From: Streptomyces sp. NBC_01689
Lineage (GTDB): Bacteria; Actinomycetota; Actinomycetes; Streptomycetales; Streptomycetaceae
Assembly (NCBI RefSeq): GCF_036250675.1
Contig: NZ_CP109592.1
Location: 7,006,001-7,070,000 of the forward strand
Reading direction: 5' to 3'
DNA: 64,000 nucleotides
Position 1 is the stretch's first letter, and each line of letters opens with the position of its first letter. Below the pieces are notes generated by a model. It did no database searches. It worked only from the letters and a program-made list of their open reading frames with translations, and had not been told where the DNA came from. Shown in pieces: positions 1 to 64,000 of the stretch. Position numbers and translations under genes: made by a program.

Positions 1-1248
1 GGTGCGGATGTACCAGGACGGCTGCGCGTAGTAGAGGAGCGCGGTGTGGCAGCGCCAGCAGTGCGGGTAGCTGTGCTCGTACGGGACGTGCTTGAAGAGC
101 AGTCCGCGGTCCTGGAGGTCCTCGGTGAGCTTCTCGTCCGCCTTCTTGAAGAAGACGCCGCCGACGAGCGGGACGTCCTCCTGGAAGGTGCCGTTCGGGC
201 GGACCGGGTTCACCACCGGCAGTCCGTACGAGCGGCAGACCTTCAGGTCGTCCTCACCGAAGGCGGGGGACTGGTGGACGAGGCCCGTACCGTCCTCGGT
301 CGTCACGTACTCGGCGTTCACCACGTAGTGCGCGGGCTCGGGGAACTCGACCAGCTCGAAGGGCCGCTGATAGGTCCAGCGCTCCATCTCGGCGCCGGTG
401 AAGGTCTCACCGGTGGTCTCCCAGCCCTCGCCGAGCGCCTTCCCGACGAGCGGCTCGGCGACGACGAGCTTCTCCTCGCCGTTCGTGGCGACCACGTAGG
501 TGACGGCGGGGTGCACGGCGACCGCGGTGTTGGAGACCAGCGTCCACGGCGTCGTCGTCCACACCAGGAGGGCGGCCTCGCCGGCCAGCGGACCGGAGGT
601 GAGGGGGAAACGGACGTAGACGGACGGGTCGACGATGGTCTCGTAGCCCTGTGCCAGCTCGTGGTCCGACAGGCCTGTCTCGTCGCGGGGGCACCACGGC
701 GCGACGCGGTAGTCCTGGACCAGCAGGCCCTTGTTGAAGATCTCCTTCAGCGACCACCACACGGACTCCACGTACTCGGGGTCCATCGTGCGGTACGCGT
801 CGTCCAGGTCGACCCAGTAGCCCATGCGGTTGGTGAGGTCGGTGAAGGCGTCGGTGTGACGGGTCACGGACTCGCGGCACCTGGCGTTGAACTCGGCGAT
901 GCCGTACGCCTCGATGTCCTGCTTGCCCGTGAAGCCGAGCTCCTTCTCCACGGCGAGCTCCACCGGCAGGCCGTGGCAGTCCCAGCCGGCCTTGCGGGCG
1001 ACGTGGTAGCCGCGCATGGTGCGGAAGCGCGGGAAGACGTCCTTGAAGACGCGCGCCTCGATGTGGTGCGCTCCCGGCATGCCGTTCGCGGTGGGCGGGC
1101 CCTCGTAGAACACCCACTCGGGGCGCCCCTCGGACTGCTCCAGGCTCTTGGCGAAGATCTTCTGCTCGCGCCAGAAATCGAGCACGGCGTGCTCGAGGGC
1201 GGGCAGGTCGACCTGGGCGGGCACCTGGCGGTACGTCGGCGTTGTCAT
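1..1248 (-). CDS. ileS: isoleucyl-tRNA synthetase, 5' part (gene runs off the left edge)
   Basis: Charges tRNA(Ile) with isoleucine in the cytosol. The 416 visible N-terminal codons are open to the window edge; a complete enzyme has about 1,040-1,050 residues, so the C-terminal 60% is missing. The protein begins MTTPTYRQVPAQVDLPALEH and contains the class I nucleotide-binding region GPPTANGMPGAHH (HIGH-type signature), then GWDCHGLPVE, then the editing domain (LVWTTTPWTLVSNTAVAVHP). The ATG lies 7 nt from a strong Shine-Dalgarno GGAGGAAG (1256-1263). That ribosome site is part of a T-box leader. Identity is seen directly from family motifs; only completeness cannot be judged. Confidence 0.96.
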   Translation of the reverse strand, partial: MTTPTYRQVPAQVDLPALEHAVLDFWREQKIFAKSLEQSEGRPEWVFYEGPPTANGMPGAHHIEARVFKDVFPRFRTMRGYHVARKAGWDCHGLPVELAVEKELGFTGKQDIEAYGIAEFNARCRESVTRHTDAFTDLTNRMGYWVDLDDAYRTMDPEYVESVWWSLKEIFNKGLLVQDYRVAPWCPRDETGLSDHELAQGYETIVDPSVYVRFPLTSGPLAGEAALLVWTTTPWTLVSNTAVAVHPAVTYVVATNGEEKLVVAEPLVGKALGEGWETTGETFTGAEMERWTYQRPFELVEFPEPAHYVVNAEYVTTEDGTGLVHQSPAFGEDDLKVCRSYGLPVVNPVRPNGTFQEDVPLVGGVFFKKADEKLTEDLQDRGLLFKHVPYEHSYPHCWRCHTALLYYAQPSWYIRT

Positions 1249-1560
1249 CAGCGAGCTTCCTCCGGCGGACTTTCTGCCTTCCGTCCGGAGGGACGAGAGC
1301 CCTTGCCGCTGCCCAGTAGCTGCTGCGGACGCCGTGTGCGGCGTGCTCCCGCGGTACCACCCTCCTTGGCTCGCCGGCACGTGCTGTGCGCCGGCGGGCC
1401 CCCTCATTGGGGTCGCGATGCCGGGTCTACTCGCCGCGGCCTGTCGGCTGCGGCTTTCTTCCGGCGGCTCCGGGGTGATCTTCGCGTCGCGCTGGCCCCC
1501 GGGCTTCCACCGTCCCCGGGTCGCTCCTGGCCGCGTACGCCGCTACTCGTCCCCATCCAC
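1249..1560 (-). promoter_or_regulatory. ileS T-box riboswitch (translational type)
   Basis: Leader that senses uncharged tRNA(Ile). The invariant T-box sequence AGGGTGGTACCGCG is on the minus strand at 1350-1363; its UGGU can pair with the tRNA ACCA end. A specifier triplet AUC (Ile) lies at 1477-1479 in a short Stem I region. Downstream, CCUCCGGAC (1283-1291) is complementary to the ileS Shine-Dalgarno region (1256-1270), giving a sequestering hairpin rather than a U-tailed terminator. This matches the known actinobacterial ileS T-box class, which controls translation initiation. The 5' boundary is approximate. Confidence 0.9.
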
Positions 1561-1877
1561 GCTTCTCGCTGGGCCCAGTGTACGGCGCCGCACGCACGGC
1601 GGCCGACCGGTTTTCCGGTGTCCTCGGGCGCCGCGGACCGGGGTGTCGCGGCGGCGGTCGGGCTGACCCGAATGCCGGGGCGCCGCGTCCCGCGTTCCGG
1701 GACGCCGGTCCCGGCGGATTACCCGGCGGGGAGCTGGGCACAACGCATGCAGGCTCGTCAGGCGGGACCTGCGTGGCGTCGGAAGGTGGGCGTGCCCCGT
1801 TGCCGCGGGCCGGAAGTCGATTTATCGTCCCAGAGCGATTTGCGCGCAAGATCACAATATGTGAAGGGGCCGCGGCC
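1561..1877. other. divergent intergenic region between ileS leader and traR
   Basis: This 317-bp stretch holds no gene that I can support. It must contain the ileS leader promoter (minus strand) and the promoter of the zinc-finger protein (plus strand). The only marked compositional feature is an AT-richer patch at about 1818-1860, which includes CAATAT at 1855-1860, a possible -10 element; no matching -35 is visible. Confidence 0.4.
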
Positions 1878-2822
1878 ATGGTGGCGAAGAAGACCGCCGT
1901 ACAGCAGTCGGCGTCCGGAAGGTCCACGGGTCCGGCGGCCAAGGACGTGAGCGGCAAGAAGAGTGCGCGGGGGGCGTCGGCGGAGCACGGGAACGGCGCG
2001 GCGCCGGCGGGCGGCGGTGCCGGGAAGAAGGCCGCCAGGAAGACCGTCGCCGAGAAGACGGCCACCAAGAGGACGGTGGCCGAGAAGTCCGTGTCGGAGG
2101 ATGCGGGCACGGCGTCGGAGCCGGGGCCGGAGGCGGGAGCCGCCGCGAAGGCCGCCGCGTCGGAACAGGCCGCCGGGAGCGCGGCCGGGAAGAGCGGTGG
2201 CAGGTCCGGGAGGACCGCCGTCGGCGCGGTGAAGAAGAGCACGGGCACCGCGAGGAAGCCCGCGAGCAGGGCGAAGAAGACGGCCGCTTCCGCGGCCGAG
2301 GACGCGGCCCGGGCCGCGAAGACGACGGGAGCCCCGACGGTGGTTGCGAAGAAGACCCCAGGCACGGCCACGGCGGCCGGGAAGCCCACCGCGCTCCCCA
2401 AGGCGCGGATCTCCGCGGTGGAGCCGGGCGAGCTCGCCGTCCGCCCGGGCGAAGACCCCTGGACCCCGGAGGAGGTCGCGGACGCCCGCGCGGAGCTGCA
2501 GTCCGAGGCGCTGCGGCTGAGCACCGAGATCACGTCGTCGGAGGAGTCGCTCGCGGGCCTGATGCGCGACTCCGGGGACGGCGCGGGCGACGACCAGGCG
2601 GACACCGGCACGAAGAACATCACCCGCGAGTCGGAGATGGCGCTGGCGGCCAACGCGCGCGAGATGCTCGTCCAGACCGAGCGCGCTCTGGAGAAGCTCG
2701 ACGCGGGTACGTACGGGCTCTGCGAGAACTGCGGGGAGCCCATCGGCAAGGCCCGGATGCAGGCCTTCCCGCGCGCCACTCTGTGCGTCGAATGCAAGCA
2801 GAAGCAGGAACGTCGGTACTGA
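1878..2822 (+). CDS. TraR/DksA-type zinc-finger protein with histone H1-like Lys/Ala-rich N-terminus
   Basis: 314 residues. The last ~33 residues form the C4 zinc finger of the TraR/DksA family (CENCGEPIGKARMQAFPRAT followed by LCVEC), and a helical segment (NAREMLVQTERALEKLDAGTYG) precedes it, as in this family. The first ~180 residues are low-complexity K/A/T/G with repeated AKKT- and EKT-type motifs, like bacterial H1-like DNA-binding tails. DksA proteins bind RNA polymerase; whether this one does is inference. The start is ATG with a GAAGGGG ribosome site 9 nt upstream. It is transcribed away from ileS and towards lspA. Confidence 0.85.
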   Translation: MVAKKTAVQQSASGRSTGPAAKDVSGKKSARGASAEHGNGAAPAGGGAGKKAARKTVAEKTATKRTVAEKSVSEDAGTASEPGPEAGAAAKAAASEQAAGSAAGKSGGRSGRTAVGAVKKSTGTARKPASRAKKTAASAAEDAARAAKTTGAPTVVAKKTPGTATAAGKPTALPKARISAVEPGELAVRPGEDPWTPEEVADARAELQSEALRLSTEITSSEESLAGLMRDSGDGAGDDQADTGTKNITRESEMALAANAREMLVQTERALEKLDAGTYGLCENCGEPIGKARMQAFPRATLCVECKQKQERRY

Positions 2823-2869
2823 CCGGCGTGGGAGGGCTCCTGCGCACGTGAATGCCGGGAGGTGTGACG

Positions 2870-2875
2870 TACCCT
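2870..2875 (+). promoter_or_regulatory. candidate -10 element upstream of lspA
   Basis: TACCCT sits inside GTGACGTACCCTCGTC (2865-2880). The same 16-nt string occurs upstream of the VWA gene at 60953-60968, which supports a shared promoter type. No convincing -35 is visible. Confidence 0.4.
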
Positions 2876-2914
2876 CGTCCTCAGTCAGGCACCTAGGTCG
2901 AGGGACTCACTCAC

Positions 2915-3577
2915 GTGGCAGAGGCGGAGCGCATCATCGGTACGCCGGATTCCCCAGGAACGACGGGGTCCGAGCCGGAGCAGTCCGACGCGAACACGAC
3001 GCCGGGCGACCGCTCCGGCTCCGGCGAGTCGTCCGCGGCCGGGGGGCCCGGGACGGACGACGGGGCGGCGGCCCCGGCCCAGCCGCCCAAGGGCAGGCGC
3101 AGGATCGCGGTCCTGTTCACCGTCGCCGTGCTGGCGTACGCCCTGGATCTCGTCAGCAAGCTGCTCGTGGTGGCGAAGCTGGAGCACCACGCGCCGATCG
3201 AGATCGTCGGGGACTGGCTGCAGTTCGAGGCCATCCGCAACGCGGGCGCGGCCTTCGGCTTCGGTGAGGCGTTCACGATCATCTTCACGGTGATCGCCGC
3301 CGCGGTGATCGTCGTGATCGCCCGGCTCGCGCGCAAGCTCTACAGCCTGCCCTGGGCGATCGCGCTCGGACTGCTGCTGGGCGGCGCGCTGGGCAATCTC
3401 ACCGACCGGATCTTCCGCTCGCCCGGCGTCTTCGAGGGCGCGGTCGTCGACTTCATCGCGCCCAAGCACTTCGCCGTCTTCAACCTCGCCGACTCGGCGA
3501 TCGTGTGCGGCGGCATCCTCATCGTGCTGCTGTCCTTCCGCGGACTCGACCCCGACGGGACCGTCCACAAGGACTGA
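2915..3577 (+). CDS. lspA: lipoprotein signal peptidase (signal peptidase II)
   Basis: Cleaves the signal peptide of diacylglyceryl-modified prolipoproteins in the membrane. 220 residues: a hydrophilic Gly/Ser/Pro-rich N-terminal extension of ~60 residues that E. coli LspA lacks, then four membrane segments. Family motifs are present: YALDLVSK (~75-82), [22 protein letters not shown] and FNLADSA. The catalytic aspartates are expected to be D179 (VVDFI) and D193 (FNLADS). Start GTG. rluD follows, as in many actinobacteria. The partner enzyme lgt lies 39 kb downstream in this window. Confidence 0.95.
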
Positions 3578-3607
3578 CCGGGGCCTCACCCGACGAGGGC
3601 CGGTCAG
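3574..3607 (+). terminator. imperfect hairpin at the end of lspA
   Basis: CTGACCGGGGCCTC and GAGGGCCGGTCAG form an imperfect stem around a 7-nt loop. The left arm includes the lspA stop codon. No T-tract follows, which is common in Streptomyces. Confidence 0.45.
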
Positions 3608-3708
3608 AGCCGGACAGTACCGGTCGGCGCCGGACAGGACCGGCCTCCGGGACCCGCTCGTAGGCACTGGTGTTCGGTCACTGGTCCTGGGGTGTCCGGC
3701 CGGTCCGG

Positions 3709-3714
3709 CATACT
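3709..3714 (+). promoter_or_regulatory. -10 element CATACT for leaderless rluD transcript
   Basis: CATACT ends 6 nt before the GTG at 3721 and no Shine-Dalgarno is present. Transcription would start at or very near the start codon. Confidence 0.5.
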
Positions 3715-3720
3715 CGACGG

Positions 3721-4665
3721 GTGAGCACGATTCCCGAGATCCGTACCCTGCCCGTGCCCGACGGCCTGGAGGGCGAGCGCGTCGACGCCGTCATCTCCCG
3801 GATGTTCGGCTTCTCCCGCACGAAGGCCGCCGAGCTCGCCGCGGCGGGGAAGGTCACGGTCGACGGTTCGGTGGTCGGCAAGTCCGAGCGGTTGCACGGC
3901 GGCGCCTGGCTGGAAGTGGAGATGCCGCAGGCACCCGCGCCGGTCCAGATCGTCGCCGAGCCCGTCGAGGGCATGGAGATCGTGCACGACGACGACGACG
4001 TGGTCGTGATCGTCAAGCCGGTCGGCGTCGCCGCGCACCCCAGCCCCGGCTGGTCGGGACCGACCGTGATCGGCGGTCTCGCGGCCGCCGGGTACCGCAT
4101 CTCCACCTCGGGCGCCTCCGAGCGCCAGGGCATCGTGCACCGCCTCGACGTCGGCACGTCGGGCCTGATGGTGGTCGCGAAGTCCGAGTACGCGTACACG
4201 TCGCTCAAGCGCCAGTTCAAGGAGCGCACGGTCGACAAGCGCTACCACGCCTTGGTGCAGGGCCACCCGGACCCGACGAGCGGCACCATCGACGCCCCGA
4301 TCGGCCGGCATCCGAACCACGACTACAAGTGGGCGGTCACGGCCGAGGGCAAGCCGTCGGTGACCCACTACGACCTGGTGGAGGCGTTCCGCGCGGCCTC
4401 CCTGCTCGACATCAAGCTGGAGACCGGGCGCACCCACCAGATCCGCGTCCACATGTCGGCGCACCGCCACCCGTGCGTCGGCGACCTGACCTACGGCGCC
4501 GACCCCACGCTCGCCAAGCGGCTCGGCATCACCCGTCAGTGGCTCCACGCGGTCCGGCTCGGCTTCGAGCACCCGGGCGACGGGCAGTGGGCGGAGTTCG
4601 CGAGCGACTATCCCGAGGACCTGCAGAAGGCCCTCGACAAGGTGCGCGAGGAGAGCAACGCATGA
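3721..4665 (+). CDS. rluD: RluA/RluD-family 23S rRNA pseudouridine synthase
   Basis: Isomerises uridine to pseudouridine in 23S rRNA. 314 residues: an N-terminal S4 RNA-binding domain ([20 protein letters not shown], ~17-60), then the catalytic domain with [20 protein letters not shown]143 is the expected catalytic aspartate. The later motif [19 protein letters not shown] is also diagnostic. GTG at 3721 is chosen because it sits 6 nt after a -10 element and the upstream in-frame residues are not family-like. The stop overlaps the ATG of the next gene (ATGA). The exact rRNA target is inferred from family only. Confidence 0.92.
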
Positions 4666-5132
4666 CCGTCCCGTACACACTGCGGACGGCGGAGGACGCC
4701 GCCGACCGCGAGGCGTGCTTCGCGGTGCGCAAGGAGGTCTTCGTCGGCGAGCAGGGCGTCAGCGAGGACATCGAGTACGACGCGTACGACGCCGGGGCCG
4801 CGCTGCACGTGCTGGCGGTCCGGGACGACGGCACGCCGCTGGGCACCGGGCGGCTGCTGCACGGCGCGGACGCCGCGGCGAAGACCGGCGGCGACCCGGG
4901 CGTCGGTTCGCTGGGACGACTCGCCGTGATCAAGGAGGCGCGCGGGCTCGGCGTGGGGGTCGCGCTGGTCGGGGCCATCGAGGACGCGGCCCGCGCGCGC
5001 GGGCTCACCTCCGTGGACCTCCACGCGCAGACGCATGCGCTGGGCTTCTACGAGCGGCTCGGCTACGTGGCGTACGGCGAGGAGTTCCTCGACGCGGGGA
5101 TCGACCACCGGGCGATGCGCAAGACCCTGTGA
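4662..5132 (+). CDS. GNAT-family N-acetyltransferase
   Basis: 156 residues with the GNAT fold. The N-terminal strand/helix contains [18 protein letters not shown], the acetyl-CoA-binding motif A is [20 protein letters not shown], and the C-terminus has [19 protein letters not shown]. It resembles the ElaA/YjcF-like branch of small-molecule acetyltransferases, but the substrate cannot be read from sequence. It starts inside the rluD stop codon (4-bp ATGA overlap), so translation is probably coupled. Confidence 0.88.
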
Positions 5133-5153
5133 GCACTCCGGCGGACGGGGTCG

Positions 5154-5201
5154 GCCGGGAGAGGGCATCGGTGGGAGGGCCCTGCCGGGAGAGGGCATCG
5201 G
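5154..5201. repeat. two-copy 30-bp-period direct repeat
   Basis: GCCGGGAGAGGGCATCGG occurs at 5154-5171 and again at 5184-5201, in the intergenic gap before the antiporter gene. It is a local duplication with no known role. Confidence 0.8.
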
Positions 5202-5267
5202 CGGGGCGGCGTGGCAGGCTTGGGGCCGGCCCCTCCTTGATCGCCTAGACCTCGCGGAGCGCTGACC

Positions 5268-6854
5268 GTGGATCAGTTGGCCCTGTTGTTCATGCTGCTG
5301 CTCGGGGCCGTGCTGAGCGTCCCGGTGGGGGACCGTTTCGGGCTGCCGGCGCCGGTGCTGATGACGCTCCTCGGGATCGCGCTGGCCGTGCCGGACTTCG
5401 TGCCCAACGTGGACATCCGGCCGGACCTGATCCTGCCCCTGCTGCTGCCTCCGCTGCTGTACGCGTCGGTGCGGCGGACCTCGTGGCGGCAGTTCACCGC
5501 GAACAAGCGGCCGATCTTCCTGCTCGCCGTGGCCCTGGTGTTCCTCACCACGGCGGCGGTGGCGGTCGTCGCCAACACGGTGGTGCCGGGGCTGCCGCTC
5601 GCCGCCGCGGTGGCGCTGGGAGCGCTGGTCGCGCCGCCGGACCCGGTCGCCGCGACCGCGGTCGCGGGACAGCTCGGGCTGCCCCGCCGGCTGGTCTCGA
5701 TCCTGGAGGGCGAGGGTCTCTTCAACGACGTGACGGCCATCGTGCTCTACCACGTCGCGATCGCCGCGGTCGTGAGCGGATCGTTCTCGCCGTGGCGGGC
5801 CGGGCTCGACCTGGTGCTGTCCGCCGTCGTCGCGGTCGCGGTGGGGGTGGGCCTGGGGTGGGCCGCGAACCGGCTGATGGACCTGCTCGGTGACGCCACG
5901 CTGCAGGTCGGGCTGACCCTGCTGGTGCCCTACGCGGCGTACGTGCTGGCGGAGGAGCTGCACGGCTCCGGGGTGCTCGCCGTGCTCACCACCGCGCTCT
6001 TCCTCGCGGAGTACGCCACCGACGCCGACGACGTCCTGACCCGGCTCGCCGGGCACACGTTCTGGGACGTGGTGGACACGCTCGTCACCGGCGTCGCGTT
6101 CGGACTGATCGGGCTGGAGCTGCACAACGCGATCCGGACGGCGGCCGGACGGTGGGGCGAGATGCTCGGGTGGGCGGCCGCGATCGTCGCGGTCGTCGTG
6201 CTCGTACGCCTCGCGTGGCTGCTGCCGGCGACGTGGCTGACGAAGCGGCTGCACGCGAAGCGGGACTACGACGAGGAGATCCCCACGTCGTGGCGGGAGA
6301 CGGTGGTGATGTGGTGGTCCGGGATGCGCGGGGTCGCCTCGGTGGCCCTCGCGCTGGCGGTTCCCCTGAAGATGGACGACGGATCTCCCTTCCCCGACCG
6401 GGACGAGATCGTGTTCATCGCGTTCGGTGTGATCATGGCGACGCTCGTGCTGCAGGGGCTCACGCTGCCCTGGCTCGTCAGGCGGCTCGGGGTGCGGGCC
6501 GACGAGGACGTCGAGAAGGCCTTCGAGAAGGAGCTCGCGGTCCGGGCCGCCAAGGCGGCGAAGCGGAGGCTGAAGGAGATCGAGGAGGTCGAGGAGCTGT
6601 CGGAGGAGGTCTCCGAACAGCTGCTGCGGCGGGCCTTCGACATCGGGACGCGGATCAGTCCGGACCTGGGTGACGAGGAACGGCGCGAGGCGTACGAGCA
6701 GCGGGCGCGGCGGCTCAAGCGGGTCCGGCGCATCCAGGCGGAGATGATGAGCGCGGCCCGGCACGAGGTGCTGTCGGCGCGCAGTGAGCCGGGGGCGGAC
6801 CCGGAGATCGTGGACCGGGTGCTGCGGCATCTCGACGTGCGCAGCCTGCGCTGA
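5268..6854 (+). CDS. CPA1-family Na+/H+ antiporter (NhaP/YjcE-type)
   Basis: 528 residues, about 12 membrane segments in the first ~400, then a charged cytosolic tail with a probable coiled coil (KEIEEVEELSEEVSEQLL). Family motifs include LVAPPDPVAATAV (membrane-buried Asp) and GEGLFNDVTAIVLYHVA, with the ND pair used in ion exchange. It would exchange Na+ or K+ for H+ across the plasma membrane, and ion selectivity is unknown. Start GTG at 5268 with a weak GCGGAG site. The last codons lie inside a 27-bp perfect inverted repeat. Confidence 0.92.
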   Translation: MDQLALLFMLLLGAVLSVPVGDRFGLPAPVLMTLLGIALAVPDFVPNVDIRPDLILPLLLPPLLYASVRRTSWRQFTANKRPIFLLAVALVFLTTAAVAVVANTVVPGLPLAAAVALGALVAPPDPVAATAVAGQLGLPRRLVSILEGEGLFNDVTAIVLYHVAIAAVVSGSFSPWRAGLDLVLSAVVAVAVGVGLGWAANRLMDLLGDATLQVGLTLLVPYAAYVLAEELHGSGVLAVLTTALFLAEYATDADDVLTRLAGHTFWDVVDTLVTGVAFGLIGLELHNAIRTAAGRWGEMLGWAAAIVAVVVLVRLAWLLPATWLTKRLHAKRDYDEEIPTSWRETVVMWWSGMRGVASVALALAVPLKMDDGSPFPDRDEIVFIAFGVIMATLVLQGLTLPWLVRRLGVRADEDVEKAFEKELAVRAAKAAKRRLKEIEEVEELSEEVSEQLLRRAFDIGTRISPDLGDEERREAYEQRARRLKRVRRIQAEMMSAARHEVLSARSEPGADPEIVDRVLRHLDVRSLR

Positions 6855-6894
6855 GGGCGCGCGTCCAGGACGCGCGCCCTCAGCGCAGGCTGCG
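6840..6894 (+). terminator. 27-bp perfect inverted repeat covering the antiporter stop codon
   Basis: The left arm 6840-6866 and right arm 6868-6894 are exact reverse complements with a single A (6867) between them. The left arm encodes the last antiporter residues and its TGA (6852-6854). In RNA this gives a very stable hairpin, acting as terminator and 3'-end protector. GCGTCCAGGACGC from the hairpin tip recurs at 6892-6904. Confidence 0.8.
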
Positions 6895-6910
6895 TCCAGG
6901 ACGCTGGGAC

Positions 6911-6939
6911 GGCCGGTGGCCGGTGGCCGGTGGCCGGTT
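6911..6939. repeat. GGCCGGT short tandem repeat
   Basis: Four consecutive 7-bp units close to GGCCGGT, followed by degenerate GGTCGG units to about 6970. It lies in the convergent gap between the antiporter and the MscS-like gene. Confidence 0.7.
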
Positions 6940-7013
6940 GTCGGCGGTCGGTGGGCGGTCGGTGGTCGGCGGATGCCAGGCGGGAGGGGGCGTGGTCGTG
7001 GCCGGTCGACGGG

Positions 7014-8156
7014 TCAGCCGCGGCCCGGACCGGTGCGCGGGGGCCCGGAGGTGTGCGCGTGGTTGTGGCGGGCGGTCGCCGCGCCGTCGGGTTCCGTGCG
7101 GGTCGGGCCGGGGAGCTGTCCCGGTGGAAGTACCGCCTCCGCCGTGTTGACGCGGGGGAGGGCGTAGGGGTGCTGCTCGGTGAGCCAGCGGATCATCTGC
7201 TCGCGCACCGTGACCCGGACCGTCCAGATGTCGTCCGCGTCCTTGGCCGTGACCAGGGCGCGTACCTGGATGGTGTTGGGCGTCGAGTCCGTGACGGCCA
7301 GACCGTGATCACGGCCGTCCCAGGCCGGGCACTCGCGCACGATGTCCCGCAGCTTCTCGCGCATGGCCTCCACCGGAGCGCTGTGGTCGAGGTGGAAGAA
7401 GACGATGCCGGTCATCTGCGGGGTGCCGCGCGACCAGTTCTCGAAGGGCTTCGAGGTGAAGTACGAGACCGGCATGGTGATCCGGCGTTCGTCCCAGGTC
7501 CGGACGGTCAGGAAGGTCAGGGTGATCTCCTCGACCGTGCCCCACTCGCCGTCCACGACGACCGTGTCCCCGAGCCGCACCATGTCGCCGAAGGCGATCT
7601 GCAGCCCGGCGAAGAGGTTCGCGAGCGTGGACTGGGCGGCGACACCGGCGACGATGCCGAGGATGCCGGCCGAGGCGAGCAGTGAGGCGCCGGCCGCGCG
7701 CATCGCCGGGAAGGTGAGCAGCATCGCGGCGATCGCGACGACACCGACGACCGCGGTGACCACCCGCTGGATCAGCGCGACCTGGGTGCGCACCCGGCGC
7801 ACCCGCGCCGGATCGCGGTGGGCGTTCGCGTAGCGGGAGTACGAGGTGTCGACGACGGCCGTCGCGATGCTCACCACCAGCCAGGCGGCGGCGCCGATCA
7901 GGATCAGGGTCAGCGTCCTGCCGATGCCGATCCGGTGCTCCACGAGCAGTTCCGCCTCGTCGTACGACCCTCTGAGCAGAGCCGCGAACAGGACCAGCTG
8001 GAAGGGGATGCGGCCGCGGCGGAGCAGACCCCACAGGGAGGTCTCGCTGTGACGGTCGTCCACCCGACGCAACAGGCGGTCCACGGACCACCCGATGAGC
8101 AGTGCGAGCACGACCGAGCCGCCGACGACGATCACCGGGCGCAGTACGTTCTCCAT
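7014..8156 (-). CDS. MscS-family mechanosensitive ion channel
   Basis: 380 residues. The N-terminus is hydrophobic (ENVLRPVIVVGGSVVLALLI), with several membrane segments to ~165. The pore-lining helix and beta domain follow: ASAGILGIVAGVAAQSTLAN, then LQIAFGDMVRLGDTVVVDGEWGTVEEI, which is diagnostic of MscS (Pfam MS_channel). The C-terminal ~45 residues are a Pro/Thr/His-rich tail. It is expected to release solutes on hypo-osmotic shock. The ATG at 8156 is the first that starts the membrane region; upstream in-frame codons are not family-like. Confidence 0.9.
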   Translation of the reverse strand: MENVLRPVIVVGGSVVLALLIGWSVDRLLRRVDDRHSETSLWGLLRRGRIPFQLVLFAALLRGSYDEAELLVEHRIGIGRTLTLILIGAAAWLVVSIATAVVDTSYSRYANAHRDPARVRRVRTQVALIQRVVTAVVGVVAIAAMLLTFPAMRAAGASLLASAGILGIVAGVAAQSTLANLFAGLQIAFGDMVRLGDTVVVDGEWGTVEEITLTFLTVRTWDERRITMPVSYFTSKPFENWSRGTPQMTGIVFFHLDHSAPVEAMREKLRDIVRECPAWDGRDHGLAVTDSTPNTIQVRALVTAKDADDIWTVRVTVREQMIRWLTEQHPYALPRVNTAEAVLPPGQLPGPTRTEPDGAATARHNHAHTSGPPRTGPGRG

Positions 8157-8271
8157 GACAGAGAACGTAACCGGCCGCGGGCCGCGATGAACATGTGTTC
8201 TCGCGAGGGAACGGGGTACGCCCCGCGTCCGTCGCCCGGGCCCCGCGCCCGTCACTGTCGGTGCCGGCTGG

Positions 8272-8277
8272 CACCAT
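8272..8277 (+). promoter_or_regulatory. -10 element CACCAT for leaderless transcript
   Basis: CACCAT lies 7 nt before the ATG at 8285. The GGGAGG between them is too close to that ATG to act as a normal ribosome site. Confidence 0.4.
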
Positions 8278-8284
8278 GGGAGGC

Positions 8285-8854
8285 ATGAACATCATGCTCT
8301 TCCACTCGACGTACGGTCTGCGGCCCGCGGTGCGCGCGGCGGCGGACCGGCTGCGGGCCGCGGGACACGAGGTGTGGACGCCCGACCTCTTCGAGGGGCG
8401 CACCTTCGAGACCGTGGAGGAGGGCATGGCCTGCAAGGACGAGATCGGCAAGGTCGAGCTGCTCAAGCGCGCGGTCCTGTCCGCGGCGCCCTACTCGGAC
8501 CGCGGTCTGGTGTACGCGGGGTTCTCCCTCGGTGCCTCCCTCGCGCAGACCCTGGCCCTCGGCGACGAGAAGGCCCGCGGGCTGCTCCTGCTGCACGGCA
8601 CGTCGGACATCGCCGAGAACGCCTCGGTGGACGAGCTGCCGGTCCAGCTCCATGTCGCCGAGCCGGACCAGTTCGAGACGGAGGACTGGCTCGGTGCCTG
8701 GTATCTGCAGATGCGCAGAGCGGGCGCCGAGGTGGAGATCTACCGGTACGCGGGCGCCGGCCACCTCTACACCGACCCCGGGCTGCCCGACCACGACGCC
8801 GAGGCGGCCGAGGCCACCTGGAAGGTGGCGCTCGGCTTCCTCGACAGCCTGTAG
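8285..8854 (+). CDS. dienelactone hydrolase family protein (alpha/beta hydrolase)
   Basis: 189 residues with the alpha/beta-hydrolase fold. The N-terminal strand MNIMLFHSTYGLRPAV leads to the PDLFEGRTF loop typical of dienelactone-hydrolase-like proteins. The nucleophile elbow is YAGFSLGAS with serine (S81) where classical dienelactone hydrolases use cysteine, and the catalytic His lies in GAGHLYTD. Substrate unknown. The chosen ATG follows a -10 element by 7 nt. An alternative ATG at 8294 has GGGAGG at better spacing, and the two differ by only three residues. Confidence 0.82.
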   Translation: MNIMLFHSTYGLRPAVRAAADRLRAAGHEVWTPDLFEGRTFETVEEGMACKDEIGKVELLKRAVLSAAPYSDRGLVYAGFSLGASLAQTLALGDEKARGLLLLHGTSDIAENASVDELPVQLHVAEPDQFETEDWLGAWYLQMRRAGAEVEIYRYAGAGHLYTDPGLPDHDAEAAEATWKVALGFLDSL

Positions 8855-8869
8855 CCGTAGCCGTAGCGA

Positions 8870-10537
8870 CTACACCGGGTCGTAGGTCCGCTCCACGGTC
8901 TGCGATCCGGTCAGCGTGCGGTACGAACGGGACCAGGACGAGGTCGCGTTCGGGTTCGCGCGGTCGGAGATCACGTAGTAGTCCATCTGTGCCCGGGTCG
9001 GGGTGACGTCCAGCACGCCGTAGCCGTGGCGGTCGGTGTCGACCCAGTGGACGTGCCGGTTCGCCGCGCGTATCACGGGGGAGGCGATCGCCGACACGAC
9101 GCCCTCGGGGACCTTGACGATGTCGTCGAGGTTGTCGGAGGTCATCGAGGTGACCACGAACTCGGTGGCGGCGGAGGCGGACAGCGGATAGGTCCCGGCG
9201 TCCACCGGCACGTCGTTGGCCCACGCCATGTGGATGTCGCCGGTCAGGAAGACCGTGTTGCGGATGGCGTTGGAGCGCAGGTGCGCGAGGAGTTCGCGGC
9301 GGTCGTCGGTGTAGCCGTCCCACTGGTCCGTGTTGAGGGCGATGCCCTCCTGGGGCAGGCCGAGCAGCTTGGCGAGCGGCTTGAGCAGGTCGGCGGAGAG
9401 GGATCCCACGGCGAACGGCGAGATCATCACCGAGTTGCCGACCAGCCGCCAGGTGGTGTCCGAGGTCTTGAGCCCGGACTTCAGCCAGTCGAGCTGCGCG
9501 CGTCCGGTGATCGTACGGTCCGGGTCGTCGACCGAGCCGCTGGCCGTGGACGCCTGCTGGGACCGGAAGGAGCGCAGGTCGAGCAGGGAGAGGTCGGCGA
9601 GCTTGCCGAAGCGCAGCCGGCGGTAGGTGGTGCCCTCGATCGCGGGGCGGACCGGCATCCACTCGAAGTAGGCCTGCTTCGCGGCGGCCTGGCGGGCGGT
9701 CCAGGTGCCCTCGGCGCCCTCGGTGTGGTTGACCGCGCCGCCCGACCACGCGTTGTCGGCGAACTCGTGGTCGTCCCAGATCGCCACGACCGGAGCCCGG
9801 TGGTGGAGGGCCTGGAGATCGGGGTCGGTCTTGTAACGGCCGTGCCGGGTGCGGTAGTCGGCGAGGGTGAGGATCTCGCCCGCGGGGGAGTGCGGCCGTA
9901 CGACCGTGCCGCGCGTCCCGTACTCGCCGGACTTGTACTCGTAGATGTAGTCACCGAGGTGCAGCCAGGCGTCGAGGTCGCCGCGGGCCGCGAGGTGGCG
10001 GTAGGCCGAGAAGTAGCCGGCCTCCCAGTTGGCGCAGGAGACCACGCCGAAGCGCAGACCGGGCACGGAGGCGTCGGCGGCCGGCGTGGTGCGGGTACGG
10101 GCGACGGGGGAGTCGGTGCCGCCCGCGGAGAAGCGGAACCAGTAGTCGGTGGCCGGTTCCAGGCCGCGGATGTCGGCCTTGACGGTGTGGTCGGCGGCGG
10201 CCGTCGCGGTGAGGGAGCCCTTGGCGACGATCGTGGTGAACGCCTTGTCCTTCGCGACGGTCCAGGAGACCTCGGTGTCCGGTCCGAGTCCGGAGCCGGG
10301 GGTCGCCGCGGAGGTGGGGGTCACCCGGGTCCACAGCAGGATGCCGTCCGGGAGCGGGTCGCCGGAGGCGACGCCGTGCAGGAAGGCGGGAGCCTCGGCC
10401 GCGCGGGCCGGCAGGGCGGCCGCGAGCGGAGCGGCGAGGACGGCGGTGGCGGCCGCGGCCTTGACGACCGTACGGCGGCGTGGGGCGCGGGAGTTGGCGG
10501 CGCCCATGGGGTCGGATGAGCTGAGACGACTGGTCAC
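8870..10537 (-). CDS. phoD: PhoD-type secreted alkaline phosphatase/phosphodiesterase
   Basis: 555 residues. The N-terminus carries a Tat signal ([20 protein letters not shown] ending in ARA), so the enzyme is exported folded. A Fn3-like PhoD N-terminal domain ([20 protein letters not shown]) precedes the metallophosphatase domain with [50 protein letters not shown] and [13 protein letters not shown], the metal-ligand blocks of PhoD. It releases phosphate from diesters and monoesters outside the cell and is classically PhoP-regulated. Start GTG 10537; ATG 10507 is possible. Confidence 0.93.
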
Positions 10538-10567
10538 GAGCGGTCAGGTTACCGACCGGTACGCACA

Positions 10568-10602
10568 AAGAGCGGGCGAACCGAGAAAGTTCGCCCGCTC
10601 TT
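10568..10602 (-). terminator. 14-bp perfect-stem terminator after the DsbA-like gene
   Basis: AAGAGCGGGCGAAC (10568-10581) and GTTCGCCCGCTCTT (10589-10602) enclose a 7-nt loop. It lies downstream of the DsbA-like gene (stop at 10669) and upstream of phoD, both on the minus strand, so it should insulate phoD. Confidence 0.8.
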
Positions 10603-10668
10603 CGGCTGTTGGACCATTTCGGCCTGGCGACCCGCTGGGGGCGGCGTTCCGGCCGGTCGGCCCGAGGG

Positions 10669-11481
10669 TCAGGCGGCGAGCGCCTTGTCGATGGCCGTCG
10701 TGAAGTCGGCAACGGTCATCGGGGCGTTCTTGCCGTCGGAGCCCGTCAGCGTCTTGCCGTCCATCTTCAGGGTCGGGGTGCCCTGGACGCCGCTCTTGTT
10801 GAACTTCTCGGACATGTCGAGCGCCCACTTGTCGTAGGTGCCGTCCTTCACGGCCTTCTGGAAGGCCGCGTTGCCCTTGAGGGCGGAGACCGTGTCCGCG
10901 ACCTTGATCAGGTAGTCGTCGCTCTTGAACTTGTCGTCCGTCTCCTCCGGGTGGTACTTCGCCGAGTACAGCGCGGTCTTGTACTCGAGGAAGGCCTCGG
11001 GGCTCACGTTCAGCGCGGCGCCCATGGCGCTGAGGGCGTTCTTCGAGCCCTCGCCGGGGCTGCCGTTGTCGATGAAGGTGGCCCCGACGTACTCGATCTT
11101 GAACTTGCCGTCGTCGTAGTCCTTCTTGACGGTGCTGCCGACGGTCTGCTCGAACTGGGCGCAGATCGGGCAGCGCGGGTCCTCGTACATCACCAGGGTC
11201 TTCTTCGCGGTGCTCTTGCCGAGCACGACGGTGGTGCCGTCGGCGCCGGTGGTGTTGGCCGGCTTGACGAGCTTGTCGTCCTTCGCGGCCTCCCAGTACC
11301 CGGGCTTGTTGTTCTGCACGACCGCGTAGCCGACGCCGCCCGCTATCGCGAGGACGGCGACGATCCCGCCGGCGACGATGACCTGGCGCTTGACCTTGTC
11401 GCGCCTGGCCTGGCGCTCGCGCTCGATGCGCAGCCTCTCGCGCGCCGCCGACTTGGCCGTCTGGCTGTTCCGCTTGCTCAT
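10669..11481 (-). CDS. membrane-anchored DsbA-like thiol oxidoreductase (thioredoxin domain), copy 1
   Basis: 270 residues: charged cytosolic N-terminus, one membrane segment (~33-55), then an extracytoplasmic DsbA/thioredoxin-like domain (Thioredoxin_4) with active site C104-P-I-C107 (EDPRCPICAQFEQ) and the cis-Pro region GVQGTPTLKMDG. It is expected to form or shuffle disulfides in secreted proteins. The ATG at 11481 is chosen because GGAG lies 9 nt upstream; an in-frame ATG at 11496 overlaps that ribosome site. A paralogue with CPAC is at 41058-41834. Confidence 0.9.
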   Translation of the reverse strand: MSKRNSQTAKSAARERLRIERERQARRDKVKRQVIVAGGIVAVLAIAGGVGYAVVQNNKPGYWEAAKDDKLVKPANTTGADGTTVVLGKSTAKKTLVMYEDPRCPICAQFEQTVGSTVKKDYDDGKFKIEYVGATFIDNGSPGEGSKNALSAMGAALNVSPEAFLEYKTALYSAKYHPEETDDKFKSDDYLIKVADTVSALKGNAAFQKAVKDGTYDKWALDMSEKFNKSGVQGTPTLKMDGKTLTGSDGKNAPMTVADFTTAIDKALAA

Positions 11482-11561
11482 GTTGGTGATCTCCATGGGG
11501 GCGCGTACGCGTCGTACGCGGAATACGTGAAGGGGGACCGCTGGTGCTCGGACGCAGCCGC

Positions 11562-12242
11562 TCAGACGAGAGCGGCCGAGCGGGGCGGGCCACGCCGTCC
11601 CAGGGAGTGCACGAACAGGCGGGTACGGGCAGCGGTGCTCCGGCGCGCGGGGCGCGGGAGCCGGCGTACCGGGGTGAGCCGCACCGACACCGCGGCTACG
11701 GCGATGAGCAGCGGCCGGAAGGTGGACGCGGCCACGGCGCGCAGCAGCTGGTCCAGCGCACGCTCGCCGCGGCGCAGCCAGGCGGCGGCGAGGAGTCCGA
11801 CGCCGACGTGGGCGGCGAGCAGCAGCCAGGCGGCGGCCGGGTCGGTGTGCACGAGCAGGGCTGCGGCGCGGTCGTCGCCGCCGGTCACCCGGGCCAGGGG
11901 GGCGCCCACGCCACCGCCGCACAGGACGTCGAGGCCGACGGCGCGCAGCGGGCCGGCGACCGGGCCGCCCGCCCTGCCGTAACAGACGTGCTGGCCCGTG
12001 GTGAACACCGTGTCGGCGGCCAGCTCCAGCGGGATGAGCAGGGCCGCGATCCGCCCGAAGCCGCGTTCGCGGCCCGCCAGTGTGTAGGCGATGACGAAGA
12101 CGGCGGTGGTGATCGCGGCCACGGTGCCCAGCGGCAGCGCGACCCGGGACAGCAGCACGTGCGACGCGGCGGAGAGCGTCACGACGACAGCCGTGAACAG
12201 TGCCGCGCGCACGGCTCTGAGCTGGGTCCCGGATATGTCCAT
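11562..12242 (-). CDS. hypothetical membrane protein
   Basis: 226 residues with about five hydrophobic segments (AALFTAVVVTLSAASHVLL, LGTVAAITTAVFVIAYTLAG, AALLIPLELAADTVFTTG, AAWLLLAAHVGVGLLAAAWL and TFRPLLIAVAAVSV) and a basic C-terminal tail. I do not recognise a characterised family. It lies 80 bp upstream of the DsbA-like gene on the same strand, so it may be co-transcribed. The ATG at 12242 is taken as start; a GTG at 12266 is in frame. Neither has a good ribosome site. Confidence 0.7.
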   Translation of the reverse strand: MDISGTQLRAVRAALFTAVVVTLSAASHVLLSRVALPLGTVAAITTAVFVIAYTLAGRERGFGRIAALLIPLELAADTVFTTGQHVCYGRAGGPVAGPLRAVGLDVLCGGGVGAPLARVTGGDDRAAALLVHTDPAAAWLLLAAHVGVGLLAAAWLRRGERALDQLLRAVAASTFRPLLIAVAAVSVRLTPVRRLPRPARRSTAARTRLFVHSLGRRGPPRSAALV

Positions 12243-12265
12243 TGCGGAGCCGAGTGTCCCACGCA

Positions 12266-12308
12266 CTCCCGTAAGAGCCCCCTAAAGGGTCCCTATGCGT
12301 TACGGGAG
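12266..12308 (-). terminator. inverted repeat after the DUF2252 gene
   Basis: CTCCCGTAA (12266-12274) and TTACGGGAG (12300-12308) flank a 25-nt spacer that holds CCCCCTAAAGGG, giving a two-tier hairpin. It lies just downstream of the minus-strand gene ending at 12335. It overlaps the alternative GTG start of the next gene. Confidence 0.5.
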
Positions 12309-12334
12309 CGTTGTGAGTCCGCCGTCGGGTGTGC

Positions 12335-13663
12335 CTACAGGCCGGGGATCCGGCCGTTGCGGAACAGGTCCACGAAGATCTGGTGGTCGCCGCGCGCGCG
12401 GGCGCCGTAACCGTGCGCGAAGTCGACCAGGAGGGCGGCGAAGCCCTCCTCGTCGGCCGCGATCGCCGCGTCGATGGCCCGCTCGGTGGAGAACGGCACC
12501 AGCTCCGAGTGGCCGCTCTCGTCGTCCGCCGCCGCGTGCATCGCGGCCGTGGCCCGGCCGAGGTCCGCGACGACCGAGGCGATCTCCTCGGGGTCGTCGA
12601 TGTCGCTCCAGTCCAGGTCCACCGCGTACGGCGAGACCTCGGCGACGAGCTGCCCGGCGCCGTCCAGCTCGGTCCAGCCCAGCCACGGGTCGGCGTGCGC
12701 CTGCAGCGCGCGCTGGGAGATCACCGTGCGGTGGCCCTCGTGCTGGAAGTAGTCGCGGATCGAGGAGTCCGTGATGTGCCGGGAGACGGCGGGGGTCTGG
12801 GCCTGCTTGATGTAGATCACGACGTCGTTCTCCAGCGCGTCGCTGTTGCCCTCCAGCAGGATGTTGTACGAGGGCAGACCGGCCGAGCCGATGCCGATGC
12901 CGCGGCGGCCGACGACGTCCTTCACGCGGTACGAGTCCGGGCGGGTGAGGGAGGACTCGGGGAGCGTCTCCAGGTAGCCGTCGAAGGCGGCGAGCACCTT
13001 GTAGCGGGTGGCCGCGTCCAGCTCGATGGAGCCGCCGCCGGGGGCGAAGCGGCGCTCGAAGTCACGGATCTCGGTCATCGAGTCGAGCAACCCGAAGCGG
13101 GTCAGCGAGCGCGCGTCGCGCAACGCGTCCAGCAGCGGGCCCTCGGCGGTGTCCAGCGTGAAGGGCGGCACCTCGTCGCTCTTGGCGCCGGTGGCCAGGG
13201 AGCGGATGCGCTCGCGGTAGGCGGTCGCGTACACCGTGACCAGCTCGGTGATCTGGTCGTCACTGAGCGCCTTGGCGTACCCGATGAGCGCCACGGAGGC
13301 GGCGAAGCGCTTGAGGTCCCAGGTGAAGGGGCCGACGTAGGCCTCGTCGAAGTCGTTCACGTTGAAGATCAGGCGGCCCTGGGCGTCCATGTAGGTGCCG
13401 AAGTTCTCCGCGTGCAGGTCGCCGTGGATCCACACCCGGGAGGTCCGCTCGTCCAGGTACGGGCCGCCCCGCCGGTCGGCCTCCAGGTCGTGGTAGAAGA
13501 GCCCCGCCGTGCCCCGGTAGAACGCGAAGGCGGAGGCCGCCATCTTCCGGAACTTCACGCGGAACGCGGCCGGGTCGGCGGCCAGGAGCTCGCCGAAGGC
13601 GGTGTCGAAGACGGCGAGGATCTGCTCGCCGCGTTGCTCGGCGCTGAGCTGCGGGACCGACAT
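12335..13663 (-). CDS. DUF2252 family protein (kinase-like fold)
   Basis: 442 residues. The motifs VWIHGDLHAENFGTY (~100) and FNVNDFDEAYVGPFTWDLKR resemble the Brenner motif and metal-binding DFD-like loop of aminoglycoside/choline phosphotransferases, and match the DUF2252 family. SYRVKDVVGRRGIGIGSAG and VIYIKQAQTPAVS are further conserved blocks. A phosphotransferase role is inference and the substrate is unknown. Start ATG 13663 with AGGAGG 9 nt upstream. It is divergent from dnaE. Confidence 0.87.
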   Translation of the reverse strand: MSVPQLSAEQRGEQILAVFDTAFGELLAADPAAFRVKFRKMAASAFAFYRGTAGLFYHDLEADRRGGPYLDERTSRVWIHGDLHAENFGTYMDAQGRLIFNVNDFDEAYVGPFTWDLKRFAASVALIGYAKALSDDQITELVTVYATAYRERIRSLATGAKSDEVPPFTLDTAEGPLLDALRDARSLTRFGLLDSMTEIRDFERRFAPGGGSIELDAATRYKVLAAFDGYLETLPESSLTRPDSYRVKDVVGRRGIGIGSAGLPSYNILLEGNSDALENDVVIYIKQAQTPAVSRHITDSSIRDYFQHEGHRTVISQRALQAHADPWLGWTELDGAGQLVAEVSPYAVDLDWSDIDDPEEIASVVADLGRATAAMHAAADDESGHSELVPFSTERAIDAAIAADEEGFAALLVDFAHGYGARARGDHQIFVDLFRNGRIPGL

Positions 13664-13954
13664 CGCTGGGTGCCTCCTGGTGCAGGTGATGCGTGACATG
13701 AGAGTGGCATGAGAGAAGGACGACAGGGCCGTCCACCCGGGACGGACGCCTTCGTCCTCCCAACGGACGAAGGTACGCGGGAGTGCCCGCGTTCCCCGCA
13801 CGAAGGTACGGCCGATCCGGCCGCCCGTCACCCGGCCGCCGCCGCCCCCGGACCCCTCGCGCCGCGGTGTCCGTCCCGGGTGTCAGTCGCGCGTCATAGA
13901 CTTCGTCGCTGTCCCCCGGACTGTCACCGATCGTTCTTCTTGGAGGCCGAAGCC
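13664..13954. other. divergent region between DUF2252 gene and dnaE
   Basis: 291 bp without a supported gene. It contains an 11-bp direct repeat ACGAAGGTACG at 13767-13777 and 13800-13810, and a possible dnaE -10 element TAGACT at 13897-13902, which would give a leader of about 45 nt ending in the dnaE Shine-Dalgarno TGGAGG. Confidence 0.4.
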
Positions 13955-16900
13955 GTGTCGAAGCCGCCGTTCACGCACCTGCACGTCCACACCCAGTACT
14001 CGCTGCTGGACGGTGCCGCGCGGCTCAAGGACATGTTCGACGCCTGCAACGAGATGGGCATGACGCACATCGCCATGAGCGACCACGGCAACCTGCACGG
14101 GGCCTACGACTTCTTCCACACGGCGAAGAAGGCGGGCGTCACGCCGATCATCGGCATCGAGGCGTACGTCGCCCCGGAGTCCCGGCGCAACAAGCGCAAG
14201 ATCCAGTGGGGCCAGCCGCACCAGAAGCGCGACGACGTCTCCGGGTCCGGCGGTTACACCCACAAGACGATCTGGGCGGCGAACCGGACGGGACTGCACA
14301 ACCTCTTCAAGCTCTCCTCGGACGCGTACGCGGAGGGCTGGCTCCAGAAGTGGCCCCGGATGGACAAGGAGACCATCTCCCAGTGGTCGGAGGGGCTCAT
14401 CGCCTCCACCGGCTGCCCCTCCGGCGAGCTCCAGACCCGGCTGCGTCTCGGCCAGTTCGACGAGGCCCTGAAGTCGGCCGCGGAGTACCAGGACATCTTC
14501 GGCAAGGACCGCTACTTCCTGGAGCTGATGGACCACGGCATCGAGATCGAGCGCCGGGTCCGCGACGGTCTCCTGGAGATCGGCAAGAAGCTCGGCATCC
14601 CGCCCCTGGTGACGAACGACTCGCACTACACGTACGCGCACGAGGCCACCGCGCACGACGCCCTGCTCTGCATCCAGACCGGCAAGAACCTCTCCGACCC
14701 GGACCGCTTCCGCTTCGACGGCACCGGCTACTACCTGAAGACGACGGACGAGATGTACGCCGTCGACTCCTCGGACGCCTGGCAGGAGGGCTGCGCCAAC
14801 ACCCTCCTGGTGGCCGAGCAGATCGACACGACCGGCATGTTCGAGGCGAAGAACCTCATGCCGAAGTTCGACATCCCCGACGGCTTCACCGAGGTCACCT
14901 GGTTCCAGGAGGAGGTCCGCCTCGGCATGGAGCGCCGCTTCCCGGGCGGTGTCCCCGACGACCGCCAGAAGCAGGCCGAGTACGAGATGGACGTCATCAT
15001 CCAGATGGGGTTCCCGGGGTACTTCCTCGTCGTCGCCGACTTCATCATGTGGGCCAAGAAGCAGGGCATCGCGGTGGGCCCGGGCCGTGGCTCCGCGGCC
15101 GGCTCGATCGTCGCCTACGCCATGGGCATCACGGACCTCGACCCGATCCCGCACGGACTGATCTTCGAGCGGTTCCTCAACCCCGAGCGCGTCTCCATGC
15201 CCGACGTCGACATCGACTTCGACGAGCGTCGGCGCGTCGAGGTGATCAGGTACGTGACCGAGAAGTACGGCGCCGACAAGGTCGCCATGATCGGCACCTA
15301 CGGCAAGATCAAGGCGAAGAACGCCATCAAGGACTCCGCGCGCGTGCTGGGCTACCCGTACGCGATGGGCGACCGCCTCACCAAGGCGATGCCCGCCGAC
15401 GTCCTCGGCAAGGGCATCGACCTGAACGGCATCACCGACTCCTCGCACCCGCGCTACAGCGAGGCGGGCGAGATCCGGGCGATGTACGAGAACGAGCCGG
15501 ACGTGAAGAAGGTCATCGACACCGCCAAGGGCGTCGAGGGACTGGTCCGGCAGATGGGCGTGCACGCCGCCGGCGTCATCATGTCCAGCGAGCCCATCGT
15601 CGACCACGCGCCGGTCTGGGTGCGGCACACGGACGGCGTGACCATCACGCAGTGGGACTACCCGCAGTGCGAGTCGCTCGGCCTGCTGAAGATGGACTTC
15701 CTCGGCCTGCGCAACCTGACGATCATGGACGACGCCGTCAAGATGGTGAAGTCCAACAAGGGCGTCGACCTGGACCTGCTGGCGCTCCCGCTCGACGACC
15801 CGAAGACCTTCGAACTGCTCCAGCGCGGCGAGACCCTCGGCGTCTTCCAGTTCGACGGCGGCCCCATGCGCTCCCTGCTGCGCCTGATGAAGCCGGACAA
15901 CTTCGAGGACATCTCCGCCGTCTCGGCGCTCTACCGTCCCGGCCCGATGGGCATGGACTCGCACACGAACTACGCGCTCCGCAAGAACAAGCTCCAGGAG
16001 ATCACCCCGATCCACAAGGAGCTGGAGGAGCCCCTCCAGGAGGTCCTGGCGGTCACCTACGGCCTGATCGTCTACCAGGAGCAGGTGCAGAAGGCGGCCC
16101 AGATCATCGCGGGGTACTCGCTCGGCGAGGCCGACATCCTGCGCCGCGTCATGGGCAAGAAGAAGCCCGACGAACTGGCGAAGAACTTCGTGCTGTTCCA
16201 GAAGGGCGCCCGGGACAAGGGCTACAGCGACGAGGCGATCCAGGCCCTGTGGGACGTGCTGGTCCCCTTCGCCGGCTACGCGTTCAACAAGGCGCACTCC
16301 GCCGCGTACGGCCTGGTCTCCTACTGGACCGCCTACCTGAAGGCGAACCACCCGGCCGAGTACATGGCCGGTCTGCTCACCTCGGTCAAGGACGACAAGG
16401 ACAAGTCCGCGATCTACCTCAACGAGTGCCGGCGCATGGGCATCAAGGTGCTCCCGCCCAACGTCAACGAGTCCGAGCAGAACTTCGCCGCCCAGGGCGA
16501 CGACGTGATCCTCTTCGGCCTCTCCGCCGTGCGCAACGTCGGCACGAACGTCGTCGAGTCGATCATCAAGAGCCGCAAGGCCAAGGGGAAGTACGCCTCC
16601 TTCCCCGACTACCTCGACAAGGTCGAGGCCGTCGCCTGCAACAAGCGCACCACGGAATCGCTGATCAAGGCCGGCGCGTTCGACACCATGGGGCACACCC
16701 GCAAGGGGCTCACCGCGCAGTTCGAGCCGATGATCGACAACGTGGTGCAGGTCAAGCGCAAGGAGGCCGAGGGCCAGTTCGACCTCTTCGGCGGCATGGG
16801 CGACGAGGACGCCGGCGAGCCCGGCTTCGGACTCGACGTCGAGTTCACCACCGACGAGTGGGACAAGGCCTACCTGCTCGCCCAGGAGCGGGAGATGCTC

Positions 16901-17494
16901 GGCCTGTACGTCTCCGACCACCCGCTCTTCGGTCTGGAGCACGTGCTCTCCGACAAGGCCGACGCGGGCATCTCCCAGCTCACCGGCGGCGAGCACGCGG
17001 ACGGCGCCGTGGTCACCATCGGCGGCATCATCTCCGGCCTGCAGCGCAAGATGACCAAGCAGGGCAACGCCTGGGCGATCGCCACCGTGGAGGATCTCGC
17101 GGGCTCCATCGAGTGCATGTTCTTCCCTGCGACCTACCAGCTGGTGTCGACCCAACTCGTCGAGGACGCGGTCGTCTTCGTCAAGGGACGCCTCGACAAG
17201 CGCGAGGACGTGCCGCGTCTGGTCGCGATGGAGCTGCAGGTCCCGGACCTGTCCAACGCCGGCACCAACGCGCCGGTGATCCTGACCATCCCGGCCCTGA
17301 AGGTCACTCCGCCGATGGTCAGCAGGCTCGGGGAGATCCTCAGCCACCACAAGGGCGAGAGCGAGGTGCGCATCCGCCTCCAGGGCCCGCGCAAGACCAC
17401 CGTCCTGCGGCTCGACCGGCACCGGGTGAAGCCCGACCCCGCCCTCTTCGGCGACCTGAAGGTCCTGTTGGGCCCGTCCTGCCTGGCGGGCTGA
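13955..17494 (+). CDS. dnaE: DNA polymerase III subunit alpha
   Basis: Replicative polymerase, 1,179 residues, full family length. An N-terminal PHP domain (FTHLHVHTQYSLLDGAARLK) is followed by the polymerase core with catalytic aspartates in MPDVDIDFDERR (~416-421) and KMDFLGL (~579), the finger region, a tandem HhH region, and a C-terminal OB fold (AVVTIGGIISGLQRKMTKQG). Start GTG 13955 with GGAGG 8 nt upstream. It stands alone, ended by a strong hairpin terminator. A long antisense open frame opposite it is a GC-bias artefact. Confidence 0.98.
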   Translation: MSKPPFTHLHVHTQYSLLDGAARLKDMFDACNEMGMTHIAMSDHGNLHGAYDFFHTAKKAGVTPIIGIEAYVAPESRRNKRKIQWGQPHQKRDDVSGSGGYTHKTIWAANRTGLHNLFKLSSDAYAEGWLQKWPRMDKETISQWSEGLIASTGCPSGELQTRLRLGQFDEALKSAAEYQDIFGKDRYFLELMDHGIEIERRVRDGLLEIGKKLGIPPLVTNDSHYTYAHEATAHDALLCIQTGKNLSDPDRFRFDGTGYYLKTTDEMYAVDSSDAWQEGCANTLLVAEQIDTTGMFEAKNLMPKFDIPDGFTEVTWFQEEVRLGMERRFPGGVPDDRQKQAEYEMDVIIQMGFPGYFLVVADFIMWAKKQGIAVGPGRGSAAGSIVAYAMGITDLDPIPHGLIFERFLNPERVSMPDVDIDFDERRRVEVIRYVTEKYGADKVAMIGTYGKIKAKNAIKDSARVLGYPYAMGDRLTKAMPADVLGKGIDLNGITDSSHPRYSEAGEIRAMYENEPDVKKVIDTAKGVEGLVRQMGVHAAGVIMSSEPIVDHAPVWVRHTDGVTITQWDYPQCESLGLLKMDFLGLRNLTIMDDAVKMVKSNKGVDLDLLALPLDDPKTFELLQRGETLGVFQFDGGPMRSLLRLMKPDNFEDISAVSALYRPGPMGMDSHTNYALRKNKLQEITPIHKELEEPLQEVLAVTYGLIVYQEQVQKAAQIIAGYSLGEADILRRVMGKKKPDELAKNFVLFQKGARDKGYSDEAIQALWDVLVPFAGYAFNKAHSAAYGLVSYWTAYLKANHPAEYMAGLLTSVKDDKDKSAIYLNECRRMGIKVLPPNVNESEQNFAAQGDDVILFGLSAVRNVGTNVVESIIKSRKAKGKYASFPDYLDKVEAVACNKRTTESLIKAGAFDTMGHTRKGLTAQFEPMIDNVVQVKRKEAEGQFDLFGGMGDEDAGEPGFGLDVEFTTDEWDKAYLLAQEREMLGLYVSDHPLFGLEHVLSDKADAGISQLTGGEHADGAVVTIGGIISGLQRKMTKQGNAWAIATVEDLAGSIECMFFPATYQLVSTQLVEDAVVFVKGRLDKREDVPRLVAMELQVPDLSNAGTNAPVILTIPALKVTPPMVSRLGEILSHHKGESEVRIRLQGPRKTTVLRLDRHRVKPDPALFGDLKVLLGPSCLAG

Positions 17495-17528
17495 GACCGG
17501 CGGGACGGCCGGCGGGGACAGAGGTACG

Positions 17529-17562
17529 CGAGGGGCGCATCCACGAACGGATGCGCCCCTCG
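17529..17562. terminator. 14-bp bidirectional terminator between dnaE and the 58-aa gene
   Basis: CGAGGGGCGCATCC (17529-17542), loop ACGAAC, and GGATGCGCCCCTCG (17549-17562). It lies between the convergent dnaE stop and the stop of the small minus-strand gene, so it can serve both. Confidence 0.85.
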
Positions 17563-17599
17563 GTGTGTGCCGGGGCCTCAACGGCCCTTACGCGCGGCC

Positions 17600-17776
17600 T
17601 CAGTTGTGGCCGAAACGCTTCTGGTGCTTGCGGGCTACGTCCGCGGGACTGCCCTGGCCCTGCGACATCGGCGTGTGCGCCTCCGTCGAGGAACGCTGCG
17701 CCTGCTCCTGCGCGCGTTCGGCCTGGGAGGAACGGTCCTGCTGGCTGCCCTGCTTGCGGTTCTTGTTCTTGGCCAT
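17600..17776 (-). CDS. 58-aa hydrophilic Gln/Ser/Lys-rich small protein
   Basis: 58 residues beginning MAKNKNRKQGSQQDRSSQAE and ending in KHQKRFGHN. It is highly charged, with no hydrophobic segment and no cysteine, and is predicted disordered. The start is firm: ATG with AGGAGG exactly 8 nt upstream. Coding bias and the shared terminator support a real gene. I recall similar short proteins in other Streptomyces but no function is known to me. Confidence 0.8.
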   Translation of the reverse strand: MAKNKNRKQGSQQDRSSQAERAQEQAQRSSTEAHTPMSQGQGSPADVARKHQKRFGHN

Positions 17777-18005
17777 GGTGATTGCCTCCTGTGGGGCCCG
17801 AGGGGTCAGGGCCGGAACCAGATTCACATAGCCTGACAAGCAGTGCATTTCGGAGAATTACCGTGCGTAATAAGCCCTGTCGGAACGTTGTCCCCCGAGA
17901 CGCCACGCCGAAGATCGAGTTCGGGCCGTTAACCTCCGCGGCGTCGGGCAGACTCGAAGGAAGCCCGAAGCAAACCTCCCGGAAACCGGAAAGAGGGTGG
18001 ACCCC

Positions 18006-19223
18006 GTGGACCGCTGCATCGTCTTGGTGGACGCCGGGTATCTGCTCGGTGCTGCCGCCAGCCTCCTGGCCGGGGAGCCCTCGAGATCCCGGATCACCGT
18101 CGACCACGGCGCCCTCATCCAGGGGCTGCGCGAGCGGGCCGAATCCGACACGGAGCGGCCCCTGCTGCGCATCTACTGGTTCGACGGCGCCCCCGACCGC
18201 GTACCGCAGCCGGAGCACCGCAGGCTCAGGGTGATGCCCCGGGTGACGGTACGCCTCGGCGCGCTCACCCGCAGTGACGGGCGCTGGGCACAGAAGGGCG
18301 TCGACGCCGCCATGCACGCCGAGCTCACCGAGCTCGCCCGCAACCGCGCCTGCTCCGACGTGGTCCTGGTGACCGGCGACGGGGATCTGCTGCCGGGCAT
18401 GATGGCCGCCAAGGAGCACGGGGTCGCCGTGCACCTGTGGGCCGTGCAGGCCGCGGACGGGGACTACAACCAGTCCGAGGACCTGGTCGCCGAGGCCGAC
18501 GAGCGCCGCGTGCTGGACCGGGCCTGGATCACCAAGGCCGTCCGGGCCAAGGAGATCGGCGGGATCTGCGCCCCGCCGCCCGCGCCGCGTCCCGAGATCG
18601 CGGCGATCCTCTCCGCGCCGCTGCCCGACCCCTCGCTGGCCGGCTCCGCCGAGCGCCCCGCCCAGGACGTGGAGCACGGGTCGGCCGCCGAGTCGCAGAA
18701 CGGCGCTGAGGAGCGCGTTCCCGCCCCCAAGGGCGTCCCCACCCCCAAGGACCTCGCCGCACTGCGCGCGCCCGGTGTCCAGGCCGTCCAGCCCCCCACC
18801 AGCGCCACCCTGCGCTGGTCCTCCGACAAGGGGTGGATCGAGCGGCCGGGCGGCACCGCGGAGTCCGCCGAGGCCGCCGCGCTGCCCACGCTCGCCCAGC
18901 TCACCTCCGCCGAGCAGCGCTGGGCCGACCGGGAGGAGGACATCACCACCGTCGGCGGCGACCCGTACGAGGTCGGACAGGTCTTCGCGCGCCGCTGGAT
19001 GGGGCGGCTCACGGACCAGAGCCATCTGCAGAAGCTGTCCGCGATGTATCCGCGCGTCCCGCACCGCGTCGACGGCGAGCTGCTGCGCTACGCCGCGCGG
19101 TTCGGCCTGCTCGCGCACAAGGACGACCAGATCGACGAGCACGACCGGTATGCCATCCGGGCCGGTTTCTGGCGCGAGATCGACGTGCGCACGGCCGCGG
19201 AGCACGCTTCCGCCGGGGAGTGA
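18006..19223 (+). CDS. NYN (PIN-like) domain protein, probable ribonuclease
   Basis: 405 residues. Residues ~1-180 form an NYN/LabA-type PIN-like nuclease domain: acidic first strand CIVLVDAGYLLGAA, then DGRWAQKGVDAAMHAEL, and VVLVTGDGDLLPGMMAAKEHG with the clustered Asp residues that bind metal. A Pro/Ala-rich linker (~195-260) leads to a C-terminal winged-helix-like domain (FARRWMGRLTDQSHLQKLSA). Probable RNA processing or decay role, inferred from family. GTG 18006 has GAGGG 8 nt upstream; in-frame GTG 17997 overlaps that site. Confidence 0.87.
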   Translation: MDRCIVLVDAGYLLGAAASLLAGEPSRSRITVDHGALIQGLRERAESDTERPLLRIYWFDGAPDRVPQPEHRRLRVMPRVTVRLGALTRSDGRWAQKGVDAAMHAELTELARNRACSDVVLVTGDGDLLPGMMAAKEHGVAVHLWAVQAADGDYNQSEDLVAEADERRVLDRAWITKAVRAKEIGGICAPPPAPRPEIAAILSAPLPDPSLAGSAERPAQDVEHGSAAESQNGAEERVPAPKGVPTPKDLAALRAPGVQAVQPPTSATLRWSSDKGWIERPGGTAESAEAAALPTLAQLTSAEQRWADREEDITTVGGDPYEVGQVFARRWMGRLTDQSHLQKLSAMYPRVPHRVDGELLRYAARFGLLAHKDDQIDEHDRYAIRAGFWREIDVRTAAEHASAGE

Positions 19224-19454
19224 ACCGGGAAGCCGCCGCAACCCCGCCGGGCGTCCGCCGGCCCTCCGCCCGCCCCGCCGCCGCGGGTGCGCGGGGACGG
19301 GTCACCGGGTGGCCCGCACCCCGCCGGGAGGCCGCCGGGTCCGCGCCCGTGGCGGAGCCGGTCACGTGCACGTCGGGCTCGAGACCCGGTCCAGCACCGC
19401 TCGGGACCGGGCTGAGGCGAGGGACCCGAACGCATAACGGGGCATCGGACCCCG

Positions 19455-19460
19455 TAGGCT
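19455..19460 (+). promoter_or_regulatory. -10 element TAGGCT for leaderless ABC transporter transcript
   Basis: TAGGCT ends 8 nt before the GTG at 19469, and there is no Shine-Dalgarno. The same TAGGCT-N7/8-start layout occurs at 23621-23626 and 33359-33364 on the minus strand. Confidence 0.55.
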
Positions 19461-19468
19461 CGTCCTTC

Positions 19469-20491
19469 GTGAGTACGCGCACGGCACAGGCAGTCCGGAA
19501 CGGACACGGGGGCGGTCTCGTGTGCGCCGTGCGCGGGCTGACCAAGACGTACCCCGCCGTCCGCGGACGGCGGGGCGCCCCCGGCACGCCCGAGGTGCGG
19601 GCCACGGACGGGGTGCGGCTGGACATCCGGCGCGGCGAGATCTTCGGACTGCTCGGACCGAACGGTGCCGGCAAGTCCACCCTGGTACGCCAGCTCACCG
19701 GGCTCATGCGGCCCGACAAGGGCAGCGTGGAGATCCTCGGGCACGACATCGTGCGCCATCCCGAGCGGGCGGCGCGGATCCTCGCCTACCTCGGACAGGA
19801 GTCCACGGCGCTCGACGAGCTGACCGTGTCGCTGGCTGCGGAGACGACCGCGCGGCTGCGCGGGCTGGAGCTGCGTGACGCACGGGCCGAGCGGGACGCC
19901 GTCCTCGACGAGCTGGGCCTGACCCCGCTGGCCTCCCGCCCCCTGAAGAAGCTGTCGGGCGGACAGCGCCGGCTGGCCTGTGTCGCCACCGCCCTGGTCG
20001 GGGAGCGGCCGCTGCTGGTCCTCGACGAGCCGACCACCGGCATGGACCCCGTCGCCCGGCGGGCCGTGTGGGCCGCCGTCGACCGGCGCCGGGCCGAGCG
20101 CGGCACGACCGTGCTGCTGGTCACCCACAACGTCATCGAGGCCGAGACCGTCCTCGACCGGGTCGCCGTCCTCGACCACGGCCGCGTCATCGCCTGCGAC
20201 ACCCCGGCCGGCCTGAAGGAGCGGGTCGCGGGCGAGGTCCGGGTCGAACTCGTCTGGCGGGAGAACGCCCCGCTGCACGTGCCCGAGGTCGCCGCGCTGC
20301 GCTCCCGGGCCGTCGAGTCGGGCCGCCGCTGGACCCTGCGGCTCGCCCCCGAGGAGGCCCGGGCGGCGGTCGCCACGGTCACCGGCGGCGCCGCCTTCGC
20401 CGCCCTCGACGACTTCACCCTGGCCACGCCGAGCCTGGAGGACGTGTACCTGGCGCTCGGCGGCGACACGCAGGGACTGGTGAAGGCATGA
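19469..20491 (+). CDS. ABC transporter ATP-binding protein
   Basis: 340 residues. Nucleotide-binding domain with Walker A LGPNGAGKST (~62-71), signature LSGGQRR, Walker B LLVLDEPTTGMD and switch His in LLVTHN. The C-terminal ~80 residues are the extension common in drug/daunorubicin-type exporters (DrrA-like). It works with the permease encoded downstream. The stop overlaps the ATG of a 47-codon ORF that bridges to the permease. Substrate unknown. Confidence 0.93.
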   Translation: MSTRTAQAVRNGHGGGLVCAVRGLTKTYPAVRGRRGAPGTPEVRATDGVRLDIRRGEIFGLLGPNGAGKSTLVRQLTGLMRPDKGSVEILGHDIVRHPERAARILAYLGQESTALDELTVSLAAETTARLRGLELRDARAERDAVLDELGLTPLASRPLKKLSGGQRRLACVATALVGERPLLVLDEPTTGMDPVARRAVWAAVDRRRAERGTTVLLVTHNVIEAETVLDRVAVLDHGRVIACDTPAGLKERVAGEVRVELVWRENAPLHVPEVAALRSRAVESGRRWTLRLAPEEARAAVATVTGGAAFAALDDFTLATPSLEDVYLALGGDTQGLVKA

Positions 20492-20631
20492 GCACGAGGG
20501 GCCTGGAATCCGTAGGGGAGTCCGTACGGACGGGGAGGGGCGTCATGGGCGTGCGCGACAGGGGCGACAAGGGCGACGGAGATGTCGGGGACAGGACGGC
20601 TGCCGGAGTGAAGAGGAGCAGCTCGACGTGA
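20488..20631 (+). CDS. 47-aa linking ORF between ABC ATPase and permease
   Basis: Starts at ATG 20488 inside the ATPase stop (ATGA) and ends with TGA overlapping the permease GTG (GTGA at 20628-20631). The product is hydrophilic, Gly/Arg/Asp-rich (RGVMGVRDRGDKGDGDVGDR), with no hydrophobic segment. It may be a real small protein, or only a coupling ORF that carries ribosomes from the ATPase to the permease. An ancestral permease start at 20488 followed by a frame change is a third possibility. Confidence 0.45.
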   Translation: MSTRGLESVGESVRTGRGVMGVRDRGDKGDGDVGDRTAAGVKRSSST

Positions 20632-21449
20632 GTGTCGTACCCGCCGAGGTGCTGCCGGGCAGCGCGCTGTCCGTGGCCGAGGAGATCGGTGACGCCGTGG
20701 AACTGGGGCCGAGGGCCCGGCTGTGGCCCTCCCTCGCCGCCGTGTACCGGGCGCAGCTGTCCCGGGCACGGGTGGCCCGGATCCCGCTGCTGTTCGTGGC
20801 CACCTTCCAGTCCGTCGGGATCATGATCCTGATGCGGGGCGTGGTGGACGGCGGGGGCGAGGCACGGGCCGTGGTGGCCGGGGCGTCGGTCCTGGTGGTC
20901 GCCTTCGTCGCGCTGAACCTCCTCGCCCAGTACTTCGGGCACCTGCGGGCCGGCGGCGGCCTCGACCACTACGCCACGCTGCCGGTGCCCCCGGCGGCCG
21001 TGGTCCTCGGCGCGGCGGGCGCGTACGCGTCCTTCACCGTGCCCGGGACCGTCGCCACCGCCGTCTTCGGCTGTGTGCTCTTCGGGCTCCCGATGGCCCA
21101 TCTGTGGGTGCTCGTCGCGGTGATCCCGCTGGCCGGCGCGGCGCTCGCCGGGCTGGGGGCGGCCCTCGGGCTGCTCGCGCCGCGGCCCGAACTCGCGACG
21201 CTGCTCGGGCAGCTCGGCATGTCCGCCGCGCTGCTGCTGGGGGTGCTGCCGGCCGACCGGCTGCCGACGGTCGTGCAGTACGGGCGTGACCTGCTGCCCT
21301 CGACGTACGGCGTCGAGGCGTTCGCGCGCACGTTCGGGCCGCATCCGGACTGGACCTTCGTCCTCGGTGATCTCGCCGTCTGCGCCGGTGTCGGGGTCGC
21401 CTCGCTGGCCGTGGCGACCTGGGCGTACCGCCGGGCGGCCGTCCGGTGA
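20628..21449 (+). CDS. ABC transporter permease (ABC-2-like)
   Basis: 273 residues with about six membrane segments after a ~45-residue cytosolic N-terminus (for example [40 protein letters not shown] and ATLLGQLGMSAALLLGVL). The layout, short N-terminal arm then six helices, fits ABC-2-type permeases. It should pair with the upstream ATPase as an exporter. GTG 20628 has GAGGAG about 10 nt upstream. Confidence 0.85.
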   Translation: MSVVPAEVLPGSALSVAEEIGDAVELGPRARLWPSLAAVYRAQLSRARVARIPLLFVATFQSVGIMILMRGVVDGGGEARAVVAGASVLVVAFVALNLLAQYFGHLRAGGGLDHYATLPVPPAAVVLGAAGAYASFTVPGTVATAVFGCVLFGLPMAHLWVLVAVIPLAGAALAGLGAALGLLAPRPELATLLGQLGMSAALLLGVLPADRLPTVVQYGRDLLPSTYGVEAFARTFGPHPDWTFVLGDLAVCAGVGVASLAVATWAYRRAAVR

Positions 21450-21483
21450 CGCGGCCCGCGGCCGGGCCTGGCACGATGTCAGG

Positions 21484-22146
21484 GTGACCGCACCGCTGAC
21501 TCCGCCTCCGCCGCCGCACCACCAGCCCTCGGACGACGCCCACGGGTGGCAGGCGCCGCCCGCCGGTGGCGCCGCCGGGCCCGCCGGGTACGGGAAGGAC
21601 GGGCCCGGGACGAGGGCCGAACTGCTGGAGGCCGCCGTCGTCACGGTGGCGGTGGCGCTCGCGGGGGTGCTGCTCGGGGTGCTGTGGTGGTGGCTGGCGC
21701 CGCACGTGCCGCTGGTCGCGGACGACACCGCGGTGTACCTGAAGGACACCGAGGGGGAGCAGGCCATCGGGGTGGACGGGACGTTCACGCTGCTGGCGCT
21801 CGCGTTCGGGGTGGTCAGCGCGGCCGTGGTGTTCCTGGTGCGGCGGCGTGGGGGTGTGCCGCTGGTCGTCGGGCTCGCGGTCGGGGGGCTGCTCGGGTCG
21901 GTGCTCGCGTGGCGGCTCGGGGTGTATCTGGGGCCCACGCAGAACGTGGTCGCCCATGCGAAGGCCGTGGGCAAGGGGGTGACGTTCTCGGCGCCGTTGA
22001 AGCTGGGGGCGAAGGGGGCGTTGCTGGCCTGGTCGTTGGGGGCGCTGGTGGTGCATCTCGGGTTGACCGCGTTGTTCGGGCCGCGGGATCCGGATCCGTA
22101 CGAGAGTCCGTACCCGGGGTTCCCGGCGGGGCCTCCGGCGAGCTGA
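21484..22146 (+). CDS. hypothetical membrane protein with Pro-rich N-terminus
   Basis: 220 residues. The first ~45 are Pro/Gly/His-rich; about four membrane segments follow (VVTVAVALAGVLLGVLWWWL, FTLLALAFGVVSAAVVFLV, VVGLAVGGLLGSVLAW, and one near the C-terminus), then a Pro-rich tail. The loop HVPLVADDTAVYLKDTEGEQ is conserved in similar uncharacterised actinobacterial proteins as far as I recall. GTG 21484 follows a possible -10 CACGAT (21472-21477) by 6 nt, suggesting a leaderless transcript. No function assigned. Confidence 0.75.
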   Translation: MTAPLTPPPPPHHQPSDDAHGWQAPPAGGAAGPAGYGKDGPGTRAELLEAAVVTVAVALAGVLLGVLWWWLAPHVPLVADDTAVYLKDTEGEQAIGVDGTFTLLALAFGVVSAAVVFLVRRRGGVPLVVGLAVGGLLGSVLAWRLGVYLGPTQNVVAHAKAVGKGVTFSAPLKLGAKGALLAWSLGALVVHLGLTALFGPRDPDPYESPYPGFPAGPPAS

Positions 22147-22158
22147 CGGCCTCCGCCG

Positions 22159-22180
22159 GGCGGGGGTTTTCGCCCCCGCC
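22159..22180 (+). terminator. GC-rich hairpin terminator
   Basis: GGCGGGGG (22159-22166), loop TTTTCG, CCCCCGCC (22173-22180). It lies 13 bp after the membrane-protein stop. A second hairpin CCGGGGC-TCC-GCCCCGG follows at 22201-22217. Confidence 0.75.
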
Positions 22181-22330
22181 GCCCCTACCCGTCCCGTCCC
22201 CCGGGGCTCCGCCCCGGACCCCGCCAGGGGCGCTGCGCCCCCTGGACCCCCGCATCGCCCGAAGGGCTCGTCCTCGAACGCCGGACGGGCTGGAGATGCG
22301 CGCCCTCGCGCATCAGGCCCCGGGATGCGG
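22181..22330. repeat. Streptomyces REP-like intergenic repeat, copy A
   Basis: Cluster of short GC-rich palindromes followed by CTCGTCCTCGAACGCCGGAC and GGGCTGGA (22267-22294). A second copy of the same core, with two or three substitutions, is at 59737-59764. I know this core as a dispersed intergenic repeat of Streptomyces genomes. There is no gene in this gap. Confidence 0.65.
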
Positions 22331-22341
22331 ACGGGGCCGGT

Positions 22342-22845
22342 TCAGTCCCGTGCGACCGGTGCGCGGACCGCGTTCGTGAGTGCGGCGAGGTCGTCGGGGG
22401 CCAGTTCGACCTCCAGGCCGCGCCGTCCCGCCGAGACACAGATCGTCTCGTGCAGCCGCGCGGACGCGTCCAGCACCGTACGGAGCCGCTTGCGCTGGCC
22501 GAGGGGTGAGATGCCGCCTCGGACGTACCCCGTGGTGCGTTCGGCGGCCGCCGGGTCGGCCATCGCGGCCCGCTTGCCGCCCACCGCGGTGGCCAGGGCC
22601 TTCAGGTCCAGGGAGCCGGCGACCGGGACCACCGCGACGACGAGGGCGCCGTCCACGTCCGCGACGAGGGTCTTGAAGACCCGGTCGGGGGAGACGCCCA
22701 TCGCCTCGGCCGCCTCCTCGCCGTAGGAGGGGTGCGCGGGGTCGTGCTCGTAGGCGTGCACGGTGTACGGGACGCCCGCCGCCGTCAGGGCGACGGTCGC
22801 GGGCGTGCCGCCGGACTGCTGCTGTTTCTTCGGCTTCTTGGCCAT
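22342..22845 (-). CDS. ybaK: Cys-tRNA(Pro)/Cys-tRNA(Cys) deacylase, YbaK family
   Basis: 167 residues with the YbaK/ProX editing-domain fold. It hydrolyses Cys-tRNA(Pro) mischarged by prolyl-tRNA synthetase. The key lysine is in DRVFKTLVADVDG (K58), and the glycine-rich loop is GYVRGGISPLGQRKRL. Length is typical. Start ATG 22845 with GGGAAGG just upstream. The N-terminus MAKKPKKQQQSGG is a basic extension. Confidence 0.93.
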   Translation of the reverse strand: MAKKPKKQQQSGGTPATVALTAAGVPYTVHAYEHDPAHPSYGEEAAEAMGVSPDRVFKTLVADVDGALVVAVVPVAGSLDLKALATAVGGKRAAMADPAAAERTTGYVRGGISPLGQRKRLRTVLDASARLHETICVSAGRRGLEVELAPDDLAALTNAVRAPVARD

Positions 22846-22871
22846 CGGCCTTCCCGGATGCGCGAGGGGTG

Positions 22872-23612
22872 TCAGTTCAGGCTCGTGGGGCCGCGCGTCA
22901 GGTCCGACGCCGGCAACGACGGCAGGTTACGGATGATCGCGGTCTCCGCGCGCAGGAGTTTCAGCTCCTCGCGGAGGCGGGAGGCCGTGTCGGAGGCCTG
23001 GAGCAGCTGCTGTTTGGCCGGGATGTCGAGCATCGCGGCGGCCGCCACCAGGTACGAGACGACCGCCGGTTCGTCCGGGAGGTCGGCGCCCGTGGACAGG
23101 GACCGTTCGCGGGCGCCCGCGAGCCGCTTCTGATACTGGCGGAAGGCGCGGAGCACGCCCTCGGCGAGTGCGCCCGCCTCCTCACCGGGGTCCTCCGGCA
23201 GTTCCTCCAGCTCGGCCGTGAGGAACGCCCCGGAGGCCTCGACGGACAGCAGGCGGACCCGGGTGGTGCCGGTGGCCAGCACCTCGAAGCTGCCGTCGGC
23301 GCGCTCCCGGATGGTCGCGGCGTCCGCGATGCAGCCCACCTCGTGGAAGGCGAGGAAGGGGTTGTCGCCGAAGCCGGCCGCGGGTCCGCGGTCGGGTACG
23401 GCGGTCTGGTCCGGCATGCCGGGGCCGCTCGTCGCGACCTCGTGCCCGTCGCGGATCGCGACGACGGCGAACCGGCGCGGTTCGTCCTCGGGGGTCTTCA
23501 ACAGATCGCGCATCATGGCGCGATAGCGCTCCTCGAAGATGTTCAGAGGAAGCACGAGCCCCGGGAACAGTACCGAGTTCAGCGGGAAGAGGGGGAGCCG
23601 GACGGTGGTCAC
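22872..23612 (-). CDS. Lon N-terminal (substrate-binding) domain protein without protease domain
   Basis: 246 residues consisting of the LON substrate-binding domain alone: LPLFPLNSVLFPGLVLPLNI at the N-terminus, FEERYRAMMRDLL, EVGCIADAATIRERADGSFE and VLATGTTRVRLLSVEASGAF. There is no AAA+ or Ser-Lys protease domain. Such stand-alone proteins are widespread in actinobacteria with unknown role. GTG 23612 is chosen because a TAGGCT -10 element ends 8 nt upstream; a TTG at 23621 would lie inside that element. Confidence 0.88.
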   Translation of the reverse strand: MTTVRLPLFPLNSVLFPGLVLPLNIFEERYRAMMRDLLKTPEDEPRRFAVVAIRDGHEVATSGPGMPDQTAVPDRGPAAGFGDNPFLAFHEVGCIADAATIRERADGSFEVLATGTTRVRLLSVEASGAFLTAELEELPEDPGEEAGALAEGVLRAFRQYQKRLAGARERSLSTGADLPDEPAVVSYLVAAAAMLDIPAKQQLLQASDTASRLREELKLLRAETAIIRNLPSLPASDLTRGPTSLN

Positions 23613-23620
23613 GACGGGCA

Positions 23621-23626
23621 AGCCTA
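23621..23626 (-). promoter_or_regulatory. -10 element TAGGCT for leaderless LON-domain gene
   Basis: On the minus strand TAGGCT is followed by 8 nt and then GTG 23612. Its TAG is also the stop codon of the upstream gene (23624-23626), so promoter and stop share bases. Confidence 0.55.
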
Positions 23627-24655
23627 ATGGTCGCCGGAGGGAGCGCGTCCGCCGTGCTCACTCCGTGGATGTACGGGCATGCGGGACGCGACCTCCAGAC
23701 GGACCCCGTCGCGCAGTTCCAGGAACTGGCCGAGGGGGTCGTCCGAGACCCGGTCCCAGGGGAACGAGGTGGCGTAGGGGCCGATCAGACGGAGCTGTTC
23801 CAGGGCGTCCGTCCAGCGTTCCAGCCTGATCAGGACGTAGGTGAGCAGATTGCGGACCTCGGCGGGCCACGGATCGGCGGGTCCGTAGGCCGCCGAGACC
23901 GCGATGGCGAGGTCGGCCGCCGCGTCGAGCCGTTCGCGCCGCACCACGGCCCCGCCGCCCTCGGTGAGGAACGCGAAGGCGGCGCGCACCGGCAGGGCCT
24001 GCACCAGGGAGCCCGGCAGCGCGTCCTGGGCTGCCCGTTCGGCGAAGTCGAAGCACTCGCGGTGCGAGCCGTACCAGGCGGCCGAGAGGTACTTCAGGGC
24101 GGCGACGTGGCATCCGTAGTGGTGGGGGGAGCGGCGTACGGCCTCGCCCCACAACTTCTCGAACTCGGTGTGTCCGGCGTTGGTCCCCCGGGCGTGGTCG
24201 AGCGCGATCCGCCACGGCACCGGGTCGTGCGGGTCGCCCTCGGCCGCGGACGTGATGAGCGGGCCGACCTGCCGCAGCAGCTCGGCCCGCGCGGGCGACT
24301 CCCACCAGCGGCGCACCGCGAGTTCCGCCTTGACCAGGAGCGCGTCCGGGTCGTGCGGGGAGTCGCTCTGCCACTTCTCCAGCCACTCGCCACGACACCG
24401 CGCGAAGGCGGCGAGCCGCATCGTGTACCGGTCGCGGTTCTCCCACTCGGCGGCCTCGCGGGTGGTCGCGAGCAGCTTGGCCGTGGTGCCGTACTCGCCG
24501 CGGCCCGCGCCGACCAGGGCCGGGCCGAGCCGGTCGTCGGGGGCGTCCAGCAGCACCTCGTCGTCGGCGGGCAGGCCGGAGGCGAGACGGGGGGAGTTCC
24601 GGGCCATCCGGGCCGTGCGGATGAGCGCGCGCAGCAGTGCCATGGTGTCGACCAT
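23624..24655 (-). CDS. hypothetical cytosolic helical-repeat protein
   Basis: 343 residues, no signal peptide or membrane segment. It is rich in Ala/Trp/Arg helices with a repeated pattern of ~35 residues (WENRDRYTMRLAAFARCRGE, DALLVKAELAVRRWWE, HHYGCHVAALKYLSAAWYG, DALEQLRLIGPYATSF), suggestive of TPR-like repeats. I do not recognise a named family. Start ATG 24655 (MVDTMALLRAL) is tentative; an in-frame ATG lies at 24643 and neither has a clear ribosome site. Confidence 0.75.
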   Translation of the reverse strand: MVDTMALLRALIRTARMARNSPRLASGLPADDEVLLDAPDDRLGPALVGAGRGEYGTTAKLLATTREAAEWENRDRYTMRLAAFARCRGEWLEKWQSDSPHDPDALLVKAELAVRRWWESPARAELLRQVGPLITSAAEGDPHDPVPWRIALDHARGTNAGHTEFEKLWGEAVRRSPHHYGCHVAALKYLSAAWYGSHRECFDFAERAAQDALPGSLVQALPVRAAFAFLTEGGGAVVRRERLDAAADLAIAVSAAYGPADPWPAEVRNLLTYVLIRLERWTDALEQLRLIGPYATSFPWDRVSDDPLGQFLELRDGVRLEVASRMPVHPRSEHGGRAPSGDH

Positions 24656-24832
24656 TGAAAGACGCAGGTCGGAGCTGTGCCAGAGGGGGCGCGGTGAAGC
24701 TTTCGTAACCGCTGATTGGTTGTACGCCGAACATTCAAGAATGGGCAAATAATGCCCGTTTCCCGGCTATTGAACCCTGGTCAACAGGAGCGGCCCCCGG
24801 CCCCGGCCCCGGCCAGGTTGGCCGCGATGCGG
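24656..24832. other. intergenic region with small dyad
   Basis: 177 bp between two minus-strand genes. It contains GGGCA-AATAA-TGCCC (24744-24758) in an AT-richer patch, and a run of CCCCGG units (24794-24814). No gene seen. Confidence 0.4.
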
Positions 24833-26413
24833 TCAGCTGCGCCTCAGCAGCCGTGTCGCCCCGGCCGCCACCGTCGTCGCCAGGATCCAGCCGAGCAGGA
24901 TCACCACGGCGGCCAGCCACTGCCAGCCGCCGCGCAGCTGCCAGACGCCCACCTGTCCGAGGTCGATCACGGGCAGCAGCAGGTCCAGGGCGAACAGCGC
25001 CGCGTTCCAGGGCGGATGTCCGCCGTCGTCGACCGGCGGATGGCTCGCGTGCGAGAACGCGATCGACGTCGCCGCCCACAGCACCGCCATCCACAGGGCC
25101 GCACGGCCGGGCCGGTAGCCGTAGGCGACCGTCCAGTCCTGCGCGTACCCCCACAGCTTGGCCGCGAGCGGCAGCGTCTCGCGGCGGCGGCGCTGCTTGG
25201 CGAGCAGCACCTCGCGGGCGTCCTCGTCCTCGCCGGAGTCGCGCAGCACGGTGGCCAGCCGCTCGTACGGCTCCGGGCTGTACTCGGCGGTCGCCGCCGC
25301 CACCCACTCCAGCCGCCGCGTCAGCGGGAACGCGCCCTGGGGCACGAGGTTCTCGTAGCTGAAGCCGCCCATGTGCAGATTGCCCGGCCGGGGCCAGCTG
25401 TCCGCCCGGTCGACCAGATTGACGATCCGCGCGCCGGACAGGACGACCTTGCCCCGCTCGGGCCGCTCCCCGAGAAAGCGCAGTTCCGGTGTCTGCACCC
25501 GCAGCAGCGACAGCTCCTGGTCGTCGTCGAAGGTGAAGCGGGCCCGCTCGAAGTCGACCGCGTCTCCGAACCGCCCGTCGTCCAGCCGTATCCCGCCCCG
25601 GCACTCGAACCGCTGCACCAGCGTGCCGCGCGCCGGGGTGGTGCCGCTGGTCAGCCAGGGCGCTCCGACCGCCGCGGGTGTCATGTACAGCGTGCGGTTG
25701 ACGGTCAGCTGGGGCGCGTTCAGGGCGAGCCGGGTGTACGGATTGCTCAGCCTGCTGCCGCGCAGGCTGAGGGAGACGCCGACGGTCGCGCCGCGCAGGC
25801 TCAGCTCGCCGTGCGACTCCAGCATCTCCGCCTGCAGGTCCTGCCCCACCGTCATCCCGTCGCCGGTGATCGAGCGGCCGCGCCGGTCCCGGTAGACCAC
25901 GGCCTGGTTGAGCATCAGGTCGGTGCCGATGTGCGCGTCGGTCAGCCGTACGCCGTTGTGGAAGCGGCAGCGCGGCAGATGCAGGTCGCCCTCCGTGTGC
26001 ACCCGGGCCGCCTCCAGGCGCGGCACCGAGCAGTCGACCAGGCGCACGGTCGTGAAGCGGGCCTCCGGCAGCAGGACCTCCTTCTCGAACCGGCAGCCCT
26101 TCAGCTCGACGTACGGCACCACGGTGCCGCCCGCGAGATCCAGGACGTCGCGGATCCGGACGCCGGTCAGCTTCAGCGAGGCGACCCGGCCCTGCAGGGC
26201 CGGCGGCCCGTCGAGCAGCAGCCACGCCACGATCCGTGCCCGCACGCTGCGCTCGGGACCCCAGGGGTGGCCGCCGTGCGGATCGTCCACGGCGGTGTCC
26301 CCGTCGCGCAGGTCGTACACGCTGCCGTTGCGGAAGGCCTGCCACATCCCGGCCTCGGCGGCGGTCAGTTCGTCCGGCAGGTCCCCGGCGCGGAGGCCGG
26401 CACCCTCGGTCAC
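24833..26413 (-). CDS. beta-helix (pentapeptide-like) protein with C-terminal membrane domain
   Basis: 526 residues. Residues ~85-330 show the periodic [A/V/L]-x-[L/F]-x-x pattern of right-handed beta-helices (VASLKLTGVRIRDVLDLAGG, LKGCRFEKEVLLPEARFTTV, LVDCSVPRLEAARVHTEGDL). The C-terminal ~120 residues contain two to four membrane segments (AALWMAVLWAATSIAFSH, LAAVVILLGWILATTVAAG). Homologues are often labelled membrane-associated oxidoreductase, but I see no nucleotide-binding or redox motif, so I do not adopt that name. GTG 26413 has GGAAG just upstream. Divergent from hisD. Confidence 0.75.
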   Translation of the reverse strand: MTEGAGLRAGDLPDELTAAEAGMWQAFRNGSVYDLRDGDTAVDDPHGGHPWGPERSVRARIVAWLLLDGPPALQGRVASLKLTGVRIRDVLDLAGGTVVPYVELKGCRFEKEVLLPEARFTTVRLVDCSVPRLEAARVHTEGDLHLPRCRFHNGVRLTDAHIGTDLMLNQAVVYRDRRGRSITGDGMTVGQDLQAEMLESHGELSLRGATVGVSLSLRGSRLSNPYTRLALNAPQLTVNRTLYMTPAAVGAPWLTSGTTPARGTLVQRFECRGGIRLDDGRFGDAVDFERARFTFDDDQELSLLRVQTPELRFLGERPERGKVVLSGARIVNLVDRADSWPRPGNLHMGGFSYENLVPQGAFPLTRRLEWVAAATAEYSPEPYERLATVLRDSGEDEDAREVLLAKQRRRRETLPLAAKLWGYAQDWTVAYGYRPGRAALWMAVLWAATSIAFSHASHPPVDDGGHPPWNAALFALDLLLPVIDLGQVGVWQLRGGWQWLAAVVILLGWILATTVAAGATRLLRRS

Positions 26414-26529
26414 GGTGCTTCCCTTCCTCCCCAGCTACTCGCGGGTTTCGTACAACCGTTCATGCCCGCTGTGTGACAGGCCGAACGCTACTGGTGACGA
26501 CGATGTACCGGGGGAGACACCGGTGGCTT

Positions 26530-26546
26530 GTATCAGTCATTGATAC
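26530..26546. promoter_or_regulatory. palindrome GTATCA-N5-TGATAC upstream of hisD
   Basis: Perfect 6-bp half sites around GTCAT, centred about 50 bp upstream of the probable hisD transcription start, in an otherwise GC-rich divergent region. Candidate operator; the binding protein is unknown. Confidence 0.5.
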
Positions 26547-26574
26547 GGGCGACCGGCGCCTTATCTCGGTCTGA

Positions 26575-26580
26575 GAGAAT
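26575..26580 (+). promoter_or_regulatory. -10 element GAGAAT for leaderless hisD transcript
   Basis: GAGAAT ends 7 nt before GTG 26588 and no ribosome site is present. Confidence 0.5.
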
Positions 26581-26587
26581 TGCCCAC

Positions 26588-27937
26588 GTGATCTCCCGAA
26601 TCGATCTGCGCGGCGACGCCCTCCCCGAGGGCACCGCCCTGCGCGACCTGCTGCCCCGAGCCGACTTCGACGTATCGGCCGCCCTGGAGAAGGTGCGACC
26701 GATCTGCGAGGCCGTGCATCATCGGGGGGACGCGGCGCTGATCGACTATGCGGAGAAGTTCGACGGCGTTCGGCTGGAAGCCGTGCGGGTCCCGGCGCAG
26801 GCCCTCACGGACGCCCTGGAGCGCCTCGACCCGGCCGTCCGCGCGGCCCTGGAGGAGTCCATCCGCCGGGCCCGTCTCGTCCACCGCGCGCAGCGCCGCA
26901 CCTCGCACACCACCCAGGTCGTCCAGGGCGGCTCGGTCACCGAGAAGTGGGTGCCCGTCGACCGCGTCGGTCTCTACGCGCCCGGCGGCCGGTCCGTATA
27001 CCCCTCGTCCGTGATCATGAACGCGGTCCCGGCGCAGGAGGCCGGCGTGCCCTCCATGGCGCTCGCCTCCCCGCCGCAGAGCGAGTTCGACGGCCTCCCC
27101 CACCCGACGATCCTCGCCGCCTGCGCCCTCCTCGGCATCGACGAGGTGTACGCGGCGGGCGGCGCCCAGGCCGTCGCGATGTTCGCGTACGGCACCGAGT
27201 CCTGCGCGCCGGCCACCATGGTCACCGGCCCCGGCAACATCTGGGTCGCCGCCGCCAAGCGGTACTTCACCGGCCGGATCGGCATCGACACCGAGGCGGG
27301 ACCCACCGAGATCGCCGTCCTCGCCGACGAGACCGCCGACCCGGTGCACGTCGCCGCCGACCTGATCAGCCAGGCCGAGCACGACCCGCTGGCCGCGGCC
27401 GTCCTGGTCACCGACTCGCCGGCCCTCGCGGACGCGGTCGAGAAGGAACTGGAACCGCAGATCGCGGCCACCAAGCACATCGACGACCGGATCGTCCCCG
27501 CCCTGACGGGCCGGCAGTCCGCGATCGTCCTGGTCGACGGCGTCGACGAGGGCCTGCGCGTCGTCGACGCCTACGGAGCCGAACACCTGGAGATCCAGAC
27601 GGCCGACGCGGCGGCGGTCGCCGACCGGGTCAGGAACGCCGGAGCGATCTTCGTCGGCCCCTGGGCGCCCGTCTCCCTCGGCGACTACGCGGCGGGCTCC
27701 AACCACGTCCTGCCCACCGGCGGCTGCGCCTGCCACTCCTCGGGCCTGTCCGTGCAGTCGTTCCTGCGCGGCATCCACATCGTCGACTACACGCGCGACG
27801 CGCTCGCCGACGTCGCGCACCACGTGGTGACCCTCGCGGAGGCGGAGGACCTGCCCGCGCACGGCGCGGCGGTCAAAGCACGTTTCGCCGGAGACGAACG
27901 AGTCTCGCGCGGCTGGAAGGCGGCCGAGGGCGAGTGA
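26588..27937 (+). CDS. hisD: histidinol dehydrogenase
   Basis: Last two steps of histidine synthesis: NAD-dependent oxidation of histidinol to histidine, with Zn. 449 residues, family length. Diagnostic blocks are [70 protein letters not shown], and [20 protein letters not shown], which provides His/Asp zinc and substrate ligands. First gene of the his operon; its TGA overlaps the hisC GTG. The start is set by the -10 element 7 nt upstream. Confidence 0.96.
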
Positions 27938-29040
27938 CCGGCATCGACGACCTCCCCGTACGGGACGAGCTGCGCGGCAAGTCCCCCTACGGCGCGCCCC
28001 AGCTCGACGTCGCCGTACGGCTGAACACCAACGAGAACCCCTACCCGCTGCCCGAACCCCTCGTCGAGCGGATCGCCGAGCGGGTGCGTGAGGCCGCCCG
28101 CGACCTCAACCGCTACCCCGACCGGGACGCGGTGCAGCTGCGCACCGAACTGGCCCGCTATCTCACGAGGACCGGCGGCCACCACGTCGGCGTCGAGAAC
28201 GTCTGGGCGGCCAACGGCTCCAACGAGGTCATCCAGCAGCTGCTGCAGACCTTCGGCGGCCCCGGCCGGACGGCTATCGGCTTCGAGCCCTCGTACTCGA
28301 TGCACGCGCTGATCGCGCGCGGCACCGGCACGGGCTGGATCGCGGGCCCGCGCGACGAGGACTTCACCATCGACCCCGTCGCCGCCGAGCGGGCCGTCGC
28401 GGAGCACCGCCCCGACGTCGTCTTCCTCACCACCCCCAACAACCCCACCGGCAACGCCCTGCCGAGCGACACGGTCCTCGCGCTGTACGAGGCCGCGCAG
28501 GCGGCCAAGCCGTCGATGGTGATCGTGGACGAGGCCTACGTCGAGTTCAGCCACGGCGCGTCGCTGCTGCCGCTGCTCGAAGGACGGCCGAATCTCGTCG
28601 TCTCGCGGACGATGTCGAAGGCGTTCGGCGCGGCCGGGCTGCGCCTGGGCTACCTCGCCGCGCACCCGGCGGTCGTCGACGCCGTACAGCTCGTACGGCT
28701 GCCCTACCACCTGTCGGCCGTCACCCAGGCCACGGCCCTGGCCGCCCTGGAGCACACCGACACCCTGCTCGCGTACGTGGAGCGGCTGAAGGCCGAGCGG
28801 GACCGGCTGGTCACCGAACTGCGCGCGATCGGGTACGAGGTGACCGAGTCGGACGCCAACTTCGTGCAGTTCGGCCGCTTCGCGGACGCCCACGACGCGT
28901 GGCGGAGGATCCTCGACCGGGGCGTCCTGGTCAGAGACAACGGCGTACCGGGCCGACTGCGGGTCTCCGCGGGCACCCCGGCCGAGAACGACGCGTTCCT
29001 GGACGCGGTCCGTGAGTTGAAGAAGGAGCAGAGCGCATGA
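27934..29040 (+). CDS. hisC: histidinol-phosphate aminotransferase
   Basis: PLP enzyme converting imidazole acetol phosphate to histidinol phosphate. 368 residues, fold type [19 protein letters not shown] is the usual N-terminal block; [30 protein letters not shown] and [17 protein letters not shown] (PLP lysine) follow. GTG 27934 overlaps the hisD stop and its own stop overlaps the hisB ATG, so the three genes are translationally coupled. Confidence 0.96.
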
Positions 29041-29630
29041 GCCGCGTCGGAAGAGTGGAGCGCACCACCAAGGAGACGTCGGTCCTCGTCGAGATCGACC
29101 TCGACGGGTCCGGCCGGGTCGAGGTGTCGACGGGCGTCGGCTTCTACGACCACATGCTCGACCAGCTCGGCCGGCACGGTCTGTTCGACCTGACCGTGAA
29201 GACCGAGGGCGACCTGCACATCGACTCGCACCACACCATCGAGGACACCGCCCTCGCCCTGGGTGCCGCCTTCAAGCAGGCGCTCGGCGACAAGGTCGGC
29301 ATCTACCGCTTCGGCAACTGCACGGTCCCGCTGGACGAGTCCCTCGCCCAGGTCACCGTCGACCTGTCCGGCCGCCCCTACCTCGTGCACACCGAGCCCG
29401 AGAACATGGCGCCGATGATCGGCGAGTACGACACGACGATGACCCGGCACATCCTGGAGTCCTTCGTCGCCCAGGCCCAGATCGCCCTGCACGTCCACGT
29501 GCCTTACGGACGCAACGCGCACCACATCGTGGAGTGCCAGTTCAAGGCGCTGGCCCGGGCGCTGCGCTACGCCTCCGAGCGCGACCCGCGCGCCGTCGGC
29601 ATCCTCCCCTCCACCAAGGGCGCGCTGTGA
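29037..29630 (+). CDS. hisB: imidazoleglycerol-phosphate dehydratase
   Basis: Monofunctional HisB, 197 residues, without the phosphatase domain of E. coli HisB. The two repeated metal-binding motifs are [14 protein letters not shown] with [10 protein letters not shown], and [14 protein letters not shown] with [17 protein letters not shown], whose His and Glu residues bind the Mn cluster. ATGA overlap with hisC; its TGA overlaps the next GTG (GTGA 29627-29630). Confidence 0.97.
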
Positions 29631-29719
29631 GCGCCGCCCGCGCGGCCGGCGCGCCGCGGACGACGATGCCCGCGGCACCCTGCCGCCCGGGCGCAGAAGC
29701 GAACGGAAAGACACTGTGA
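29627..29719 (+). CDS. 30-aa coupling ORF in the his operon
   Basis: GTG overlaps the hisB stop and TGA overlaps the GTG of the next membrane-protein gene (GTGA 29716-29719). The peptide ([20 protein letters not shown] and 10 more residues) has no recognisable feature. It may simply keep ribosomes moving across an 85-bp spacer. Real product uncertain. Confidence 0.35.
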
Positions 29720-29880
29720 CCGGCCTGTCGAGCATCCTGATCGTCGTCGGACTCTTCCTCCTCGGCGGCATCTACTCCTTCGTCAAGCAGGAGATGCCCA
29801 AGAGCCTCATCGTGCTGCTCTCCATCGGCGCGGCGATGTGCCTGGTCGCGGGGGTCATGAGGCTGGAGGTGTGGAATTGA
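29716..29880 (+). CDS. 54-aa membrane protein between hisB and hisH
   Basis: 54 residues with two hydrophobic segments ([19 protein letters not shown] and [19 protein letters not shown]) joined by the loop KQEMPKS. It is embedded in the his operon with start/stop overlaps at both ends. I recall a similar small membrane protein at this place in other Streptomyces his operons. No role in histidine synthesis is known to me. Confidence 0.75.
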
Positions 29881-30518
29881 GCGGCGCCAGGAAGGTCGTC
29901 GTCTTCGACTACGGCTTCGGGAACGTGCGCTCCGCCGAGCGCGCCCTCGCCCGCGCCGGCGCGGAGGTCGAGATCACCCGTGACTACGACACGGCGATGA
30001 ACGCGGACGGGCTGCTGGTGCCCGGCGTCGGCGCGTTCGCCGCCTGCATGAAGGGCCTCCGGGGGGCCCGCGGCGACTGGATCATCGGCCGCCGGCTGGC
30101 GGGCGGACGCCCCGTGATGGGCATCTGCGTGGGCATGCAGATCCTCTTCGCGCGCGGCATCGAGCACGGCGTGGAGACCGAGGGCCTCGACGAGTGGCCG
30201 GGCGCGGTCGAGCCGCTGCGGGCCGACATCGTGCCCCACATGGGCTGGAACACCGTCGAGGCACCGGCGGGCTCGCGGCTCTTCGCGGGACTCGACGCCG
30301 ACGCGCGCTTCTACTTCGTCCACTCGTACGCCGTCCACGACTGGTCCCTGGACGTCACGAACCCGGCGATGCGCGCGCCCCTGGTCACCTGGGCGACGCA
30401 CGGCGAACCCTTCGTGGCGGCCGTCGAGAACGGCGCCCTGTGGGCCACCCAGTTCCACCCCGAGAAGTCCGGCGACGCCGGAGCCCAGCTCCTCACCAAC
30501 TGGATCGGAACACTGTGA
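29877..30518 (+). CDS. hisH: imidazole glycerol phosphate synthase subunit HisH
   Basis: Glutamine amidotransferase that supplies ammonia to HisF. 213 residues. The class I triad is C84 in [11 protein letters not shown], and H194 and E196 in ATQFHPEKS; the oxyanion region is GVGAF. TTG 29877 is preferred: GGAGG at 29865-29869 lies 7 nt upstream and TTGA overlaps the preceding stop, like the other junctions. GTG 29871 is in frame but only 1 nt from that ribosome site. Confidence 0.95.
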
Positions 30519-31240
30519 GCAAGCTCGAACTCCTCCCCGCCGTCGACGTCCGCGACGGCCAGGCCGTCCGCCTCGTGCACGGCGAGTCGGGGACGGAAAC
30601 TTCTTACGGCTCCCCTCTGGAGGCCGCCCTCGCCTGGCAGCGTGCGGGCGCCGAGTGGCTGCACCTGGTCGACCTGGACGCCGCCTTCGGGACCGGTGAC
30701 AACCGCGGCCTGATCGCCGAGGTCGCCGGCGCCATGGACATCAAGGTCGAACTGTCCGGCGGCATCCGCGACGACGACACGCTCGCCGCCGCCCTCGCCA
30801 CCGGCTGCACCCGGGTCAATCTCGGCACCGCCGCCCTGGAGACCCCCGAGTGGGTCGCCAAGGTCATCGGCGAGCACGGCGACAGGATCGCCGTCGGCCT
30901 CGACGTCCGCGGCACGACCCTGCGCGGGCGCGGCTGGACCCGCGACGGCGGCGACCTCTACGAGACGCTGGCGCGCCTCGACTCCGAGGGCTGCGCGCGT
31001 TACGTGGTCACCGACATCGCCAAGGACGGCACGCTCCAGGGCCCGAACCTGGAGCTGCTCAGGAACGTCTGCGCCGTCACGGACCGCCCCGTGGTCGCCT
31101 CCGGCGGGGTCTCCTCCCTCGACGACCTGCGCGCCATCGCCGAGCTCGTCCCCCTCGGCGTCGAGGGCTCGATCGTCGGAAAGGCCCTGTACGCGAAGGC
31201 GTTCACCCTGGAAGAGGCCCTGGAGGCGGTGGCCCGGTGA
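30515..31240 (+). CDS. priA: bifunctional HisA/TrpF isomerase PriA
   Basis: (beta/alpha)8 barrel, 241 residues. It isomerises ProFAR (histidine pathway) and, in actinobacteria, also phosphoribosylanthranilate (tryptophan pathway). The catalytic Asp11 and Arg19 are in [14 protein letters not shown], the second Asp (D167) in [11 protein letters not shown], and the [12 protein letters not shown] loop used by PriA for dual substrates is intact. No separate trpF is in this window, which fits the dual role. GTG overlaps the hisH stop. Confidence 0.94.
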
Positions 31241-31635
31241 GCGGCGTCCGACGCCTCACGAGCGGCGCGCCCTGGGAGGAGACCTTCGGGTACTCCCGAG
31301 CCGTGGAACTGCCGGGCGGTCTGGTGCTGGTCTCCGGCTGCACCTCGGTGGTCGACGGCACGATCGTCGACGGCGGCCCGTACGAACAGGCCGTCACCTC
31401 CTTCGGCGTCGCGCTCACCGCGCTCCGGGAGCTCGGGCTCGGCCGCGACGACGTGGTGCGGACCCGTATGTACCTGACCCACGCCCGGGACGTGGAGGAG
31501 GTGGGCCGCGCCCACAAGGAGCTCTTCGACGCCGCCCGCCCCGCCGCGACGATGGTCATCGTGGCCGGCCTGGTGGACCCGCGACTGGTGGTCGAGGTCG
31601 AGGTCGAGGCGTACCGGGACGGAGAGCGGTCATGA
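31237..31635 (+). CDS. RidA/YjgF-family protein
   Basis: 132 residues of the RidA superfamily. The substrate-binding arginine lies in [17 protein letters not shown] near the C-terminus, followed by the conserved Glu; RTRMYLTH and [11 protein letters not shown] are also typical. RidA proteins hydrolyse reactive enamine/imine intermediates made by PLP enzymes. It sits between priA and hisF with 4-bp overlaps on both sides, so it is part of the his operon. Its exact substrate is not known. Confidence 0.9.
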
Positions 31636-32387
31636 CCCTGGCGGTACGAGTCATCCCCTGCCTGGACGTGGACAACGGCCGGGTCGTCAAGGGCGTCAAC
31701 TTCCAGAACCTGCGGGACGCGGGCGACCCGGTCGAGATGGCCAAGGTGTACGACGCCGAGGGCGCCGACGAACTGACGTTCCTGGACATCACCGCCTCCT
31801 CCGGCAACCGCGAGACCACGTACGACGTGGTGCGGCGCACCGCCGAGCAGGTCTTCATCCCGCTCACCGTGGGCGGCGGGGTGCGCACCGCCGAGGACGT
31901 GGACAAGCTGCTGCGCGCGGGCGCGGACAAGGTCGGGGTCAACACGGCCGCGATCGCCCGGCCCGACCTCATCCGTGAGATCGCCGAGCGTTTCGGCCGG
32001 CAGGTCCTCGTGCTGTCGGTGGACGCGCGGCGCACGGAGGGCGGTTCCTTCGAGGTCACCACCCACGGCGGCCGCAAGGGGACCGGCATCGACGCCGTCG
32101 AGTGGGCCCACCGGGCCGCCGAGCTGGGCGCGGGCGAGATCCTGCTCAACTCGATGGACGCGGACGGGACGAAGGACGGCTACGACATGGAGATGATCCG
32201 GGCCGTCCGCAAGCACGTCACCGTGCCGCTGATCGCCAGCGGCGGCGCGGGCCGGCTCGCCGACTTCCCGCCCGCCGTCGCCGCGGGCGCCGACGCGGTG
32301 CTCGCCGCGTCCGTCTTCCACTTCGGCGACCTGCGGATCGGCGAGGTGAAGGAGACGCTCCGCGACGCGGGCCATCCCGTCCGCTGA
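31632..32387 (+). CDS. hisF: imidazole glycerol phosphate synthase subunit HisF
   Basis: Cyclase subunit, 251 residues, (beta/alpha)8 barrel. Catalytic Asp in [18 protein letters not shown] and in [11 protein letters not shown]; phosphate-binding GGVRT and ASGGAG loops are present. It pairs with HisH to make imidazole glycerol phosphate and AICAR. ATGA overlap with the RidA gene. Last gene of this his operon; its stop lies in a 24-bp tandem repeat. Confidence 0.97.
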
Positions 32388-32431
32388 CCCGGCGGACCCG
32401 CGGACCTGCTGACCCGGCGGACCCGCGGACC
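32383..32431. repeat. 24-bp tandem direct repeat at the hisF end
   Basis: A 24-bp unit starting GCTGACCCGGCGGACCCG and ending CGGACC is present at 32383-32406 and 32408-32431, exact copies one base apart. The first copy contains the hisF TGA. Confidence 0.85.
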
Positions 32432-32715
32432 CGCTGTCCGTGGACCCGGTACCGCACCCGGTGCCCACCGGGTCGGCCGGGTCGGGGTCGGGCGGTCCGG
32501 GCCCGGCATCGGCCCCGGTGCACACCGGGTGCGCCGTGAATTCGCCCGTCGGTCCTCCGGCGGTCAGGTGCCCCGGGTTCCGGCGCGTCGGGCCGTGGAG
32601 CCCGTCGAGCGGCTGTCCCGGGGGAGGCGCGGGGGCCGGCCTGTGTCACCCCGGCGAGCGAGCCGCACGCCGGGGGCACGCACGCCGGGGCCGTGCCCCC
32701 TGGCCGTTCCCGCGG
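32432..32715. other. intergenic region after hisF
   Basis: No gene supported. The DNA is very GC-rich with overlapping ACCCGGTGCCCACCGGGT-type palindromes (about 32454-32475 and 32513-32530), probably acting as transcription stop for hisF and the convergent minus-strand gene. Confidence 0.45.
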
Positions 32716-33351
32716 TCAGATCCCGAGCTGCTTCGACCCGTGCAGCTTCGCGATCGCGTCCTTGTCGCCGTCGAGCTCCACGTCGGCGGCCTTCTGCCGC
32801 CCGAGCGCGAACATCAGCAGTTCCGAGGGCTCACCGGTGACCGTCACGACCGGCGTGCCCTTGTGGGCCACCGCCGTCTGGCCGTCCGGGCGGCGCAGCA
32901 CCAGCCCGGTCGGGGCACCCCGGCCGGCCAGCCGCGCCGTGCGCTCCAGCCGGGACCACAGGGCGTCCTGGAAGACCGGGTCCAGCTCACGCGGCACCCA
33001 GTCCGGCCGCGCCCGCCGCACGTCCTCGGTGTGGACGTAGAACTCCACGGTGTTCGACGCCTCGTCGATCTGCTTCAGCGAGAACGGCGACAGGCGCGGC
33101 GGTCCCGTACGGATCAGCTGGATCAGCTCCTCGTAGGGCTTCTCGGTGAATTCCGCCTGGACCCGCTCCAGACGCGGCGCGAGCTGCTTGATCAGCAGTC
33201 CGCCCGCCGCGTCGGCGCGCCGCTCGCGCACCACCACGTGCGCGGCGAGGTCACGGGCGTTCCAGCCCTCGCACAGGGTGGGGGCGTCCGGGCCCGCGGT
33301 CTCCAACAGGTCGGCGAGCAGAAGCCGTTCACGCTTGGCATGGGTCGACAT
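32716..33351 (-). CDS. TIGR03085-family protein (mycothiol-type DinB-like metal-binding)
   Basis: 211 residues. The N-terminus ([20 protein letters not shown] then [18 protein letters not shown]) matches the maleylpyruvate-isomerase/DinB-like helical bundle in which a His in the AAHVV helix and further His/Asp ligands bind metal. [14 protein letters not shown] carries another conserved His. Actinobacterial members often act with mycothiol, but the reaction is unknown here. ATG 33351 has a TAGGCT -10 element 7 nt upstream, so the transcript is probably leaderless. Confidence 0.85.
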
Positions 33352-33358
33352 GGCGGCA

Positions 33359-33364
33359 AGCCTA
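33359..33364 (-). promoter_or_regulatory. -10 element TAGGCT for leaderless minus-strand gene
   Basis: TAGGCT on the minus strand, 7 nt before ATG 33351. Confidence 0.55.
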
Positions 33365-33468
33365 CGACCGTACCGGCAGCGCGCCCAGCGGACACGGGCA
33401 TCCCGGGGACGCGGGACCAAACCGGGTCCGGCCCGTGGACAACCGCCGGACCCCCGCCACCCGCGCGG

Positions 33469-33474
33469 CACAAT
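33469..33474 (+). promoter_or_regulatory. -10 element CACAAT for leaderless hisI transcript
   Basis: CACAAT ends 7 nt before ATG 33482; no ribosome site. It forms a divergent leaderless pair with the minus-strand gene starting at 33351. Confidence 0.55.
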
Positions 33475-33481
33475 GGTTCCC

Positions 33482-33871
33482 ATGACCAGCACGCCCCCGC
33501 CCAGCGGGCCCAGCAGCCTCGACCCCGAGATCGCCGCGCGCCTCAAGCGCAGCGCCGACGGACTCGTCCCCGCCATCGCCCAGCAGTACGACACCGGTGA
33601 GGTGCTGATGCTCGGCTGGATGGACGACGAGGCACTGCACCGCACGCTCACCACCGGCCGCTGCACGTACTGGTCGCGCAGCCGCGGGGAGTACTGGGTG
33701 AAGGGCGACACCTCCGGCCACTTCCAGTGGGTGAAGTCGGTGGCGCTCGACTGCGACGCCGACACCCTCCTCGTCAGGGTCGACCAGGTCGGCGCCGCCT
33801 GCCACACCGGCGAGCGCACCTGCTTCGACGCCGGCGTACTGCTCGCCGACGCCGCTGCCGCAGGTCAGTAA
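33482..33871 (+). CDS. hisI: phosphoribosyl-AMP cyclohydrolase
   Basis: Third step of histidine synthesis. 129 residues, monofunctional (no HisE pyrophosphatase domain). [35 protein letters not shown], then [20 protein letters not shown] and GERTCF supply the metal-binding Asp and Cys residues. It stands apart from the main his operon and lies 11 bp upstream of trpE, linking the two pathways. Confidence 0.95.
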
Positions 33872-33874
33872 GGT
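33869..33874 (+). promoter_or_regulatory. -10 element TAAGGT for leaderless trpE transcript
   Basis: TAAGGT overlaps the hisI stop codon (TAA) and ends 8 nt before ATG 33883. trpE may thus have its own leaderless start in addition to read-through from hisI. Confidence 0.5.
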
Positions 33875-33882
33875 CATCCGCC

Positions 33883-35370
33883 ATGGACCTCGAGACCTTC
33901 CGCAAGCTGGCCACCGACCGCCGTGTCATCCCCGTCAGTCGCAAGCTCCTCGCGGACGGCGACACGCCGGTCGCGCTCTACCGCAAGCTGGCCGCCGAGC
34001 GTCCCGGCACCTTCCTCCTGGAGTCCGCGGAGAACGGCCGCGCCTCCTTCGCCTGGTCCCGCTACTCCTTCGTCGGCGTCCGCAGCCACGCCACCCTCAC
34101 GGAGCGCGACGGGCAGGCCCACTGGCTCGGCACCCCGCCCGTCGGCGTCCCCGTCGGGGGCGATCCGCTCGCCGCCCTGCGCGCCACCATCGAGGCGCTC
34201 CACACCCCGCGCGGCGAGGGCCTGCCCCCGTTCACCGGCGGCATGGTCGGCTACCTGGGCTACGACATCGTCCGCCGGCTGGAGAAGATCGGGCCCGGCG
34301 AGCGCGACGATCTGAAGCTCCCCGAGCTGACCATGCTGCTCACCAGTGACCTCGCGGTCATGGACCACTGGGACGGCTCGGTCCAGCTCATCGCGAACGC
34401 GATCAACCACAACGACCTCGACACCGGCGTCGACGAGGCCTGGGCCGACGCGATCGCCCGCCTCGACGCCATGGAGGCCGACCTCTCGCGCGCCGTCTCG
34501 CAGCCCCCCGCCGCGCTGCCGCCCTCCGAACTGCCCGAGTACACCGCGCTGTGGGGCGGCCCCGACTTCCAGGACGCCGTCGAGGACGTCAAGGAGCGCA
34601 TCCGGGCCGGCGAGGCCTTCCAGGTGGTCCCGTCCCAGCGCTTCGAGACACCGTGCGCCGCCACCGCGCTGGACGTGTACCGGGTGCTGCGGGCCACCAA
34701 CCCGTCCCCGTACATGTACCTCTTCCGCTTCGAGGGGTTCGACGTCGTCGGGTCGTCCCCCGAGGCCCTCGTCAAGGTCGAGGACGGACAGGCGATGGTG
34801 CACCCCATCGCGGGCACCCGGCCGCGCGGCGCCACCGTCCAGGAGGACCAGGCCCTCGCCGACGAGCTGATCGCCGACCCCAAGGAGCGCGCCGAGCACC
34901 TGATGCTCGTCGACCTCGGACGCAACGACCTCGGACGGGTCTGCGAGCCCGGCTCGGTCGAGGTCGTCGACTTCATGTCCATCGAGCGGTACTCGCACGT
35001 GATGCACATCGTCTCCACCGTCACCGGCCGGGTCGCCGCGGGCCGCACGGCGTTCGACGTGCTCACCGCCTGCTTCCCGGCGGGCACCCTGTCCGGCGCC
35101 CCCAAACCGCGCGCGATGCAGATCATCGACGAACTGGAGCCGTCCCGCCGCGGTCTGTACGGCGGCTGCGTCGGCTACCTCGACTTCGCGGGCGACTCCG
35201 ACACGGCCATCGCCATCCGCACCGCCCTGCTGCGCGACGGCACCGCGTACGTGCAGGCGGGCGCCGGGATCGTCGCGGACTCGGACCCCGTCGCCGAGGA
35301 CGACGAGTGCCGCAACAAGGCCGCCGCCGTGCTGCGCGCGGTGCACACGGCCAACCGGCTCGGGCAGTAG
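33883..35370 (+). CDS. trpE: anthranilate synthase component I
   Basis: Makes anthranilate from chorismate with a glutamine-amidotransferase partner not in this window. 495 residues. The tryptophan feedback motif FLLESAENG is intact. The chorismate-binding domain contains [69 protein letters not shown] and [12 protein letters not shown]. No Trp-rich leader peptide or attenuator precedes it. Confidence 0.96.
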
Positions 35371-35418
35371 GACGAGGGTCACGTGAACCCCGGGTGACGG
35401 TTCGCCCGGGGTTCAGGC

Positions 35419-35424
35419 GATAGT
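35419..35424 (+). promoter_or_regulatory. -10 element GATAGT for leaderless transcript
   Basis: GATAGT lies 7 nt before GTG 35432. Confidence 0.4.
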
Positions 35425-35431
35425 GGAGTAC

Positions 35432-36079
35432 GTGACTGCCGTACCTCACCCCCGATCCGAAGCCGCCGGCCCCGCCCGGGCCGGCCGCCGCAGCCTTGGC
35501 GTCGCCCTGTTCTGCGGCGCCCTCGGCGCGGCAGTGGCGCTGCTCTCCACCCGGCAGAACTGGTCGCAGGGCACGGCCACGGTCGCCGGCGGCGCCTTCC
35601 CGCTGACCGCCAGGGGCAGCGACGTCACGGGCGTCCCCGCGGCGCTCGCCGTGGTGGGCCTCGCCGCGCTCGTCGCCGTCTTCGCCGTCCGCCGCTCCGG
35701 ACGTCTGCTGGTCTCCGCCCTGCTCGCGCTCTCCGGAGCGGGCACGGTCGTCGCCGCCGTCCTCGGCGCGGGCGACGACTCCGCGCTCGACGAGAAGGCC
35801 GCGGCCGCCTCCGGTGACACCGCCGCCACCGCGGACGCCCTCAGCCACACCGCGTGGCCGTACGTCGCCGCGGCGGGCGGCGCCCTCATCCTCCTGGCCG
35901 GCCTGCTCGCGCTGCGCTACGGGCGGCTGTGGCCCGCGATGTCGGGACGCTACGAGCGCGACGGGACGCCCCGGCCGCGCAAGGCCGCACCCGTCGACCC
36001 CGACCGGCCCGAGGACCTCTGGAAGGCCCTCGACCGCGGCGAGGACCCCACCGGACCGGACCCGGCGACCGGGACCTAG
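35432..36079 (+). CDS. tryptophan-operon-associated membrane protein (TIGR02234 type)
   Basis: 215 residues with four membrane segments (SLGVALFCGALGAAVALLS, VTGVPAALAVVGLAALVAVF, LLVSALLALSGAGTVVAAVL, PYVAAAGGALILLAGLLAL), the STRQNWSQGT loop after the first helix, and a charged C-terminal tail. It matches a small membrane protein that accompanies trp genes in actinobacteria. Function unknown. GTG 35432 is preferred over the in-frame GTG 35423, which overlaps the -10 element. Confidence 0.85.
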   Translation: MTAVPHPRSEAAGPARAGRRSLGVALFCGALGAAVALLSTRQNWSQGTATVAGGAFPLTARGSDVTGVPAALAVVGLAALVAVFAVRRSGRLLVSALLALSGAGTVVAAVLGAGDDSALDEKAAAASGDTAATADALSHTAWPYVAAAGGALILLAGLLALRYGRLWPAMSGRYERDGTPRPRKAAPVDPDRPEDLWKALDRGEDPTGPDPATGT

Positions 36080-36215
36080 TCCCTGCCGCGGACTGCGCGA
36101 ACGGGGCTCCCGTCACGACGTGACGCATCAGACGTGTGACGAGCGCCCCCCGCGCTCACTCCGGACGCCCGGGTACGGGACAATGGACGGTGAGCGTCCG
36201 ACTCACCCACGCACA

Positions 36216-36258
36216 CAGCAACGACAGCAACCACAGCAACCCCAGCAACCCCAGCAAC
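36216..36258. repeat. five 9-bp CAGCAAC tandem units
   Basis: CAGCAAC begins at 36216, 36225, 36234, 36243 and 36252, exactly every 9 bp, directly upstream of the Shine-Dalgarno of the next gene. Read in the gene's frame it encodes SN-D/H/P repeats. Confidence 0.85.
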
Positions 36259-36270
36259 GAGGAGCAAGTC

Positions 36271-36522
36271 ATGGCGGGCAGCAGCCACGGTCACACCCCG
36301 GCCGCCTGGACCGGTGTCATCATCGCCTTCATCGGTTTCTGCGTCTCCGGTGCCTTCATGGTGATGGCGAACCCGCTGGGCTTCTGGGCCGGCATGGTCA
36401 TCGTCCTGCTCGGCGGTGTCGTCGGCATGGCGATGCGGGCGGCGGGCCTGGGCCAGCCGAAGACCAGGAGCGCGTCGGTCACCCACGCGCCCGTCCGCGA
36501 GGCCGTCGGCGCCGAGAGCTGA
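36271..36522 (+). CDS. HGxxPAAW-motif small membrane protein
   Basis: 83 residues. The N-terminus MAGSSHGHTPAAW carries the namesake motif; two membrane segments follow (TGVIIAFIGFCVSGAFMVMA and FWAGMVIVLLGGVVGMAM), then a short polar tail. A conserved actinobacterial family of unknown role. ATG 36271 has GAGGAG 6 nt upstream. An in-frame GTG at 36190 near a GACAAT element would add a 27-residue SN-repeat extension. Confidence 0.85.
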   Translation: MAGSSHGHTPAAWTGVIIAFIGFCVSGAFMVMANPLGFWAGMVIVLLGGVVGMAMRAAGLGQPKTRSASVTHAPVREAVGAES

Positions 36523-36608
36523 CCCGCGGAGACTTTTCCCGGAGGCGGTCCCCGTGACGGGGGCCGCCTCTCGCGTGTCCGCGCCGCGCGCACCGCGCGC
36601 GGGAGGGG

Positions 36609-36614
36609 CACAAT
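36609..36614 (+). promoter_or_regulatory. -10 element CACAAT for leaderless DUF2752 gene
   Basis: CACAAT ends 7 nt before GTG 36622. The in-frame ATG at 36613 overlaps it and so is an unlikely start. Confidence 0.5.
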
Positions 36615-36621
36615 GCGACAC

Positions 36622-37059
36622 GTGAACTCACCGACGCGGAGGGCTTCGCGCACGGCCGCCCCGCCGGCACTGCGGCGGCTCGGCGTCCCCGCCGGCGTGC
36701 TCGCGTGCGTCGTGGCGGCCTTCGCGTACGTCGGGGCCGTGGACCCCAACCAGCCCGGGCACTACCCCGTCTGCCCGCTGCTGCGCTTCACGGGCCTGTA
36801 CTGCCCCGGCTGCGGCGGTCTGCGCAGTGCGCACGCCTTCGTCCACGGGGATCTCGCGACGGCCCTCACGGACAACGCGCTCGCCGTCGTGGGCTACGCC
36901 GCCTTCGCGCTGGTGTGGACCGTCTGGGTGGTCCGTTCGGCACGCGGCCGGCCGTCGCGGATCGACCTGGGTCCCGTGCACCTGTGGAGCGTCGGCGCTC
37001 TGGTGCTGGTTTTCACGGTTGTCCGGAACCTGCCCCTCGGTGGCTGGCTGCACCCTTGA
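36622..37059 (+). CDS. DUF2752 family membrane protein
   Basis: 145 residues. The motif CPLLRFTGLYCPGCGGLRSA, with paired cysteines (CPxCG), is diagnostic of DUF2752. Three membrane segments are visible (AGVLACVVAAFAYVGAV, LAVVGYAAFALVWTVWVV, LWSVGALVLVFTVVRNLPLG). Function unknown. It lies between the HGxxPAAW gene and trpC on the same strand. Confidence 0.88.
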   Translation: MNSPTRRASRTAAPPALRRLGVPAGVLACVVAAFAYVGAVDPNQPGHYPVCPLLRFTGLYCPGCGGLRSAHAFVHGDLATALTDNALAVVGYAAFALVWTVWVVRSARGRPSRIDLGPVHLWSVGALVLVFTVVRNLPLGGWLHP

Positions 37060-37227
37060 TCAAATGACAAATGTCCAGGTAGTGGGACCGGCGTCAACCG
37101 GATGTGAGGCCTGGCTCTTCCTCCGGATACCATCGGAGTGACCCGTCAAGGCCGTCGGCGACGGCGGTGCCGGGTCGACAGGCTCAACCGCTTCAACCGT
37201 TCACCGTCAGGGAAGGGGGCCGCTCGC

Positions 37228-38037
37228 GTGAGTGTGCTCGACGAGATCATCGACGGAGTCCGTGCCGACCTCGCGGAGCGGCAGGCGCGCGTCAGCCTCG
37301 ACGAGCTCAAGGAGCGCGCGGCGAAGGCTCCTGCGGCCAAGGACGGCGTGGCGGCCCTGCGGGGTGACGGCGTCAAGGTCATCTGCGAGGTCAAGCGCTC
37401 CAGCCCCTCCAAAGGCGCGCTCGCCGCGATCGCCGACCCGGCCGGACTGGCCGCGGACTACGAGGCGGGCGGCGCGTCCGTCATCTCGGTCCTGACCGAG
37501 CAGCGTCGTTTCGGCGGCTCGCTGGCCGACCTGGAGGCCGTCCGCGCCAAGGTCGACATCCCCGTGCTGCGCAAGGACTTCATCGTCACGTCGTACCAGC
37601 TCTGGGAGGCGCGCGCGTACGGCGCCGACCTCGCGCTGCTGATCGTGGCCGCCCTCGAACAGTCCGCCCTCGAGTCCCTCATCGAGCGTGCCGAGTCCAT
37701 CGGACTCACGCCGCTCGTCGAGGTGCACGACGAGGACGAGGCCGAGCGGGCGGTGGACGCCGGCGCGAAGGTCATCGGGGTCAACGCGCGCAATCTGAAG
37801 ACCCTCAAGGTGGACCGCTCCACCTTCGAGCGGGTCGCCCCCGAGATCCCCGCGGGTGTCGTCAAGGTCGCCGAGTCCGGCGTCCGCGGCCCGCACGACC
37901 TCATCGCGTACGCCAACGCGGGCGCCGACGCCGTCCTGGTGGGCGAGTCCCTCGTCACCGGGCGCGACCCGCGGACGGCGGTCTCCGACCTCGTCGCGGC
38001 CGGGGCCCACCCCGCGCTCCGGCACGGACGGAGCTGA
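37228..38037 (+). CDS. trpC: indole-3-glycerol phosphate synthase
   Basis: Converts carboxyphenylaminodeoxyribulose phosphate to indoleglycerol phosphate. 269 residues, (beta/alpha)8 barrel. Catalytic residues lie in [12 protein letters not shown] (Glu, Lys), VLRKDFIV (Lys), [29 protein letters not shown] and [10 protein letters not shown]. Monofunctional, no TrpF domain. GTG 37228 has AAGGGGG upstream; the leader from ~37138 contains no Trp codons. Confidence 0.95.
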
Positions 38038-38044
38038 CCGACCG

Positions 38045-38425
38045 GTGGCCGCCACGACCCACGCCCCCGCCGCCCCCCGTCCGGGCCCGTGCCCGGACGG
38101 CGGTCCGGCGCGCGTGCGGTCGGTCACTCCCGGCCCGTCCGCGCGGCCGTTCGCTCCCGGCACCGCCCACGGCGTGACCGCGGGCCCGTCCGGCGCGCGG
38201 CCCGCCGTGCCGCTCCCGTCCGCCTCGGCGGCCCGGGACCCCTACGCCGGACTCGCCCGCGGCTGCCGTCCGCGCGGCTGCCGGGCGCCGGCCCGACGCG
38301 TCCACGGACGCCGGGTCCGCTATGTCATCGGCGACGAGCCGGGCCAGGTCAACGGCATGCGATGGCGCCCCGGCGCGCACGCACGCCCGTCGTCCCCGCT
38401 CGGCTCCGCCGCGCGGACGGACTGA
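38045..38425 (+). CDS. trpM: TrpM-like small basic protein between trpC and trpB
   Basis: 126 residues from GTG 38045. The conserved part is C-terminal: YAGLARGCRPRGCRAPARRV followed by HGRRVRYVIGDEPGQVNGMR. I recognise this block from the small gene (trpX/trpM) between trpC and trpB in S. coelicolor. The first ~70 residues are Pro/Gly/Ala-rich and may be an extension or may not be translated; in-frame GTGs at 38114 and 38174 would remove them. Two Cys and many Arg are conserved. Reported only as affecting tryptophan metabolism; mechanism unknown. Confidence 0.65.
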   Translation: MAATTHAPAAPRPGPCPDGGPARVRSVTPGPSARPFAPGTAHGVTAGPSGARPAVPLPSASAARDPYAGLARGCRPRGCRAPARRVHGRRVRYVIGDEPGQVNGMRWRPGAHARPSSPLGSAARTD

Positions 38426-38837
38426 CCGGGTCCGGACCGCCGGTCACCAGGCGGCGGCCTCCCGCCCCCGGGCTGGAACCGTTCCGGCCCGCCGGTCCCG
38501 TCGAGGGCCGCGACCGTCCCGGCACCCCGAGGAGCGTTCGGGTCTTTCCCGGCGCCCGCGAAGGTGCCCGGGAGGCCGTCCCGGCACCGTGAGGACCGCT
38601 CGGGACCCGTCCCGGACATCCGGAGATCCCGGAGCGGCACCAGGTCCCCCACCGGGGCACCCGGGGCCGTCGCGGCCTCCCGCGGCCGACGCGGGGACCG
38701 CTCCCGGACGGATCGCCGATCGTGCCGGTCCAGGCCCGGCGGGCCTCCCGGGTGACGGTGTGTGTGCGTGCGTGCATGGCTGACGTGAATCCATGTCCGA
38801 CCTTCAACCGGGGCGTTCGCCCCTGCGAGGTAACCGC
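38426..38837. other. 412-bp gap inside the trp cluster
   Basis: Unusually long for this operon. The sequence is rich in GGACCG/CCGGTC-type short repeats and possible hairpins, and ends in a TG-rich run (GTGTGTGTGCGTGCGTGCATG, about 38757-38777) before trpB. No coding region is convincing. An in-frame ATG at 38793 would extend TrpB by 15 residues but has no ribosome site. It may hold an internal trpBA promoter. Confidence 0.5.
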
Positions 38838-40130
38838 ATGCCCAGCGAGTTCTTCATTCCCGACCCCGAGGGTCAGGTTCCCAGCGCCGAGGGATACTTC
38901 GGCGCGTTCGGCGGCAAGTTCATCCCGGAGGCGCTGGTCGCCGCCGTGGACGAGGTCGCCGTCGAGTACGACAAGGCGAAGGCGGATCCCGAGTTCGCGC
39001 GTGAACTCGACGATCTCCTCGTCCACTACACCGGACGGCCGAGCGCGCTGACCGAGGTGGCGCGCTTCGCCGAACACGCCGGCGGCGCCCGGGTGTTCCT
39101 CAAGCGCGAGGACCTCAACCACACCGGCTCCCACAAGATCAACAACGTGCTCGGCCAGGCCCTCCTCACCAGACGGATGGGCAAGACGCGTGTCATCGCC
39201 GAGACCGGGGCGGGGCAGCACGGGGTGGCCACGGCCACCGCCTGCGCGCTGTTCGGCCTTGAATGCACCATCTACATGGGTGAGATCGACACCCGGCGGC
39301 AGGCTCTCAACGTCGCCCGGATGCGCATGCTCGGCGCCGAGGTCATCGCCGTGAAGTCGGGCAGCCGCACCCTCAAGGACGCCATCAACGAGGCGTTCCG
39401 GGACTGGGTCGCCAACGTCGACCACACCCACTACCTGTTCGGGACCGTCGCGGGTCCGCATCCCTTCCCGGCCATGGTCCGCGACTTCCACCGGGTGATC
39501 GGGGTCGAGACCCGGCGGCAGATCCTGGAGCGCGCCGGCCGTCTCCCGGACGCGGCCGTCGCGTGCGTCGGCGGCGGCTCCAACGCCATCGGCCTCTTCC
39601 ACGCCTTCATCCCGGACGCCGGGGTGCGTCTCATCGGCTGCGAACCCGCGGGCCACGGAGTCGAGACAGGTGAGCACGCCGCGACGCTGACCGCCGGTGA
39701 GCCCGGCATCCTGCACGGCTCGCGGTCCTACGTCCTGCAGGACGAGGAGGGACAGATCACCGAGCCGTACTCCATCTCGGCCGGTCTGGACTACCCGGGC
39801 ATCGGTCCCGAGCACGCCTACCTCAAGGACAGCGGCCGCGGCGAGTACCGCGCGGTCACCGACGACGCGGCCATGCAGGCACTGCGCCTGCTCTCCCGCA
39901 CCGAGGGCATCATCCCGGCGATCGAGAGCGCCCACGCGCTCGCCGGGGCGCTGGAGGTCGGCAGGGAACTGGGCAGGGACGGGCTGATCGTCGTCAACCT
40001 GTCCGGTCGCGGCGACAAGGACATGGACACGGCCGCCCGCTACTTCGGCCTGTACGACGAGGGCGCCGACGCGGCCGTCCCCGCGGACGCCGACAGCGAG
40101 CACGCCGAGATCGAGGGGGACGCGAAGTGA
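38838..40130 (+). CDS. trpB: tryptophan synthase beta subunit
   Basis: Condenses indole with serine. 430 residues, PLP fold type II. K100 in [11 protein letters not shown] binds [24 protein letters not shown] (phosphate loop) and SGRGDKD are the other family blocks. ATG 38838 is chosen from GAGG 8 nt upstream and the usual [21 protein letters not shown]-terminus. Its stop overlaps the trpA GTG. Confidence 0.96.
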
Positions 40131-40942
40131 GCGGCAACATCCAGCTGTTGAGCGACACCCTCGCCGGTGCCCGGGCGGAGGGGCGGTCCGCGCTCATCGC
40201 CTACCTGCCGGCCGGCTTTCCGAGCATCGACGGCGGCATCGCGGCGGTCAAGGCCGCCTTCGAGGGCGGCGCGGACGTCGTCGAGGTCGGTCTGCCGCAC
40301 AGCGACCCGGTCCTCGACGGCCCCGTCATCCAGACCGCGGACGACATCGCCCTGCGTGGCGGAGTCAAGATCGCCGACGTCATGCGGACGGTCCGGGAGG
40401 CCTTCGAGGCGACCGGGAAGCCCGTGTTGGTGATGACGTACTGGAACCCCATCGACCGCTACGGCGTCGAGCGCTTCACCGCCGAGCTGGCGGAGGCCGG
40501 CGGCGCGGGCTGCATCCTGCCCGACCTGCCCGTGCAGGAGTCGGCGCTGTGGCGGGAGCACGCCGAGAAGCACGGTCTCGCGACCGTCTTCGTCGTCGCG
40601 CCCAGCAGCAAGGACGCCCGGCTCGCCGAGATCACCGCGGCGGGCTCCGGCTTCGTCTACGCGGCCTCGCTGATGGGCGTCACCGGTACCCGGGAGTCGG
40701 TGGGGGCGCAGGCCCAGGACCTGGTGCGGCGCACCAAGGCCACCACCGCGCTGCCGGTCTGTGTCGGACTCGGTGTCTCCGACGCCGCGCAGGCCGCCGA
40801 GGTGGCCGGCTTCGCCGACGGAGTGATCGTCGGTTCGGCCTTCGTGAAGCGGATGCTGGACGCGCCGGACGACGCGGCGGGCCTGGAGGCCGTCCGGGCG
40901 CTCGCCGCCGACCTCGCGAAGGGCGTGCGCGGAACGCCGTGA
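40127..40942 (+). CDS. trpA: tryptophan synthase alpha subunit
   Basis: Splits indoleglycerol phosphate to indole and glyceraldehyde phosphate. 271 residues, barrel fold. Catalytic E53 and D64 are in [50 protein letters not shown] and VGLGVSD are conserved loops. GTGA overlap with trpB couples the two subunits. Last trp gene; a strong terminator follows. Confidence 0.96.
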
Positions 40943-41014
40943 CGGACGGCGGCGCCGGCACGTAGGCGCCGACGCGCGGGGGACGATCCGCTCACTCGAA
41001 CGGGTGGACCTGGG

Positions 41015-41043
41015 ACCGGGGAGGCGCGCTGCGCCTCCCCGGT
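41015..41043 (+). terminator. 13-bp stem terminator of the trp operon
   Basis: ACCGGGGAGGCGC (41015-41027), loop GCT, GCGCCTCCCCGGT (41031-41043), followed by TCGTTCT. It separates trpA from the DsbA-like gene. Confidence 0.85.
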
Positions 41044-41057
41044 TCGTTCTGCCGGAT

Positions 41058-41834
41058 GTGAGCGAGAAGAACCGTGAGGGAAAGACCACCGCCCGTGAGC
41101 GGCTGGCGGCCGAGCGACAGAAGCAGAAGGGCGCGGAGAAGCGCCGCCGGGCGCTGATCGTGGGCGGGTCGGTGGTGTGCGTTCTCGCCCTCGCGGCGGT
41201 GGTGGGCGTGCTGGCCGCCGGCGCGGGCAAGGACAAGAAGAACACCGCGGCGGGACCGGCCGTGGCGCCCTCGGGAGCGACCGGCAAGGACGGTCTCGCG
41301 ATCCCGGTCGGCAAGGACAGCGCCAAGTCGACGCTCACGGTCTGGGAGGACTTCCGCTGCCCGGCCTGCGAGTCCTTCGAGACGGTGTACCGCCCGACCA
41401 TCCGCCAGCTGGTGGACGCCGGTCAGCTGAAGGTCGAATACCACCTGGTCACGCTGATCGACGGGAACATGGGAGGCAGCGGCTCCCGGCACGCGGCCAA
41501 CGCGGCGGGCTGCGCCCAGGACGCGGGCAAGTTCGCCGCGTACCACGACGTGCTGTACGCGAACCAGCCCAAGGAGACGCAGGACACGTTCGCGGACAAC
41601 GGCAAGCTCATCGATCTGGCGGGCAAGGTGGACGGTCTCGTCACCCCGGGCTTCCGCTCGTGCGTCGACGACGGCCGGCACGACAGCTGGGTGACGAAGT
41701 CGAACGCCGCCTTCCAGAAGAGCGGCTTCTCCGGCACCCCGACGGTGCTGCTGGGCGGCAAGAACATCTACGCGGACCAGAGCATGACCCCCGCCAAGCT
41801 CAAGCAACTGGTGCAGGCGGAGAACAAGGGCTGA
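41058..41834 (+). CDS. membrane-anchored DsbA-like thiol oxidoreductase, copy 2
   Basis: 258 residues with the same architecture as the protein at 10669-11481: charged N-terminus (ERLAAERQKQK), one membrane segment (~32-54), then a DsbA/Thioredoxin_4 domain with C101-P-A-C104 in WEDFRCPACESFETV and cis-Pro GFSGTPTVLLGG. It contains two further cysteines (AAGCAQ and FRSCVDD). GTG 41058 begins right after the trp terminator; the ribosome site is weak. Confidence 0.9.
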   Translation: MSEKNREGKTTARERLAAERQKQKGAEKRRRALIVGGSVVCVLALAAVVGVLAAGAGKDKKNTAAGPAVAPSGATGKDGLAIPVGKDSAKSTLTVWEDFRCPACESFETVYRPTIRQLVDAGQLKVEYHLVTLIDGNMGGSGSRHAANAAGCAQDAGKFAAYHDVLYANQPKETQDTFADNGKLIDLAGKVDGLVTPGFRSCVDDGRHDSWVTKSNAAFQKSGFSGTPTVLLGGKNIYADQSMTPAKLKQLVQAENKG

Positions 41835-41966
41835 GCCCCCGGTCCGCGGTGCCCGCGACCCGTGACGCCCCCGGCCTGCGAAGGGTCCGGGGGCGGTGCC
41901 CGTTATGGACCCGTTGCCGGGGCACCCGCCGCGGGTCCCGTCCGGCACGGTAGCGTCGACCCTGCC

Positions 41967-43127
41967 ATGGAAACTGCCTACATTCCCAGCCCGTCGCACG
42001 GTGTGCTGCACCTCGGCCCCATTCCGCTGCGCGGCTACGCGTTCTGCATCATCATCGGCGTCTTCGTAGCCGTCTGGCTCGGCAACAAGCGCTGGATCGC
42101 CCGGGGAGGGCGGGCCGGCACGGTGGCCGACATCGCGGTGTGGGCCGTGCCGTTCGGTCTCGTCGGCGGCCGGCTCTACCACGTGATCACGGACTACGAG
42201 CTGTACTTCAGCGAGGGCCGCGACTGGGTGGACGCCTTCAAGGTGTGGCAGGGCGGCCTCGGCATCTGGGGCGCGATCGCGCTCGGTGCGCTGGGCGCGT
42301 GGATCGGCTGCCGCCGCCGCGGCATCCCGCTGCCCGCCTGGGCCGACGCCCTCGCGCCCGGCATCGTCTTCGCGCAGGCCATCGGACGCTGGGGCAACTG
42401 GTTCAACCAGGAGCTGTACGGCAGGGCGACCGACCTTCCCTGGGCGCTGCACATCACGTCCGCCACGGACGGGCGGGTGCCGGGGTACTACCACCCGACC
42501 TTCCTGTACGAGTCGCTGTGGTGCGTCGGCGTCGGATTCCTCGTCATCTGGGCGGACCGCCGCTTCACCCTGGGTCACGGCCGGGCGTTCGCGCTGTACG
42601 TCGCCGCCTACTGCGTGGGCCGCGGCTGGATCGAGTACATGCGTGTCGACGACGCGCACCACGTCCTCGGTCTGCGCCTCAACGACTGGACCGCGATGGT
42701 GGTCTTCGTTCTGGCGGTGGCCTACATCGTGGTGTCCGCGCGGCTGCGGCCCGGACGCGAGGAGATCGTCGAGCCGGGCGCGGACGCCTCCGGCGAGGAC
42801 GAGGGCGAGGGGGGCACCGAGGCTTCGGTGGGCCTCGGCAAGAAGACCGACGAGAAGACTGACGAGAAGACCGGCGAGAAGGCCGACAAGACGTCCGACG
42901 GGAAGCCGGCCGGGAAGACCGACGGCGCGTCCGCCGACAAGGCGGACGACAAGAAGGACGACAAGGCGGACGACCGGACCGGAGGGCCGGGCGGCGAGGC
43001 CGACGGCGGGAAGCCGGTGACGTCCGGCGGCGGGAAGTCCGCGCCGGAGTCCGAGGGAGCCGCGGACGGCCCCGAGGACGCCGACGGCGCCCTGAGGAGC
43101 GAGGCGGAGTCCGCCAACAAGGGCTGA
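41967..43127 (+). CDS. lgt: prolipoprotein diacylglyceryl transferase with long charged C-terminal tail
   Basis: Transfers diacylglycerol from phosphatidylglycerol to the lipobox cysteine. 386 residues; the enzyme domain is ~1-270 with seven membrane segments, FGLVGGRLYHV, the Lgt signature GRWGNWFNQELYG and YHPTFLYES. Residues ~275-386 are a low-complexity tail of KTDEKT/KADD repeats that E. coli Lgt lacks, predicted cytosolic and disordered. ATG 41967 lies 10 nt after TAGCGT, a possible -10 element. Confidence 0.95.
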   Translation: METAYIPSPSHGVLHLGPIPLRGYAFCIIIGVFVAVWLGNKRWIARGGRAGTVADIAVWAVPFGLVGGRLYHVITDYELYFSEGRDWVDAFKVWQGGLGIWGAIALGALGAWIGCRRRGIPLPAWADALAPGIVFAQAIGRWGNWFNQELYGRATDLPWALHITSATDGRVPGYYHPTFLYESLWCVGVGFLVIWADRRFTLGHGRAFALYVAAYCVGRGWIEYMRVDDAHHVLGLRLNDWTAMVVFVLAVAYIVVSARLRPGREEIVEPGADASGEDEGEGGTEASVGLGKKTDEKTDEKTGEKADKTSDGKPAGKTDGASADKADDKKDDKADDRTGGPGGEADGGKPVTSGGGKSAPESEGAADGPEDADGALRSEAESANKG

Positions 43128-43141
43128 CCGCACGAGTACGC

Positions 43142-43179
43142 CGAGGGGGCGCCGCGTCCGACGACGCGGCGCCCCCTCG
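43142..43179. terminator. 17-bp perfect bidirectional terminator
   Basis: CGAGGGGGCGCCGCGTC (43142-43158), loop CGAC, GACGCGGCGCCCCCTCG (43163-43179). It lies between the convergent lgt and CitE-like genes. Confidence 0.9.
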
Positions 43180-43180
43180 T

Positions 43181-44029
43181 TCATGCGGTCAGCGCCTCGC
43201 GGCGGGCCAGCGCCAGGGTGCGTCGGGCGCACGCCACGACCGCCGCGTCCACGAAACGGCCGTCGGGCAGGGCCTGGGCCCCCGGCTCGATGCCGGCCGC
43301 CTCCACGACGGCCTCGGCGCTCTCGACCTCGGCCGGGGTCGGCAGGTAGGCGCGTTCGATCACCGGGAGCTGACGGGGGTGGATGGCCGCACGGCCGAGG
43401 AAGCCGAGGGTGCGCCCGTGGGCGCAGGAGGCCGCCAGCCCCTCCAGGTCGCGGATGTCCGGGTGGATGGACTGCGCGGGGGGCGAGAGTCCGGCGGCGC
43501 GGGCGGCGAGCACGATCCGGGCGCGGGCCCAGTCGAGGCCGGCGTCCTCGCGTACACCCAGGTCGGCCCGGAGGTCCGCCTCGCCGAGCCCGATGCCCCG
43601 CACGGACGGGTGGGCCGAGGCGATGGCGAAGGCGTGTTCGACGCCCAGGGCCGTCTCCAGCAGGGCGTAGAGCGGGATGCCGTCGCCCTCGGCGGGTGCG
43701 GCGTGCCGGGCGACGTGGGTGACGTCCGTGGGCGAGGCCACCTTGGGCAGCCGCAGACCGGACAGGCCCCGGAGCGCGGAGAGCGTCTTGAGGTCGGCCT
43801 CCGCCAGGGGCCCGTCCAGTGTGTTCACCCGGACGTGGACGGGGACGGGGGGAGGGTCCGAGAGCAGTTCCGCGGTGGCGTCGCGGGCGTACTCCTTGCG
43901 GTCCGGGGCGACCGCGTCCTCCAGGTCGACCAGGACGATGTCCGCGCCCGAGGCAAGGGCCTTGACCACCACGTCCGGCCGGTCTCCGGGGGCGTACAGC
44001 CAGGTGAGCGGGAAGGCCGGGACCGTCAC
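43181..44029 (-). CDS. CitE/HpcH-HpaI family acyl-CoA lyase-like protein
   Basis: 282 residues, (beta/alpha)8 barrel of the CitE-like HpcH/HpaI family. PLTWLYAPGDRPDVVVKALA, VLVDLEDAVAPDRKEYARD (metal Glu/Asp), VRVNTLDG, LRLPKVAS, YALLETALGVEHAFAIA, GLGEADLRADLG and SIHPDI are family blocks. Relatives cleave citryl-, malyl- or citramalyl-CoA. Next to a CoA-transferase it could use a CoA thioester made by that enzyme. Last gene of the ADP-ribosylglycohydrolase operon; GTG overlaps the upstream stop. Confidence 0.88.
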   Translation of the reverse strand: MTVPAFPLTWLYAPGDRPDVVVKALASGADIVLVDLEDAVAPDRKEYARDATAELLSDPPPVPVHVRVNTLDGPLAEADLKTLSALRGLSGLRLPKVASPTDVTHVARHAAPAEGDGIPLYALLETALGVEHAFAIASAHPSVRGIGLGEADLRADLGVREDAGLDWARARIVLAARAAGLSPPAQSIHPDIRDLEGLAASCAHGRTLGFLGRAAIHPRQLPVIERAYLPTPAEVESAEAVVEAAGIEPGAQALPDGRFVDAAVVACARRTLALARREALTA

Positions 44030-45228
44030 AGGGCGCCTTCCGTTCTGAGGGTCGTGATCTCGGTGGTGGAGAGTCCGAGTTCGGTGAGAACCGCGTCCGT
44101 GTCGGCGCCGTGCGGACGGCCCGCCCAGCGGATCGCGCCGGGGGTGGACGAGAGCCGGAACAGGACGTTCTGCATGCGCAGGGGGCCGAGTTCCGGGTCG
44201 GCGACGGTGGTGATGGTGTCCAGTGCCTCGTACTGGGCGTCCTCCATCACCTCGGCGACGTCCTGGATCGGGGCCACCGCGGCCTCCGCCTTCTCGAAGG
44301 CCTCCAGCACCTCGGCGCGGTCGCGGCGGGCGATCCACGCACCGACCGCCTCGTCGAGGACGTCCGTGTGCAGGGCACGGTCCGCCCCGGTCGCGAACCA
44401 CGGCTCGTCGATCAGGTCCGGGCGTCCGACCAGCCGCATCACCCGCTCGGCGATCGACTGCGCCGAGGTCGAGACGGCGACCCACGAGCCGTCCGCGGTG
44501 CGGTAGGTGTTGCGTGGCGCGTTGTTCGCGGAGCGGTTGCCGGTGCGGGGCTGGACATGGCCGAGCTGGTCGTACCAGAGGGGCTGCGGGCCCAGCACGG
44601 TGAGGATCGGTTCGATGATCGCCATGTCGACGACCTGGCCGAGGCCCGAGGTCTCGCGGGCGCGCAGGGCGGTCATCACGGCGTACGCCGTCGTCAGGCC
44701 GGCGATCGAGTCGGCCAGGCCGAAGGGGGGCAGGACGGGGGGTGAGTCCGGTTCGCCGGTGATCGCCGCGAAGCCGCTCATGGCCTCCGCGAGCGTGCCG
44801 AAGCCCGGGCGGTGGGCGGAGGGGCCGAACTGGCCGAAGGCGGTGACCCGGGCGAGGACGAGCCGGGGGTTGACGGCCGACAGTTCCTCCCAGCCCAGGT
44901 CCCACTTCTCCAGGGTGCCGGGGCGGAAGTTCTCGATGATCACGTCGGTCCCGGCGGCCAGCCGCAGCAGGGTGGCGCGGCCGCCGGGTTTCGACAGGTC
45001 GAGGGTGATCGTGCGCTTGTTGCGGCCGAGGAGTTTCCACCACAGGCCGATGCCGTTCTTCGAGGGGCCGTGGCCCCGGGACGGGTCGGGCTTCGCGGGG
45101 TGTTCGACCTTGACGACCTCGGCGCCGAAGTCGCCGAGCAGGGTGGCGGCGAGCGGGCCGGCGAAGAGGGTGGCGAGGTCGAGGACGCGCAGGCCGTCGA
45201 GCGGGCCGGGCCCCGGACGCGCGGTCAT
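44026..45228 (-). CDS. CaiB/BaiF (type III) CoA-transferase
   Basis: 400 residues. The N-terminal LDGLRVLDLATLFAGPLAAT then LLGDFGAEVVKVEHP is diagnostic; NKRTITLDLSKPGGRA, DVIIENFRPGTLEKW and GTLAEAMSGFAAITGE follow. Moves CoA between carboxylic acids; substrate unknown. It is translationally coupled (ATGA) to the ribokinase upstream and overlaps the CitE-like gene downstream, an arrangement that suggests a shared carboxylate-CoA step. Confidence 0.9.
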   Translation of the reverse strand: MTARPGPGPLDGLRVLDLATLFAGPLAATLLGDFGAEVVKVEHPAKPDPSRGHGPSKNGIGLWWKLLGRNKRTITLDLSKPGGRATLLRLAAGTDVIIENFRPGTLEKWDLGWEELSAVNPRLVLARVTAFGQFGPSAHRPGFGTLAEAMSGFAAITGEPDSPPVLPPFGLADSIAGLTTAYAVMTALRARETSGLGQVVDMAIIEPILTVLGPQPLWYDQLGHVQPRTGNRSANNAPRNTYRTADGSWVAVSTSAQSIAERVMRLVGRPDLIDEPWFATGADRALHTDVLDEAVGAWIARRDRAEVLEAFEKAEAAVAPIQDVAEVMEDAQYEALDTITTVADPELGPLRMQNVLFRLSSTPGAIRWAGRPHGADTDAVLTELGLSTTEITTLRTEGAL

Positions 45229-46145
45229 GACGTGGACTGCGCGGGGTGCGGGTCCAGCGAGGCCTGGGCGTCGATCTCGGCGCGGTACGGCATCGAGGAC
45301 GTGGCTCCGCTGCGCTGCACCGACAGGGCGGCGGCGGCCGACGCCCAGACGAGCGCCTCGGGCATCGGCCGGCCCTCGGCGAGCGCGACCGCGAGGGTGC
45401 CGACGAAGGTGTCGCCCGCGCCGGTCGAGTCCACAGCGGTGACGCGGGGCGCGGGGACCGTGAGCGGGGCGGCGCCCCGGGCCGCGTACAGGCTGCCGGC
45501 GGCGCCCAGGGTGATGACGACCTCCGGCACCCGGTCGAGCAGCGCGGTGGCCGCCTCGCGGGGGTCGGGGGTGCCGGTCAGCGCGGCCGCCTCGTACTCG
45601 TTGGGCACGAGCAGGTCGATGGAGGAGAGGAGCTGACGGGAGAGGGGCTGGGCGGGGGAGGGGGTCAGGATGGTGCGGACGCCGTGCCGGCGGGCCGCCT
45701 CGGCGCCGGCGACGACGGCGGCGAGCGGGATCTCCAGCTGGAGCAGCAGCGCGTCCGTGGTGGTGATGAGGCCCTCGTCGCCGGGGGCGAGGTGGTCGAC
45801 GGTGCCGTTGGCGCCGGGGATGACGACGATCGCGTTGCCGCCCTCGTCGTCCACCACGATGTGCGCGGTGCCGGAGGGGCCTTCGGTGGTGCGCAGATGG
45901 TCGGTGTCCACCCCGGAGTGCTCCAGCGCGGAGCGGAGCTGGGAGCCGAACGAGTCGACGCCGACGGCGCCGATCAGCGTGACGTCGGCACCGGCGTGGG
46001 CCGCGGCGACCGCCTGGTTGGCGCCCTTGCCGCCGGGAATCGTACGGAACTCCCGTCCCGTCACGGTCTCTCCGCGCTGCGGGGCCTTGGCGACGTACGT
46101 GACGAGGTCCATGTTCGTGCTGCCGAGCACGGCGATGTGGGTCAT
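45225..46145 (-). CDS. rbsK: ribokinase (PfkB family)
   Basis: 306 residues. PfkB signature 1 PGGKGANQAVAAAHAGADV and signature 2 VDSTGAGDTFVGTLAVAL with the catalytic Asp; VLGSTNMDLV and IPGANGTVDHLA fit ribokinase rather than other PfkB sugar kinases. Phosphorylates ribose to ribose-5-phosphate. The operon has no ribose transporter, so the ribose is more likely produced in the cell. It overlaps the last ADP-ribosylglycohydrolase gene by 4 bp (ATGA). Confidence 0.9.
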   Translation of the reverse strand: MTHIAVLGSTNMDLVTYVAKAPQRGETVTGREFRTIPGGKGANQAVAAAHAGADVTLIGAVGVDSFGSQLRSALEHSGVDTDHLRTTEGPSGTAHIVVDDEGGNAIVVIPGANGTVDHLAPGDEGLITTTDALLLQLEIPLAAVVAGAEAARRHGVRTILTPSPAQPLSRQLLSSIDLLVPNEYEAAALTGTPDPREAATALLDRVPEVVITLGAAGSLYAARGAAPLTVPAPRVTAVDSTGAGDTFVGTLAVALAEGRPMPEALVWASAAAALSVQRSGATSSMPYRAEIDAQASLDPHPAQSTS

Positions 46146-47575
46146 GGGTGACGGGTCTCCCGGTACGTGAGCTGGGCGAGGGTGTCGAAGCCGATCCCGT
46201 TGAAGTCGGCGAGGGAGGTGGCCAGGCGGTTCTTGAGGGGCGTGGTCCAGCGCTCCGGCAGGGCGGCGGGGGTGCCGGCGAGCAGGCCCGCGACGCTGCC
46301 CGCCGTGGCGCCGTTGGAGTCGGTGTCCCAGCCGCCGGACACCGCGCGGCAGATCGATCCGGTGAAGTCGCCGTCCGCGTGGGTGAGGGCCGCGGCGATG
46401 AGGGCCGTGTTGGGCAGGGAGTGCACCCAGTGGTGGTCGCCGTAGGTGGTGTGCAGGATGTCGACGACCTTCTCGAACTCCACGGTCGAGTGGGCGAGCC
46501 GGACGGCGTGGTGGACCGCCTTCGCCAGCCGGGAGGCGGGCGGTACGACGGTCAGGCCGGTGCGCAGGCAGGCGTGGATGTCGCTGCGGCCGGTGGCCGC
46601 CTCGGCGATGGTGGCGGCGGTGAACATGGCCGCGTACACGCCGTTCGCGGTGTGGGTGAGGGTGGCGTCGCGGTGGGCCTGCGCGGCCGCGGCGGCCGGG
46701 TCGCCGGGGTTCGTCCAGCCGTGCACGTCCGCGCGGATGAGAGCGCCGATCCATTCGCGGAAGGGGTTGTGGTGGCGGGCCGTGCGCGGGGGTTCCACGC
46801 CGGCGAGGAGGTTGCGGTAGGCGACGCGTTCCGCGGTGAAGGTACGCCCCGCGGGGAGTTCGTCGAGCCACAGGCGGGCCACGTCCGCGGTGGTGAACCC
46901 CCTGCCGTGGCGCTGGAGCAACAGGAGGTTGAGGAGGGGGTAGTTGAGGTCGTCGTCCTCGGGCATCCCGTCGATGTTCTCGGCGAGCGAGGTGGCCGCC
47001 GAGCGCCTGTTCCAGGGGTACGCGGCGGTCAGTTCGGGGGTCAGACCGCGGGCCGTGAACCAGGTGTGGAGAGGCCAGTTCCCGGTGGCCCTCGCCAGGG
47101 CGCGGATGCCCCGCAGGGGGATCTTCTCGACGGGTTTGCCCAGCAGACAGCCCACGGCGCGGCCCAGCCAGGCGGCTTCCAGGCGGGGCACGGCGACGGC
47201 CGGGGCGGCGGCCGGGAGCGTGGCGGCGGGCGGGGCCACGGGGGCGGCGGAGGATGTGCGGTCGCCGTCCGCTGGCGGGTCCGGCCGCCGCGCGGGCCAG
47301 TCCGGGCAGAGGTCCATGACGGAGGCCAGTTCCGTCGGTTCGTGATCCGCCGGCCCGCCGGGCAGGTCGGCGAGTTCGTCCAGCAGATCGCCGGCCAGGA
47401 CCCGCAGGTGGGGTGCGGCGGGAGTGGGGGAGGCACCGGCCCGGAGGGGGGCCGGTGCGCCGCCGGCCGCGCGCCAGCGCGCCGCGATCGGTTCGGCGTC
47501 GCGGCCGTCCTGGGCGGCCTGGTGGAGCTCGTGCCCGAGGAGGTCCTCGGGCTGGACCCAGGTCAGTCGGAGCAC
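46142..47575 (-). CDS. ADP-ribosylglycohydrolase family protein, variant (ARH-D)
   Basis: 477 residues. A ~130-residue N-terminal extension starts LRLTWVQPEDLLGHELHQA and ends in a Pro/Ala linker. The ARH core has GRAVGCLLGKPVEK where GDALG is usual (Asp replaced by C143), MPEDDDLNYPLLNLLLLQRH in place of the TDDT helix, and an intact C-terminal SGGWDTDSNGATAGSVAGLL. Acidic residues for metal are thus partly conserved, and a different substrate is likely. GTG 47575 overlaps the preceding gene by 13 bp. Confidence 0.85.
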   Translation of the reverse strand: MLRLTWVQPEDLLGHELHQAAQDGRDAEPIAARWRAAGGAPAPLRAGASPTPAAPHLRVLAGDLLDELADLPGGPADHEPTELASVMDLCPDWPARRPDPPADGDRTSSAAPVAPPAATLPAAAPAVAVPRLEAAWLGRAVGCLLGKPVEKIPLRGIRALARATGNWPLHTWFTARGLTPELTAAYPWNRRSAATSLAENIDGMPEDDDLNYPLLNLLLLQRHGRGFTTADVARLWLDELPAGRTFTAERVAYRNLLAGVEPPRTARHHNPFREWIGALIRADVHGWTNPGDPAAAAAQAHRDATLTHTANGVYAAMFTAATIAEAATGRSDIHACLRTGLTVVPPASRLAKAVHHAVRLAHSTVEFEKVVDILHTTYGDHHWVHSLPNTALIAAALTHADGDFTGSICRAVSGGWDTDSNGATAGSVAGLLAGTPAALPERWTTPLKNRLATSLADFNGIGFDTLAQLTYRETRHP

Positions 47576-48732
47576 GAGAGCCCCGCAAGCTCGGCGTAGG
47601 CCGTCTCGTGCGCCCGTCGGCGCCGTACGTCCCGGTCGAAGATCTCGCGGGTCACCGCCGCGAGGGCCGTCGCCGGGGCGTGCAGGTCGAGACGGCTGGC
47701 CTCCCCGACCGTCTTGGCCCAGTCGTGCGGGATCTCGGAGCCGAGCGCGCCGGCCAGGGCCCCGGCCATGGTGGCGATGGAGTCGCAGTCCCGCCCGTAG
47801 TTCACCGCGCCGAGGACCGCGTGCCGGAAGTCGCCGCCGGAGACCACCAGCATGCCGAGCGCGACCGGGAGTTCCTCGATGGAGTGCAGCCGGGAGGGCC
47901 GGCGGGCGCCGAGCGACGGGGCGCGGTAGTCCGGGCCGACCGTGTCGTAGGGGGCCACCGCCTCCCGCAGCGGGCGCAGCGCGGACTCGAAGTCCGAGTA
48001 CCGGACGGCGACTTCGCAGACCGCGTCGATCGCCTCCCGGGTGCCGTCCTTCGCCAGGGCCAGACATTCCGTGACCACCGAGTCCGGGGTCGCCCCCGGC
48101 GCGCAGGCCGCCGCGACGCCCGCCGCCAGCACGCCCGCCGCCTCCCTGCCGTACGAGGACTGGTGCGCGCCGGCGACGTCCAGCGCCTCGGCGTAGGCGC
48201 CCGCCGGGTTGCCCGCGTTCACGAGTCCCACCGGCGCCATGTACATCGCCGCGCCGCAGTTGACGATGTTGCCGACGCCCGCCTCGCGCGGGTCGACATG
48301 ACCGTAGTGGAGCCGGGCGACCAGCCACTTCTCGGCGAGGAAGATCCGCTGGAGCGGGAGCGCCTCCGTCTCCAGTTCGGGGATCCAGCGGGGGGCTGTC
48401 ATCAGGTCGGGGACCAGGTGTCCGGCGACGGCGTAGGCGTCGAGGTGGTCACGGACCGTGGTGTACACGCGGATCAGCGCGTGGGTCATCAGGGTGTCGT
48501 CGGTGACGTGCCCGTCGCCCTTGTGGTACGGGGCGATGGGGCGGGCGGTGCGCCAGGCGTCGCCGTTCCAGGGGCCGACGACGCCGTGCACGCGGCCGCG
48601 GTGCCGTTCGGTGATCTGCTCGGGGGTGTAGCCCTCGACGGGGCCGCCGAGCGCGTCGCCGACGGCGGCCCCGACGAGGGCTCCCGTGATCCGTTCGTCG
48701 AGGGTTCTCATTTCTACTCTTTTGGGCGTCAT
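47563..48732 (-). CDS. ADP-ribosylglycohydrolase family protein, canonical (ARH-C)
   Basis: 389 residues. Both metal sites are intact: N-terminal ITGALVGAAVGDALGGPVEG, HVTDDTLMTHALIRVY, and C-terminal NYGRDCDSIATMAGALAGAL. ARH enzymes use two Mg ions to hydrolyse N- or O-glycosidic bonds to ADP-ribose. ATG 48732 (MTPKRVEMRTL) is used; in-frame ATG 48711 is possible, and neither ribosome site is strong. Confidence 0.9.
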   Translation of the reverse strand: MTPKRVEMRTLDERITGALVGAAVGDALGGPVEGYTPEQITERHRGRVHGVVGPWNGDAWRTARPIAPYHKGDGHVTDDTLMTHALIRVYTTVRDHLDAYAVAGHLVPDLMTAPRWIPELETEALPLQRIFLAEKWLVARLHYGHVDPREAGVGNIVNCGAAMYMAPVGLVNAGNPAGAYAEALDVAGAHQSSYGREAAGVLAAGVAAACAPGATPDSVVTECLALAKDGTREAIDAVCEVAVRYSDFESALRPLREAVAPYDTVGPDYRAPSLGARRPSRLHSIEELPVALGMLVVSGGDFRHAVLGAVNYGRDCDSIATMAGALAGALGSEIPHDWAKTVGEASRLDLHAPATALAAVTREIFDRDVRRRRAHETAYAELAGLSCSD

Positions 48733-48739
48733 GCCCGAA

Positions 48740-49951
48740 TCATCCCTCTGGGAGGGCCAGTTCCGTCGCTTCGAGCAGATCGGCGAGTCCGACGAGGTCC
48801 GTGCCGGAGAGCCGGGGAAGCGCGCAGCCCGACAGGACCCGGCAGGCGTCGCGCCAGGTGGCCGGGATCGCGGCGCCGCCGCCGAGCGCACCGGTCAGGG
48901 CGCCCGCCAGGGCCGGGGCCGAGTCGGCGACCCGGGAGAGACAGGCGGCGGCGGGCACCGCCTCCGCGATCCGGCCGCGCGCCACGGTGGCGAGGGCCAG
49001 GGCGACCGGGACGGTCTCCGCCGCCGCGACGCCGTAGCTGTAGACGTGGTCGACGATCTGGTGCTCCAGGAGGGGGACCAGGGCGAAGGTGCCCTCGCTG
49101 TCGCGGGCGAGCCGCAGCGCGTGGCGCGCGTTGCGGCCGATCTCCGTCTCCTCGGGCAGCTCGGCGAGCGCGGCGTCCGCGCAGGTGTCGACGTCGGCCC
49201 CGGCCAGGGCGAGCGCCAGGGCCGCGGCCATGGCGCGGGCGCCGTGCACACCGTCGCCGTCCTGGGTGTAGCGGGCGTCGAACTCGGCCAGCTCCGCGGC
49301 GAGCCGGGCGTCGCCCGGGTGGGCGACGGCGAGCACGCAGGCGCGGACACAGGCCGCGTCGTCGAAGTAGTGCGGGTTGTCGTGGCCGGTGGCGGGCGGG
49401 CGCAGACCGGTGGCGAGGTTGCCGAGTCCGGCCCGTACGGAGATCCGGGCGCGCAGCGGCAGCAGCGCGGACTCGACCTCGGGGGCGCGTTCGGCCGCCG
49501 CGGCGACCTCGCTGGCGACGGCGTTCCAGGACAGGTCGATGGACGCCCGCATCCGCCGCGCCCGGCCGAGGTCGCCGAGCGCGCCGGCGTCCTCGGCGCG
49601 CAGCAGGGCCTCGGCGGCGAACGCCGCCCACTCGGCGTCGTCCGAAGGGCCGAGCCGCAGGGGCTCGGGCGGCTGGTTCAGGGCGATGGGCACCGGCAGG
49701 GTCGTCGTCGCGTTCTGTTCGGCGAACGTGTCCAGTTCCCTGGTCAGCCGCCGGGTCCACTCGGGCATCCGGGCCGCACGGTGCCGGGCCGCGGGCCAGC
49801 CGGCGGCGTCGCCCGCGGCGAGGCCGAGCAGGAGGCCCTCGATACGGCGCGGGCGCGGGCCGGGCGCCGGGCCGTCGGCCTCCGTGACGAGGACGTCGGG
49901 CGCCGAGACCGCTCCGACGCCGGTCTCGTCCCCCACGAGTCCGGGACTCAT
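48740..49951 (-). CDS. ADP-ribosylglycohydrolase family protein, degenerate (ARH-B)
   Basis: 403 residues. The fold is recognisable from RRIEGLLLGLAAGDAAGWPA at the start and ALAGALTGALGGGAAIPATW near the end. The TDDT metal motif is absent (NATTTLPVPIAL in the equivalent place), and the C-terminal GxDxDS is reduced to SRVADSAPA. This looks like a pseudoenzyme or a member with changed chemistry. The start is firm: AAGGAGG 7 nt before ATG 49951. ATGA overlap with ARH-A. Confidence 0.85.
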   Translation of the reverse strand: MSPGLVGDETGVGAVSAPDVLVTEADGPAPGPRPRRIEGLLLGLAAGDAAGWPAARHRAARMPEWTRRLTRELDTFAEQNATTTLPVPIALNQPPEPLRLGPSDDAEWAAFAAEALLRAEDAGALGDLGRARRMRASIDLSWNAVASEVAAAAERAPEVESALLPLRARISVRAGLGNLATGLRPPATGHDNPHYFDDAACVRACVLAVAHPGDARLAAELAEFDARYTQDGDGVHGARAMAAALALALAGADVDTCADAALAELPEETEIGRNARHALRLARDSEGTFALVPLLEHQIVDHVYSYGVAAAETVPVALALATVARGRIAEAVPAAACLSRVADSAPALAGALTGALGGGAAIPATWRDACRVLSGCALPRLSGTDLVGLADLLEATELALPEG

Positions 49952-51189
49952 GGACGTACCTCCTTGTCGGCGGCGGAGAGGACGGCCGTGGCCGGGCGGG
50001 GGCCGGTGGCGGTGCGGGTCCGGGCCGGGGTGTGGGCGGGGCTCGTGGGCAGAGGGCGGCGGTCCGGGGCGGGGTGGGGTTCCGGAGGCGGGGGCGTGGG
50101 GTCCGGGCCGCGTGCGGGCCGTCTTCGGTCCCGCGCGTGCGGGCCGTCGTCCGGGACCGGCTCCCGCGCGGTGCCCGGGCGCCACTTCCTGTCGTCCCCG
50201 GGGGTCAGCAGTTCCGCCACGTCCAGCACGTGATGGCCCTCCATCGACGGCAGGCAGCTGCCGCGTGCCGGGCCGATGGCCGCCGCCCATTCGGCCGGGA
50301 TCGCGTGGTCGCCCCGGGTGGCCCCGGCCAGCGCGCCCGCCACCGCCGCGGTGGTGTCGGCGTCGCGGCCCATGTTGACGGCGGTGAGGACGGACTCGGT
50401 GAAGTCGCCGTCGGCGGCGGCGTACGCGCCGAAGGCCAGGGCGACGGCTTCCGGCGCCAGGTCCGTCCAGGGGTAGCCGCCGATGACGACCGCCGAGCGC
50501 ACCGCGCGTTCGCCGCGGTGCGCGACCGCGATCGCGCGGCGCAGCGAGCGGGCCGTCCAGGAGTCGTCCGGGATCACCGCGAGCGCGGAGGCGGCGACAG
50601 CGATGGTCGAGGCCCCCGCCATCGCCGCCGCGACACCCGCCGCGACCGCCTGGCCACCGTAGATGCCCTCACCGTCATGGCTCACCGAACCGTCGATCGC
50701 CACCAGTCGCGCGGCCTCCGCGGGCCGCCCCGCCGCGAACACGCCGAAGGGAGCCGCGCGCATCGCCAGACCGTCGCTCCACGCGTGCCGGTGCTGGGCC
50801 GAGATGGGGGCGGCCAGCCCCCGGCGCAGGTTCTCCAGGGTGCCGCGCTCGCTGAAGCCGGCGCCGCGGAACGGACCCTCGTCACGGTCCGCGATCCACT
50901 GGTGCCAGGCCGATTCGACGTGCGCCACGGTGAGCGCCGAGCCGTGCCGGGCCAGCAGCAGTCCGGAGAAGATCGCGTACTCCGTGTCGTCCGTACCCGC
51001 GGGGTGTTCGGCGACGTAGCCCGTGATCCGGCCCCACTTCGCGCGGATCTCCGACGGCCGCATGTTCTCGGCGGGCGCGCCCAGCGCGTCCCCGACGGCG
51101 AGGCCGAGCAGCGCGCCGCGTGCCCGTTCGCGCGGACCGGTGGCGTCCCCGGGCGCAGGGACGGAGGGGATGCAGGCGATGGAAGCCAT
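49948..51189 (-). CDS. ADP-ribosylglycohydrolase family protein, canonical (ARH-A)
   Basis: 413 residues; first gene of the seven-gene operon. Metal ligands intact: ARGALLGLAVGDALGAPAEN, AGTDDTEYAIFSGLLLARHG, and NMGRDADTTAAVAGALAGAT. The C-terminal ~90 residues are an Arg/Pro-rich low-complexity tail (RDRRRPARGPDPTPPPPEPH) after the enzyme domain. ATG 51189 has GAGAGGAG 9 nt upstream. Substrate could be ADP-ribosylated protein, nucleic acid or a small ADP-ribose conjugate. Confidence 0.92.
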   Translation of the reverse strand: MASIACIPSVPAPGDATGPRERARGALLGLAVGDALGAPAENMRPSEIRAKWGRITGYVAEHPAGTDDTEYAIFSGLLLARHGSALTVAHVESAWHQWIADRDEGPFRGAGFSERGTLENLRRGLAAPISAQHRHAWSDGLAMRAAPFGVFAAGRPAEAARLVAIDGSVSHDGEGIYGGQAVAAGVAAAMAGASTIAVAASALAVIPDDSWTARSLRRAIAVAHRGERAVRSAVVIGGYPWTDLAPEAVALAFGAYAAADGDFTESVLTAVNMGRDADTTAAVAGALAGATRGDHAIPAEWAAAIGPARGSCLPSMEGHHVLDVAELLTPGDDRKWRPGTAREPVPDDGPHARDRRRPARGPDPTPPPPEPHPAPDRRPLPTSPAHTPARTRTATGPRPATAVLSAADKEVRP

Positions 51190-51437
51190 TCGGTGCCACT
51201 CCTCTCAGGGCCCAGAGCCCTTTGGGGATGTGTCCCACCGGAGGGGGCAGGCGGAGCCTCGTACGGTCCCGTATTCACCCGGTCGACATCTGTGCGGACC
51301 TGCTCACGAATGAGCAAGAAAGGGTAAAGCCGCAGGTTAGCCGAGCCTTTCCTTGCTGGCGGCCAGGAAATTCCAGGCGTACTTTTGCTGTTGTCGAAAA
51401 GTAGAAGCAGTCCAATCGCATGTTCTGGGGGACCGGT
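51190..51437. promoter_or_regulatory. divergent regulatory region with two dyads and an iron-box-like site
   Basis: Between the ARH operon and the VIT1-type gene. TGCTCA-CGAA-TGAGCA lies at 51301-51316 and TACTTTT-N10-AAAAGTA at 51380-51403. GCAGGTTAGCCGAGCCTTT at 51332-51350 matches 12 of 19 positions of the DmdR/IdeR iron box. The region is AT-richer than its surroundings. Sites are candidates only. Confidence 0.45.
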
Positions 51438-52169
51438 ATGTCCATCATCGAGACCGAAGCCGCGCTGCACGAGGCGCACCGGGACAACCACACCCACCGC
51501 GATGTGAACGGCGGCTGGCTGCGCCCGGCGGTGTTCGGCGCGATGGACGGGCTCGTGTCCAACCTGGCCCTGATGACCGGCGTCGCCGGCGGCGACGTGT
51601 CCCACCGGACGCTCGTCATCACCGGCCTCGCCGGCCTGGCCGCGGGCGCCTTCTCCATGGCCGCGGGCGAGTACACCTCCGTCGCCTCGCAGCGCGAACT
51701 CGTCGAGGCCGAGCTGGACGTGGAGCGCCGGGAGCTGAGGAAGCACCCGAAGGACGAGGAGCGTGAGCTCGCCGCGCTCTACGAGACCCGCGGCGTCGAG
51801 CCCGCGCTGGCCCGCGAGGTCGCCCGGCAGCTGTCCCGCGACCCCGAGCAGGCCCTGGAGATCCACGCGCGCGAGGAGCTGGGCATAGACCCCGGCGACC
51901 TGCCCTCGCCCGCCGTCGCCGCCGTGTCGAGCTTCGGCTCCTTCGCCCTCGGCGCGCTCCTCCCGCTGCTCCCGTACCTGCTCGGCGCGACCGTCCTGTG
52001 GCCCGCGCTGCTGCTCGCGCTCGTCGGGCTCTTCGGCTGCGGTGCCGTGGTGGCCCGCGTGACGGCGCGCTCCTGGTGGTACAGCGGAATCCGGCAGCTC
52101 GCGCTCGGAGGCGCCGCCGCGGGTGTGACGTACGCCCTGGGCAGCCTGTTCGGTACCGCCGTAGGATGA
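51438..52169 (+). CDS. VIT1/CCC1 family metal (Fe/Mn) transporter
   Basis: 243 residues. The signature RPAVFGAMDGLVSNLALMTG begins the first helix; SMAAGEYTSVASQRELVEAE follows the second, then a cytosolic metal-binding helical domain rich in Glu (ERRELRKHPKDEERELAALY) and three more membrane segments at the C-terminus. Family members move Fe2+ or Mn2+ out of the cytosol. ATG 51438 has GGGGGA upstream. Divergent from the ARH operon. Confidence 0.92.
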   Translation: MSIIETEAALHEAHRDNHTHRDVNGGWLRPAVFGAMDGLVSNLALMTGVAGGDVSHRTLVITGLAGLAAGAFSMAAGEYTSVASQRELVEAELDVERRELRKHPKDEERELAALYETRGVEPALAREVARQLSRDPEQALEIHAREELGIDPGDLPSPAVAAVSSFGSFALGALLPLLPYLLGATVLWPALLLALVGLFGCGAVVARVTARSWWYSGIRQLALGGAAAGVTYALGSLFGTAVG

Positions 52170-52209
52170 GGGTAGGCGCGGAGCTATGCAAGGGACTGCA
52201 TAAGTAGCC

Positions 52210-52236
52210 GTTACTCGCTGGTTTCGAATACTTAAC
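52210..52236 (-). promoter_or_regulatory. GlnR-like box with three half sites
   Basis: On the minus strand GTTAA-N6-GAAAC-N6-GTAAC, close to the Streptomyces GlnR pattern gTnAc-n6-GaAAc-n6-gTnAc. It lies 340 bp upstream of the gltB start. Confidence 0.5.
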
Positions 52237-52448
52237 CACTGGGCATGAGCCGTAAGCGCTGCGGGCAATGAGGCCTGTTCCGCACCACCGCGGCGGGCGA
52301 CGTTGCCTGCCGCGCCCCGGCCCCACGGACACCGATCTGTCCGCCTGGGTCCCCTTTCACTCCAGTGACGCGCGCCGTACCCACGCCGCGCCCCCCGGTG
52401 TCCGCATGTTGGAACGCAGTATCCGGTTCCCGGGAACGGCTCCATCAT

Positions 52449-52464
52449 GTAACCTGCACGAAAT
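52449..52464 (+). promoter_or_regulatory. GlnR-like box, two half sites
   Basis: GTAAC-CTGCAC-GAAAT, matching gTnAc-n6-GaAAc at nine of ten defined positions. It is 110 bp upstream of the gltB start, in an AT-richer patch (AAATTTTGCAT). Confidence 0.5.
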
Positions 52465-52573
52465 TTTGCATCCCCCCAGCAGAGGGCCAACGTCGTCCCT
52501 CGGCACACGCTCCCCCAGACGCCTTCGAAAGCGCTGGGAGGTGCCCCCAGCCACGACGACGACGGGAGAGCCG

Positions 52574-55500
52574 ATGCGTTCGCCGCGCCAGCCGTCCCAG
52601 CACTCCACGCATGGCCAGAACTGGTCCTTCATGGATGCTCGCCCTGCTGCTCAGGGTATGTACGACCCCCGCAACGAACACGACGCCTGCGGCGTCGGCT
52701 TCGTCGCGACCCTCACCGGCGAGGCGAGCTACGCGCTGGTCGAGCAGGCGCTCACCGTGCTGCGCAACCTGGAACACCGCGGTGCCACCGGCGCCGAGCC
52801 CGACTCGGGCGACGGCGCGGGCATCCTCTCCCAGGTCCCGGACGCGTTCCTCCGCGAGGTGGCCGGATTCCAGCTGCCCGAGGCCGGCGCCTACGCCGTC
52901 GGCATCGCCTTCCTGCCCGGCGACGGCACCGAGGACGCCGTCTCACGGATCGAGACGATCGCCGCCGACGAGGACCTGACCGTCCTCGGCTGGCGCGAGG
53001 TGCCCGTCGCCCCCGAGCTCCTCGGCGCCACCGCCCGCTCCACGATGCCCGTCTTCCGCCAGATCTTCGTCGCGGACGGCGTCTCGACCGGCATCGACCT
53101 GGACCGCAAGGCGTTCGTGCTGCGCAAGCGCGCCGAACGCGAGGCCGGCGTCTACTTCCCGTCCCTCTCCGCGCGCACCATCGTCTACAAGGGCATGCTG
53201 ACCACCGGCCAGCTCGAACCCTTCTTCCCGGACCTGTCCGACCGCCGCTTCGCCTCCGCGATCGCGCTCGTGCACTCCCGGTTCTCCACCAACACCTTCC
53301 CGAGCTGGCCGCTCGCCCACCCGTACCGCTTCGTCGCGCACAACGGCGAGATCAACACGGTCAAGGGCAACCGCAACTGGATGAAGGCCCGCGAGTCCCA
53401 GCTCGTCTCCGACCTGTTCGGCGACAAGGGCCTGGAGCGGATCTTCCCCGTCTGCACGCCGGACGCCTCCGACTCGGCCTCCTTCGACGAGGTCCTCGAA
53501 CTCCTCCACCTCGGCGGCCGCTCGCTCCCGCACTCCGTGCTGATGATGATCCCGGAGGCCTGGGAGAACCACGGCTCCATGGACCCGGCCCGCCGCGCCT
53601 TCTACCAGTTCCACTCCACGATGATGGAACCCTGGGACGGCCCGGCCTGCGTCACCTTCACCGACGGCACCCAGGTCGGCGCGGTCCTCGACCGCAACGG
53701 TCTGCGCCCCGGCCGCTACTGGGTCACCGACGACGGCCTCGTCGTCCTCGGCTCCGAGGTCGGCGTCCTCGACATCGACCCCGCCCGGGTCGTCCGCAAG
53801 GGCCGCCTGCAGCCCGGCCGCATGTTCCTCGTCGACACCGCCGAGCACCGCATCATCGAGGACGACGAGATCAAGGCCGGCCTCGCCGCCGACCTGCCCT
53901 ACGCGGAGTGGCTGGAAGCCGGCGAGATCGAGCTCTCCGACCTGCCCGAGCGCGAGCACATCGTGCACACCCACGCCTCGGTCACCCGCCGCCAGCAGAC
54001 CTTCGGCTACACCGAGGAGGAGCTGCGGATCATCCTCGCGCCGATGGCCAAGGCCGGCGCCGAGCCGATCGGCTCGATGGGCACGGACACGCCGATCGCC
54101 GCGCTCTCGCAGCGCCCGCGCCTGCTCTTCGACTACTTCACCCAGCTCTTCGCGCAGGTCACCAACCCGCCGCTGGACGCGATCCGTGAAGAGCTGGTCA
54201 CCTCCCTGCGCTCCTCCCTCGGTCCGCAGGGCAACATCCTCGAACCGACGGCCGCCTCCTGTCGTAGCGTCACCCTGCCCTTCCCGGTGATCGACAACGA
54301 CGAGCTGGCCAAGCTCATCCACATCAACGCCGACGGCGACATGCCCGGGATGAAGGCCGCGACCCTCTCCGGCCTCTACCGCGTCTCCGGCGCCGGCGAC
54401 TCGCTCGCCGCCCGGATCGACGACATCTGCGTCGAGGTCGACACCGCCATCGAGAACGGCGCCCGGCTGATCGTCCTGTCGGACCGTCACTCCGACGCCG
54501 AGCACGCGCCGATCCCCTCGCTGCTGCTCACCGCGGCCGTCCACCACCACCTCATCCGCACCAAGCAGCGCACCCAGGTGGGCCTGCTGGTCGAGGCGGG
54601 CGACGTCCGCGAGGTCCACCACGTGGCCCTCCTCATCGGCTTCGGCGCCGCGGCGGTCAACCCCTACCTCGCGATGGAGTCGGTCGAGGACCTGGTCCGC
54701 GCCGGCACCTTCCTGCAGGGCATCGAGGCCGAGCAGGCCATCCGCAACCTGATCTACGCGCTCGGCAAGGGCGTCCTCAAGGTCATGTCCAAGATGGGCA
54801 TCTCCACCGTCGCCTCCTACCGCGGCGCCCAGGTCTTCGAGGCCGTCGGACTGGACGAGGAGTTCGTCGCCCGGTACTTCAGCGGCACCGCGACCAAGAT
54901 CGGCGGCGCCGGACTCGACGTCATCGCCAAGGAGGTCGCCGCCCGGCACGCCAAGGCCTACCCGGCCTCCGGCATCGCGCCCGCCCACCGCGCCCTCGAC
55001 ATAGGCGGCGAGTACCAGTGGCGCCGCGAGGGCGAGCCGCACCTGTTCGACCCGGAGACGGTCTTCCGCCTCCAGCACTCGACGCGCTCCGGCAGCTACG
55101 ACATCTTCAAGAAGTACACGGACCGGGTGAACGAGCAGTCCGAGCGCCTGATGACGCTCCGCGGCCTGTTCGGCTTCACCTCCGACCGCCCGTCGATCCC
55201 GATCGACGAGGTCGAACCCGTCAGCGAGATCGTCAAGCGCTTCTCCACCGGCGCCATGTCGTACGGCTCCATCTCCAAGGAGGCGCACGAGACCCTCGCC
55301 ATCGCCATGAACCAGCTGGGCGGCAAGTCCAACACCGGTGAGGGCGGCGAGGACGCGGACCGGCTCTACGACCCGGCGCGCCGCTCGTCGATCAAGCAGG
55401 TCGCCTCCGGCCGCTTCGGCGTGACCTCGGAGTACCTGGTCAACGCCGACGACATCCAGATCAAGATGGCGCAGGGCGCCAAGCCCGGCGAGGGCGGCCA

Positions 55501-57166
55501 GCTCCCCGGTCACAAGGTGTACCCCTGGGTCGCCAAGACCCGGCACAGCACCCCCGGCGTCGGCCTGATCTCCCCGCCGCCGCACCACGACATCTACTCC
55601 ATCGAGGACCTGGCCCAGCTGATCCACGACCTCAAGAACGCCAACCCGCAGGCCCGCATCCACGTGAAGCTGGTCTCCGAGGTCGGCGTCGGCACGGTCG
55701 CCGCGGGCGTCTCCAAGGCGCACGCGGACGTGGTCCTCATCTCCGGCCACGACGGAGGCACCGGCGCCTCCCCGCTCACCTCGCTCAAGCACGCGGGCGG
55801 CCCCTGGGAGCTCGGTCTCGCCGAGACCCAGCAGACCCTGCTGCTCAACGGCCTGCGCGACCGCATCGTCGTCCAGACCGACGGCCAGCTCAAGACCGGC
55901 CGCGACGTCGTCATCGCCGCCCTCCTCGGCGCCGAGGAGTTCGGTTTCGCGACCGCGCCGCTCGTCGTCTCCGGCTGCGTCATGATGCGCGTCTGCCACC
56001 TGGACACCTGCCCGGTAGGCATCGCCACCCAGAACCCGGTGCTGCGCGAGCGGTTCGCCGGCAAGGCCGAGTACATCGTGAACTTCTTCAAGTTCATCGC
56101 CGAAGAGGTCCGCGAGATCCTCGCCGAGCTCGGCTTCCGCACCGTCGAGGAGGCCGTCGGCCACGCCGAGCACCTCGACGTCACCCGGGCCGTCGACCAC
56201 TGGAAGGCACAGGGCCTCGACCTGTCCCCGCTCTTCCACGTGCCCGAGCTGCCCGAGGGCGCGGTGCGCCACCGGGTCGTCGCCCAGGACCACGGTCTGG
56301 AGAAGGCGCTCGACAACGAGCTGATCAAGCTCGCCGCCGACGCGCTGGCCGCGAACTCCCAGGCCGACGCCCAGCCGGTCCGCGCCCAGGTCGCGATCCG
56401 CAACATCAACCGCACGGTCGGCACCATGCTCGGCCACGAGGTGACGAAGAAGTTCGGCGGCGCGGGACTGCCCGAGGACACCATCGACATCACCTTCACG
56501 GGGTCGGCGGGCCAGTCCTTCGGCGCCTTCCTCCCGCGCGGAGTCACCCTGCGCCTGGAGGGCGACGCCAACGACTACGTCGGCAAGGGTCTCTCCGGCG
56601 GCCGGATCGTCGTCCGCCCCGACCGGGGCGCCGACCACCTCGCCGAGTACTCGACCATCGCGGGCAACACCATCGCGTACGGCGCGACCGGCGGCGAACT
56701 CTTCCTGCGCGGCCGCACCGGCGAGCGCTTCTGCGTCCGCAACTCCGGCGCGACGGTCGTCTCCGAGGGCGTGGGCGACCACGGTTGCGAGTACATGACC
56801 GGCGGCCACGCCGTCGTCCTCGGCGAGACCGGACGCAACTTCGCGGCCGGCATGTCCGGCGGCATCGCCTACGTCGTCGACCTCGACCGCGACAACGTCA
56901 ACGCGGGCAACCTGGACGCCGTCGAGGCGCTCGACGACGCCGACCGACAGTGGCTGCGCGACGTGGTGCGCCGCCACCAGGAGGAGACCGGCTCGACGGT
57001 CGCCGGGAAGCTCCTGGCCGAGTGGGACACCGCCGTCGACCGCTTCAGCAAGATCATCCCCAGCACGTACAAGGCAGTGCTCGCCGCCAAGGACGCCGCC
57101 GAGCGAGCCGGACTCGACGAGTCCGAGATCACCGAGAAGATGATGGAGGCGGCGACCAATGGCTGA
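52574..57166 (+). CDS. gltB: glutamate synthase large subunit
   Basis: Makes two glutamates from glutamine and 2-oxoglutarate. 1,530 residues, family length. A 38-residue propeptide is followed by the nucleophile C39 ([10 protein letters not shown]), the class II amidotransferase domain ([16 protein letters not shown]), the central domain, the FMN-binding synthase domain ([35 protein letters not shown]), the 3Fe-4S cysteines in [19 protein letters not shown], and the C-terminal beta-helix. ATG 52574 has GGGAGAG upstream. Overlaps gltD by 8 bp. Confidence 0.97.
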
Positions 57167-58619
57167 TCCCAAGGGCTTCCTGAACCACGGCCGCGAGGTC
57201 GCCACGACCCGCCCCGTCGAGGAACGCGTCAAGGACTGGAACGAGGTCTACGTCCCGGGCTCGCTCCTCCCGATCATCTCCAAGCAGGCCGGCCGCTGCA
57301 TGGACTGCGGCATCCCGTTCTGCCACAACGGCTGTCCGCTGGGGAACCTGATCCCCGAGTGGAACGACTACGCCTACCGCGAGGACTGGCAGGCCGCGTC
57401 CGAGCGTCTGCACGCCACGAACAACTTCCCGGAGTTCACGGGCCGGCTGTGCCCCGCCCCGTGCGAGTCGGCGTGCGTGCTCGGCATCAACCAGCCCGCC
57501 GTGACCATCAAGAACGTCGAGGTCTCGATCATCGACAAGGCGTGGGACAACGGGGACGTCGCCCCGCAGATCCCCCAGCGCCTGTCGGGCAAGACCGTCG
57601 CGGTCATCGGCTCGGGCCCCGCGGGCCTGGCCGCCGCCCAGCAGCTGACCCGGGCCGGCCACACCGTCGCCGTGTACGAGCGTGCCGACCGCGTCGGCGG
57701 CCTGCTGCGCTACGGCATCCCCGAGTTCAAGATGGAGAAGCGGCACATCAACCGCCGTATCGAGCAGATGCGCGCGGAGGGCACCCGCTTCCGCACCGGC
57801 ATCGAGATCGGCCGCGACCTCAAGGCGACCGACCTGCGCAGGCGGTACGACGCCGTGGTCATCGCCGCCGGTGCCACGACGGCGCGCGACCTCCCGGTCC
57901 CCGGCCGTGAACTCAAGGGCATCCACCAGGCCATGGAGTACCTGCCGCTGGCCAACAAGGTCCAGGAGGGCGACTACGTGGCGCCCCCGATCACGGCCGA
58001 GGGCAAGCACGTCGTCGTCATCGGCGGCGGCGACACCGGCGCGGACTGCGTGGGCACCGCCCACCGCCAGGGCGCGGCGTCGGTCACGCAGCTGGAGATC
58101 ATGCCCCGCCCCGGCGAGGAGCGGAACCCCGGCCAGCCCTGGCCGACGTTCCCCATGCTCTACAAGGTGACCTCCGCGCACGAGGAGGGCGGCGACCGCG
58201 TCTACTCGGTCTCCACCACCCACTTCGAGGGCGACGAGGACGGCAACGTCCAGTGGCTGCACCTCGCCGAGGTCGAGTTCGTCGACGGCCGGCTCAACCA
58301 GAAGCCCGGCACCGAGCGCCGGATCCCCGCCCAACTGGTCACCCTGGCCATGGGGTTCACCGGCACCGACGTCGAGAACGGCGTGGTCGCCCAGTTCGGC
58401 CTGGAGCTCGACGCCCGCGGCAACATCGCCCGCGACGCCGACTTCGCGACCAACGTGCCCGGCGTGTACGTCGCCGGTGACGCGGGCCGCGGCCAGTCCC
58501 TGATCGTGTGGGCCATCGCGGAGGGCCGCTCGGCCGCCCGCGGGGTCGACCGCTTCCTGACGGGCGCCAGCGGACTGCCGGCCCCGATCCGTCCCACGGA
58601 CCGCTCCCTGATGGTCTGA
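57159..58619 (+). CDS. gltD: glutamate synthase small subunit
   Basis: Supplies electrons from NADPH through FAD and two 4Fe-4S clusters to GltB. 486 residues. The cluster cysteines are in [20 protein letters not shown] and [13 protein letters not shown]; the FAD-binding fold is [17 protein letters not shown] and the NADPH fold [35 protein letters not shown] is the C-terminal FAD motif. ATG lies inside the gltB 3' end (8-bp overlap). Confidence 0.97.
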
Positions 58620-58667
58620 CGCTCCACCCCAACAGACGTCCCGTACAAAGGCGTACGGAACTGAACG

Positions 58668-58708
58668 CGGCGCCCGCCTTGTCCCCGACCGGACGGTGGT
58701 GGGCGCCG
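58668..58708. terminator. hairpin between convergent gltD and chitosanase genes
   Basis: CGGCGCCCGCC (58668-58678) pairs with GGTGGGCGCCG (58698-58708) with one G-U, across a 19-nt loop. Position between convergent genes suggests a shared terminator. Confidence 0.55.
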
Positions 58709-58732
58709 TGGTGCGTCCCGGCCCGGCCGCCG

Positions 58733-59581
58733 CTACCGCGCGACCCGGTACGTCTCCCCGTACACCTTCCATTCCAGCGGTGTGTCCAGGCCGAGGTTGC
58801 CGTCGTCGAGGAACGTCCGCTGGGCCGTGTCGATGCGGGACGTGTCGTGGTGGGCGCGCTCCCGCTTCATCGCGGCGCGGCGGACGTCCAGGAAGATGTC
58901 GAGCCAGACCGTCTCGGAGCCGCCCTCGGCGGGGGTGTCGGCCTCGGCCAGGGCGCGCCGGCGCAGCCCGTAGAAGCCGTCGGGGCCGTTGCCGGGGCCG
59001 TGCATCACCATGGCGTCGTAGTAGATGAACTGCCCCAGTGTGCCGAGGCCGTCGAGCTCGGCACGGTGGACGGCGGGGTCGAAGTAGACACGGTCGCGCT
59101 CCGCGTCCTGGGCCTCGCGGAAGGCGGCCGCCTTCGCCTCCTCGCGCCAGGCCTCCGGGAACCCCGGGTCGAGCCCCGCGTGGGAGTCGGTGCCGTCGAC
59201 CCGGCGCAGCGCGGGCAGATAGCGGGCCAGGCCGTTGCCCGGGTGGTCCCTCGTGTAGCGCTCGACCAGCGAGAGCAGATCGTGGGTGCCGGTGCAGAAG
59301 CCGATGAGCCCCGCCGTGTACCCCTGGCCGTCGCCGATGTCCTCGATGTAGCCGTACGCGCCGCGCCAGTTCAGCGTGGAGTTCTCGGCGCTCGCCACGA
59401 GCTCCTGGGCCAGCTCCTTCCTGTCCGGCGCGGCGAGGCCGGGGCCTTCCGTGCGCCGGGTGGCCTCCCGGCCCGGGGACCCGGCCGCCTCGTCCGCGCC
59501 GAGGAACCCCGGGACGGCGAACCAGAGCGCCGCCGCGGTCAGGGGGAGGACCGCGAGGAGAAGGAGGCGTGCGCGTTTCAT
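58733..59581 (-). CDS. csn: GH46 chitosanase, secreted
   Basis: Endo-hydrolysis of chitosan outside the cell. 282 residues. N-terminal signal sequence (RARLLLLAVLPLTAAALWFA) and a ~25-residue polar linker precede the GH46 domain. The catalytic pair is E66 (LVASAENSTLNW) and D84 (EDIGDGQGYTAGLIGF), spaced 18 residues apart as in the S. sp. N174 enzyme (E22/D40). ALRRVDGTDSHAG and FDPAVHRAELDGLG are further family blocks. ATG 59581 follows TACGCT by 6 nt, probably leaderless. Confidence 0.92.
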   Translation of the reverse strand: MKRARLLLLAVLPLTAAALWFAVPGFLGADEAAGSPGREATRRTEGPGLAAPDRKELAQELVASAENSTLNWRGAYGYIEDIGDGQGYTAGLIGFCTGTHDLLSLVERYTRDHPGNGLARYLPALRRVDGTDSHAGLDPGFPEAWREEAKAAAFREAQDAERDRVYFDPAVHRAELDGLGTLGQFIYYDAMVMHGPGNGPDGFYGLRRRALAEADTPAEGGSETVWLDIFLDVRRAAMKRERAHHDTSRIDTAQRTFLDDGNLGLDTPLEWKVYGETYRVAR

Positions 59582-59587
59582 GTCCTC

Positions 59588-59593
59588 AGCGTA
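59588..59593 (-). promoter_or_regulatory. -10 element TACGCT for chitosanase gene
   Basis: TACGCT on the minus strand, 6 nt before ATG 59581. The intervening GAGGAC could alternatively act as a ribosome site if transcription starts farther upstream. Confidence 0.4.
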
Positions 59594-59693
59594 GGGGCGG
59601 GCCGGAGCGGGCCCGCTCCGGCGCCCGGACGGTCGACGGCTGCGGCGCGCTCCGTCGGCCGGACCGGGCCCGCGCCCCCGCAGGGCTGTCGCC

Positions 59694-59765
59694 CCAGACC
59701 CCGCATCGCCCCAGCGCCCGCATCGGCCTGGACGGCCTCGTCCTCAAGCGCCGGACGGGCTGGAA
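59694..59765. repeat. Streptomyces REP-like intergenic repeat, copy B
   Basis: CCCCGCATCGCCC followed by CTCGTCCTCAAGCGCCGGAC and GGGCTGGA, near-identical to the core at 22267-22294. It lies in the gene-free gap between the chitosanase and rhomboid genes (59582-59873). Confidence 0.65.
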
Positions 59766-59873
59766 GGTGTGGGCCGGGGCCGAGAGGTGACGGGCGGGGG
59801 CAGGTGACGGGTGGTGAGAGGTGGCGGATGAATCGGGTGGGGGAGTCCGTCCGGCGTGCGCGGGGGTCCTTCC

Positions 59874-60839
59874 TCAGGCCGCTCCGTTCCGCAGTGCGAC
59901 GGTCTTCGCGACGGCCAGCCCGACCAGCAGCACCAACAGGCCCGCGCAGGCGGCGCCTTGGACCAGGGCGCGCCGCCCGTCTCGGGGCGCGTAGGCGTAG
60001 GCGAGGGTGACCACACCGCCGGCCAGCAGCCCGCCGAGATGCGCCTCCCAGGAGGTGAGGGCCGCCGAGATCAGCATCCACAGCAGCAGGCCCGCCATGA
60101 ACCGGTTGACGCCGTTCATGTCCGCGCCCAGTCGGCGGCCCATGACCCAGTACGCGGCGCCCAGTCCGAAGATCGCGCCCGACGCGCCCAGCGTGAGGTC
60201 GTCCGGCGCGGCCAGCAGTACCAGGACGGACCCGCCGAGCGCCGACAGCAGGTACAGGGCGACGTACCGGACCCTGCCGAGCTGGACCTCCACCATCCGG
60301 CCCAGATTCCACAGCACGAGCATGTTCATCACGAGGTGCGTGATCCCGAACGTGCCCTCGGTGGGCGGGAGATGGAGGAACGCGCCGGTCAGCATCCGGT
60401 ACCACTCCCCGCCGGCCACGCCCTCCGGCCGGAGGACCGCGGGGTGCGGTGACTGCCAGAGGTAGTGCCCGCCGTCCGGTGCGACCAGCCTCGCGCCCAG
60501 CATCGCGAAGCGGTCGACGACCGCCGGGCGCACCACCTCGCCCACGTACGCCAGTACGTTCAGCGCGATCAGGACGTACGTGACCACGGGCACCGCCGTG
60601 ATGCGTCCGCCGAACGCGGTGCGGGCCTGCCGGACGGACCGGGCGCCCTCCTTCACGCACTCCACGCACTGGTGGCCGACGGCCGCCTCGCGCATACAGG
60701 CGGGGCAGATGTAGCGGTCGCACCGGGTGCAGCGCACGTACGACTCCACCTTGGGGTGGCGGTAGCAGGTGGTGGCGGGCGGCCCGGCGGGCCCGGCCGA
60801 CGTGACGGGTGGGGTGGACGCGGCGGACTCGGATTCCAC
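59874..60839 (-). CDS. rhomboid family intramembrane serine protease with N-terminal zinc finger
   Basis: 321 residues. Residues ~20-65 hold a B-box-like zinc finger (CYRHPKVESYVRCTRCDRYI then CPACMREAAVGHQCVEC). The rhomboid domain follows with six to seven membrane segments, GITHLVMNMLVLWNLG (oxyanion His/Asn), catalytic Ser in LGASGAIFGLG and catalytic His in SWEAHLGGLLAGG. Cleaves transmembrane substrates; targets unknown. GTG 60839 has AAGGAG 6 nt upstream; upstream in-frame sequence is Pro-rich and not family-like. Confidence 0.9.
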   Translation of the reverse strand: MESESAASTPPVTSAGPAGPPATTCYRHPKVESYVRCTRCDRYICPACMREAAVGHQCVECVKEGARSVRQARTAFGGRITAVPVVTYVLIALNVLAYVGEVVRPAVVDRFAMLGARLVAPDGGHYLWQSPHPAVLRPEGVAGGEWYRMLTGAFLHLPPTEGTFGITHLVMNMLVLWNLGRMVEVQLGRVRYVALYLLSALGGSVLVLLAAPDDLTLGASGAIFGLGAAYWVMGRRLGADMNGVNRFMAGLLLWMLISAALTSWEAHLGGLLAGGVVTLAYAYAPRDGRRALVQGAACAGLLVLLVGLAVAKTVALRNGAA

Positions 60840-61030
60840 GGCCGGCTCCTTGGCGGTACGGACATGCGGGAGGGAAGGGCGAGCCGGTGGGGTCGGCGGC
60901 GAACAAAATAGCGAACGTGGGTGTACGGGTGGGACGGCAGGGGTCGGTCGTGGTGACGTACCCTCGTCACTCCCACCCAGCTCGACGCACCGAACCCGTA
61001 CCGAAGTACCCAAGCGCCGAAGGAGCCCGT

Positions 61031-61750
61031 GTGCCCGGGATCAGCCTCAGCAAGGTGGAGGAGACCGCGCCCGCGCTGGTCAGTCTGTACAAGAGCGCCG
61101 GTGTCTCCCTCGCCCGGCACGGGCTGGAGGGGCAACGGGCCGCCGTGTACCTGGTGGTCGACCACTCCGGGTCGATGAAGCCGTACTACCGCGACGGCAG
61201 TGTGCAGGCGCTCGCGGACCGGGTGCTCGGCCTGTCGGCGCATCTCGACGACGACGGCACGGTCCCGGTGGTCTTCTTCTCCACGGACATCGACGCGGTC
61301 ACCGACATCGCCCTCGGTGACCACCAGGGGCGGGTGGAGCGGATCGTCGCCGGACTCGGGCACATGGGCAGGACCAGTTACCACCTGGCCATGGACGCGG
61401 TCATCGACCACTACCTCGACAGCGGCTCCGCGGACCCCGCGCTCGTGGTCTTCCAGACCGACGGCGGACCGGTCAACAAGCTCGCCGCCGAACGGTACTT
61501 GTGCAAGGCGGCGAGACTTCCGCTGTTCTGGCAGTTCATAGGGTTCGGTGACCCGGACAGCAAGCAGTTCGACTTCCTGCGCAGACTCGACGAGCTGGCC
61601 GTCCCGCAGCGGCGCGTGGTCGACAACGCCGGTTTCTTCCACGCCGGTTCGGATCCTCAGGAGCTGGGCGACGAGGAGCTCTACGGCCGGATCGTCGGCG
61701 AGTTCCCGCAGTGGCTGGCGGCGGCGCGGACGCGGGGGATCGTGCGATGA
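61031..61750 (+). CDS. VWA-domain protein (TerF/TerY-like)
   Basis: 239 residues. A single von Willebrand A domain with the MIDAS motif YLVVDHSGSMKPYY (D44, S46, S48) and later metal-coordinating Thr/Asp in GRTSYHLAMDAVID and VVFQTDGGPVN. No signal peptide, so cytosolic. The N-terminal ISLSKVEETAPALVSLYKSA resembles VWA proteins of tellurite-resistance (ter) type clusters. Function unknown. GTG 61031 has AGGAG 5 nt upstream. Its TGA overlaps the HutD ATG. Confidence 0.87.
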   Translation: MPGISLSKVEETAPALVSLYKSAGVSLARHGLEGQRAAVYLVVDHSGSMKPYYRDGSVQALADRVLGLSAHLDDDGTVPVVFFSTDIDAVTDIALGDHQGRVERIVAGLGHMGRTSYHLAMDAVIDHYLDSGSADPALVVFQTDGGPVNKLAAERYLCKAARLPLFWQFIGFGDPDSKQFDFLRRLDELAVPQRRVVDNAGFFHAGSDPQELGDEELYGRIVGEFPQWLAAARTRGIVR

Positions 61751-62334
61751 CCGTACGGTCGCTGACCGCCGCCGGGCGCGTCGCGGTGCCCTGGAAGAAC
61801 GGCGGCGGGGTGACGCGGGAGATCGTCGCGGGGCCCGAGGGGGCCGGTACGGACGGCTTCCGGTGGCGGGTGAGTCTCGCCGACGTCGGCGCAGACGGGC
61901 CGTTCTCGTCGTTCGCCGGGGTGGACCGGACCCTCACCATGGTCGAGGGCGAGGGGATGGATCTGACCGTGGACGGCGAACACCGGCGGGTCGACAGGCT
62001 GTTCGTGCCGTGGTCCTTCCCCGGCGACCTGCCCACCGACTGCCGGCTGCTCGGGGGCCCGGTCGTGAATCTGAACGTCATGTGGCGCAGGGACGGCGGG
62101 GCGAACCCGGTCGTCACGGTCGCGCCGGGGGGTACGGCCGTCACCGTGCCCGCGGGCCCGGAGGTGCTGATCGTCGCGCTCGACGGAGCCGCAGAGGTGG
62201 CCGGGCTGACCCTGGCCCGGTACGACGCGGCGCTGCTGAGCGGTGAGGACGCCGTGCTGCGGCCGGCCGGCCGCGCGGCCGTCGTCCGGTTCACCGGAGC
62301 ACCGGGCCCGGGCTCGGCACCGACCGGGCGGTGA
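61747..62334 (+). CDS. HutD/Ves family cupin-like protein
   Basis: 195 residues. VPWKNGGGVTREIVAGPEG is the diagnostic HutD N-terminal block, followed by FRWRVSLADVGADGPFSSFA, GVDRTLTMVEGEGMDL and GPVVNLNVMWRRD. HutD proteins form a double cupin and are linked to histidine degradation or stress in other bacteria, but no hut genes are nearby. It is coupled to the VWA gene by an ATGA overlap. Confidence 0.88.
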   Translation: MTVRSLTAAGRVAVPWKNGGGVTREIVAGPEGAGTDGFRWRVSLADVGADGPFSSFAGVDRTLTMVEGEGMDLTVDGEHRRVDRLFVPWSFPGDLPTDCRLLGGPVVNLNVMWRRDGGANPVVTVAPGGTAVTVPAGPEVLIVALDGAAEVAGLTLARYDAALLSGEDAVLRPAGRAAVVRFTGAPGPGSAPTGR

Positions 62335-62383
62335 CGTCCCGTCCGCGTCGGCGGGGACGGCGTGCCGACGGGGCCACGGCGCG

Positions 62384-63352
62384 TCACATGCGGGCGGCGC
62401 GGCCCTCGAGGACGGCCGTCCGGCACGCGGCCGGGCCGCCCCAGGCGGTGCGCAGGACGCGGGCCCTGGTCAGCCACAGGGACAGGTCGTACTCCGCCGT
62501 GTAGCCGATCGCGCCGTGCAGCTGCAGTGCGGTGCGCGCGGTGGCGTACGCGGCCTCGCAGGCGGTGACCTTGGCCGCGGCGACGTCGGCCGGGGCCATG
62601 GTCAGGGCGGCCCCGAAGAGCAGCGGGCGCGCGAAGTCCAGGGCGGTCCTCGCGTCGGCGAGCCGGTGCTTGACGGCCTGGAAGGAACCGACGGGGACCC
62701 CGAACTGGGTGCGGCGCCGGACGTGGGCGACCGTCCGGTCGAGGAGCGCGAGACCCACGCCGAGGGCCTGGGCCGCGGTGGCGAGCCGGGCCCAGGTGAC
62801 GGCGTGCTCCACGGGAGGCGCGCAGCACAGGAGTTCACCGCCCGCGGTCAGCGGGGTGAGGCGGCGGGCCGGGTCCAGACAGCCGCGGACCGGCCCGTGA
62901 CCGGGGGCCAGCCGCAGTTCGCCGGCCGTCAGGGCGAGACGGACGGCCGCCGTGTCGCCGTCCGGCGCGTACGCACCGTCGAGGGCCAGGGTCGCCGACG
63001 CCTCGCCCGCGACCAGTGCCGGAAGCAGCCGTCCGGCGGGGCCGGGGTCCGCCAGCTCCGCCAGCAGCGCCGCCGCCGCGACCGTCTCGGCCAGCGGTCC
63101 CGGAACCGCGTGCCGCCCCAGCTCGACGAAGGCCACGGCCAGTTCCACCGGGAGCGGACCCACCCCCGTGTGGGCGGGCGGTACCGCCAGCGCGAACACG
63201 CCCGCCCCGGCCACCCGGGACCACAGCGCTCGGCCGCGGGCGGGCGCGCCCCGGCTCCACTCGCGTACGGCCGACGGCGTGTCCGCGGCCGTCAGCATCG
63301 CGTCGAGGGAGTCCGCGAACGCGCGCTGTTCGGTGTCGAGGAGGAGGCGCAT
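62384..63352 (-). CDS. acyl-CoA dehydrogenase family protein, shorter partner
   Basis: 322 residues, shorter than usual (~380). It has N-terminal helices (LLLDTEQRAFADSLDAML), a poorly conserved middle domain, and a C-terminal helical domain with RRRTQFGVPVGSFQAVKHRL, LQLHGAIGYTAEYDLSLWLT. Such sequences are often the partner of a second acyl-CoA dehydrogenase in heteromeric enzymes of steroid or long-chain substrates. ATG 63352 overlaps the stop of the upstream dehydrogenase (TGATG), and GGAGG lies close upstream. Confidence 0.88.
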   Translation of the reverse strand: MRLLLDTEQRAFADSLDAMLTAADTPSAVREWSRGAPARGRALWSRVAGAGVFALAVPPAHTGVGPLPVELAVAFVELGRHAVPGPLAETVAAAALLAELADPGPAGRLLPALVAGEASATLALDGAYAPDGDTAAVRLALTAGELRLAPGHGPVRGCLDPARRLTPLTAGGELLCCAPPVEHAVTWARLATAAQALGVGLALLDRTVAHVRRRTQFGVPVGSFQAVKHRLADARTALDFARPLLFGAALTMAPADVAAAKVTACEAAYATARTALQLHGAIGYTAEYDLSLWLTRARVLRTAWGGPAACRTAVLEGRAARM

Positions 63353-64000
63353 CAGCGGCGGCCCTTCGGCAGGCCGAGCAGACGCTCGGCGACGATGTCG
63401 CGCTGGATCTCGTTGGTACCGGCGTAGATCGGGCCGGCGAGGGAGAACACGTACCCCTCGGACCACTCCGTGTCCGTCGTCTCGCCCTCCTGGCCGAGGA
63501 GATCGAGCGCGGTCTCGTGCAGCGCGATGTCGTACTCGGACCAGAAGACCTTGTTCAGGCTGGCCTCCGGCCCGATGGTCCCGCCGTCCAGGAAGCGGGA
63601 GGCGAGGGTGTGGGCGAAGAGCTGGTAGGCGCGGGCGCCGATCAGCGCGTCCGCCACCCGCTCCGCGGCCCACGCCGGGCTGTCCCGGCTTCGCCACAGG
63701 GCGAACAGCCGGTCCGCGGCGGCCAGGAAGCGCCCCGGGGAGCGGAGCCGCAGCCCCCGCTCGTCGGCGGCCGTCGCCATGGCGATCCGCCAGCCCTGTC
63801 CGGGCTCGCCGATCACGTCCTCGTCGGGGACGAAGACCTCGTCCAGGAAGATCTCGGCGAAGGCCGGCTTCCCGTCGAGACGGCCGACCGGCCGGACCGT
63901 GACACCCGGGTCGCGCAGGCCGAACATCAGATACGTCAGCCCCTGGTGGGGTTTCGGCGCGTCCGGATCGCTGCGGAACAGCCCGAAGGCGCGATCGGCG
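63352..64000 (-). CDS. acyl-CoA dehydrogenase family protein, C-terminal part (runs off the right edge)
   Basis: The open frame continues through the window edge, so the ATG at 63927 is internal. The visible part begins ADRAFGLFRSDPDAPKPHQG, then LTYLMFGL, and includes FAEIFLDEVFVPDEDVIGEP, GQGWRIAMATAADERGL and the C-terminal SLAGPIYAGTNEIQRDIVAE typical of FAD acyl-CoA dehydrogenases. The N-terminal half is outside the window. It pairs with the downstream shorter dehydrogenase (1-bp overlap). Confidence 0.92.
   Translation of the reverse strand, partial: ADRAFGLFRSDPDAPKPHQGLTYLMFGLRDPGVTVRPVGRLDGKPAFAEIFLDEVFVPDEDVIGEPGQGWRIAMATAADERGLRLRSPGRFLAAADRLFALWRSRDSPAWAAERVADALIGARAYQLFAHTLASRFLDGGTIGPEASLNKVFWSEYDIALHETALDLLGQEGETTDTEWSEGYVFSLAGPIYAGTNEIQRDIVAERLLGLPKGRR

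Follow-up and report, generated by a model that had tools for sequence, protein, structure and literature searches.

The seven-gene run A-B-C-D-K-T-L of the soil bacterium Streptomyces sp. NBC_01689 (Table 1) represents, in reduced form, a larger operon, which in relatives also carries a lacI gene and a CUT1 sugar importer and is predicted to be LacI-regulated. The run encodes four proteins of the ADP-ribosylglycohydrolase (ARH) family, a ribokinase, a CoA-transferase and a CitE-like lyase, and its best reading, to which we assign a probability of roughly 0.55, is that of an operon that breaks down a carboxylic acid imported as its ribosyl conjugate. The seven genes in the window (i.e., the whole stretch of 64,000 nucleotides analyzed) would then represent the enzyme half of this LacI-controlled operon. 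In its complete form the operon would take up the conjugate via a CUT1 ABC importer, after which ARH-A, -C, and -D (metal-dependent, ARH3/DraG-like) would act as small-molecule ribosidases that cut the ribosidic bonds, assisted by ARH-B in a non-catalytic role as partner or binding subunit. RbsK would convert the ribose into ribose 5-phosphate, the CaiB-type enzyme would move CoA onto the freed acid, and the CitE-like enzyme would cleave the resulting acyl-CoA, probably a 3-hydroxy-acyl-CoA, to yield central metabolites. In the genome of the window the enzymes remain under selection and may be fed by another importer or an internal substrate.

Table 1. The gene cluster and its leader (window coordinates).
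Feature	Position	Strand	Assignment
ARH-A	49948..51189	(-)	PF03747, E 4.7e-57
ARH-B	48740..49951	(-)	PF03747, E 1.2e-33
ARH-C	47563..48732	(-)	PF03747, E 7.9e-47
ARH-D	46142..47575	(-)	PF03747, E 3.8e-48
RbsK (K), ribokinase	45225..46145	(-)	PfkB; TIGR02152, 303.7 bits
CaiB-type (family III) CoA-transferase (T)	44026..45228	(-)	CoA_transf_3, PF02515, E 1.1e-120
CitE-like acyl-CoA lyase (L)	43181..44029	(-)	HpcH_HpaI, PF03328, E 1.1e-34
Leader upstream of ARH-A	51200..51419	(-)	two conserved blocks; no LacI operator

Organization of the Gene Cluster

A sequence-only reading had described seven genes on one strand, joined by overlaps of 4-13 bp or a 7-bp gap at six junctions. Both points were confirmed, as were the gene identities: with gene starts picked by hand, following a Pfam scan that was run on the longest ORFs, the junctions from A to L are, in order, -4, +7, -13, -4, -4, and -4 bp. 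The cluster is flanked by gltB/VIT on one side and by lgt on the other. The window also holds a gene for a DsbA-like thioredoxin (41004-41834) and trpA (40127-40942). A simple scan covering one promoter type revealed no promoter- or terminator-like sites in 42900-51500, and an RNA element at the locus was discarded as Rfam gave no match in 42900-52400. The conserved blocks of the leader emerged from an alignment of 18 Streptomyces regions, the window included.

PF03747 occurs at 12 places in the genome, including one short 31-bit match, and four of these places belong to this cluster. Chance clustering was ruled out, since none of 200,000 random placements brought four of 12 within 4.1 kb. The longest pairwise matches between ARH-A to -D are approximately 25-34% identical, with the exception of B and C, which match over a short stretch only. 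Purifying selection acts on each of the seven genes (omega 0.12-0.27).

The ARH Family Proteins

The four ARHs score 117-194 bits against PF03747, well above its gathering cut-off of 26.2 bits. For each, the Glu of the GDxxGxPxE-like motif, the DD pair and DxD[ST] were scored, residues with metal-binding roles in ARH3; PDB titles name mutants of E41, D77, and D314. The three motifs are complete in ARH-A (GDALGAPAE, TDDT, GRDADT), which has a Pro-rich C-terminal tail and DraG (2woe, E 1.6e-18) as its best PDB match, and in ARH-C (GDALGGPVE, TDDT, GRDCDS). The latter shares 43% identity with ARH1 of Ensifer sp. PDNC004 across 387 aa (E 1e-90), and its rhizobial homologue sits in LacI/ABC/CaiB/CitE operons. 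ARH-D (GCLLGKPVE, EDDD, GWDTDS) carries an N-terminal extension of about 120 residues. All three motifs were present in 13/13 inspected copies each of ARH-A, -C, and -D.

In ARH-B, by contrast, the motifs are degenerate (GDAAGWPAAR, SDDAE, SRVADS). The motif Glu and the first Asp of DxD[ST] are missing in 13/13 inspected copies, the DD pair is retained in 12 of them, and the degeneracy is seen across lineages. With an omega of 0.12-0.19, ARH-B is predicted to be a conserved, motif-degenerate pseudo-ARH, a putative pseudo-enzyme. Its homologues (1520 at 1e-8 among 7999 scored) added no context among the 120 matches listed.

Family name and fold, including the matches of the ARH-D model to ARH3/DraG and of the ARH-B AF2 model to ARH3, would also suit a reversal of ADP-ribosylation, in which the ARHs free proteins, nucleic acids or antibiotics of ADP-ribose, while rbsK, caiB, and citE are salvage genes or bystanders. 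An ARH paralogue elsewhere in the genome adjoins a NUDIX gene, and PMC9411070 counts SCO2028-2031 of S. coelicolor among the DraG/ARH homologues (PMC5087735 does so for SCO2028-2030). We nevertheless regard this explanation as unlikely, considering the loss of metal motif residues in ARH-B and the LacI and sugar importer context that recurs in several phyla (see below). Furthermore, SCO2028 and SCO2030, the presumed counterparts of ARH-A and ARH-C, are published as inactive on U-alpha-ADPr (uracil-ADP-ribose; PMC13036486), a result that covers this one substrate type. The cut-offs of the DraG (TIGR02662) and Tri1 (NF041672) equivalogs are missed by ARH-A (78.5 vs. 337.05 bits) and ARH-C (48.4 vs. 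490 bits), and ARH-B and ARH-D have no NCBIfam match.

Ribokinase, CoA-Transferase, and Lyase

RbsK exceeds the ribokinase cut-off of TIGR02152 (299.65 bits; 307.2 bits in a second scan) and matches solved ribokinases with a best E of 4.6e-65. The CaiB-type protein is above the gathering cut-off of PF02515 (403.6 bits) and reaches none of the curated NCBIfam cut-offs of CaiB equivalogs (succinate-glutarate, oxalate, carnitine, mesaconate; best 224.7 vs. 750 bits). Among solved structures, the CitE-like protein comes closest to chains annotated as acyl-CoA lyase beta chain (E 2.1e-36); it misses the cut-offs of RipC, its top NCBIfam match (145.4 vs. 375 bits), and of the CitE equivalog (128.8 vs. 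443.4 bits). Since both proteins fall below all equivalog cut-offs, the identity of the acid is a guess, while it is only RbsK and the ARH family that point to ribose.

The sequence-only reading counted the ribokinase among the set, and this holds in part: the set including K is complete in 15/30 genomes of other families, but K is dispensable at the locus, being absent at 48/79 Streptomyces loci, with D and T an estimated ≤48 bp apart at 43 of these 48. On a tree (FastTree; 27/98 inner branches weak) its presence and absence require at least 10 changes. One locus, L098, was scored as lacking K in the locus count and as having it in the tree analysis. The D-T spacers of L098 and L105 are short (379 and 425 bp vs. 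approximately 880-1020 bp) and look like remnants, whereas opposite-strand ribokinase matches in L202 (a fragment), L215, and L216 were left out as non-operonic. All four K-less Streptomyces genomes tested possess another full-length ribokinase. This, together with the score of RbsK above the ribokinase cut-off, makes it very unlikely that the sugar is another pentofuranoside or a ribose analogue handled by the PfkB kinase, a possibility suggested by the varied sugar-binding proteins, one of them an arabino-oligosaccharide binder, that the solute-binding protein (SBP) of the importer matches in the PDB.

The Complete Operon in Relatives

A search across Actinobacteria confirmed that the set is conserved as a unit in relatives. 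In Streptomyces the order A-B-C-D-(K)-T-L is retained, and a class-wide CaiB search revealed the operon in other families as well, so that a Streptomyces-only oddity could be dismissed. Counts in phylum samples (ARH-D in 12/296 genomes at 1e-30, ARH-C in 8/296 at 1e-80) had suggested a restriction to Streptomyces. Among the other-family genomes, 33 had a CaiB match of at least 58% identity, and 30 of these, chosen for a close CaiB relative, were fetched, the remaining three having partial or contig-edge matches. A-B-C-D-K-T-L is complete, ordered and behind an SBP gene in 15/30; two are cut by contig ends, one has the four ARHs reordered and no K, and 12 have CaiB without ARHs. CUT1 permeases and lacI lie upstream of the SBP gene wherever the fetched stretch extends that far. 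The complete form therefore reads lacI - two CUT1 sugar permeases - SBP - ARH-A,B,C,D - rbsK - caiB - citE, in some cases with an FGE-like gene between rbsK and caiB. In the PDB, sugar-binding proteins are the nearest matches of the SBP, albeit weak ones (best E 1.1e-14). A related genus (L162) and three Streptomyces loci (L187-L189; K missing in L187 and L188) retain lacI and importer with the cluster, which in L187 lies between VIT and lgt.

Related arrangements occur more widely. Mycolicibacterium arabiense has LacI-ARH-SBP-permeases-ribokinase-UgpC, and Deinococcus aetherius LacI-permeases-SBP-unknown-ARH-ribokinase-ARH. Ensifer/Sinorhizobium shows LacI-permeases-SBP-ARH-ARH-UgpC-CoA transferase-CoA ester lyase (six of 20 rhizobial plasmid loci), a layout shared by Agrobacterium with a ribokinase in place of the CoA transferase and lyase. 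This rhizobial plasmid version is a distant relative with two ARHs, and no ribokinase was found beside its CaiB/CitE versions. The earlier proposal that ribose is released from a glycosidic conjugate and an acid passed to a CoA/lyase step fits both the LacI/ABC importer context and this recurrence; ADP-ribose as the substrate gains no support from the context, as the importer is of the sugar type.

The acid and ribose branches can, however, be separate. A Nonomuraea operon (L198) runs from lacI to K, and the 25 kb retrieved around it contain nothing that matches CaiB or CitE; moreover, 12/30 genomes have CaiB without ARHs. At eight CaiB loci without ARHs, genes for MmgE/PrpD, a DctM-type permease, an amidohydrolase or GntR/FCD are among the neighbors, a setting that fits carboxylate catabolism. 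One transcript could hence serve two pathways, with ARHs and RbsK digesting a riboside and CaiB-CitE degrading an unrelated carboxylic acid, which would agree with CaiB (often with CitE) lying beside MmgE/PrpD or DctM genes and with ARH, ribokinase and importer occurring without CaiB-CitE. We judge this to be rather unlikely: ARH, importer, CaiB, and CitE recur together in rhizobia, where the ARHs and the gene order differ in part, and D-K-T-L are tied by 4-bp overlaps in the window.

Regulator and Importer in Streptomyces

The palindrome GKAAACGTTTMC lies just upstream of lacI at 15/16 loci examined, many of which are close relatives and from which the pattern itself was derived; three further loci (L171, L173, and L181) stand outside this count because lacI reaches the edge of the stretch. 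At ≤1 mismatch it occurs nowhere else in these locus stretches. The palindrome, also written GTAAACGTTTAC, is predicted from these sequences to be the LacI operator. The 9.96-Mb genome of the window has no exact match to GKAAACGTTTMC and no SBP homologue at E≤1e-60, and neither lacI nor permease nor SBP genes lie between gltB and lgt in the window copy; the seven genes are nonetheless still selected. We infer that lacI and importer were lost in this genome rather than never present.

In a genus sample of 61 genomes, whose assignment to Streptomyces follows from same-genus sampling, SBP homologues occur in 39 and ARH-B in 41. In the latter the SBP homologue adjoins ARH-B in four (the fourth, G773, with 1.2 kb between them by coordinates), lies elsewhere in 25 and is missing at E≤1e-60 in 12, including the genome of the window. 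Import is, therefore, no part of the window copy. An importer that was simply relocated within Streptomyces was rejected after 12 of 40 SBP-match regions were looked at: the ARH cluster is present in three of these 12, L190 has the SBP gene beside lgt and no ARHs, and L192 and L193 have it beside glycosyltransferase/APH genes. Two copies in one genome (G790) indicate that some SBP homologues are paralogues.

Among the 80 Streptomyces loci closest to the window, of which 70 are complete from gltB, the cluster is never accompanied by an SBP, permease or LacI gene. These loci were the top 80 of at least 581 when ranked by their similarity to the window and are hence biased toward the reduced form. 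The missing importer and regulator genes, the 12/41 ARH-B genomes without an SBP homologue and the continued purifying selection would be in line with intracellular repair, in which Streptomyces lacking importer and lacI would use the enzymes to dispose of an internal ribosyl metabolite that is damaged or aberrant. Such a role seems improbable, however, given the dedicated importer of the larger operon, the SBP homologues elsewhere in 25/41 genomes and CaiB/CitE, which one would hardly expect in a repair pathway.

Comparison with Known Systems

The sequence-only reading knew of no described pathway for this gene set, and our literature searches on ARH with ribokinase, ribosides, LacI or rhizobia, in which subscription journals were mostly uncovered, likewise found no operon description. 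The proposed riboside catabolism can be compared with several known systems. In actinobacterial LacI/CUT1 sugar operons, which use a shared ATPase, lacI, two permease genes and the SBP gene are adjacent, as in the relatives; here ARH family proteins apparently replace glycoside hydrolases, and a CoA-transferase and a lyase are added. Itaconate/citramalate degradation, in which Rip enzymes besides RipC also play roles, likewise employs a CitE-type C-C lyase after a CoA-transferase, but the CitE-like protein remains far below the RipC cut-off and the window operon has no hydratase gene. With DraG/ARH3 the fold and the metal-binding motifs of ARH-A, -C, and -D are shared, whereas ARH-D is only 16-24% identical to solved ARHs in structural alignment, ARH-B has lost motif residues and the context is sugar-catabolic. 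According to PMC10819704, the E. coli yegTUV operon likewise combines a transporter (the nucleoside:H+ symporter YegT), an ARH (YegU) and a PfkB-type sugar kinase (YegV) under one dedicated regulator (YegW/GgaR), and its function is unsettled and tied to glycogen/ADP-glucose. As described there it differs from the complete actinobacterial operon in having an MFS symporter and a GntR-family regulator instead of ABC and LacI, a single ARH, and no CaiB/CitE in the operon.

Implications

More tentatively, and with clearly less than even odds, the operon may represent an undescribed pathway that actinobacteria have in common with plant-associated rhizobia. Its substrate would be a ribosylated carboxylic acid of the hydroxy or keto type, perhaps an opine-like compound from plants or nodules; small-molecule ribosidases of the ARH family would act on it with a dead ARH as obligate partner, and the aglycone would pass to the CoA-transferase/CoA-ester-lyase pair. 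As importer, regulator, predicted operator and named hosts are at hand, the substrate is directly searchable, and the pseudo-ARH beside three apparently active ARHs offers a test of why a dead enzyme stays selected. If the four ARHs are sugar-catabolic, a tally of ARH family members would give a misleading picture, and negative results with ADP-ribosylated substrates would have an explanation. Because relatives pair these genes with a sugar importer and regulator, enzymes assumed to reverse ADP-ribosylation may instead digest food and, if so, many bacterial “ADP-ribosyl hydrolases” would be sugar-catabolic enzymes.

Conservation of the operon in Streptomyces

The seven genes lie, all on the minus strand, where the sequence-only reading had placed them, and Pfam and NCBIfam uphold their identities: four ADP-ribosylglycohydrolases (ARH-A to ARH-D, PF03747), the ribokinase RbsK, a CaiB-type CoA-transferase and a CitE-like lyase. 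The six junctions (-4, +7, -13, -4, -4 and -4 bp) match the close packing claimed, and dN/dS against five nearby species is 0.12-0.27 across all seven genes. PF03747 occurs at 12 places in this 9.96-Mb genome. A second ARH-D-like gene of this genome (44% identical) lies next to a glycerate kinase gene and one for a NUDIX protein, and ARH genes resembling it were seen in three further genomes of the genus (L111-L113).

By position, SCO2028-SCO2033 of S. coelicolor should be ARH-A, ARH-B, ARH-C, ARH-D, CaiB and CitE, followed by SCO2034, which we take to be lgt. SCO2026 is gltB (PMC9282665), SCO2028-SCO2031 appear among uncharacterised DraG/ARH homologues (PMC9411070; SCO2028-SCO2030 in PMC5087735), and activity of purified SCO2028 and SCO2030 on U-alpha-ADPr was undetectable (PMC13036486). 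Our literature search turned up no description of the seven-gene operon.

The set is kept as a unit in relatives. A search with ARH-D of a species-representative genome collection gave at least 581 relatives, and among the best 80 of these, all Streptomyces by title, the order A-B-C-D-(RbsK)-CaiB-CitE is constant wherever contigs permit. From gltB through to the DsbA-like gene, the region is whole in 41 of these loci without rbsK and in 27 with it, the remaining 12 being cut or lacking one neighbour; rbsK is present in 31 of the 79 loci having both ARH-D and CaiB. A solute-binding protein (SBP), permease or LacI gene lies beside the cluster in none of the 80 loci, 70 of which are complete from gltB. 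At E<=1e-15 ARH-B was matched in 222 of 293 genomes of the order (2 of 9 genera), an upper bound because this threshold lets paralogues in, and at E<=1e-60 in 41 of 61 genomes of an even genus sample. An SBP homologue adjoins ARH-B in four of these 41 (G756, G773, G782, G790), occurs elsewhere in the genome in 25, and has no match in the remaining 12, among which is the window's genome. In one rbsK-less genome of the genus (G161), the ARH-C match has one in-frame TGA.

The complete operon outside the genus

With CaiB as query, 79 of 197 genomes of the class had a match at E<=1e-80; 33 of them were outside the family at >=58% identity, and 30 of these were fetched. Conservation as a unit extends beyond the genus: an ARH cluster is present in 18 of the 30 other-family genomes, and in 15 the complete A-B-C-D-RbsK-CaiB-CitE follows an SBP gene. 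Two more (G591, G642) are cut by contig ends, and one (G718) has the order CaiB-CitE-lacI-importer-C-D-A-B, with no rbsK up to the contig end. ARHs were absent within the 8-15 kb inspected near CaiB in 12 of the 30. Upstream of ARH-A stand, as far as the stretch reaches, the SBP, two CUT1 permeases and lacI. An FGE-sulfatase-like gene, with a long N-terminal part without assignment, separates rbsK from CaiB in 11 of the 18.

The lacI and importer genes also accompany the cluster in G552 (L162), which belongs to another genus of the same family as the window's genome, and in three loci of the window's genus (L187-L189), two of which (L187, L188) have no rbsK; L187 occupies the site between the VIT-family gene and lgt. 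Beside lgt in another genome of the genus (L190, G451) there are just an SBP and two permeases; no ARH matched at this locus, nor ARH-B in the genome at 1e-60. Elsewhere (L192, L193) a paralogous CUT1 importer adjoins glycosyltransferase and APH phosphotransferase genes. The cluster of L163 (G361) looks in decay: ARH-A is unmatched, ARH-B, ARH-C, CaiB and CitE are matched in pieces, and the ARH-D and RbsK matches still span long stretches.

In a tree of ARH-C, ARH-D and CaiB from 101 loci, the other-family loci all fall on one side of a single branch, and rbsK presence requires at least 10 changes. The simplest history would be that the complete operon stood at the VIT/lgt site and that many Streptomyces lost lacI and the importer, and rbsK repeatedly.

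Coordinates of features in the window and the compared loci
Feature	Location	Coordinates	Strand	Remark
Conserved block upstream of ARH-A	window	51271-51293	minus	18-region alignment
Conserved block upstream of ARH-A	window	51346-51364	minus	18-region alignment
PALP enzyme (trpB by position), trpA, DsbA-like thioredoxin, lgt	window, one flank			convergent
VIT-family gene, gltB	window, other flank			
Second ARH-D-like gene	L107 (G000:C1 near 2718800)	8813-9898		
FGE-sulfatase-like gene	L146	6350-7030		example
FGE-sulfatase-like gene	L158	7379-8038		example
FGE-sulfatase-like gene	L171	7693-8304		example
SBP and two permeases	L190	9460-12700		
ARH-C match	G161:C9	136746-137882		
370-residue protein	L200	4595-5707		
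lacI, ARH, SBP	L218	6454-10913		

Predicted regulation

Of 16 loci examined, 15 carry the palindrome GKAAACGTTTMC directly upstream of lacI, and in 13 of the 15 another copy (<=1 mismatch) stands 19-36 bp off; in the sixteenth (L166) the palindrome has diverged. Because the window's whole genome holds no exact match and the window only one within two mismatches, distant (36528) and chance-expected, the operon of the window has left this predicted regulon. An alignment of 18 Streptomyces regions shows two other conserved blocks ahead of ARH-A, around CAGATGTCGACCGGGTG and CCGCCAGCAAGGAAAGGC, which may serve the reduced operon as promoter or operator.

Loci in other phyla and a possible pathway

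Queries with ARH-D and its M. arabiense relative gave 5 and 26 annotated plasmid records; 21 of the 26 were examined, all except four from E. adhaerens and the second one from Rhizobium AB2/73. Nonomuraea gerenzanensis (L198) has lacI-permeases-SBP-A-B-C-D-RbsK, and no CaiB or CitE match within the 25 kb fetched. In the other 20 loci (L199-L218), lacI is on the ARH strand in 17, CaiB and CitE follow downstream in six (L201, L204, L208, L209, L210, L212; L208 and L209, both counted, are nearly identical), CaiB occurs without CitE in L214, and a same-strand ribokinase is found in four (L199, L200, L205, L217). The rhizobial proteins resemble ARH-C (ARH1, 43% over 387 residues, E 1e-90) and the window's CaiB (45%, E 4e-107) and CitE (33%, E 3e-22). 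Importer, ARHs, CaiB and CitE thus form a lasting association in two phyla. In L199-L218 no copy of the actinobacterial operator was found, save one 1-mismatch match in L217. In an Enterobacter hormaechei record (L218), lacI, an ARH and a solute-binding protein lie between chitoporin and glnS, in a stretch that is chromosome-like though in a 517-kb plasmid record. The LacI/ABC/ARH/ribokinase operon of a Deinococcus aetherius plasmid (L200) includes, between SBP and ARH, a 370-residue protein with no Pfam match.

From this gene context, the best-supported model is that a ribosyl conjugate would be imported and hydrolysed by the ARHs, three of them apparently active, the freed ribose passing to RbsK and the freed acid to CaiB and then CitE. 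The logic is similar to that of E. coli yegTUV, whose function is unsettled (PMC10819704). The acid attached to ribose is the weakest link of the model, because CaiB-CitE and ARH-RbsK each occur apart too. In view of the rhizobial hosts, one may speculate on a tie to plant opine-like ribosides.
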